From positions 1 to 28,442 of IMG/VR virus record IMGVR_UViG_3300037882_001016: DNA of 28,442 bases; one strand, given 5' to 3'. The translations under genes were made by a program, and so were the position numbers. Source of the stretch: a virus. Shown in pieces: positions 1 through 28,442 of this stretch (position 1 is its first letter; every line of letters begins with the position of its first letter). A model generated the notes under the pieces. The model searched no databases and had not been told where the DNA came from. It saw nothing but the letters and a program-made list of their open reading frames with translations.

Positions 1-480
1 AAGCTGCTGTCAACGAAGCTGCTGCCAAAGAAGCTGCTGCCATCGAAGCGGCTGTCAACGAAGCTGCTGCCATCGAAGCTGCTGCCATCGAAGCGGCTGT
101 CAACGAAGCTGCTGTCAACGAAGCTGCTGCCAAAGAAGCTGCTGTCAACGAAGCTGCTGTCAACGAAGCTGCTGCCAAAGAAGCGGCTGCGAAAGAAGCT
201 GCTGTCAACGAAGCTGCTGCCAAAGAAGCTGCTGCCATCGAAGCGGCTGTCAAAGAAGCTGCTGCCATCGAAGCGGCTGTCAACGAAGCTGCTGTCAACG
301 AAGCTGCTGCCAAAGAAGCGGCTGTCAACGAAGCTGCTGTCAACGAAGCTGCTGCCAAAGAAGCTGCTGCCATCGAAGCGGCTGCCATCGAAGCGGCTGT
401 CAACGAAGCGGCTGCGAAAGAAGCTGCTGTCAACGAAGCGGCTGCGAAAGAAGCTGCTGCGAAAGAAGCTGCTGCCTGTA
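1..480. repeat. Tandem array of 15-bp units (31 full copies plus one degenerate)
   Basis: Thirty-one consecutive 15-bp units of the form AAGC[T/G]GCTG followed by TCAACG, CCAAAG, CCATCG, CGAAAG or TCAAAG cover 1-465, and a diverged 32nd unit covers 466-480. There is no indel anywhere, and only a few positions vary. Because the unit is a multiple of three, gain or loss of copies keeps the reading frame. On the minus strand each unit encodes one pentapeptide of the gene described next. The array starts at the first base of the window, so its full length is not visible. The near-identity of units at DNA level suggests recent expansion by slippage or unequal recombination. Confidence 0.97.
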
Positions 481-683
481 GGGCAAATAAACCCGGTAAA
501 GTCCACTTCGCTCAGGTCTAAGTCGGAGCAAGGCACGGATGATGCCAGCGCCCATGCGACCGCGAGCCGCAGTTTCCAGCCGTGCGTCATATCCGGGGTG
601 ACGGCGATCTCAGCCGTAAATTGCACCTCGCTTGTCCAGCGGTTGCGAACGGGAAATTGTTCAATCGTAGTTGCGTCGGTCAT
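1..683 (-). CDS. Pentapeptide-repeat protein, C-terminus outside the window
   Basis: The ATG is at 683-681 and the frame stays open to the window edge (about 227 codons seen). The first ~55 residues form a short domain (motifs NRWTSEVQFTAEI and WKLRLAVAWAL) that I recognise as the usual leader of phage pentapeptide-repeat proteins. A short transition (LDLSEVDFTGF) leads into at least 31 perfect repeats of the pattern S-[S/R]-F-[F/V/D]-[G/D/R]. This fits the pentapeptide consensus, with a small residue, a polar residue and a central Leu/Phe, and should fold as a right-handed quadrilateral beta-helix. The central residue is always Phe, and the polar position is Ser/Arg instead of the usual Asp/Asn. 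It is the most distal visible gene of the leftward operon, 20 bp after the NinB fragment, with no clear Shine-Dalgarno. Function is unknown; some pentapeptide proteins mimic DNA and protect or inhibit gyrase, but nothing here proves that role. Confidence 0.85.
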   Translation of the reverse strand, partial: MTDATTIEQFPVRNRWTSEVQFTAEIAVTPDMTHGWKLRLAVAWALASSVPCSDLDLSEVDFTGFICPTGSSFFRSSFFRSRFVDSSFFRSRFVDSRFDGSRFDGSSFFGSSFVDSSFVDSRFFGSSFVDSSFVDSRFDGSSFFDSRFDGSSFFGSSFVDSSFFRSRFFGSSFVDSSFVDSSFFGSSFVDSSFVDSRFDGSSFDGSSFVDSRFDGSSFFGSSFVDSS

Positions 684-703
684 CAATCTGCACCGGGCGC
701 TTG

Positions 704-967
704 TTAGGCTGGCCCCGGTTTCCCTTGTGGAAAATCCTGCAACGCGACACCGTGCCGCGCGGCGTATTCTTCAATCAGCGTCATCAAATCGCCCATTTGC
801 CGCACTGTCAGTTTACTTGACCGAAAGCCGACAGGCACCATGCCCTTGCCGTCCAGCGCCACCTCGAACCGCTGCGCATGGTCCAGCGCGTGCATGAAAA
901 TCGACTTCCATACATCCGGCGTTAGTTCCCGGCCTTCCGGCTTGGCGGCGCTGATATCGGTCAGCAT
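704..967 (-). pseudogene. ninB: C-terminal fragment of a NinB-like recombination protein
   Basis: From an ATG at 967-965 the frame reads MLTDISAAKPEGRELTP, then WKSIFMHALDHAQRFE, VPVGFRSSKLT and QMGDLMTLIEEY. This is the conserved C-terminal part of the lambda NinB family, a single-strand-binding recombination accessory protein. Only 87 residues remain against about 140-150 in full NinB. Immediately upstream, in another frame, lies the N-terminal part of a different phage gene, so the NinB N-terminus was deleted. The ATG lies inside the upstream fragment and has no clear Shine-Dalgarno, so translation is uncertain. Family assignment is by motif recognition. Confidence 0.7.
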
Positions 968-1169
968 GGCCCACGTAGTCCAAGTGAACGGCGTTTTTGT
1001 GGTGCCAACCGCCGCAGATATTGCAATTGATAGCAGTGTTTCGATCCGCCTTGCGCGCATCGGCCTGTGCCTTGCTTTCCTTTGGGAGTTTGCTGATTTG
1101 ATGCGGCGCGAAGGGCTGGCGCAACAGTGCGAGGCCGCTTGGCGCTTCAATCTTGGCTTGGGCGTTCAT
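968..1169 (-). pseudogene. N-terminal fragment of a phage recombination-type protein, fused out of frame to ninB
   Basis: The ATG at 1169 is preceded by an AGGAACC ribosome site. The first ~66 residues include LLRQPFAPHQISKLPK and a zinc-knuckle-like CNICGGWHH followed by HLDYVGHA. I recognise this start from a family of roughly 250-aa alphaproteobacterial phage proteins that sit next to ninB and are thought to be ERF/Sak-type annealing or DNA-binding proteins; that role is inferred. After VGHA the frame continues out of register over the ninB coding sequence and stops at 813. The natural reading is a deletion joining the 5' part of this gene to the 3' part of ninB near 965-970. The Cys/His motif survives but the body of the protein is lost. 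Confidence 0.65.
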
Positions 1170-1181
1170 GTTGGTTCCTGT

Positions 1182-1298
1182 TCAATTCGGCATCATCGCG
1201 GCGATCACCACCACAACGGCCATGAAAGCGATGCACCCGGCCAGTCCTGCGGCGATCTCGCGCGGGGTTAGCTGGCGGAGCAGGTCAAGGGCGCTCAT
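1182..1298 (-). CDS. Small single-pass membrane peptide (38 aa)
   Basis: The ATG (1298-1296) overlaps the TGA of the upstream gene in an ATGA arrangement typical of this operon. The peptide starts MSALDLLRQLTPREIAAG and continues with a hydrophobic stretch rich in Ala, Val, Ile and Met (about residues 17-36), ending MMPN. It probably inserts in the inner membrane with its N-terminus in the cytoplasm. No family is recognised. Its size and position suggest an accessory phage membrane peptide, but function is unknown. Confidence 0.6.
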   Translation of the reverse strand: MSALDLLRQLTPREIAAGLAGCIAFMAVVVVIAAMMPN

Positions 1299-1483
1299 GT
1301 GTCCAACTCCCTAGTCAACTCAGCCCAGCGTTCCTCGCCAAGCTCGGCGCGGCGCTGTGCGGCAAATGCGGCAATGCGGTTGATGCAGCCCCAATCAATT
1401 GCCTCGCGCACCGGGACAAGCGGTGGAAGTTCGGCAATCGATGCGGCCAACAGGCGCGCGGCTTGCTTGCGGGGGCGGTTCAT
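1295..1483 (-). CDS. Hypothetical 62-aa phage protein
   Basis: Begins MNRPRKQAARLLAAS with a basic N-terminus, then an amphipathic, probably helical region (INRIAAFAAQRRAELGEERWAEL). The ATG overlaps the TGA of the metallopeptidase gene by 4 bp, and its own stop overlaps the next ATG, so it is translationally coupled on both sides. Short proteins with this INRIAAFAAxRRAE signature are familiar from alphaproteobacterial prophages, but no function is established. Confidence 0.65.
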   Translation of the reverse strand: MNRPRKQAARLLAASIAELPPLVPVREAIDWGCINRIAAFAAQRRAELGEERWAELTRELDT

Positions 1484-1926
1484 TGCACCTCTCCAATGGC
1501 CCGCAGCCGCCGTGCGGCTGAAGGGTGTGTGAACAGCGAGAAAGGGAAGCCCAACACCCTGCGCGTTTCCATGCGGGCCAGCGGGGCGGCTGCGGCGGTG
1601 GGGTCAAATCCCGCGCTGCGCATCATGCGCGCGGCCATGCGATCCGCCTCTAATTCGCGCGCGGGGGTGCTGCCAGTGTGGCCAAGGATGACGTGCGCCT
1701 GTTCATGGGCGATCACAAACGCCAGTTCATCGGCGCTGGATTGTTCAACAAGGCCGCGCGTCAGATAGACCGCGCCATTGCGGGCATAGGCGTTATAGGC
1801 CCGGCTATCGGTGATATGGATCGCACCGAAGCAATCGGTAATCGCGCCATCGGGCTGATAGGCTTCGCACATGGCCAGACTGGCCAGCGCCAGCTTGCCC
1901 GCGATGAAGGCGGCGGCGGGGGTCAT
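1480..1926 (-). CDS. M48-like zinc metallopeptidase, phage-encoded
   Basis: 148 aa. The sequence carries H74-E-Q-A-H78, a classic HExxH zinc site, followed 13 residues on by E91-L-E-A-D95, the third-ligand motif of the M48 (HtpX/Ste24/Oma1-like) family. The N-terminus is hydrophobic (residues 5-20) and may be a signal or anchor; a Cys at residue 20 follows LAM, a poor lipobox. The protein is about half the size of membrane-embedded HtpX and so resembles the stand-alone catalytic domain. The ATG overlaps the stop of the upstream gene by 4 bp, with a GAGGG ribosome site a little upstream. It lies in the leftward early operon under the repressor-type operator, so it should be made early after infection or induction. 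The substrate is unknown. Confidence 0.75.
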   Translation of the reverse strand: MTPAAAFIAGKLALASLAMCEAYQPDGAITDCFGAIHITDSRAYNAYARNGAVYLTRGLVEQSSADELAFVIAHEQAHVILGHTGSTPARELEADRMAARMMRSAGFDPTAAAAPLARMETRRVLGFPFSLFTHPSAARRLRAIGEVQ

Positions 1927-2177
1927 GCTGCGGCCCTCGCACTTGCGTTACGGGTCGCCAGCCAATCGTCTTGTGCCCATTCCGGCATTAGCCACAGTTC
2001 GGCGGCGTCCATGTCCAGCAACAGGTCAAGCTCATCCCATTCGCCGTCCAGCGCTGCCTGTGCGGCCCGCGCCCATTCATCGCGTGATGCGGTAGCTGTG
2101 CAGCCGTAATAACGGCCCGTGCCTTCAAGCGCCAGAATGGCGGTTGCGGCTTCAATAATGTCAGCGGGGGCGTCCAT
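1923..2177 (-). CDS. Hypothetical acidic protein (84 aa), first gene of the leftward operon
   Basis: The start chosen is ATG 2177, which has GGAG six bases upstream; a TTG at 2189 is in frame but lies before that site. The protein is very acidic (DEWARAAQAALDGEWDELDLLLDMDAAELWLMPEW) with many Trp. It is probably helical and has no signal peptide. Its stop overlaps the ATG of the metallopeptidase gene. Transcription should start near 2203 from the operator-containing promoter. No family is recognised; the acidity would allow a DNA-mimic or inhibitor role, but that is speculation. Confidence 0.65.
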   Translation of the reverse strand: MDAPADIIEAATAILALEGTGRYYGCTATASRDEWARAAQAALDGEWDELDLLLDMDAAELWLMPEWAQDDWLATRNASARAAA

Positions 2178-2209
2178 GTCAGTCTCCAATGCCGGGTGGC
2201 TATGGAAAC

Positions 2210-2238
2210 CTTATGTGTGCAACGTCACACCTTGTCAA
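2210..2238 (-). promoter_or_regulatory. Leftward early promoter (PL-like)
   Basis: On the minus strand a perfect -35 TTGACA (2238-2233) is followed by a 17-bp spacer and CATAAG (2215-2210) as -10. The spacer holds a GTGTG-N6-CACAC operator. The predicted start near 2203 leaves a leader of about 26 nt before the ATG at 2177. The arrangement matches the rightward promoter, with the same -35 and the operator in the same place. Confidence 0.7.
2215..2230. promoter_or_regulatory. Repressor operator OL1, GTGTG-CAACGT-CACAC
   Basis: A 16-bp palindrome (GTGTGCAACGTCACAC) lies in the spacer of the leftward promoter. The same half-sites and spacing recur at 2689-2704 in the rightward promoter, which supports a shared repressor. 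Binding here would block RNA polymerase directly. Confidence 0.7.
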
Positions 2239-2246
2239 ACAATAAA

Positions 2247-2262
2247 ATGTGTCGCGTCACAC
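2247..2262. promoter_or_regulatory. Second left operator OL2, ATGTG-TCGCGT-CACAC
   Basis: This is the same 16-bp pattern with one changed base in the left half-site. Its centre is 32 bp from OL1, about three helical turns, so two repressor dimers would lie on the same DNA face. It overlaps the stop codon of the repressor gene (2259-2257). Confidence 0.55.
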
Positions 2263-2628
2263 TTTTTTTAATAGGCCAGCATTTTCAGTGGCTTTCGGTG
2301 CGCGATAGTCCGGGTGAGACTCGGCAAAGGCGCAGATCAGCGCCCCGGCCTGTCGCCTTGCTGATGTTGGCAAACTCGCCAGGGCGTCGAATAGATCGCC
2401 CGCGCCATCGGGTGCGTGTCCTACCATCTCGTCGATGGATACACCGAAGTAGTCCGCAAGGCGCAAAACCGTGCCTACGCGAACGTCGTTGCGCTTTGTC
2501 TCGAAGATATCCCGGATCGCGGTTTCACCTAGGCCAGCGGCGATTGCCAGCGGCTTTCGCTTGATCCCGTGCATATCCATAAGGCGCGTCAGGTTCGCGC
2601 GGAATATATCAATATCGAAGTCCGTCAT
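2257..2628 (-). CDS. CI-like prophage repressor (HTH, no protease domain)
   Basis: 123 aa from ATG 2628. Residues ~8-62 form an XRE/CI helix-turn-helix domain (RANLTRLMDMHGIKRKPLA, AAGLGETAIRDIFETKRNDV, VLRLADYFGVSIDEM). The remainder is short and helical (FDALASLPTSARRQAGALICAFAES). There is no S24/LexA-type Ser-Lys peptidase domain, so induction by RecA-stimulated self-cleavage is unlikely. The gene is flanked by matching operators and divergent promoters, the classic position of a lysogeny repressor. The frame is open further upstream, but that stretch lies over the promoter region and would not be translated. No ribosome site precedes the ATG, and the predicted start of transcription is about 11 nt away, so the mRNA may be nearly leaderless, as for lambda cI. 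Confidence 0.82.
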   Translation of the reverse strand: MTDFDIDIFRANLTRLMDMHGIKRKPLAIAAGLGETAIRDIFETKRNDVRVGTVLRLADYFGVSIDEMVGHAPDGAGDLFDALASLPTSARRQAGALICAFAESHPDYRAPKATENAGLLKKV

Positions 2629-2645
2629 GGGGCTATCGTCGGCTA

Positions 2646-2674
2646 ATTTAGCCCTTACCGCATAGTCCCGACAA
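2646..2674 (-). promoter_or_regulatory. Possible repressor maintenance promoter (PRM-like)
   Basis: Minus strand TTGTCG (2674-2669), 17-bp spacer and CTAAAT (2651-2646). The predicted start is near 2639, 11 nt before the repressor ATG. The weak -35 lies beside the right operator cluster, which would fit activation by bound repressor. Match quality is modest. Confidence 0.4.
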
Positions 2675-2676
2675 AA

Positions 2677-2704
2677 CACACTTGACAGGTGTGCAATGTC
2701 ACAC
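2677..2704. promoter_or_regulatory. Right operator cluster
   Basis: GTGTG-CAATGT-CACAC at 2689-2704 matches OL1 in half-sites and spacing. It is joined on the left by an opposite-polarity palindrome CACAC-TTGACAG-GTGTG (2677-2693) that shares a half-site and covers the -35. Repressor here would shut the rightward promoter and could touch polymerase at the repressor promoter. Confidence 0.6.
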
Positions 2705-2710
2705 TTACAA
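2682..2710 (+). promoter_or_regulatory. Rightward early promoter (PR-like)
   Basis: A perfect -35 TTGACA (2682-2687), a 17-bp spacer fully occupied by the operator, and TTACAA (2705-2710) as -10. The predicted start near 2717 is only about 2 nt before the Cro-like ATG at 2719, so the transcript should be almost leaderless. Confidence 0.7.
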
Positions 2711-2718
2711 GGTGCGGC

Positions 2719-2913
2719 ATGAGCACCCTTCTTGACGATATCGAAGCCTTTCTCGGAGCGCACGAAATGTCCGCCACTCGGCTGGGCGATGATGCTTTGG
2801 GCGACCGTCATTTTGTCCGCCAGCTTCGCGCAGGCCGCAGGGTCTGGCCTGAGACTGAGGCCAAGGTGCGGCGGTTCATGGCCACATACCGGCCCGAAAG
2901 CGCAGCAGCATGA
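2719..2913 (+). CDS. Cro-like small DNA-binding protein
   Basis: 64 aa. The start is set at ATG 2719 (MSTLLDDIEAFLGAHEMS); an upstream in-frame ATG at 2689 lies inside the operator and is rejected. The pattern DIEAFLGAHEMSATRLGDDAL, then RHFVRQLRAGRRVWPETEAKV is the helix-turn-helix core of small alphaproteobacterial regulators, with a basic recognition-like segment. It is the first gene of the rightward operon, divergent from the repressor, the position and size expected for Cro. Its stop overlaps the next ATG. Confidence 0.75.
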   Translation: MSTLLDDIEAFLGAHEMSATRLGDDALGDRHFVRQLRAGRRVWPETEAKVRRFMATYRPESAAA

Positions 2914-3029
2914 TCGACGCCCTGCCTTGGCTGTTGCTGGCTGCTGGCGCTTCGGTGCTGGCTTACAAAGCCTTGTGGATTTGGGCCGCTTGGCATGATG
3001 CCGACATCTACCGGAGCGACGATCAATGA
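2910..3029 (+). CDS. Small membrane peptide (39 aa)
   Basis: ATG 2910 overlaps the Cro-like stop as ATGA, and its own stop overlaps the next ATG. The peptide starts MIDALPWLLLAAGASVLAYK, giving one hydrophobic segment (about residues 4-18 and on to Trp-rich WIWAAW), and ends in a charged tail (HDADIYRSDDQ). It is probably a single-pass inner-membrane peptide. Tight coupling on both sides supports it as a real gene; function unknown. Confidence 0.6.
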   Translation: MIDALPWLLLAAGASVLAYKALWIWAAWHDADIYRSDDQ

Positions 3030-3319
3030 GCGCGCCTGCTTGGGCCTATCGTGGCTTTCCGAACAGCAATTCGCAGCCCAGCTACGACCAGTGGCGGCAG
3101 TCCATTCTTATCGAGTTCGCCGGGGAATCCAATCCTCTCCCCGAGTCCCCCGGCGAGGCGCGCGGTGTCATGCCCGATACCGCGCGCCACCCTTTTACGG
3201 CTCGCGCAGTGGACGGCGGGACAGGACGCGGGGCTGGACCTGAAACTGGCCCCGCGTCCGATCATCAAGCGCCCTGTGGCGGCAATTTGTCTCCTTTCCA
3301 TAGCCAAGGGGATAGCTGA
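3026..3319 (+). CDS. Hypothetical protein, frame doubtful in its second half
   Basis: ATG 3026 overlaps the preceding stop by 4 bp, and the TGA overlaps the next gene's ATG. The first ~48 codons (MSAPAWAYRGFPNSNSQPSY, DQWRQSILIEF) have G/C-rich third positions like neighbouring genes. From about 3170 the codon pattern in this frame worsens, and the +1 frame (open to 3350) becomes the better one, reading LLRLAQWTAGQDAGLDLK. Either the gene has suffered a frameshift or two genes overlap here. No family is recognised in either frame. Confidence is in the first half only. Confidence 0.5.
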   Translation: MSAPAWAYRGFPNSNSQPSYDQWRQSILIEFAGESNPLPESPGEARGVMPDTARHPFTARAVDGGTGRGAGPETGPASDHQAPCGGNLSPFHSQGDS

Positions 3320-3690
3320 TGCACGGGACAAACGTCTTGCCGCTATTTAGCCGTCCGCGCGAAAAGGATTACCGCGCCGCTGTTGCGAAAATCATTCGCA
3401 CCTTGAAGGCGCAACACAATCTTTCCAATACCGAATTGGCAGAGGAAATCGGCTGTTCACCCGAAACAATCGGCAATGCCGAGAATGAGCATAACAATCT
3501 CAATCCGGTTACGTTGGGCAATATCCGCTGGCGATATGGCGCGGCGGCGGTGCGGCCATGGGATGATGCCTGCGATGCGCAGGTGAGCAGGGATTCGCCC
3601 AAGACGCTGTTCGAGCGACTGGACGATACATTGTCCGAATTGGACGCGATCCGCCGGGAAATTGGCGAGGCAGGAGTGCGGGCGATATGA
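3319..3690 (+). CDS. XRE-family transcriptional regulator
   Basis: 123 aa. Residues ~20-65 form a helix-turn-helix (IIRTLKAQHNLSNTELAEEI, GCSPETIGNAENEHNNLNPV), with the TELAEEIGCSPETI core typical of XRE/Cro proteins. The C-terminus (TLFERLDDTLSELDAIRREI) is helical and may drive dimerisation. Start and stop both overlap neighbours (TGATG and ATGA). It lies in the early rightward operon, so it could act as a delayed-early regulator in the place of CII; that is inference from position. Confidence 0.75.
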   Translation: MHGTNVLPLFSRPREKDYRAAVAKIIRTLKAQHNLSNTELAEEIGCSPETIGNAENEHNNLNPVTLGNIRWRYGAAAVRPWDDACDAQVSRDSPKTLFERLDDTLSELDAIRREIGEAGVRAI

Positions 3691-4103
3691 CACTCGCCGC
3701 GCCTTGCCTGCCGCTTCGCATTGCGAACGACCATCCGGTATTCGCGGTCAATCTGCCGCTGCCGCCATCGGCCAATTCGCTATTCGTCAACCGCACTGAC
3801 GGGCGCGCGAAGGCCAAAGGTTACAAGGCATGGATTGATGAGGCGCGCTATCATCTGATCACGCAATGGCGCGCGGCGGGCAAACCGGAATGGCCGAAGT
3901 CCATCCCCATGCAGGTTATCATCCGCCTGGGCATTGAAGGCCGCATTCGCGATGCTGGCAACTGCCTCAAAGCTATCGAGGATGCGCTCGTGCGCGAGCT
4001 GCCTATCCCGGATGATCGCTGGAACGACCGCATCCTGATCGAGCGCGACGAAAGCATCCCCGGCTTGGCCCGCGTGATCGTGGCTGCGCTCGATACGACT
4101 TAG
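3687..4103 (+). CDS. rusA: RusA-family Holliday-junction resolvase
   Basis: 138 aa, near the usual ~120-140. It opens with the family pattern FAVNLPLPPSANSLFVNR (about residues 19-36, substrate-binding N-terminus) and contains the metal-site region R88-D89-A-G-N92-C-L-K95-A-I-E-D99-ALV and DDRW (109-112). RusA cuts four-way junctions with paired acidic residues. Against E. coli RusA by eye, D70 and K76 match D89 and K95, while D72 falls on G91; related phage proteins often have this GN variant. It probably resolves recombination or replication intermediates before packaging, together with the recombinase encoded next. ATG overlaps the stop of the regulator gene. Confidence 0.82.
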   Translation: MTLAAPCLPLRIANDHPVFAVNLPLPPSANSLFVNRTDGRAKAKGYKAWIDEARYHLITQWRAAGKPEWPKSIPMQVIIRLGIEGRIRDAGNCLKAIEDALVRELPIPDDRWNDRILIERDESIPGLARVIVAALDTT

Positions 4104-4231
4104 CGAAATCAGGGGAGAGGGCGTTTGCCGTGAGGCGCGCACGGAATTTGGAAACCTGCCGGTCAGCCTCTCCCCGCCGAACTTCCGAACTGACACCGCT
4201 TCCGAAATCCTGACTGACAAAGGAACCGAAA
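4104..4231 (+). promoter_or_regulatory. Structured leader with TGACTGACA box
   Basis: A gap between rusA and the next gene in an otherwise overlapping operon. GGGGAGAGG (4112-4120) can pair with CCTCTCCCC (4167-4175). Inside that loop CCGTG-N7-CACGG (4128-4144) forms a small hairpin. The box TGACTGACA lies at 4211-4219, 12 nt before the ATG, followed by AAAGGAACC as ribosome site. The same 9-mer precedes three further genes downstream. No U-run follows the hairpins, so a simple terminator is unlikely. Confidence 0.55.
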
Positions 4232-4696
4232 ATGACCCTTCAAGAACTCTTTGCCGCTTCACCCGGCGAGATCGATGCTCTGCCAATCGAGACATTGGCA
4301 GGCATGAAAGATGCTGCTGATGGGGCGATGGAAGATGCGCAGAAAGTGCAGGCAATCCTGCATGGCGCGCTTGTTCGCCGCTATGCCGCTGGCCTGAATG
4401 ATACCGGCACGCACCACCGCGCCGATGGCGACTTCGATATCAAGATCACCGTGCCGAAGAATGTGGCATGGGATCAGGAGCGCCTTGCCGACGCGCAGGC
4501 GACCATTCGCAACGAATGGGAAGCCGACCCCGCCGAATATATCGACGCCAAGTTGACCGTTTCGGAAACGAAATACGGCGCATGGCCCGCGCAAATCCGC
4601 GACCTGCTCACCCCCGCCCGCACGGTCAAGCCCGGCAAGCCGAAGTTTGAAATTACATTGATCGCGGATGCGGCAACGCAACGGGATGCGGCATAA
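4232..4696 (+). CDS. Conserved phage protein paired with Sak4-type ATPase
   Basis: 154 aa, soluble, without a catalytic motif that I can name. An N-terminal helical part (residues ~1-55, DALPIETLAGMKDAADGAME) leads to a central segment (DGDFDIKITVPKNVAWDQERL) and YIDAKLTVSETKYGAWPAQI, ending in PARTVKPGKPKFEI. I recognise this layout from proteins encoded next to Sak4-like ATPases in alphaproteobacterial phages, where it has no assigned function; a recombination-accessory role is inferred. The start has AAGGAACC upstream, and its TAA overlaps the ATG of the ATPase gene by one base. Confidence 0.65.
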   Translation: MTLQELFAASPGEIDALPIETLAGMKDAADGAMEDAQKVQAILHGALVRRYAAGLNDTGTHHRADGDFDIKITVPKNVAWDQERLADAQATIRNEWEADPAEYIDAKLTVSETKYGAWPAQIRDLLTPARTVKPGKPKFEITLIADAATQRDAA

Positions 4697-5490
4697 TGGC
4701 AATCTCCCTCTCCAGCCTCAACCGGCTATCATCGCCCAAGCCACCCCGCATCATCATCTATGGCCCGCACGGCATCGGCAAGAATACATTCCTCGCCAGC
4801 GCGCCTAAGCCGGTGCTGATCAATATCGAGGACGGGCACCCGTCCGGCTGCGCAATTGACAGCTTCCCCAAGGCGGCAACCTTTGCCGACGTGATGGACG
4901 CAATGTCTGCCCTCTATTCCGAGGATCACGACTTCGAGACACTTGGCGTTGACAGTCTCGACTGGCTCGAACCGCTGGTCTGGGCAGAGACGATCCGGCG
5001 CAACAATGAGGCCAACCCGTCAAAGCAGTGGAACTCAATCGAGGACGCTGGCTATGGACGCGGTTACGTCGCGACGCTCGATGTGTGGCGCGACTATCTC
5101 GATGCGATCAACGCGCTGCGCGATGACAAGGGTATGGCGATCATTCAGACCGCGCATAGCGAGGTCAAGCGCTTCGACAGCCCGGAAACGGAGCCATTCG
5201 ACCGCTACCAGATCAAGCTGGACAAGCGCGCATCCGCCTTGCTCCAGGAACATGCCGATATGGTGCTGTTCGCCAACTTCAAGACTTCGGTGACGAAGAC
5301 CGATGTCGGCATGAAGAAGGTGGCGCGCGGCATCGGCGCGGGCACCCGCGCACTCTATACCGAAGAGCGCCCCGCATTCCTCGCCAAAAACCGGCACAAC
5401 CTGCCACCCGAATTGCCGCTGTCATGGGACGCACTCAGCGCCGCCGTGGCCGCGTCAAGCGAAGCCGCAACACTGAAAGAGGCGGCATAG
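4696..5490 (+). CDS. Sak4-like RecA-fold recombinase ATPase
   Basis: 264 aa. A P-loop lies at G23-P-H-G-I-G-K29-N30-T31 and a Walker B-like strand ends at D86 (ETLGVDSLDWLE). Further family features are AIIQTAHSEVKRF and LLQEHADMVLFANF. Sak4 proteins are phage single-strand annealing/strand-exchange proteins with a RecA-like core that act with a phage SSB. The residue after the Walker A lysine is Asn, where Ser/Thr normally binds Mg2+; codon AAT is one base from AGT (Ser). The gene overlaps its upstream neighbour and is followed by the SSB gene, which fits a recombination module. Confidence 0.78.
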   Translation: MAISLSSLNRLSSPKPPRIIIYGPHGIGKNTFLASAPKPVLINIEDGHPSGCAIDSFPKAATFADVMDAMSALYSEDHDFETLGVDSLDWLEPLVWAETIRRNNEANPSKQWNSIEDAGYGRGYVATLDVWRDYLDAINALRDDKGMAIIQTAHSEVKRFDSPETEPFDRYQIKLDKRASALLQEHADMVLFANFKTSVTKTDVGMKKVARGIGAGTRALYTEERPAFLAKNRHNLPPELPLSWDALSAAVAASSEAATLKEAA

Positions 5491-5557
5491 CCGCGAGAGC
5501 GGCACACTCGCCGCGCGAGCGGCAAACAACCATGACTGACAGAAAAGGAATACGATC
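5490..5557 (+). promoter_or_regulatory. Leader with twin GNRA hairpins and TGACTGACA box
   Basis: Two hairpins with identical GCCGC/GCGGC stems follow the ATPase stop: loop GAGA (5490-5503) and loop GCGA (5510-5523). Both loops are GNRA tetraloops. The box TGACTGACA is at 5533-5541, and AAAAGGAA (5544-5551) is the ribosome site for the ATG at 5558. The sequence element recurs before three other genes in this operon. Confidence 0.6.
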
Positions 5558-6094
5558 ATGGCATTTTTGGGCGGAACATTCGACGCAAACCAAGTCGAAC
5601 CGCAGGGCGATTATACGCCAATCACACCCGGCGAATACAAGGTCCATATCCTCTCATCCGAGATGGTGGAAACGACCAAGCGTGATGGGCACATGCTCAA
5701 GCTGGAACTCGAAATCATCGAAGGCGAGAGCGCAGGCCGAAAGCTGTTTGACCGGCTCAATCTGGACAACCCGAACGCGCAGGCAGTCGAAATCGCGCAG
5801 CGCCAGCTTTCGGCCATATGCCACGCGACGGGCAAATTGACCGTTCAGGATAGCGAGGAACTGCACGGTATCCCGATGCTCGCCGTGGTCAAGGTTGACC
5901 CGCCACGCACCGGCAGGGACGGCAAGGAATACGGCGCGTCCAATTCGATCAAGGCTTACAAGCCGATTGGCAGTGCGGCCCCGGCGACTGGCGGCTTTGG
6001 CGCTGGCACATCGGCCCCGGCCCGATCCGGCTTCACTCCATCGGCATCGGCTGGCACTGCCAAGTCGCCGCCGTGGAAGTCCAAGGCCGCGTAA
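5558..6094 (+). CDS. DUF669-family ssDNA-binding protein
   Basis: 178 aa. Residues ~1-125 match the DUF669 pattern: GDYTPITPGEYKVHI, then HMLKLELEIIEGESAGRKLF, NPNAQAVEIAQRQLSAIC and LHGIPMLAVVKV. DUF669 proteins are regarded as phage single-strand-binding proteins. The last ~40 residues are low-complexity Gly/Ala/Pro/Ser, ending PPWKSKAA; they lack the acidic tip of host SSB. It sits between the Sak4-like ATPase and a nuclease, and SSB and Sak4 usually work as partners. It has its own leader with a strong ribosome site, consistent with a protein needed in large amounts. Confidence 0.78.
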   Translation: MAFLGGTFDANQVEPQGDYTPITPGEYKVHILSSEMVETTKRDGHMLKLELEIIEGESAGRKLFDRLNLDNPNAQAVEIAQRQLSAICHATGKLTVQDSEELHGIPMLAVVKVDPPRTGRDGKEYGASNSIKAYKPIGSAAPATGGFGAGTSAPARSGFTPSASAGTAKSPPWKSKAA

Positions 6095-6171
6095 TCCGAA
6101 TGAGGCGCGGGCGGTAGTTTTCGACGCCGCCGCCCGCGCCGGTTCCCTGACTGACAAAAGAGAGGCAACCG
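6095..6171 (+). promoter_or_regulatory. Leader with 11-bp hairpin and TGACTGACA box
   Basis: GGCGCGGGCGG (6104-6114) is the exact reverse complement of CCGCCCGCGCC (6130-6140), with a 15-nt loop containing TTTT. The TGACTGACA box follows at 6148-6156, then AGAGAGG as ribosome site, with ATG at 6172. The hairpin is strong but is not followed by a U-run. Confidence 0.6.
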
Positions 6172-7140
6172 ATGGTGGCCCTACCAGATACCCCATGCCC
6201 TACGCTAGCCCATGCCGACGCGGCACTGGAAAGCGCGCAGGAACGCCGCAGGCGCGGCTATCTCGGCATGTCAGCCATCGGCGCGGAATGCGAGCGTGCC
6301 CTCTGGTATGGCTTCCGATGGGCCGCTCGGGCGAAATTCGACGCGCTCACTCTCAAGCGATTCGCGGACGGCCATGCAAGCGAGGCTGTGGCAATCGATC
6401 GGCTCAAAGCAACGCCGGAACTCATCGTCCATGACATCGACGAAGATGGCGAGCAATTCGGCTTCAAGGATATTGGCGGGCACTTCTCCGGCCATATGGA
6501 CGGGGTTTGCCTTGGGCTGATCCAGGCACCGAAAACATGGCACGTTCTCGAAATCAAGTCGTCCGAGAAATGGGACGCACTCGACAAGGCCAAGCGCAAA
6601 GTAGGCGAGAAGAACGCGCTCGCCGAATGGAATGCGGTCTATTACGCGCAGGCCGTCCTCTACATGGACTATGCCGGGCTGGACCGTCATTACATGGTCT
6701 GCACATCGCCCGGCGCGCGGCGCTGGACCGCCGTTCGCACAAATGCCGATCCGGTATTCGCTGGCATCCTGAAAGCCAAGGCGGAGCGCATCATATTCAA
6801 TGACCATGCGCCCAAGCGCATTGGCGACGCCACCAGCTTCGCCTGCAAATGGTGCGACTGGAAAGCCATCTGCCACGAAGGCGAGGCGGCAGAGCGCAAT
6901 TGCCGGACGTGCCTGCATAGCGAGCCGCTGCGCGAGATCGTGCCGGGCGTGGGCAATTGGCAATGCGCGCACCACGGACATGGACTGTCCAAGGCCGATC
7001 AAGAGCGCGGCTGCCCCGATCACCGATATCTGCCCAGCCTTGTGCCGGGCGATCAAACCGACGCCGACGAAACCGGCGTCACATACCGAATGGCTGACGG
7101 GTCCACTTGGACTGATCGCGGCCCCGATCTGCAATCCTGA
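6172..7140 (+). CDS. Cas4/RecB-like PD-(D/E)XK nuclease with Fe-S type cysteines
   Basis: 322 aa. The nuclease core is visible as H108-M-D110-G and V-L-E127-I-K129. One cysteine near the N-terminus (C40, AECERALWY) and three after the core (C225-K-W-C228-D-W-K-A-I-C234) reproduce the four-cysteine iron-sulfur pattern of Cas4 and AddB. A further C-terminal knuckle follows (NCRTC, WQCAHH, GCPDH), probably binding zinc. Such enzymes are 5' or 3' exonucleases acting on DNA ends and would supply single strands to the Sak4-like recombinase. The gene has its own TGACTGACA leader. Polarity of the nuclease cannot be told from sequence. Confidence 0.75.
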   Translation: MVALPDTPCPTLAHADAALESAQERRRRGYLGMSAIGAECERALWYGFRWAARAKFDALTLKRFADGHASEAVAIDRLKATPELIVHDIDEDGEQFGFKDIGGHFSGHMDGVCLGLIQAPKTWHVLEIKSSEKWDALDKAKRKVGEKNALAEWNAVYYAQAVLYMDYAGLDRHYMVCTSPGARRWTAVRTNADPVFAGILKAKAERIIFNDHAPKRIGDATSFACKWCDWKAICHEGEAAERNCRTCLHSEPLREIVPGVGNWQCAHHGHGLSKADQERGCPDHRYLPSLVPGDQTDADETGVTYRMADGSTWTDRGPDLQS

Positions 7141-7172
7141 TTTCCCCTGACTGACACAACCCGGAAGGAACC
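7141..7172 (+). promoter_or_regulatory. Short leader with TGACTGACA box
   Basis: The box TGACTGACA (7148-7156) starts 7 nt after the nuclease stop and is followed by GGAAGGAA as ribosome site, with ATG at 7173. No hairpin is visible here, so the box recurs independently of the stem-loops found in the other three leaders. Confidence 0.6.
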
Positions 7173-8384
7173 ATGACTATGGCAAGTGCTGCCAAAAAGA
7201 CGAAGCCACAAGCTGCGGAAGTAACCACGCATGTTAACGATCCGTCAACCGATGCACCGGGGCTTCCGCTCGAAAAGGTGGACGGGCTGCGGATCGAAGC
7301 CAAGGCGCTGGCGGCGGCGATGAAAAACGCGGCAGCAATCGTTCAGTCCGCCGCGATCATCCCCATTCTGGCCAATGCCCGGCTGCTCGCCGATGGCTCA
7401 GTGCTGCAAATCGTAACGTCGGATATGGACACTGAATACCGGCAAGACTTGCCGCTCAAATTCGAGTGCGCCCTTGCTGTCACGGTTGACGCCAAGCGCC
7501 TTGCCGCCCTCGCCAATTCCGTCGCGCCAGATGCTGTTATCTCCATGACGGCCAAGGATGGCCGGTTGGCAGTGAGTGCCGGGCGCTCGCGCTGGCAACT
7601 GCCGACGATATCGCCGGACGATTATCCGATCATGCCATTTTCAGATCCCGCCGCCACCACTGAAATTGGCGGAAAGGCACTGGCTGATGCAATTGGCCGG
7701 ATTGCATGGGTCGATAGCAACGAGAAAACGCAAGCATATTTGGCTGGCGCTCTGTTCCATAGCGTCGATAACCGGCTCTATCTGGCCAGTGCAAACGGCA
7801 AGAGTATGGGGCTGTCTGCAACCGCCGCGAAGCTTATCGGCGGCACCTTGGCGGCGATGGTCCCGGACAAGTATCTGGGCACGCTGGCGGGTCTTGCGGC
7901 GGTGCATGATGAGCCGGTATCGCTCGCATGGGATGATCGCAAAATCCGCGCGCAGATTGGCGACGTGGTATTGACCGGCAAGCTGCTCGAAAACAGCTTC
8001 CCGGATTATACCCGCGTGATCCCCGCGCCCGACGCCAACCCCGTCACATTCACGCCGGACAACATCCTTGCCGCATTGAAGCGCGTGGCCATTGTTGCCG
8101 ACGAGCGGACGCGGTGCATCACCGTCAAACGGTGCGAGGGCGCAATCACGCTTTCGGCATCATCGGGCGATGGCGGTGAAGCTGGCGAGGATGTCTTGTC
8201 CGATGCCGAGGCAGGCCATGCGACCGGGATCAATGGCCAGATATTCGCAGCAATGATCGCAGCAATCGGCGGCGATACAATCGAGATGCACCAGGCCGAT
8301 GGCGACAAAGCCATGATGTTCCGCCGCGCAGTCGATGACGGGACGCTCGCCATCATCATGCCCATGCGAATCCGGGAGGCATGA
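7173..8384 (+). CDS. dnaN: Phage-encoded DNA polymerase III beta subunit (sliding clamp)
   Basis: 403 aa. The DnaN three-domain pattern is evident: IIPILANARLLADGSVLQIV (domain I), SRWQLPTISPDDYPIMPF, KLLENSFPDYTRVIP (domain II) and a C-terminal end AIIMPMRIREA, close to the MPMR(L/V) end of bacterial clamps. The first ~35 residues (rich in Lys, Ala, Pro and Thr) are an extension absent from bacterial DnaN, and the middle of domain III has an acidic insertion (DGGEAGEDVLSDAEAG). The protein would encircle DNA and tether host Pol III or phage enzymes. No polymerase gene is seen in the window, so it presumably works with host polymerase. It follows its own TGACTGACA leader. Confidence 0.88.
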   Translation: MTMASAAKKTKPQAAEVTTHVNDPSTDAPGLPLEKVDGLRIEAKALAAAMKNAAAIVQSAAIIPILANARLLADGSVLQIVTSDMDTEYRQDLPLKFECALAVTVDAKRLAALANSVAPDAVISMTAKDGRLAVSAGRSRWQLPTISPDDYPIMPFSDPAATTEIGGKALADAIGRIAWVDSNEKTQAYLAGALFHSVDNRLYLASANGKSMGLSATAAKLIGGTLAAMVPDKYLGTLAGLAAVHDEPVSLAWDDRKIRAQIGDVVLTGKLLENSFPDYTRVIPAPDANPVTFTPDNILAALKRVAIVADERTRCITVKRCEGAITLSASSGDGGEAGEDVLSDAEAGHATGINGQIFAAMIAAIGGDTIEMHQADGDKAMMFRRAVDDGTLAIIMPMRIREA

Positions 8385-8387
8385 GAG

Positions 8388-8732
8388 ATGGCTATCGAAC
8401 TCAACGCCTATGGCATCGACTGCCCGCATTGCGGCGAGGAAGTCGAATTCGTCGTCAACGATATCGAAGGGCTGGCACACGATATCGAGGAAGAAGTCCG
8501 GGATGCAGAGCGCAGCGCGCGAGACGAAGCTGAACGCGAATTCGATGGGATGGTTGATCCCGAGGATTTGCCAATCCAGCCCCGCACAATCCACGATCTT
8601 GCCGCCGCAATCGAGCGCGGGGACACGGGCGAGGCGCGGCTGTTGCTTGGCCGTATCGCCGATGATCTTGGCCTTGAACACAAGAGCGCAGCCGAGATTG
8701 GCCGCTTCTCCAATCTGGCGAGGGCGGCATGA
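8388..8732 (+). CDS. Hypothetical protein with CPHCG zinc knuckle
   Basis: 114 aa. An N-terminal C-P-H-C-G motif (residues 12-16) is followed by an acidic, helical region (IEEEVRDAERSARDEAEREF) and an Ala/Gly-rich C-terminus. With only one CxxC pair visible, zinc binding would need dimerisation or distant ligands. The gene starts 3 nt after the clamp stop and its own stop overlaps the helicase ATG, so it belongs to the same transcript. Function unknown. Confidence 0.6.
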   Translation: MAIELNAYGIDCPHCGEEVEFVVNDIEGLAHDIEEEVRDAERSARDEAEREFDGMVDPEDLPIQPRTIHDLAAAIERGDTGEARLLLGRIADDLGLEHKSAAEIGRFSNLARAA

Positions 8733-10126
8733 CTGGAAACGATGCATATGCCGCGTTCCTCGCGCGCAAGGCCATGACCGATCCCATGACCGGACTGGCC
8801 ACCGTTCCCGCCCTGCCCGATGCCATGTTCCCGCATCAGCGCGACATCACCGCATGGGCCTTGCGCCGGGGGCGCGCAGCCCTGTTTGCAGGCACCGGCC
8901 TTGGCAAGTCGTTCATGGAACTGGCGTGGGCGCAAGCTGTTGCCAGCGAGACGGGCCGCAACATCCTGCACCTTGCCCCGCTCGCTGTCTCTGCCCAGCT
9001 CGCACGCGAGGCCGATAAATTCGGCATCCCGGCGCGCGTTGCCGCCAAGCAATCCGAGTGCGGCCCCGGCATAAACATCACGAACTATCAGAAACTCGAT
9101 CACTTCGACCTGTCGCAATTTGGCGGTGTCATTCTGGATGAAAGCAGCATCCTGAAAAACGTGGACGGGCACTATCGATCGCGGCTGATCGAAGCCTGCC
9201 ACGCCATCCCGTTCCGGCTCGCTGCGACCGCCACCCCGGCCCCGAATGACTTCATGGAATTGGGCAATCACGCCGAGTTTCTGGGCATCATGTCCTATAC
9301 CGACATGCTCGCCACATTCTTCACCCATGACGGCGGGGACACGCAGAAATGGCGCTTGAAGGGCCATGCTGAAAACGAATTTTGGAAGTGGATGGCAAGT
9401 TGGGCAGTGATGCTGCGCAAGCCGTCCGATCTTGGGTATCCCAATGATGGCTATGACCTGCCACCGCTCAATTATGTGCAGCACAAAGTTGAAGTCGATA
9501 CCGGCCCAAACTATGAGACTGGCCAGCTTTTCGCGCTGCACGCCGCCACTATGCAGGAACGCATATCGGCACGGCGGAGCACCGTTGAAGCGCGGTGCGC
9601 GCTTGCCGCCTCGATCACACCTATGGACGTGCCCTATGTCTGGTGGTGCAATCTCAACAGTGAAGCCGAATTGCTGGCCAAGGCCATCCCCGGCGCGGTC
9701 AATCTGCACGGCGGTCTAAAGGACAGCGAGAAAGAGCGCATCCTGATCGATTTCAGTGACGGCAAAATCTCGCACCTGATTACCAAGCCATCGCTCGCCG
9801 GATTCGGGATGAACTGGCAGCATTGCCATCGCACCGGCTTCGTCGGTCTGAATGACAGCTTCGAGCAATTCTATCAGGCCGTCCGGCGCTTCTGGCGCTT
9901 TGGCCAGACCATGCCCGTCGATGTTGATATCGTCGCTGCGGAAACCGAAGGCGCGACCGTCGCCAATATCCGCCGCAAGGAGGCCGATGCAGACCGCATG
10001 GCCGCTGCAATGGTCCGGCACATGGCCGATCTATCCAGCCAAGCCGTGCGCGGCATGGCCCGCGAAGTGCCTGCCTACAATCCGACAATCCCCGTCCAAC
10101 TTCCCCGCTTTCTGGAGGCCGCATAA
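8729..10126 (+). CDS. SNF2-type superfamily 2 helicase/translocase
   Basis: 465 aa. Helicase motif I is A-G-T-G-L-G-K60-S, motif II is V-I-L-D137-E138-S-S, motif III is AATATPAPN, and the C-terminal RecA domain ends with the arginine-finger region FYQAVRRFWRFGQ. DESS in place of DEAH and the QAVRR(F/I)WR(I/F)GQ motif are typical of SNF2-like phage helicases. These proteins are commonly encoded next to a DNA methyltransferase, as here: the stop overlaps the next ATG by one base. The role may be in replication, recombination or removing proteins from DNA. Confidence 0.8.
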   Translation: MTGNDAYAAFLARKAMTDPMTGLATVPALPDAMFPHQRDITAWALRRGRAALFAGTGLGKSFMELAWAQAVASETGRNILHLAPLAVSAQLAREADKFGIPARVAAKQSECGPGINITNYQKLDHFDLSQFGGVILDESSILKNVDGHYRSRLIEACHAIPFRLAATATPAPNDFMELGNHAEFLGIMSYTDMLATFFTHDGGDTQKWRLKGHAENEFWKWMASWAVMLRKPSDLGYPNDGYDLPPLNYVQHKVEVDTGPNYETGQLFALHAATMQERISARRSTVEARCALAASITPMDVPYVWWCNLNSEAELLAKAIPGAVNLHGGLKDSEKERILIDFSDGKISHLITKPSLAGFGMNWQHCHRTGFVGLNDSFEQFYQAVRRFWRFGQTMPVDVDIVAAETEGATVANIRRKEADADRMAAAMVRHMADLSSQAVRGMAREVPAYNPTIPVQLPRFLEAA

Positions 10127-11100
10127 TGTCCAATTCTCCCGCAATCTCAGGCGTGAAATGCGTCGATCAAGTCATCATGCCGGACTACGCCATATACCAG
10201 GGCGATAGCTGCGAAGTGATCCGCGCCATCCCCGGCGATAGTATCCACTTCGGCGTCCACTCGCCGCCATTCGAGGGGCTTTACAAATTCAGCAACTTCG
10301 ACCGCGACATGTCAAATAACGAAGGCGCGCAATTCTGGGAGCATTACCAATTCCTGATCTCGGAATTGCTGCGCGTCACCATGCCCGGACGGCTCCACTC
10401 CGTTCACTGCATGCAGCTTCCCATGTCGAAAATCCGGCACGGCAACATCGGCATGCGCGACTTTCGCGGCGAGATTATCCGGGCATACGAGGACGCTGGC
10501 TGGATATTCCATAGCGAGGTCTGCATATGGAAAGATCCAGTCGTCGCGCAACAGCGCACGAAGTCCATCCGGCTCCTGCACAAGCAGATCGTCAAAGACA
10601 GCACGATCAGCGGGCAGGGCCTTGCCGATTTCATCGTCACATTCCGCAAGCCGGGCGAAAACCCGGAGCCGGTATCGGGATGCTTTAGCCAGTGGATTGG
10701 CGAAGGCGACGGGCCGGACCCCGCCAAATACACCACGGCAACCGATGGCCGGAACTGGTATTCAATCGAGGTCTGGCAGCGATACGCCTCTCCGGTCTGG
10801 TCTGACATCAATCAGACCCGCACCCTGCAATATCGCGGCGGGCGCGATGCCAAGGATGAGCAGCACATATCGCCGCTGCAACTCGACGTTATCGAGCGGT
10901 GCATCGATCTATGGAGCAACCCCGGCGATACCGTCCTCACTCCGTTTCTCGGCATTGGCAGCGAAGTCTATGCCGCCGTCGAGATGGGCCGCAAGGGCAT
11001 CGGGATCGAACTCAAGCCCAGCTACTTCGCGCAGGCCAAGCGCAATCTTGAAGCCGCTGGCATGGCCGCAAAGCCGATTTTTTCGGGAGAGGCGGCGTGA
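10126..11100 (+). CDS. Orphan site-specific DNA methyltransferase (beta-class order)
   Basis: 324 aa. Catalytic motif IV S46-P-P-F49-E-G comes near the N-terminus, and the SAM-binding motif I F274-L-G-I-G-S comes near the C-terminus, followed by GIGIELKPSYFAQAKRNL; this is the permuted beta order. SPP(F/Y) is seen in N4-cytosine and some N6-adenine enzymes, so the target base is uncertain. No restriction endonuclease is coded nearby, so it is likely a phage self-protection or regulatory methylase. It overlaps the SNF2 helicase upstream and the cupin gene downstream. Confidence 0.85.
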   Translation: MSNSPAISGVKCVDQVIMPDYAIYQGDSCEVIRAIPGDSIHFGVHSPPFEGLYKFSNFDRDMSNNEGAQFWEHYQFLISELLRVTMPGRLHSVHCMQLPMSKIRHGNIGMRDFRGEIIRAYEDAGWIFHSEVCIWKDPVVAQQRTKSIRLLHKQIVKDSTISGQGLADFIVTFRKPGENPEPVSGCFSQWIGEGDGPDPAKYTTATDGRNWYSIEVWQRYASPVWSDINQTRTLQYRGGRDAKDEQHISPLQLDVIERCIDLWSNPGDTVLTPFLGIGSEVYAAVEMGRKGIGIELKPSYFAQAKRNLEAAGMAAKPIFSGEAA

Positions 11101-11564
11101 CTTACAAACCACCCGCAAACCTGCCAGATATGCAGGAATGGGCGCGAGGCGTCATGGCGTCCCGCCCGCCTGATTTTGTCATCGGTGAAGGGTATTTGAA
11201 CCGCTGGCATATCATCCCGCGCAATGACTTCGGCAACGTCTATCTACACGATTTCGGGCGCAGCGATGACGATAGGGCCTTGCACGATCACCCGTGGCGC
11301 AATGTCAGCTATGTGATCGAAGGGCGGTATATCGAGCATACTCCAGACGGCCAGATCACCCGCAATGCCGGGGACGTGGTGACGCGACTAGCGACCGCCA
11401 TGCATCGCATCGAATTATTCCCCGGCGAGCGCGCGACAACCCTGTTTTTCACCGGACCAAAGGTGCGCGAATGGGGCTTCGATTGCCCACAAGGCTGGCG
11501 GCACTGGCGGGACTTCACTGCTGGCGAGAATGGCGAGATTGTCGGCAGGGGCTGTGGGGAATGA
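11097..11564 (+). CDS. Small cupin-fold protein
   Basis: 155 aa, GTG start at 11097 overlapping the methyltransferase stop (GTGA). The cupin signature is L-H-D-H-P-W-R-N-V-S-Y-V-I-E-G-R-Y-I-E, followed ~30 residues on by T-A-M-H-R-I-E-L, giving a plausible three-His metal site. Phage cupins of this kind are widespread, but their substrate is unknown. Sitting between a methyltransferase and a helicase it could modify a nucleotide or small molecule, or be purely structural; there is no direct evidence. Its stop overlaps the next ATG. Confidence 0.7.
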   Translation: MTYKPPANLPDMQEWARGVMASRPPDFVIGEGYLNRWHIIPRNDFGNVYLHDFGRSDDDRALHDHPWRNVSYVIEGRYIEHTPDGQITRNAGDVVTRLATAMHRIELFPGERATTLFFTGPKVREWGFDCPQGWRHWRDFTAGENGEIVGRGCGE

Positions 11565-13189
11565 CACTCCAACTCCGTCCATATCAGGAAAAGGCCCTAG
11601 CGGACTTGTGGCAGTGGTTTTGCGACCGCGACGGCAACCCGCTTGTCGTTCTGCCAACGGGCGCGGGCAAGAGCCTTGTCATCGCCGAGTGGTGCAAGCT
11701 GGTATTCAATACCGATCCCGGCGCGTGCATCCTCGTGGTGACGCACGTTCGGGAACTTGTCAGCCAGAATGCCGCCGAGCTTGTCGGCCTGTGGCCGGAA
11801 GCGCCGTGGGGCGTCTATTCGGCTGGCCTGAACCGGCGCGATATCGGCGCGGCTCTCATGTTCGCATCAATCCAGTCTATTCACAAGAAGGCGTTCAAAC
11901 TGCCGCGCCGGGTCGATATGGTGCTGATCGATGAGGCGCACCTGGTCAGCCCTACCGACACGACGATGTATCGTAAGTTTCTGGCCGATCTCAAAACGAT
12001 CAACCCGGCGCTCAAAATCATCGGCATGACCGCCACGCCGTTCCGGCTCGATAGCGGGCGGCTGCACGAAGGCGAAGGGGCGATGTTCGATGGCATCGCC
12101 CATGAAACCGGCGTGCGCGAACTGATCGATGATGGATATCTGACACCGCCCGTCACCCGCCCGCGCCAGACTGCCGATGCGCAAATATCGGTTGCAGGCG
12201 TCGGCACGCGCGGCGGCGAGTTCATCGCAGCGCAACTCGAAAGCGCGGCGCTCGATCCCGATGTAGTGGACGCCATCGCCAATCGGATTGTCGCAGCCGG
12301 GCAGGATCGCAAGGGCTGGCTGATATTCGGATGCACGGTCAAGCATTGCGAGGCATTGGCTGAGGCCCTGAACGCACGCGGCTATGCCGGGCGCGGCGTA
12401 TTCGGCGATACCGATCAAAACGAGGGCAAGGGCACGCGGGATCGCGTGATCGCTGACTTCAAGGCGCAGCGGCTCCGCTTTCTCGTCTCGCAAGGGGTGC
12501 TGACAACCGGGTTTAATGCTCGGCATGTTGACCTTATCGCGCTGGCGCGGCCCACGAAATCGACCGGGCTATACGTGCAAATGATAGGCAGGGGCACACG
12601 GCTTGCGCCCGGCAAGGATGACTGCCTTGTTCTGGACTTCGGCGGAAACATCGCGCGGCACGGCCCATTCGATGATCCGTGGATACCGGAGAAGAAGGGC
12701 AAGGGCGAAGGGACTGCGCCATACAAGGAATGCCCGGAATGCGAGACGGCTTGCGCCACCATGACGCGCATCTGCCCGTCATGCGGTTTCGAGTTTCCCC
12801 CGCCAGAGCGCGTCGTCGATATCATCCCCGCGCAAAAGGCCATCCTCTCCGTTGAACCGGAATGGCTGGACGTGGCTGAGGCAAATTATCGCAGGCACGA
12901 AAAGGCTGGCTCGCCACCATCCATGCGCGCCGAATACCGCGTCGGCATGACCTATCAGCGCGAGTGGATATGCTTCGAGCATCAAGGATACGCGCGCACG
13001 AAGGCGGAAAGCTGGTGGCTGCGACGCGCAGCCGCACCCGTCCCGCGCACCGTCGATGAGGCAATCGCGAGGGCCGCTGAGATCGCCGTTCCCAGCCATA
13101 TCAGGGTCAAGCGTAGCGGCAAATACGATGAGATCACCGCGTTCAAATTCGAGCCGCCAGCCAATCAGGAAAGGAATATCGCAGCATGA
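11561..13189 (+). CDS. RadD-like DEAD/DEAH helicase with zinc ribbon
   Basis: 542 aa from ATG 11561, chosen for the ATGA overlap with the cupin gene; the frame is open further upstream but over cupin coding sequence. Motif I is P-T-G-A-G-K37-S, motif II D124-E-A-H127, motif III GMTATPF and motif VI QMIGRGTRLAPG. After the helicase core a four-Cys ribbon follows (CPECETACATMTRICPSCGF), as in E. coli RadD, which helps recombination by working with RecA and SSB. The C-terminal ~140 residues are an extra domain with unknown role. It is probably a replication/recombination helicase of the phage. Confidence 0.8.
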   Translation: MTLQLRPYQEKALADLWQWFCDRDGNPLVVLPTGAGKSLVIAEWCKLVFNTDPGACILVVTHVRELVSQNAAELVGLWPEAPWGVYSAGLNRRDIGAALMFASIQSIHKKAFKLPRRVDMVLIDEAHLVSPTDTTMYRKFLADLKTINPALKIIGMTATPFRLDSGRLHEGEGAMFDGIAHETGVRELIDDGYLTPPVTRPRQTADAQISVAGVGTRGGEFIAAQLESAALDPDVVDAIANRIVAAGQDRKGWLIFGCTVKHCEALAEALNARGYAGRGVFGDTDQNEGKGTRDRVIADFKAQRLRFLVSQGVLTTGFNARHVDLIALARPTKSTGLYVQMIGRGTRLAPGKDDCLVLDFGGNIARHGPFDDPWIPEKKGKGEGTAPYKECPECETACATMTRICPSCGFEFPPPERVVDIIPAQKAILSVEPEWLDVAEANYRRHEKAGSPPSMRAEYRVGMTYQREWICFEHQGYARTKAESWWLRRAAAPVPRTVDEAIARAAEIAVPSHIRVKRSGKYDEITAFKFEPPANQERNIAA

Positions 13190-13338
13190 GCGACGCGAAG
13201 CCCCCCAAATATGATCCCGCCAAATATCGCGCCAAGTATCTGCCAAACCAGCTTGAATTGGCCCGGCGCAAGGTGGCCGCATTGGAAAACGAGGCACGCC
13301 GTTATGGCATGAATGAATTGCTGGAGCGCAACACATGA
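13186..13338 (+). CDS. Small basic protein (50 aa)
   Basis: ATG 13186 overlaps the helicase stop, and its TGA overlaps the next ATG. The sequence (MSDAKPPKYDPAKYRAKYLP, then a helix NQLELARRKVAALENEARRY) is basic at the N-terminus and probably coiled-coil at the C-terminus. There is no recognised family. Overlaps on both sides and G/C-rich third positions argue that it is a real gene. Confidence 0.6.
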   Translation: MSDAKPPKYDPAKYRAKYLPNQLELARRKVAALENEARRYGMNELLERNT

Positions 13339-13559
13339 ACAGCTACACCGCCCCACAATCGGCCATGATGACGCTCAATCAGACAGAGCAGGCCGCGCTC
13401 TATGCGTCGAGTGAGGCCATCGGCGGATATCTCGAAAGCATCGGCAAAACCGACATGTCAGACATGACTGAAATGGAATGGCTCGGCTTTATCGCCCATG
13501 CATACAACATCATGTCGAACGAAATCCGGATCATCGTCGATAGCGATGTCCCGTTCTAA
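13335..13559 (+). CDS. Hypothetical 74-aa phage protein
   Basis: Sequence contains AIGGYLESIGKTDMSDMTEM and EWLGFIAHAYNIMSNEIR. The YLxxIGKTDMxxMTxxEW pattern is familiar from small phage proteins of unknown role in this part of replication operons. It is all-helical by appearance and acidic. Start and stop overlap the neighbours. Confidence 0.6.
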   Translation: MNSYTAPQSAMMTLNQTEQAALYASSEAIGGYLESIGKTDMSDMTEMEWLGFIAHAYNIMSNEIRIIVDSDVPF

Positions 13560-13930
13560 TGGTTGCTCTGGTCAAATCCAAAGCCCGGCCATTAATCAGT
13601 GCGCTATACGATGCGCAGCAAGGTATTTGCCCGGCGTGCGGACGCAAGATGCCACCGCTTGGCGATCCCGCCCTGCCCCATCTGTTGCCATCTATCGATC
13701 ATGTCATCGCGCGGGCCAAGGGCGGTGGCGATCACATCGGAAACATGATCGCAATGCATCGCAAGTGCAACAGCACCAAAAGTGATCGGATGCCAACCGG
13801 ATGCGAAATCGTCTGGCATCATCTCGTATTGGCCCGATTGGAAATGCACCCTGCCGATATGCAGTGGCGTGACCCATCGTTTCAAAATCCCGCCATGGCA
13901 GAGGCTTTGGCGCTTGCAGGAATTCGTTAA
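13559..13930 (+). CDS. HNH endonuclease
   Basis: 123 aa. The HNH core is clear: C24-P-A-C27 then S-I-D47-H48-V-I, H-I-G-N62-M and H67-R-K-C70-N, with the two CxxC-type pairs forming the structural zinc site. It is compact, with a short N-terminal basic stretch and a C-terminal helical tail. It lies between replication genes in the rightward operon, one base overlap on each side, rather than beside the terminase where phage HNH packaging nucleases usually are. Possible roles are homing, host DNA degradation or replication. Confidence 0.82.
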   Translation: MVALVKSKARPLISALYDAQQGICPACGRKMPPLGDPALPHLLPSIDHVIARAKGGGDHIGNMIAMHRKCNSTKSDRMPTGCEIVWHHLVLARLEMHPADMQWRDPSFQNPAMAEALALAGIR

Positions 13931-16320
13931 TGTCCGCTCTCTCATTCAAGCCTGATATCGCGCGCCAGCTTTTCGACAATCTCGATCAGATCCATCTGGT
14001 TTACATCCATCCCAATGGCATCGGAGTGCGCGGCCATGACTTCGGAACCGATGCAAATGCCGCACTAAAGGGTGCGCAAGCAGCCAATGCCAATGGCTAT
14101 AACGTCTATTGGACGGTCAATCACGTCCGGCCCGGACTTCACACAAAGCCGAGCAAGGCAGATATTCGCTCCGCCCGATTTGTGCATGTGGACATTGACC
14201 CGCCAAAATCAGGTGGCGCGTTCAACAAGGGCGAGATCACCGCCGCGCTACTCGAAATAGATCAGCCGCCCAGCTTCGTGATCGACAGTGGCGGCGGGCT
14301 GCAAGCCTTCTGGCGGCTCGATGGGCCATGCGCCAACCTCGCATCAATCGAGGCGATCAACATTCAGGCGCGCGACTGGTTTGACGCCGACGCATGCCAG
14401 AATATCGACCGGCTCATGCGCGTTCCCGGCTCCGTCAACTGGCCGGACAAGAAAAAGATCGCGCGGGGCCGCACCCCCAAGCTCGCCACATGGGCCAGCG
14501 AGGATGACGGCTTGGTCTATGAGCCCGAGGAACTGGCCGCAGGCTTCCCGCCCGCCAATCCAACCGTTTCCAAAATGGAAACAGTTGCCGTCAACATTCC
14601 CGCCGATATCGAGATGGTGACACCAGACAGCCTTGGCCTGTCATCCCTTGACCCGATCCGCCTCGCCATTGAGACACCGCCCGGATACGACAGCAGCGGC
14701 GATGGGCTGGCCGCTGCGCGCCTCATGGCCAACGCGGGGCACTCCGACGCGGCAATCATGGGCACCCTGCTCAATCCCGCCAATACCGTATCCGCTCACT
14801 TCCTCGCGCAGCGTGATCCGCGCCGCGCAGCCGCCCGCGCAATCCAGCTCGTCCGGCAAGACAGCCCGCAAGAGGGCGAGACGCTGCATGCGCCGGTCAT
14901 GTCGGATGAGCAGTGGAACGCCTTCGTTGCCAACTGCAAGGCCAAGGTGCGCAGCGCAATGGTGCCAGCGGCATTGCGCGAGGATGATGGCGAGGGCGAT
15001 ATCGGGATCACGATATCGGAATACGAAGGGCCGGAGCGGCGGGCAGATACGCGCGATCCGCAATGGCTGGCCGATCTTGGAGACGGCACGCTTGCCGCAT
15101 TCGTGCGCCACGTCATCGCAGTTGCACCATCCCCACAGCCTTGGCTTACCCTTGGCGCGGCCCTCGCCATGTTCGGAGCCGCTGCAGGACGCCGCTATGC
15201 CGGGCCAACCGACCTGCGCACGAATATCTATTCCATCGGCATAGCCAGGAGCGGCTCAGGAAAGGACTATCCTTTGCGCGCCGCAACCCGCCTACTGATC
15301 GACGCAGGATTGGCTAATCATGTTGGCGGGTCAAAGATAGCATCCGGGTCCGGCCTCATCACCGCAGTTACCCGTAACCCGTCCATATTCTTCCCGCTGG
15401 ACGAAGTCGGGTTTCTCATCGCTGCCGCCGCAGACCGAAAGCGCAGCCCCAAGCATATCGTCGAGGTCATGGATACCTTGACCGAATTCTACCCCATCGC
15501 GAACAGCACATTCCTTGGCACAGCATATGCCAATGACAAGGAGAAGCCGCGCGAAGTCATAGAGCAGCCATGCCTATGCCTTTTCGGCGTCACCACGCCG
15601 CGCATATTCTGGGGGTCGCTTTCAAGCGCAAACATGGAGGATGGCTCACTGGCTCGGATGATCATTTTCGAGAGCGAGAATGACTATCCAGACCTGCAAC
15701 ACGATATTGCAGCCGTCCCCATGCCCGATCACCTGATAGAAGCGACAAAGGCAATCTCGCGCGGTGCAGAGGGACACAACCCCTTCCCGCTAGGCAACAG
15801 CGCCAACGTCACGCCAAAGCCCTACATGGTGCCATACGCCGATACAGAGGCCGAGCAAGTGGCGCGCGATATGCGAGAAACGCAGCTTGCCATGCAGCGG
15901 AATAATCAAAACGAACAAGTGTCAGGGATCATTGGGCGGCTTGCCGAAAACGCATTCAAGATCGCCCTGATCAAATCTATCACCGATTGCCCCGCATCCC
16001 CAATGATCGCAACTCGCGATCTCGAATGGGGCATGATGATATCCCGCATATCAGTCGAAGCACTCATGCGCGCCGCAGAAGATCGAGTGGCTGACAGCGA
16101 GCATGAAACCATCGTCAAGCGTGTCATGCGCATCATCTCCGAAGCCGGAAGCGCCGGGATCGACGGGACCAAACTCAGCCGCAAGACACAATTCCTTGAT
16201 CGCCGCAAACGGGCAGACATTATCGCTGGCATGATCGAGGCTGGTATGGTTCGCGCCATGAAAATTCCAAAGGCCGACAAGGGTGGACCGGAAACCACCA
16301 TCTATTTCGACATTGCGTGA
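13930..16320 (+). CDS. Primase-helicase: RepB-type primase domain plus DUF3987-like ATPase
   Basis: 796 aa. The N-terminal third carries an archaeo-eukaryotic-type primase core: R-F-V-H-V-D88-I-D90-P-P, then FVIDSGGGLQAFWRL and NIDRLMRVPGSVNWPDKKK. The C-terminal half is a P-loop ATPase, with Walker A A-R-S-G-S-G-K445-D446 and Walker B F-F-P-L-D491-E492; I recall GKD as common in this phage family. Together this looks like a self-sufficient initiator that primes and unwinds DNA at the phage origin. It is the last gene before the terminator at 16369 and lies beside an AT-rich repeat region that may be its origin. Confidence 0.82.
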   Translation: MSALSFKPDIARQLFDNLDQIHLVYIHPNGIGVRGHDFGTDANAALKGAQAANANGYNVYWTVNHVRPGLHTKPSKADIRSARFVHVDIDPPKSGGAFNKGEITAALLEIDQPPSFVIDSGGGLQAFWRLDGPCANLASIEAINIQARDWFDADACQNIDRLMRVPGSVNWPDKKKIARGRTPKLATWASEDDGLVYEPEELAAGFPPANPTVSKMETVAVNIPADIEMVTPDSLGLSSLDPIRLAIETPPGYDSSGDGLAAARLMANAGHSDAAIMGTLLNPANTVSAHFLAQRDPRRAAARAIQLVRQDSPQEGETLHAPVMSDEQWNAFVANCKAKVRSAMVPAALREDDGEGDIGITISEYEGPERRADTRDPQWLADLGDGTLAAFVRHVIAVAPSPQPWLTLGAALAMFGAAAGRRYAGPTDLRTNIYSIGIARSGSGKDYPLRAATRLLIDAGLANHVGGSKIASGSGLITAVTRNPSIFFPLDEVGFLIAAAADRKRSPKHIVEVMDTLTEFYPIANSTFLGTAYANDKEKPREVIEQPCLCLFGVTTPRIFWGSLSSANMEDGSLARMIIFESENDYPDLQHDIAAVPMPDHLIEATKAISRGAEGHNPFPLGNSANVTPKPYMVPYADTEAEQVARDMRETQLAMQRNNQNEQVSGIIGRLAENAFKIALIKSITDCPASPMIATRDLEWGMMISRISVEALMRAAEDRVADSEHETIVKRVMRIISEAGSAGIDGTKLSRKTQFLDRRKRADIIAGMIEAGMVRAMKIPKADKGGPETTIYFDIA

Positions 16321-16368
16321 AACTCAAATTCAAACCTCACTTCAATGGGTAAATTCAAGTCCTGAAAT

Positions 16369-16390
16369 CCGCAGAAAACTGCGGTTTTTT
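16369..16390 (+). terminator. Rho-independent terminator of the rightward early operon
   Basis: CCGCAG-AAAA-CTGCGG followed directly by TTTTTT, 48 bp after the primase stop. Six-pair stem, four-base loop and a U-run of six make a canonical terminator. Confidence 0.88.
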
Positions 16391-16393
16391 GGG

Positions 16394-16493
16394 TTAATTC
16401 AAAAATTCAATGCGCCGCCGTATATAAAGGGGGGTATGGGTAAGGTGGAAGATACAGGGTATATACCATATATATATTGAATTATTGAATTAA
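16394..16493. repeat. 18-bp inverted repeat in an AT-rich island; candidate origin
   Basis: TTAATTCAAAAATTCAAT (16394-16411) pairs with ATTGAATTATTGAATTAA (16476-16493) with one mismatch in 18, separated by 64 bp. Each arm is itself two copies of ATTCAA/TTGAAT eight bases apart. The centre holds a perfect palindrome GGTATATACC (16458-16467) and runs of TATA. The low GC content contrasts strongly with the surrounding genes. Being next to the primase-helicase gene, it is a good candidate for the replication origin or an initiator-binding site. Confidence 0.55.
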
Positions 16494-16528
16494 CCTATCA
16501 AACCCGCACAAATCCGCCATTTTCTGAT

Positions 16529-16550
16529 ATTGAACTGAGATTGAACTCAG
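16529..16550 (+). repeat. Tandem 11-bp iteron-like repeat
   Basis: ATTGAACTGAG and ATTGAACTCAG lie directly head to tail, differing at one base, and share the ATTGAA core with the inverted repeat just upstream. Further ATTCAA/TTCAAT copies lie at 16328, 16341 and 16353. The cluster looks like initiator-binding iterons or an operator array. Confidence 0.5.
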
Positions 16551-16575
16551 AGTGAATTAAAGAGGAAGTCCAGCC

Positions 16576-16752
16576 ATGCCAAAAAATCAATCTCGCCAAG
16601 CCGAACTTGCCAAACTGATCGATCAAATGTGGATTGGATGCGATGCGCTCTACTGCTCACATATGGGGAGCGAAAGCCAGACCATCGTATGGAAACAAGC
16701 CCGCGATGCACGCGACAAGGCAATCGCATTGATCAACAAACCCGATCGATAG
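16576..16752 (+). CDS. Small hypothetical protein (58 aa)
   Basis: ATG 16576 has a strong AGAGGAAG ribosome site upstream. The peptide starts MPKNQSRQAELAKLIDQMWI, contains CDALYC and ends with a basic helix (WKQARDARDKAIALINKPDR). It is the first gene after the AT-rich region. No family is recognised; the size and basic helices would allow DNA binding, but this is not shown. Confidence 0.55.
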   Translation: MPKNQSRQAELAKLIDQMWIGCDALYCSHMGSESQTIVWKQARDARDKAIALINKPDR

Positions 16753-16758
16753 GCCACC

Positions 16759-16787
16759 TTGACGATACCGCCGCCAATCCGCTATCT
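16759..16787 (+). promoter_or_regulatory. Possible late promoter
   Basis: TTGACG (16759-16764), 17-bp spacer and CTATCT (16782-16787), just upstream of the packaging genes and in a short non-coding gap. The -35 has five of six consensus bases and the -10 is modest. It would serve the gene at 16834 and the terminase operon. Confidence 0.35.
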
Positions 16788-16833
16788 ATGCCCATGACGA
16801 AAAGGTTCCACGGTCCGAAGCCGAGGAACGCAT

Positions 16834-17205
16834 ATGCTGGATACCATCGCAGGCACAGAGTGCGTGGCCGTGGCCGATGCACCGTCCGGGCAATCGTCGC
16901 CATCTCTCCTGCGATCATGCGATCAGCAACTCGCCGCACTTATCCTGCCTGATGGCAACATCAAGCCATACCGCCCATGCCCGTCCGACTTTCGCGAGCG
17001 CTTTATCGAAATGGGCTGGGATGGGATCGAGGATCACTATCGCACCAACTGGCGCATCATCCGTCGATGGATCGAGCAATCGGGCGGCGATCAACTCCGC
17101 GCCGAACGGCGGCTAGTCTCAGGCGGAACCGCAAGGCCAAACCTGCGCGCAGAAAGCCGGGCACGGCGATACGTCATGGGCAAGACATTGGGGAAAACAA
17201 AGTGA
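16834..17205 (+). CDS. Putative phage regulatory protein upstream of terminase
   Basis: 123 aa, ATG 16834 with GAGGAAC upstream. The conserved stretch is C-P-S-D-F-R-E-R-F-I-E-M-G-W-D-G-I-E, followed by HYRTNWRIIRRWIEQSGGDQ, reminiscent of a homeodomain/helix-turn-helix-like fold in which NWRIIRRWIE is the recognition helix. Proteins with this motif are frequent before terminase genes in alphaproteobacterial phages and are generally unannotated. The C-terminus is very basic. A late-gene regulator is a reasonable guess by position and basicity. Its stop overlaps the GTG start of the small terminase. Confidence 0.6.
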   Translation: MLDTIAGTECVAVADAPSGQSSPSLLRSCDQQLAALILPDGNIKPYRPCPSDFRERFIEMGWDGIEDHYRTNWRIIRRWIEQSGGDQLRAERRLVSGGTARPNLRAESRARRYVMGKTLGKTK

Positions 17206-17612
17206 CACCGAAGCAAGAGGCATTCGCCCGCGAATACGCCATCGACAAGAATGCCACACAGGCTGCCATCCGGGCAGGATACAGTGCGAAGACGGCATAC
17301 TCTGCCGGACAGAGGCTGTTGACGAATGTTGAAATCCGCGCTGCCATCGAGCGGACATTCGCAGCAAGCGCCGAAAAGATCGAACTTACCGTCGCCAGCG
17401 TGTCGGCAAAATTGCTTGGCCTGTCCGAAAAAGCCGAGAAGATGGAAGGGCCAAGCGCCCTTAATGTCGCTCGCCAATGCCTCATGGACGCCGCCAAGCT
17501 GAATGGCCTTGTGGTGGAAAGCAGCGAAGTTGTGACGCGATCTCCCGAAGAGCGGAATGCGCGCTTGGCCATGCTGAAAGCAGAACGTGAACGCCTCGCT
17601 CGCGCGCATTGA
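17202..17612 (+). CDS. terS: Terminase small subunit
   Basis: 136 aa from GTG 17202, which overlaps the preceding stop (GTGA) and has GGGGA upstream; there is no in-frame ATG nearby. The N-terminal motif TPKQEAFAREYAIDKNATQA, then AIRAGYSAKTAYSAGQRLL is the classic Terminase_2 DNA-binding HTH. The remaining part is helical (oligomerisation), ending with a charged tail (LKAERERLARAH). It recognises the packaging site and regulates the large subunit, whose gene overlaps it by 26 bp. Confidence 0.85.
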   Translation: MTPKQEAFAREYAIDKNATQAAIRAGYSAKTAYSAGQRLLTNVEIRAAIERTFAASAEKIELTVASVSAKLLGLSEKAEKMEGPSALNVARQCLMDAAKLNGLVVESSEVVTRSPEERNARLAMLKAERERLARAH

Positions 17613-19074
17613 TGCTGAAATCATCGCTCTAGAGGATGAGGTTCTAGACGACGAAGAACGGCAATTGTGCGCGGGAAGCCTCGCCGCCTTCGCTCGCCTC
17701 GCATGGCCAGTGCTTGAACCTGCAACCCCGCTCAAATGGGGGTGGGCGCTCGATGCCATCTGCGATCATCTCGAAGCAGTAAGCTCTGGCGATCTCAAGC
17801 GCGTCCTCATCAATGTGCCACCCGGCTCAATGAAGTCGCTCTTGACCGGCGTGTTGTTCCCGGCATGGGAGTGGGGGCCGCGCGCGCGCCCGGCGTTGCG
17901 CTACATCGGCACCGCGCACAAGCAAGACCTCGCCGTGCGCGACAACATGAAATGCCGCCGCCTCATTCAATCCAAGTGGTATCAGCGCCTCTGGCCAATC
18001 ATCCTGACCGGCGATCAGAATGCGAAAACCAAATTCGAGAATGATGCAACCGGCTTTCGGGAGGCCATGGCCTTCACGTCCATGACCGGATCGCGCGGTG
18101 ATCGCATCATCCTGGACGATCCGCATAGCGTCGATGATGCCAACAGCGTGGCCAAACTGGACGCCGATATTCTGACATTCCGGGAAGCCCTGCCAAGCCG
18201 TGTCAACAATGACGATAGCGCGATCATCATCATCATGCAGCGCCTGCACGAACGCGATGTCTCCGCCATCGCTTGCGAGCTTGGCTATGAACACCTGATG
18301 ATCCCGATGCGCTATGAGCCGGAGCGCGCCCGCACAACGTCAATCGGTTGGAGCGACCCGCGCAGCAAGGCCGGGGAATTGATGTTCCCGGATCGCTTCC
18401 CGGAGCGGCAGGTTGACGAATTGGAGCGCACGCTTGGAGCCTATGCCACCGCTGGCCAGTTACAACAGCGCCCTGCCCCGCGCGAGGGCGGGCTGTTCAA
18501 GCCGTCATGGTTTACCCCCATCGCAGCCATGCCGGTGGATATCCACCGCACCGTGCGAGGATGGGATTTGGCCGCGACTGCGAAAACCACAAGCAATGAT
18601 CCTGACTGGACCGCAGGCGTGCTTATGTCCCGCACCCGCGATGGGCTGTTCATCATTCACGGTTGCCGCCGCTTCCAAGGCTCTCCCATGGAAGTCGAGC
18701 ATAGCCTGTTGCAGCAAAGCGCCGCCGATGGAAACCGCGTCACGGTCCGTCTCGCGCAAGACCCCGGCGCGGCAGGCAAGGCCCATGTTGACGGCCTTGT
18801 CCGCAAGCTTGCAGGCTTCCCGGTCAAGATCGAGCGCCCGACTGGCGACAAGGCAACGCGCGCCGCTCCGCTCGCCAGCCAAGCCGAGGCGGGCAATGTC
18901 CGCATTCTCGTTACCGGCGATCCGGTGCGCGACGCATGGGTCCAGCCATTTCTTGACGAATTCGCCCTGTTCCCCGCTGGCGCGCATGACGATCAGGTTG
19001 ACGCCGCCGCCGATGCGTTCAATGAGCTTGCGCTGGGCGGATCATCCTATAACCTCTCCGCGCTGGCAGGTTGA
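17587..19074 (+). CDS. terL: Terminase large subunit
   Basis: 495 aa, GTG start at 17587. The ATPase domain shows Walker A N76-V-P-P-G-S-M-K83-S84 (the PPGSMKS form used by this family) and Walker B I-I-L-D177-D178-P. The RNase H-like nuclease domain follows: G-W-D327-L-A, AQDPGAAGK and A-H-D468-D469-QVDA. All expected catalytic acids are present, so the motor and headful/site-specific nuclease should be functional. Neighbours on both sides are packaging and portal genes. Confidence 0.92.
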   Translation: MNASLARIDAEIIALEDEVLDDEERQLCAGSLAAFARLAWPVLEPATPLKWGWALDAICDHLEAVSSGDLKRVLINVPPGSMKSLLTGVLFPAWEWGPRARPALRYIGTAHKQDLAVRDNMKCRRLIQSKWYQRLWPIILTGDQNAKTKFENDATGFREAMAFTSMTGSRGDRIILDDPHSVDDANSVAKLDADILTFREALPSRVNNDDSAIIIIMQRLHERDVSAIACELGYEHLMIPMRYEPERARTTSIGWSDPRSKAGELMFPDRFPERQVDELERTLGAYATAGQLQQRPAPREGGLFKPSWFTPIAAMPVDIHRTVRGWDLAATAKTTSNDPDWTAGVLMSRTRDGLFIIHGCRRFQGSPMEVEHSLLQQSAADGNRVTVRLAQDPGAAGKAHVDGLVRKLAGFPVKIERPTGDKATRAAPLASQAEAGNVRILVTGDPVRDAWVQPFLDEFALFPAGAHDDQVDAAADAFNELALGGSSYNLSALAG

Positions 19075-19085
19075 CGGCGGTAACG

Positions 19086-20525
19086 ATGCGCCCCTGTCCC
19101 GCACATACCGCGCCAATGGGCAAAGTGCTGCAATTCGCCGATAGCCTTCGCAATGCTATCACGGGCGCGGGGACGAAGCGCGATGCCCGGACGGGCTATT
19201 CGCATGTTGCCGGGTGCCTGTCGCAGCATCAGATCGACCAAGCCTATCGCGGCTCCGGCCTTATGCGCAAGATCATCCAGATCCCCGCGCTCGATATGGT
19301 GCGCGAGTGGCGCGACTGGAAACTCGAAACCGATCAGATCACCCTGATCGAAGCCGAAGAAAAGCGGCTGCAATTGCGCCAGAAGGTGCGCAGTGCCGAA
19401 ATCCTGCGCGGCCTTGGCGGCGGGGCCTTGATCCTTGGCCTTCCCGGCGATCCGAATAAGCCCGCTCCCGCCCCCGCGCGCGGCGCGCTGTCATTTATCC
19501 ATGTCGTTTCCCGCTGGCACCTGTCATTCAACGCATTGCAGCTTGACGCGCGCGAGCCGGGCTATGGCGAGCCGATCATGTGGCTTATGTCCGATGCGAG
19601 CGGCGCGCAAATTGAACTGCACCCCTCGCGCGTGATCCCGTTCCGCGCTGATACCGCCGCAATGATCGCAAGCCCGCTTGGCAGCAACAATGCCGATGTA
19701 TTCTGGGGCGAAAGCACGGTTGCGCAAGTTCTGGAAGCGGTGACGGATAGCGATGCTGCGCGCGGCGCGTTTGCCGCCATGCTTCACAAGGCCCGCGTGC
19801 TGCGCATTGGCATTCCCGGCCTGTCCGAGACGGTTTCCATGCCGGGCGGCACTGAGATGGTGCAGGCACGGCTTGAGACGCTGGCGCTCGCCGAAGGCAT
19901 GTTCAACGCCATGATCTTTGATAGCGGACGCGACGGCAAGGACGGCGAGACGATTACCGATGCGCAATACAACTTCGCCGGGGCCAAGGATGTAATCAAC
20001 GCCTACGGCGAATTCGTCGCAGCCGTGTCCGATATCCCGGCAACCCGGCTGCTTGGCCGTGCGCCCGAAGGCATGAATTCGAGCGGCGATAGTCAGCAAG
20101 TCGATTGGCGCAAGAAGGTGCGCGCGATGCAGACGCTCGAACTCGCGCCGTGCCTTGACCGCGTGGACGCCTATCTTGTGCCATCGGTGCTTGGCACCAT
20201 GCCCGAAGGCCAGTGGTATGACTTCGCCCCGCTCGATACGCCCAGCCAGGCCGATGATGCCGCGCGCTTCGACAAGCAGATGGACGCGGTGACGAAGCTG
20301 CAAAACACCGGGGCCATTCCCGATCAGGCATTCGCCAAGGCGGTGCAGTCGCTCATGGTCGAAGAAGGCTATATGCCCGAGCTTGAACAGGCGCTTGCCG
20401 AGATACCGGACGACGAACGCTATGGCATCGAGCCGGATTTGAGCGGCGAGGCCGATCCGGCGAATGATCCGGAAGGAGGGGATCAGAGCGAGGTTCCGGG
20501 GGGGACTGACGCGGGCGAAGCCTGA
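19086..20525 (+). CDS. Portal protein, DUF1073 family
   Basis: About 479 aa. Family hallmarks: YRGSGLMRKIIQIPALDMVR near the N-terminus, RGLGGGALILGL, ELHPSRVIPF and a clip/stem region with RLLGRAPEGMNSSGDSQQ, followed by an acidic low-complexity C-terminal tail. Portals form the dodecameric ring through which DNA enters the capsid. The start is uncertain: TTG 19071 overlaps the terminase stop, ATG 19086 is chosen here, and ATG 19116 (MGKVLQFADSLRNAI) is also plausible. Some databases label members of this family as Acb1-like; the position between terminase and minor head protein favours the portal role. Confidence 0.85.
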   Translation: MRPCPAHTAPMGKVLQFADSLRNAITGAGTKRDARTGYSHVAGCLSQHQIDQAYRGSGLMRKIIQIPALDMVREWRDWKLETDQITLIEAEEKRLQLRQKVRSAEILRGLGGGALILGLPGDPNKPAPAPARGALSFIHVVSRWHLSFNALQLDAREPGYGEPIMWLMSDASGAQIELHPSRVIPFRADTAAMIASPLGSNNADVFWGESTVAQVLEAVTDSDAARGAFAAMLHKARVLRIGIPGLSETVSMPGGTEMVQARLETLALAEGMFNAMIFDSGRDGKDGETITDAQYNFAGAKDVINAYGEFVAAVSDIPATRLLGRAPEGMNSSGDSQQVDWRKKVRAMQTLELAPCLDRVDAYLVPSVLGTMPEGQWYDFAPLDTPSQADDAARFDKQMDAVTKLQNTGAIPDQAFAKAVQSLMVEEGYMPELEQALAEIPDDERYGIEPDLSGEADPANDPEGGDQSEVPGGTDAGEA

Positions 20526-21334
20526 TGGCCCGCGTTCCGCTCGCCGACATGACCAAGCGCGCGAAGCCCCGCGCCAAAGAGATCGTCATGCGTCCGGTCA
20601 ATGTGCCAGCGACCATGGCCAGCGACCTTTACGCCAGCGCCTATGCCCCGATCATCAAGGCGTGGGAGGCGGCAATCCCCATCATCATGGAACAATACGA
20701 GCGCAGCCTTGCAGAGGTCATGCAAGACAGCCCCGCCGATATTGGCTCGATCCTGTCCGGTGTCGAAAACGAGGCTGCGCGTATCGTGCTGACAATCCGG
20801 CTGCGGTTGCGCGATTGGGCAATGCGCGTGGAACGGCTGCACCGCAGCAAGTGGTCTGCGACTGTTGCCACGGCAACCGGCGTCCAGATTGGCACCATGA
20901 TAGGGCCGGAAGGTGCCAAGGTGCCTGTTGCATCGGCCATCGAGCGCAATGTTGGATTGATCCGGTCAATCTCAGAGCAAGCCCGCACGCGCATCGGTCA
21001 AGCCATATTCGATGGCATCCAGCGCAGGCAATCCGCGCGGGAGGTGGCCAAGGTGCTGCGCGAGGCAGTGGGCATGGGCCGCAAGCGGGCATTGAACGTG
21101 GCCAGCGATCAAATGGTGAAGCTCGCATCAGCACTCAATGAGGAGCGGCGGCGCGAAGTCGGTATCGACACATTCGAGTGGGTCCATTCAGGCAAGGCGC
21201 ACCCACGGCCAGAGCATAAGGCCCGCAATGGCAGGCGCTATTCGGACGACGAAGCGCCGGATGATATGCCTGGCGAATTGCCATTCTGCGGCTGCACGAG
21301 CCGAGCAGTGCTTTCGCTCGAAGGCCCTTTCTAG
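20525..21334 (+). CDS. Minor head protein, Mu gpF-like
   Basis: 269 aa. Long helical N-terminal part, then the Mu F/SPP1 gp7-type C-terminal module: ASDQMVKLASALNEERRREV, FEWVHSGKAHPRPEHKARNG and ELPFCGCTSRAVLSL. The His/Cys residues in this module are conserved across the family. Such proteins are present in a few copies in the capsid and are needed for head assembly or ejection. ATG overlaps the portal stop. Confidence 0.85.
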   Translation: MARVPLADMTKRAKPRAKEIVMRPVNVPATMASDLYASAYAPIIKAWEAAIPIIMEQYERSLAEVMQDSPADIGSILSGVENEAARIVLTIRLRLRDWAMRVERLHRSKWSATVATATGVQIGTMIGPEGAKVPVASAIERNVGLIRSISEQARTRIGQAIFDGIQRRQSAREVAKVLREAVGMGRKRALNVASDQMVKLASALNEERRREVGIDTFEWVHSGKAHPRPEHKARNGRRYSDDEAPDDMPGELPFCGCTSRAVLSLEGPF

Positions 21335-21389
21335 CCCCATTTCTTGACGGCGGTAACAGCCCCGCCCGCTTAACCATATCCATCGGCCA

Positions 21390-22487
21390 ATGCAATTTGC
21401 TGATGCCTTGACGCTTGATGCACCCCGCCGCACTTCGGACGGGTTTCTTGCTGTCCGCGCCAAGGCCGCGCGCGCCGGGGTCTATAATTATCTCGCCAGC
21501 GAAGTCGGAGCGCCCGCCACATTCAAGGCCACCGATACCGTCAAGATTTACCGTGATGCCGCAGAAGTGTTTGCCGCAGACAGCGTGCGCAGCTTCATTG
21601 GCCGCGCGATCACGAACGATCACCCTTCGCAGGCCGTGACTGCCGCCAACTGGCGCGATCATGCGCGCGGCACTGTCATGGGCGCGATGCGTGATGGCGA
21701 ATACCTCGCCTTCGATCTTGTGCTTATGGACAAGGCCGCCATCGCGGCGGTCGATAGCGGCAAGCGCGAACTCTCGAACGGTTATAGCTGTCAGCTCGAC
21801 TGGACGCCGGGCACCGCGCCCGATGGCACCACATACGACGCGCGCCAGACCACCATTCGCGGTAATCATGTTGCGCTGGTCGATAAGGGCCGCGCCGGTC
21901 CCGAATGTGCGATCAAGGATGGCGAGAAGTTCGCCCTTTGCGATGCCAATCCCGATGCTCTGAAATTCAACACGAAGGAGGGCCTTGTGTCCAAGACGAT
22001 CACTATCGACGGCCTGCCCGTCAATCTGGGCGACGTTGCCGCAGTTGAGGCCGTCCTCGCCAAGAAGGACGCGGCAATCGCCGCTGCCGACAAGGCACTG
22101 AACGACGCCAAGGCTGAAATCGCCACGCTCACGGCGGAAAAGGTGACGCTCGACAACGCGCTTGCCGATGCCAAGGCTGCATCCGATCCCGCCGCGCTCG
22201 ACAAGCGCGTTGCGGATCGCGCCGCGCTCGCTGCGCAGGCCAAGGCAATCGACCCGGCCATCGTGATCGACGGCAAGAGCGAGGCGGAAATCCGCAGTGC
22301 CATCGTCGCCAAGCATCTGGGCGATGCCGCCAAGGACTTCGATGATGCGCAGACCGCCGCCGCTTTCGCGGTGATCGCCAAGGACGCGAAGCCCACCGTG
22401 GCCACTGTCGCCAATATCTCGCCGGTCGCCAATGTGGTCGATGCGGCTTCGACTGTCGCGACCATCCGCGCCGCTCGCTACGCTTAA
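21390..22487 (+). CDS. DUF2213 prohead protease-scaffold fusion
   Basis: 365 aa. Residues ~1-190 match DUF2213: ITNDHPSQAVTAANW, ARGTVMGAM, KRELSNGYSCQLDW and NHVALVDKGRAGPE; these contain the His and Ser expected of a phage maturation protease of Herpes-like fold. Residues ~200-365 are a long Ala/Lys/Asp-rich coiled coil (ALNDAKAEIATLTAEKVTLD) typical of a scaffold. It lies directly before the decoration and major capsid genes. A strong internal ribosome site suggests a second product (see the nested gene). Confidence 0.82.
   Translation: MQFADALTLDAPRRTSDGFLAVRAKAARAGVYNYLASEVGAPATFKATDTVKIYRDAAEVFAADSVRSFIGRAITNDHPSQAVTAANWRDHARGTVMGAMRDGEYLAFDLVLMDKAAIAAVDSGKRELSNGYSCQLDWTPGTAPDGTTYDARQTTIRGNHVALVDKGRAGPECAIKDGEKFALCDANPDALKFNTKEGLVSKTITIDGLPVNLGDVAAVEAVLAKKDAAIAAADKALNDAKAEIATLTAEKVTLDNALADAKAASDPAALDKRVADRAALAAQAKAIDPAIVIDGKSEAEIRSAIVAKHLGDAAKDFDDAQTAAAFAVIAKDAKPTVATVANISPVANVVDAASTVATIRAARYA
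21987..22487 (+). CDS. Probable internally started scaffold protein (nested, same frame)
   Basis: Inside the protease-scaffold gene a perfect AAGGAGG (21975-21981) lies 5 nt before an in-frame GTG (21987). This is the strongest ribosome site in the neighbourhood and falls exactly at the boundary between the protease domain and the coiled coil. The product would be about 166 aa, (M)SKTITIDGLPVNLGDV followed by the coiled coil, giving free scaffold in excess over the protease, as lambda does with C and Nu3. Confidence 0.6.
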   Translation: MSKTITIDGLPVNLGDVAAVEAVLAKKDAAIAAADKALNDAKAEIATLTAEKVTLDNALADAKAASDPAALDKRVADRAALAAQAKAIDPAIVIDGKSEAEIRSAIVAKHLGDAAKDFDDAQTAAAFAVIAKDAKPTVATVANISPVANVVDAASTVATIRAARYA

Positions 22488-22499
22488 GGGGGACGTTTC

Positions 22500-23219
22500 A
22501 TGACCGAACTTCAGACGACTTACACCGATGCCGTTGCAGCGGCCTATCCGGGCCTGATTGCCAACGGTGAAACGTCCAATCGCATCTCGCGCACTTGCGA
22601 GACTGCCGCAGGCATTGGCTTCGGCAAGGCGGTTTTTCGCGGCGCTGGCGACCATGGCTGCCTTCTGGCGCAGGCGCTCACCGCGACTGCCGCCGCACTG
22701 GGCACGAATACCGGCAACGGCACGATGGGGTCGATCACCGTTTCGGCGGGTGCGATGCCGGGCGTTTACACGCTCACCATTATCGAGCCGGGTGCGAACG
22801 TCGGCACATTCGTCGTTTCCGATCCGCTCGGACGCCAAGTTGGCGACGGCGTTGTCGCTTCAGCCTTCTCTGCCGGTGGCCTTGCCTTCACGCTCGCCGA
22901 TGGCGCAACCGACTTCGTGGCTGGTGACAGCTTCGCGATCACCGTGGCGGGCAATCCCTTCCTCGGCATCTCGATTGCCACTTCGGCGCTCGGCTACACT
23001 GCCGGGCAGGATGCCGACGAATACCAGCAGTATGAGAACGTCAACATTCTGACGAGTGGTGCCATCTGGGTCACTGCTGGCGGCTCCGTCACCGACGGCG
23101 CTCCGGTTTTCGTCGATAGCAGCGGTGATTTCGTCGCTGATGCTGGCGTGCCGCTCAACGGCTGGGTTTTCGATACCACTGGCGCGGATGACGCGCTTGT
23201 CCTGATTGTCAAGCGCTAA
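22500..23219 (+). CDS. Head decoration/structural cement protein
   Basis: 239 aa. The start (MTELQTTYTDAVAAAYPGLI) and end (VNILTSGAIWVTAGGSVTDG, LNGWVFDTTGADDALVLIVK) match phage cement proteins of the DUF2190-like type. An ~85-residue insertion (about 72-155: NTGNGTMGSITVSAGAMPGV, GATDFVAGDSFAITVAGN) is a repeat-type beta module also found in other decoration and fibre proteins. It has a strong GGGGGA ribosome site and sits next to the major capsid gene, as expected for an abundant capsid-surface protein. Confidence 0.72.
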   Translation: MTELQTTYTDAVAAAYPGLIANGETSNRISRTCETAAGIGFGKAVFRGAGDHGCLLAQALTATAAALGTNTGNGTMGSITVSAGAMPGVYTLTIIEPGANVGTFVVSDPLGRQVGDGVVASAFSAGGLAFTLADGATDFVAGDSFAITVAGNPFLGISIATSALGYTAGQDADEYQQYENVNILTSGAIWVTAGGSVTDGAPVFVDSSGDFVADAGVPLNGWVFDTTGADDALVLIVKR

Positions 23220-23232
23220 GGGGGCCGGACAA

Positions 23233-24333
23233 ATGACTGCCATCACTCACAATTTCTATGACAGCGCATCGGGCCGGATTACGGACCCTATCGCGTTCCT
23301 CGCCGCTGATGCCGATGTCAAGCGCCAGGTGATCAACATCTGGGCAGCCGACAATGCGCGCCTCGCCGCCACGTTCTCGGACAAGGTGGAAGCGTTCTTC
23401 TCGGACGCGCAGGTTGGCTATGCCTTCCTGACGCCGCAGCTTCACCGCATCGAAGCCGAAGTCTACATGACGAAGTATCCGAGCTTCGACATCTCGCGGT
23501 TCATGAGCATCGATAGCTCGGGCGATATGTGGGATATCGGCACTCTGGTCTATTCGATGGATCAGGTCGGGCAGGCAAATTTCCTCGCCGCCGGGGCATT
23601 CGACATGCCCTATGCCAGCACGAAGATGTCGCAGGGCACGCATAACTTCCACCTTGCCGGGATCGGCTACGAGTGGAATACGCAGGAACTGCAACGCGCA
23701 GCCAAGCTGGGCCGCTCGCTTTCGTCCGACAAGGCGCAGGCAGCCGTGCAGGCCGCTGATCGCTTCATCTACGGCATTGCCATGAATGGCAAGACGCCTG
23801 TCGGATCGGCTGAGAAGGGCTGGACCGGCTTCGTCAACAATGCGTCGGCTCCGTCCGCGCAGGTTGCTAATGACGGCACTGGACCCTCGCGCCTTTGGAC
23901 CACCAAGAGCGCGGATCTGATCCTGCGGGACATCAACGAGGCGCTGGGCGCTGTCGAAACCGGCACTGGCGAGACGCATGTTGCCAATACACTGGCCCTG
24001 CCGACTACCCGCTACAACTATATCGCTTCGCAGCGTGTCAGCACGAACAGCGATATGACGATCCTGCAATTCCTCCAGGCCAATAACGTGGCTGGCGAGG
24101 GCCTGCGGATCATCAAGAGCCGCGCGCTCGAAACCGCTGGCACTGGCGATACCACGCGCATGGTGGCCTATGACAACAATCCGCAGGTGCTCAAATTCCA
24201 CCTGCCCGGCCCGCACCAGTTCCTCGCGCCGTTCCAGAAGGCCAGCATGGTCTATGAAGTGGCCGGGATCATGAACGTGGGCGGTGTTGAGGTCCGCCTG
24301 CCCAAGGCAATCGTCTATCGGGACAGCTTCTAA
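23233..24333 (+). CDS. Major capsid protein, DUF2184 family
   Basis: 366 aa from ATG 23233, which has GGGGGCCGG upstream; an earlier in-frame start at 23206 would overlap the previous gene. Family features: PQLHRIEAEVYMTKYPSFDI, GTHNFHLAGIGYEWNTQELQ, YIASQRVSTNSDMTILQFLQ and a C-terminal VGGVEVRLPKAIVYRDSF. DUF2184 proteins have the HK97 capsid fold. The long N-terminal region lacks the extended delta-domain of HK97, consistent with a separate scaffold. Confidence 0.86.
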   Translation: MTAITHNFYDSASGRITDPIAFLAADADVKRQVINIWAADNARLAATFSDKVEAFFSDAQVGYAFLTPQLHRIEAEVYMTKYPSFDISRFMSIDSSGDMWDIGTLVYSMDQVGQANFLAAGAFDMPYASTKMSQGTHNFHLAGIGYEWNTQELQRAAKLGRSLSSDKAQAAVQAADRFIYGIAMNGKTPVGSAEKGWTGFVNNASAPSAQVANDGTGPSRLWTTKSADLILRDINEALGAVETGTGETHVANTLALPTTRYNYIASQRVSTNSDMTILQFLQANNVAGEGLRIIKSRALETAGTGDTTRMVAYDNNPQVLKFHLPGPHQFLAPFQKASMVYEVAGIMNVGGVEVRLPKAIVYRDSF

Positions 24334-24599
24334 TGGTTTCGGTGCGCAATATCAGCACCGGACCAAGGGGTGCTTATCTCGATGGCGTTCTTGTCGAAGC
24401 CAATCCGGGCGAGGTTATCGATGCCGATGACTTCGCGCCGGAATGGTTTGAGGCAATCGAAGTTGACGGCCTTTCGGACGATGAACTCGATGCATTGACC
24501 GCGCCGGAGCCGGAAGCTGGCGACAAGCCGAAGCGTGGCAGGCCCCGCAAGGATGCTGCCAGCGATGCGCCGGAAGGTGCGGAGCCGGAAGCGGAGTAA
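24333..24599 (+). CDS. Small acidic protein with AT-hook-like motif
   Basis: 88 aa; ATG overlaps the major capsid TAA by one base. Residues 1-55 form a small domain (GPRGAYLDGVLVEANPGEVI), and the tail contains PKRGRPRKD, a textbook AT-hook core (GRP flanked by basic residues), followed by a Glu/Ala/Pro-rich end. It may be a head-completion or connector-associated protein; the AT-hook could contact packaged DNA. Function unknown. Confidence 0.6.
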   Translation: MVSVRNISTGPRGAYLDGVLVEANPGEVIDADDFAPEWFEAIEVDGLSDDELDALTAPEPEAGDKPKRGRPRKDAASDAPEGAEPEAE

Positions 24600-24610
24600 T
24601 TCGTCGCGCG

Positions 24611-24632
24611 GGCCATCCTTTGCAGGGTGGCC
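24611..24632 (+). other. Hairpin between head and tail genes
   Basis: GGCCATCC (24611-24618) pairs with GGGTGGCC (24625-24632) around a six-base loop, with one G-T pair. No U-run follows, so it may set the mRNA level or processing after the capsid genes but is not a canonical terminator. Confidence 0.4.
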
Positions 24633-24660
24633 CCAAGCGGCAAGATTTGAGGGCTGAATA

Positions 24661-25089
24661 ATGTCCATTTCAAACGCCACTGAGACAGCCCTGCTCGAAC
24701 TGATCTTCAAGGCGACGGCATGGGCAAACTATGCTGACAATGCCGGAACTTCACCGCAGACCAATATCCACTACGGCCTTCATACCGCCGATCCCGGCGA
24801 AGCTGGCGACATGACGACGAGTGAGGCGGGATATACCAGTTACGCGCGGGTCAATGTGGCGCGATCCGGCTCTGGTCATACCGTAACTGGCAACAGCGTC
24901 TCCCCGGCTGCAATAGTCGGCTTTCCGGCCTGCACTGGCTCGACTTCTACGGTCACTTATTTCAGCACCGGCAAGACGGGTGGTGGCGCAACTGCGATCC
25001 TGTTTTCTGGCACAGTGACGCCCAGCATCTCGGTTTCGAGTGGTGTAACACCGCAGCTTACGACTTCAACTGCAATCACGCTGGACTGA
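24661..25089 (+). CDS. Phage virion protein (tail-fibre-like small protein)
   Basis: 142 aa with a pattern common in small phage virion proteins: start SISNATETALLELIFKATAW, then IHYGLHTADPGEAGDMTTSE, GYTSYARVNVARSGSGH and a threonine/serine-rich end. Members are usually annotated as tail fibre or structural proteins without direct proof. It has its own gap and ribosome site (GAGGG). Confidence 0.6.
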   Translation: MSISNATETALLELIFKATAWANYADNAGTSPQTNIHYGLHTADPGEAGDMTTSEAGYTSYARVNVARSGSGHTVTGNSVSPAAIVGFPACTGSTSTVTYFSTGKTGGGATAILFSGTVTPSISVSSGVTPQLTTSTAITLD

Positions 25090-25093
25090 TGCC

Positions 25094-25561
25094 ATGAGCG
25101 CGCTGGCCTTTCGCAACCTGCTTGAAGCGGGGGACGTGGACGGGCTGCGCGCGTATTGGGCAGAGATTGCGCCAGGGATGCCGCACGCGCAGACCCGCGA
25201 TCAGGCTGAGATTGTCATGCACCGGGCGCGCACTGAGGCCGATAGCATTGCTCTGCGCCATCGCGCCTATTCCCATGCGTGGCTGCGCGAGCGTTCGCTT
25301 CCGAGCGGCTTGCCGGATCATCTCAAGGCGAGCGCAGAGCGCCTTTATCCTGTTGCCGCAAAGGCAGTCGGGATTAGCGTCAATGTGCGCAATGCCTTTT
25401 TCAGGCCAGCCATGATTGAGGTGCGCGGCGCAATGGAAAGCGCAGTCATGGACGCCGATGCCGATGGCCGGATTGCCGATGCAGCTTTCGTTACCGCTCG
25501 CATGAATGAGGCGCGCGCGAAGTCTATGCGCGCTCTGTTTGGTCGCTGGGGGATCGCATAG
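25094..25561 (+). CDS. Hypothetical phage protein (155 aa)
   Basis: Mostly helical, with Arg/Ala-rich segments (TRDQAEIVMHRARTEADSIA, HAYSHAWL-like aromatic/histidine cluster at residues ~57-64, RMNEARAKSMRALFGRWGIA). No catalytic motif is visible. Its stop overlaps the GTG start of the next gene. Its place after the capsid genes and in front of the fibre-like genes would suit a head-tail connector or neck protein, but this is inferred from position only. Confidence 0.6.
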   Translation: MSALAFRNLLEAGDVDGLRAYWAEIAPGMPHAQTRDQAEIVMHRARTEADSIALRHRAYSHAWLRERSLPSGLPDHLKASAERLYPVAAKAVGISVNVRNAFFRPAMIEVRGAMESAVMDADADGRIADAAFVTARMNEARAKSMRALFGRWGIA

Positions 25562-26814
25562 TGGCGCGGCTGTTTGACCGGGTGATGGTGGAAACCACCA
25601 CCACCGGCACCGGCACGATCACGCTGGGCGCGGCGGTGCGCGATGCGACGAATGGCGACTATCTGACTTTTGCCGAGGCGGGCGTGCCGGATGGTGCGCT
25701 AGTGGCTTATGTGATCCGCGACGGGGCGAGCTGGGCCAAGGGCCGGGGCACCTATACCGCCAGCGGCAACACGCTGAGCCGCGACGCCAGCGAAGAGCGA
25801 TGGAACGGCACGGCGCTGGCCACGGCGGCGCTTTCGCTTTCGGGCAGTGCGACAGTGATGATCGCGGCCAAGGCCAGCGAGATCACAGTGCCGCCCGCCA
25901 GCGCGACGGACAATGCGATTGCGCGGTTTCATCTGACAACTGGCAGGGAAATCCAGAACAGCGCAGCGACGATTGACGACAATGGCGTGTTGCGCGTGCC
26001 CGCATCGCCCGGCGCGCTGGCGGTTGGCGGTTCGGCGGGTGGCAGCTTTTCGAGCGACGACGATTACACCGCCCTGCTTTCGGTGGCGGGCGTCCAGATC
26101 CTGAAGTTGTTTCAGGCTGGCGGCGTTCGCAATGCCGCGCTGGCCTCTGGCGGGGTGCTGGTCTGGAACAGCACGGGAAATCTGGTCGGTGGATCGAACG
26201 ACAGCGGGATTTCGCGCCTCTCTGCCGGGGTGTTGGCGCTGGGCAACGGCACGGCGGGCGATTTTTCCGGCGAGCTGAAGTTGACCACGCTAACCTTCGC
26301 AGACGGCAACGCGATGACGGCCACCGATCTGGCCAAGCTGGACGGGATCGCCAGCGGGGCCACGGCCAACGATACCGATGCCAACCTGAAGAACCGCGCA
26401 AACCACACCGGCACGCAAGCCGCCAGCACGATCAGCGACTTCACCGAAGCATCGCAAGACGTGGTGGGCGCGATGGTGGCGGCGGCGGGCGGATCATACG
26501 ACGATGGTGCGGGCACAGTCGTCTTCCCGGATGCTGGACTTGCAGCCACAACTGCCGATTGCGACTTCGGATCGCCCGGCAAGAGCGCGCTGACGGTGGA
26601 TATTACCGACGCGGCGGCACTGACATCACACAAGGTTGTAACTTCGATCTCGGGCAGCCAGCCAGCAGGCGTGGCGTTCGATGAACTGGAAATGGACCCC
26701 ATTCTAGTGGCCGCGTCAGTGCCGGTGAACGGCACGGTGCGGCTACAGATCATCAGTATCAACGGCAGCACGATCAAAGGCCAGCGCCGCGTGCATTACT
26801 CTCTGGCAGCGTAA
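25561..26814 (+). CDS. Tail or head-fibre structural protein
   Basis: 417 aa, GTG start overlapping the previous TAG by one base. The N-terminal part (LFDRVMVETTTTGTGTITLG, GRGTYTASGNTLSRD) is an anchoring domain often seen at the start of phage fibre or collar proteins. The middle is beta-rich Gly/Ala/Ser, and LDGIASGATANDTDANLKNR with NHTGTQAASTISDFTEASQD is a widespread fibre motif. No peptidase or lyase motif is visible. It is probably a virion surface component; receptor binding not shown. Confidence 0.7.
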   Translation: MARLFDRVMVETTTTGTGTITLGAAVRDATNGDYLTFAEAGVPDGALVAYVIRDGASWAKGRGTYTASGNTLSRDASEERWNGTALATAALSLSGSATVMIAAKASEITVPPASATDNAIARFHLTTGREIQNSAATIDDNGVLRVPASPGALAVGGSAGGSFSSDDDYTALLSVAGVQILKLFQAGGVRNAALASGGVLVWNSTGNLVGGSNDSGISRLSAGVLALGNGTAGDFSGELKLTTLTFADGNAMTATDLAKLDGIASGATANDTDANLKNRANHTGTQAASTISDFTEASQDVVGAMVAAAGGSYDDGAGTVVFPDAGLAATTADCDFGSPGKSALTVDITDAAALTSHKVVTSISGSQPAGVAFDELEMDPILVAASVPVNGTVRLQIISINGSTIKGQRRVHYSLAA

Positions 26815-26826
26815 AAGGAACGGAAT

Positions 26827-28251
26827 ATGGCGAAACTTCAAGGCGCAGGCGGAACGGACATTGAGGGCGATGCTAACGGCACACTTCAAGTAGGCCTTTA
26901 CGACCCCAACGGCAACCCGATCCCCAAGGCGCGCGGAGGCGCATCGGCGGCGACCGACCGGCTGATGCCGATGGCGGGGCTGAATGATGACAACTACCGC
27001 GCCTTGCGCGTTGATCGCATGGGCAATCAGGGCGTGGCGCTCAACAATGTGCTGTTCTCGGAACCTTTCGAGGGGGCTACAATTTCCGTTCCGAACCGAG
27101 TCACAGTATCGGGCACCGGCTTCACGCCTGCACAAACATCAACTGGCGGCCTCAACCTCAACAACACCAACGTCATCACCTCTGCCGCTGGCGCAATGGT
27201 TGTCAGCAACCGCCGCTTTGCGAAATTGCAGCGCGCACCCCTGCACGCAAAGTTTCGCGCACGGCTCGGCCATGTAACCAATGCCGTAATGGAGTTGGGA
27301 TTTGGCGCGCCTGCGTCACAGTTGAATGCACCCACCGTTGGGGCCTACTGGCAGGTTGCCGCAAACGGCACTTTGCAGGGGGTTGTTACCTTCAATGGCG
27401 TGGACACGACGACGAGCGCCGTTGCACTCGGCTCTGGCTGGCAGAGCAACTATTACACTTGGGATGTAGTTCTCGACGATGACGAGGCGATTTTCGCGGT
27501 GCAGGATAGCAGCACCGGCCTGATTCTCGCGGAGCGCCGCATTCAACTTCCCCTCTCGGGGCCGCGCCTTTGGGATGCCTCGCGTTTGCCTGTATATGTG
27601 CGGCAACACCACCCTACGGCCCCAGCATCAGCCCCGAACCTTATTGTGACATCAATAGATGTCGTGATGCTGGACGCCTTTCTCAATCGCCCATGGGGCC
27701 AGACCGCCGCGCTCAACGGGCAGGGCGCGGAAGTCAACCCGACGACCTTTGCCCAGACGGCGCAGTTTGCCAACAGCGCGGCCCCGGCCTCGGCAACGCT
27801 TTCCAACACGACGGCGGGCTATACCACGCTGGGCGGGCTGTTCCAGTTCGCGGCAGTGGCGGGCGCGGCGACCGACTATGCCCTGTTCGGCTTCACGGTT
27901 CCCGCGCCTTACAGCCTGATCGTGACGGGCATCTCTATCGACACTTGGAACACGGGCGCGGCAGTGGCGACGACGCCGACCCTGCTTAACTGGTTCGCAT
28001 CGCCCGACCAGACGGCGGTTTCTCTGGCGACGGCCAGCAACCGCCGCGTTCCGCTCGGCGCACAGAGCCTCGCCATCGGTGCGGCGGTTGGCGCACGCGC
28101 GGATCGCTGGATTTCCGAAGACTTTGCATCCGCGCCGCTTGTCACCAATCCGGGCCGCTTTTTCGTGATCGGCCTGCGTATGCCGGTAGCGACGGCCACG
28201 GCTTCGCAGATCATCGCCGGGATGGTGACGATCAAGGGGCAGTTTGAGTGA
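26827..28251 (+). CDS. Virion structural protein (474 aa)
   Basis: ATG 26827 has AAGGAACGG upstream, 12 bp after the preceding stop. The N-terminus (GTLQVGLYDPNGNPI, NYRALRVDRMGNQGVALNNV) is a short domain I associate with phage virion proteins. The middle resembles a beta-sandwich, lectin-like fold (LHAKFRARLGHVTNAVMELG, GWQSNYYTWDVVLDDDEAIF), and the C-terminal third is Ala/Thr-rich beta. A carbohydrate-binding or adhesin role is possible from the beta-sandwich look; the family is not identified with certainty. Confidence 0.65.
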   Translation: MAKLQGAGGTDIEGDANGTLQVGLYDPNGNPIPKARGGASAATDRLMPMAGLNDDNYRALRVDRMGNQGVALNNVLFSEPFEGATISVPNRVTVSGTGFTPAQTSTGGLNLNNTNVITSAAGAMVVSNRRFAKLQRAPLHAKFRARLGHVTNAVMELGFGAPASQLNAPTVGAYWQVAANGTLQGVVTFNGVDTTTSAVALGSGWQSNYYTWDVVLDDDEAIFAVQDSSTGLILAERRIQLPLSGPRLWDASRLPVYVRQHHPTAPASAPNLIVTSIDVVMLDAFLNRPWGQTAALNGQGAEVNPTTFAQTAQFANSAAPASATLSNTTAGYTTLGGLFQFAAVAGAATDYALFGFTVPAPYSLIVTGISIDTWNTGAAVATTPTLLNWFASPDQTAVSLATASNRRVPLGAQSLAIGAAVGARADRWISEDFASAPLVTNPGRFFVIGLRMPVATATASQIIAGMVTIKGQFE

Positions 28252-28442
28252 TGCTGGCGCTGTCTGGTGGCCCGCTGGGCGGGCAGGAGATCGACGGCGA
28301 CGGCTGGCCGATCGGTGAGGCGCGCCCGTTCGATACGGATGATGGGGTGGTGATTTACCGCAAGGTGGATGACGCCAGCGCGGCCTTTTGCGGGGACACT
28401 TTGGACCCGCCGCCCCCAACTGTGCCCTCGATTGTCACCATG
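28251..28442 (+). CDS. Hypothetical protein, truncated by the window end
   Basis: ATG 28251 overlaps the previous TGA. Sixty-four codons are visible without a stop (MLALSGGPLGGQEIDGDGWP, PFDTDDGVVIYRKVDDASA). The frame has strong G/C third positions, like its neighbours. No family can be assigned from this fragment; position suggests another virion protein. Confidence 0.55.
   Translation, partial: MLALSGGPLGGQEIDGDGWPIGEARPFDTDDGVVIYRKVDDASAAFCGDTLDPPPPTVPSIVTM

Follow-up and report, generated by a model that had tools for sequence, protein, structure and literature searches.

Why does one short sequence recur, always in the same orientation, before four genes of a single phage operon? The window analysed here, a stretch of 28,442 nt (IMG/VR virus record IMGVR_UViG_3300037882_001016, positions 1 to 28,442), contains four exact copies of the 9-mer TGACTGACA, hereafter the box, all of them on the + strand and each in the leader of a different gene (Table 1). 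The original prediction held that the 9-mer occurs nowhere else, and a search of the whole window indeed returned no further exact copy on either strand outside the four leaders; 100 shuffles contained a mean of 0.06 copies and at most 2, compared with the about 0.1 copies originally estimated. Boxes 1-4 end 12, 16, 15 and 16 nt, respectively, before the start codons, which agrees with the 12-16 nt initially reported, and the identities proposed for the genes served, namely the Sak4 partner, SSB, nuclease and sliding clamp, held up as well. The boxed genes are also distinguished by their spacing. Only 4 of the 16 gene junctions in the operon (3026-16320) have an intergenic gap of more than 3 nt, and these are the junctions preceding the four boxed genes, bearing out the claim that such genes are almost alone in not overlapping their neighbours. 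The box is thus present at 4/4 gapped junctions and 0/12 others (Fisher p 0.0005).

Table 1. Genes, boxes and RNA features of the Sak4 module (window coordinates)
Feature	Position	Strand	Remarks
Structured RNA, rusA to Sak4-partner gene	4112..4175	+	Just upstream of box 1; conserved
Box 1 (TGACTGACA)	4211..4219	+	Leader of the Sak4-partner gene; ribosome site AAGGA (4220-4224) directly after
Sak4 partner, DUF7173 / phrog_2480	4232..4696	+	Precedes the Sak4 gene; boxed
Sak4 gene	4696..5490	+	Overlaps neighbour; without box, an internal contrast
Box 2 (TGACTGACA)	5533..5541	+	Leader of the SSB gene; ribosome site AAAAGGA (5543-5549)
SSB, DUF669	5558..6094	+	Boxed
Hairpin, 12 bp, G+C-rich, SSB-nuclease gap	6104..6140	+	Just before box 3; conserved
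Box 3 (TGACTGACA)	6148..6156	+	Leader of the nuclease gene; ribosome site GAGAGG (6160-6165)
Nuclease, Cas4-domain exonuclease, phrog_1990	6172..7140	+	Boxed
Box 4 (TGACTGACA)	7148..7156	+	Leader of the sliding-clamp gene; ribosome site AAGGA (7165-7169)
Sliding clamp, DnaN-like, DNA polymerase processivity factor, phrog_947	7173..8384	+	Boxed

Absence of the box from close relatives that keep the genes had been named in advance as the observation that would speak against a common function. Starting from 35 IMG/VR loci found with the nuclease, a sampling that was later widened, we found the box in many relatives, close and distant alike, ahead of the orthologues of the Sak4-partner, SSB and nuclease genes, and in one of them (L001) also before the clamp gene. 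The box was kept in these orthologous leaders although the proteins are only about 50-75% identical. Scanning IMG/VR for the box followed, at loose spacing, by a ribosome site and ATG retrieved 33 stretches versus 7 for a scrambled box, most of the 33 preceding SSB, nuclease or Sak4-partner genes, with protein identity down to about 46-55%. Among non-redundant leaders, the exact box is present in 13/18 for the nuclease, 9/18 for the Sak4 partner and 13/35 for the SSB, and the identity of the same genes at fourfold-degenerate sites is 49%, 49% and 44%, respectively. Judged by these comparisons, the box is conserved far beyond neutral sites, and the shuffles, the scrambled-box scan and the conservation across relatives rule out a chance origin.

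The relatives also refine the definition of the element. The 9-mer as first described is real, but the element is slightly longer, usually opening with CC(CC), and its final base is variable: the consensus reads CC(CC)TGACTGAC(A/G), with the last position sometimes T or C, placed directly or a few nt 5' of AAAGGA. In the relatives the box is always in sense orientation and lies after the stop codon of the upstream gene and ahead of the Shine-Dalgarno (SD) site, 0 to about 13 nt from the latter and 13-19 nt before most start codons, a distance that reaches 24 nt, with 2-4 copies. On the nuclease tree the exact box requires a minimum of three changes, for which the simplest account is a single origin and erosion throughout two clades. 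The eroded clades (L046/L091 and the L009-L017 group) retain the genes, and their leaders retain fragments such as CCCCTGACTGAA. Because these two clades eroded the box yet kept the genes, the box is dispensable in at least some members.

The same tree bears on the notion that the boxes are module-boundary sequences, that is, short identical stretches serving recombinational gene exchange and kept by exchange rather than by function. Their location at gene boundaries of the Sak4 recombination module would fit, as would the cassette of clamp, helicase and methyltransferase between the nuclease and a second helicase (window 7173-11564), which is present here and in L001 and absent from most relatives: despite the absence of the cassette elsewhere, its clamp gene carries its own box. 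However, other gapped boundaries are devoid of boxes, three changes on the nuclease tree amount to vertical maintenance, and 8-12 nt is very short for homology, making this explanation highly improbable.

In the 45- and 52-kb relatives, copies of the box are essentially confined to leaders. All three copies of CTGACTGAC are located at module leaders in OM868076 (L036), a complete record and one of two 45-kb relatives, as are 3/3 copies in the other, from IMG/VR (G006), and 2/2 copies in a 52-kb relative are likewise at leaders; the shorter TGACTGAC has one extra copy away from leaders in G006. In the compared regions of OM868076, the box precedes 3/16 genes with a gap of at least 10 nt, exactly those of the module, and is therefore no generic spacer or general feature of gapped genes. 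Nor is it a habit of the host ribosome, which is ruled out by the rarity of the pattern: 398 genomes of Sphingomonadaceae, the host family inferred from prophage contigs in Sphingomonadaceae assemblies, contain only six matches to box, SD and ATG, two of them within one prophage of this phage family. Since host genes lack the box, the element belongs to the phage and not to the host translation system. The box is real, exclusively sense, leader-specific and restricted to phages.

OM868076 is labelled as a Synechococcus phage, yet its module and box match those of Sphingomonadaceae phages and prophages, and the host label may be wrong. A non-coding region of the same genome (41740-41990) contains many CTAACCGAC / GTCGGTTAG repeats, possible iterons of a replication origin. 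The window itself has a repetitive stretch of GAAGCTGCTGCCAAA-type units at its end (1-477).

At which level might the box act? Promoter-like sites (-35/-10, sigma-70) numbered 3 in the region 2500-17500, against 6.4 in shuffles, and none was found near any box on the + strand of this region. A promoter or terminator has no support, and promoter-like sites were not above chance. Another DNA-level possibility is a stoperator-like operator, at which a phage repressor would bind asymmetric intergenic boxes and block transcription elongation in the prophage. The box is indeed asymmetric, intergenic, present in several copies and oriented one way along transcription, and OM868076 is temperate, with annotated cI and integrase. 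We consider such an operator unlikely, however, given that the boxes are limited to the space just before the ribosome sites of one module, that no promoters accompany them and that the cI/early (immunity) region of OM868076 contains no copy within one mismatch. The position, the lack of promoter-like sites and the absence from the OM868076 immunity region speak for the RNA level; similarly, position, sense orientation, lack of promoters and the presence of one box per leader favour translational over transcriptional control.

At the RNA level, the box does not appear to be part of a fold. Folding of 41 leaders was not above that of shuffles (mean z 0.08), with a mean unpaired probability of the box of 0.67. 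A hairpin translational operator, in which a conserved stem-loop would include the box or the SD, is at odds with leaders that are not unusually folded, and the recurrent CCU:AGG pairing with the SD is too weak, the near-invariance of the SD also placing it beyond the reach of covariation. The box is therefore best seen as a putative, predominantly single-stranded recognition sequence. Since it lies immediately 5' of the SD, the box might engage in extended pairing with the 16S rRNA of the host upstream of the anti-SD, which would boost initiation. Yet the longest match of the box complement to the 16S rRNA of E. coli, from which that of the sphingomonad host may differ, is 6 nt, no better than for scrambled boxes, and host genes do not use the box, which leaves this pairing with very little probability.

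The original prediction also pointed out that the box supplies stop codons in two frames. Every exact copy contains two TGA codons and invariably follows the upstream gene, and TGACTGA could conceivably serve as insulation, stopping stray ribosomes in two frames before they reach the ribosome site. However, relatives do not preserve the frame of these codons with respect to the upstream gene: because the length of the C-tract varies (TAA-CCC-, TAA-CCCC-, TAA-CCCCC-TGACTGA), the TGA codons close no constant set of frames. A three-frame stop device is rejected on the same grounds. Furthermore, TAA/TAG substitutes were not seen, the flanking CC and trailing AC are conserved though they add no stop, and most gapped genes have no box, so that insulation appears decidedly improbable as the reason for its conservation.

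The boxes are accompanied by structured elements. One is a 62-64-nt RNA, located between rusA and the Sak4-partner gene and composed of a 9-bp outer stem, a GNRA-capped second stem and a short third stem. In an alignment of 21 distinct sequences, standard pairs fill 97.4% of pair cells and 12/18 pairs have changed on both sides, with a covariation score of 0.516 versus 0.132 in shuffles; an alignment not fitted to the model gave 98.0% and 9/18. A covariance model located a single copy of the RNA in each phage, invariably just ahead of the Sak4-partner gene (in L099 with an E value of 0.27, at the same position), and a collection-wide pattern scan recovered proper copies only there. It was found in 1/150 Sphingomonadaceae genomes, in a prophage. 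Rfam returned no match in the window at E up to 1, and in the relatives only chance-level matches at E up to 10, far below gathering scores. From its sequence variation, the element is a well-supported candidate structured RNA without an Rfam match, and is possibly more novel than the box. As the RNA persists in phages with an eroded Sak4-partner box, the two are separable. The hairpin in the gap between the SSB and nuclease genes is a perfect 10-12-bp stem in relatives, with 18 different 5' arms in 30 leaders; it is kept by compensating sequence in all box-bearing relatives, 8-16 nt upstream of the box where one is present, and lacks a clear T-run. Two small inverted repeats in the gap between sak4 and the SSB gene (5490-5523, +; GCCGC-GAGA-GCGGC and GCCGC-GCGA-GCGGC) were not seen in relatives.

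The layout formed by the structured RNA and the nuclease-leader hairpin is compatible with cistron-wise RNA processing, whereby a nuclease would cut at the box, or the box would mark the new 5' end of a cistron after the hairpin, tuning mRNA lifetime. The conserved GC-rich hairpin of the nuclease leaders and the structured RNA upstream of the first leader would suit this scheme. By contrast, in relatives the box of the SSB leader follows the stop codon directly, without a hairpin, and, to our knowledge, the box resembles no known RNase E or RNase III site. Processing thus strikes us as an unlikely role.

Taken together, the sequence evidence points to translational control as the most likely role of the box. 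The original prediction of a shared control element is upheld insofar as a conserved box precedes orthologous genes, but the control itself and the protein or small-RNA factor exerting it are putative. The reading that we favour, albeit by no wide measure of confidence, makes the box a start-associated element of mRNA leaders, specific to phages, that would act at the RNA level, would probably be bound by a factor and would thereby set translation of the recombination module. The short, predominantly single-stranded CC(C)UGACUGAC(A/G), just 5' of the SD, would mark the separately initiated genes of this module (the Sak4 partner, SSB, nuclease and, here, also the clamp) and would affect translation initiation. 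The UGAC-UGAC unit beside the ribosome site may be bound by a factor, the simplest candidate being an RNA-binding protein encoded by the phage, and this factor might then adjust ribosome loading on all boxed genes together, thereby setting the level of recombination proteins. Having been kept over long evolution and being absent from host genes, the box probably controls the timing or strength of phage protein production, and the latter absence favours a phage-specific factor. Comparison of gene sets between box-positive and box-poor relatives revealed no replication or regulatory gene present in all positives and missing from the box-poor ones; this would leave a core module protein or a host factor, or no factor at all. 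Persistence throughout the family makes the SSB and the Sak4 partner candidates. More tentatively, and with appreciably less confidence, one could envision a new post-transcriptional regulon of Sphingomonadaceae phages, in which a phage RNA-binding protein reads the UGAC-UGAC boxes and coordinates the module, with the structured RNA at the head of the group as a second, linked control element. Transcription is the usual level at which phages coordinate their replication genes, whereas the box points to coordination at translation, as suggested but unproven for the start-associated sequences of cluster K mycobacteriophages; should a phage protein bind the boxes, it would be a new sequence-specific RNA-binding regulator.

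In the literature searched, neither a comparable box nor a comparable RNA was described for sphingomonad phages, but partly similar systems are known elsewhere. In phage T4, RegA exerts translational control over multiple genes and gp32 controls its own synthesis; like the role proposed for the box, this involves phage proteins acting on initiation regions of replication genes, the SSB gene included, although for RegA targets, unlike here, we know of no strict common box. The stoperators of cluster A mycobacteriophages are similarly asymmetric, oriented, intergenic repeats, but are DNA sites bound by the repressor and occur also at early promoters, whereas the position of the box is tied to ribosome sites and the surroundings of the OM868076 immunity region are free of copies. 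The nearest described element is the Start-Associated Sequence (SAS) of cluster K mycobacteriophages (Pope et al. 2011, PMC3203893; surveyed again in PMC12699233), GGGATAGGAGCCC, which is present in 11-19 copies 3-7 bp from the start codon and contains the SD (PMC3203893), and the function of which is unproven but thought to be translational (PMC3203893, PMC12699233). Both are short asymmetric repeats found in one orientation (almost always so for SAS) before the starts of non-structural genes, conserved across divergent relatives and absent from the host. The box differs in sequence (CCTGACTGACA; TGACTGACA does not match GGGATAGGAGCCC within two mismatches), in its greater distance from the start (12-16 nt, at most 24), with the SD standing apart on its 3' side, in its copy number of 2-4 and in its restriction to one recombination module of Sphingomonadaceae phages. 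It is hence no member of the SAS family, but may work in a like manner.
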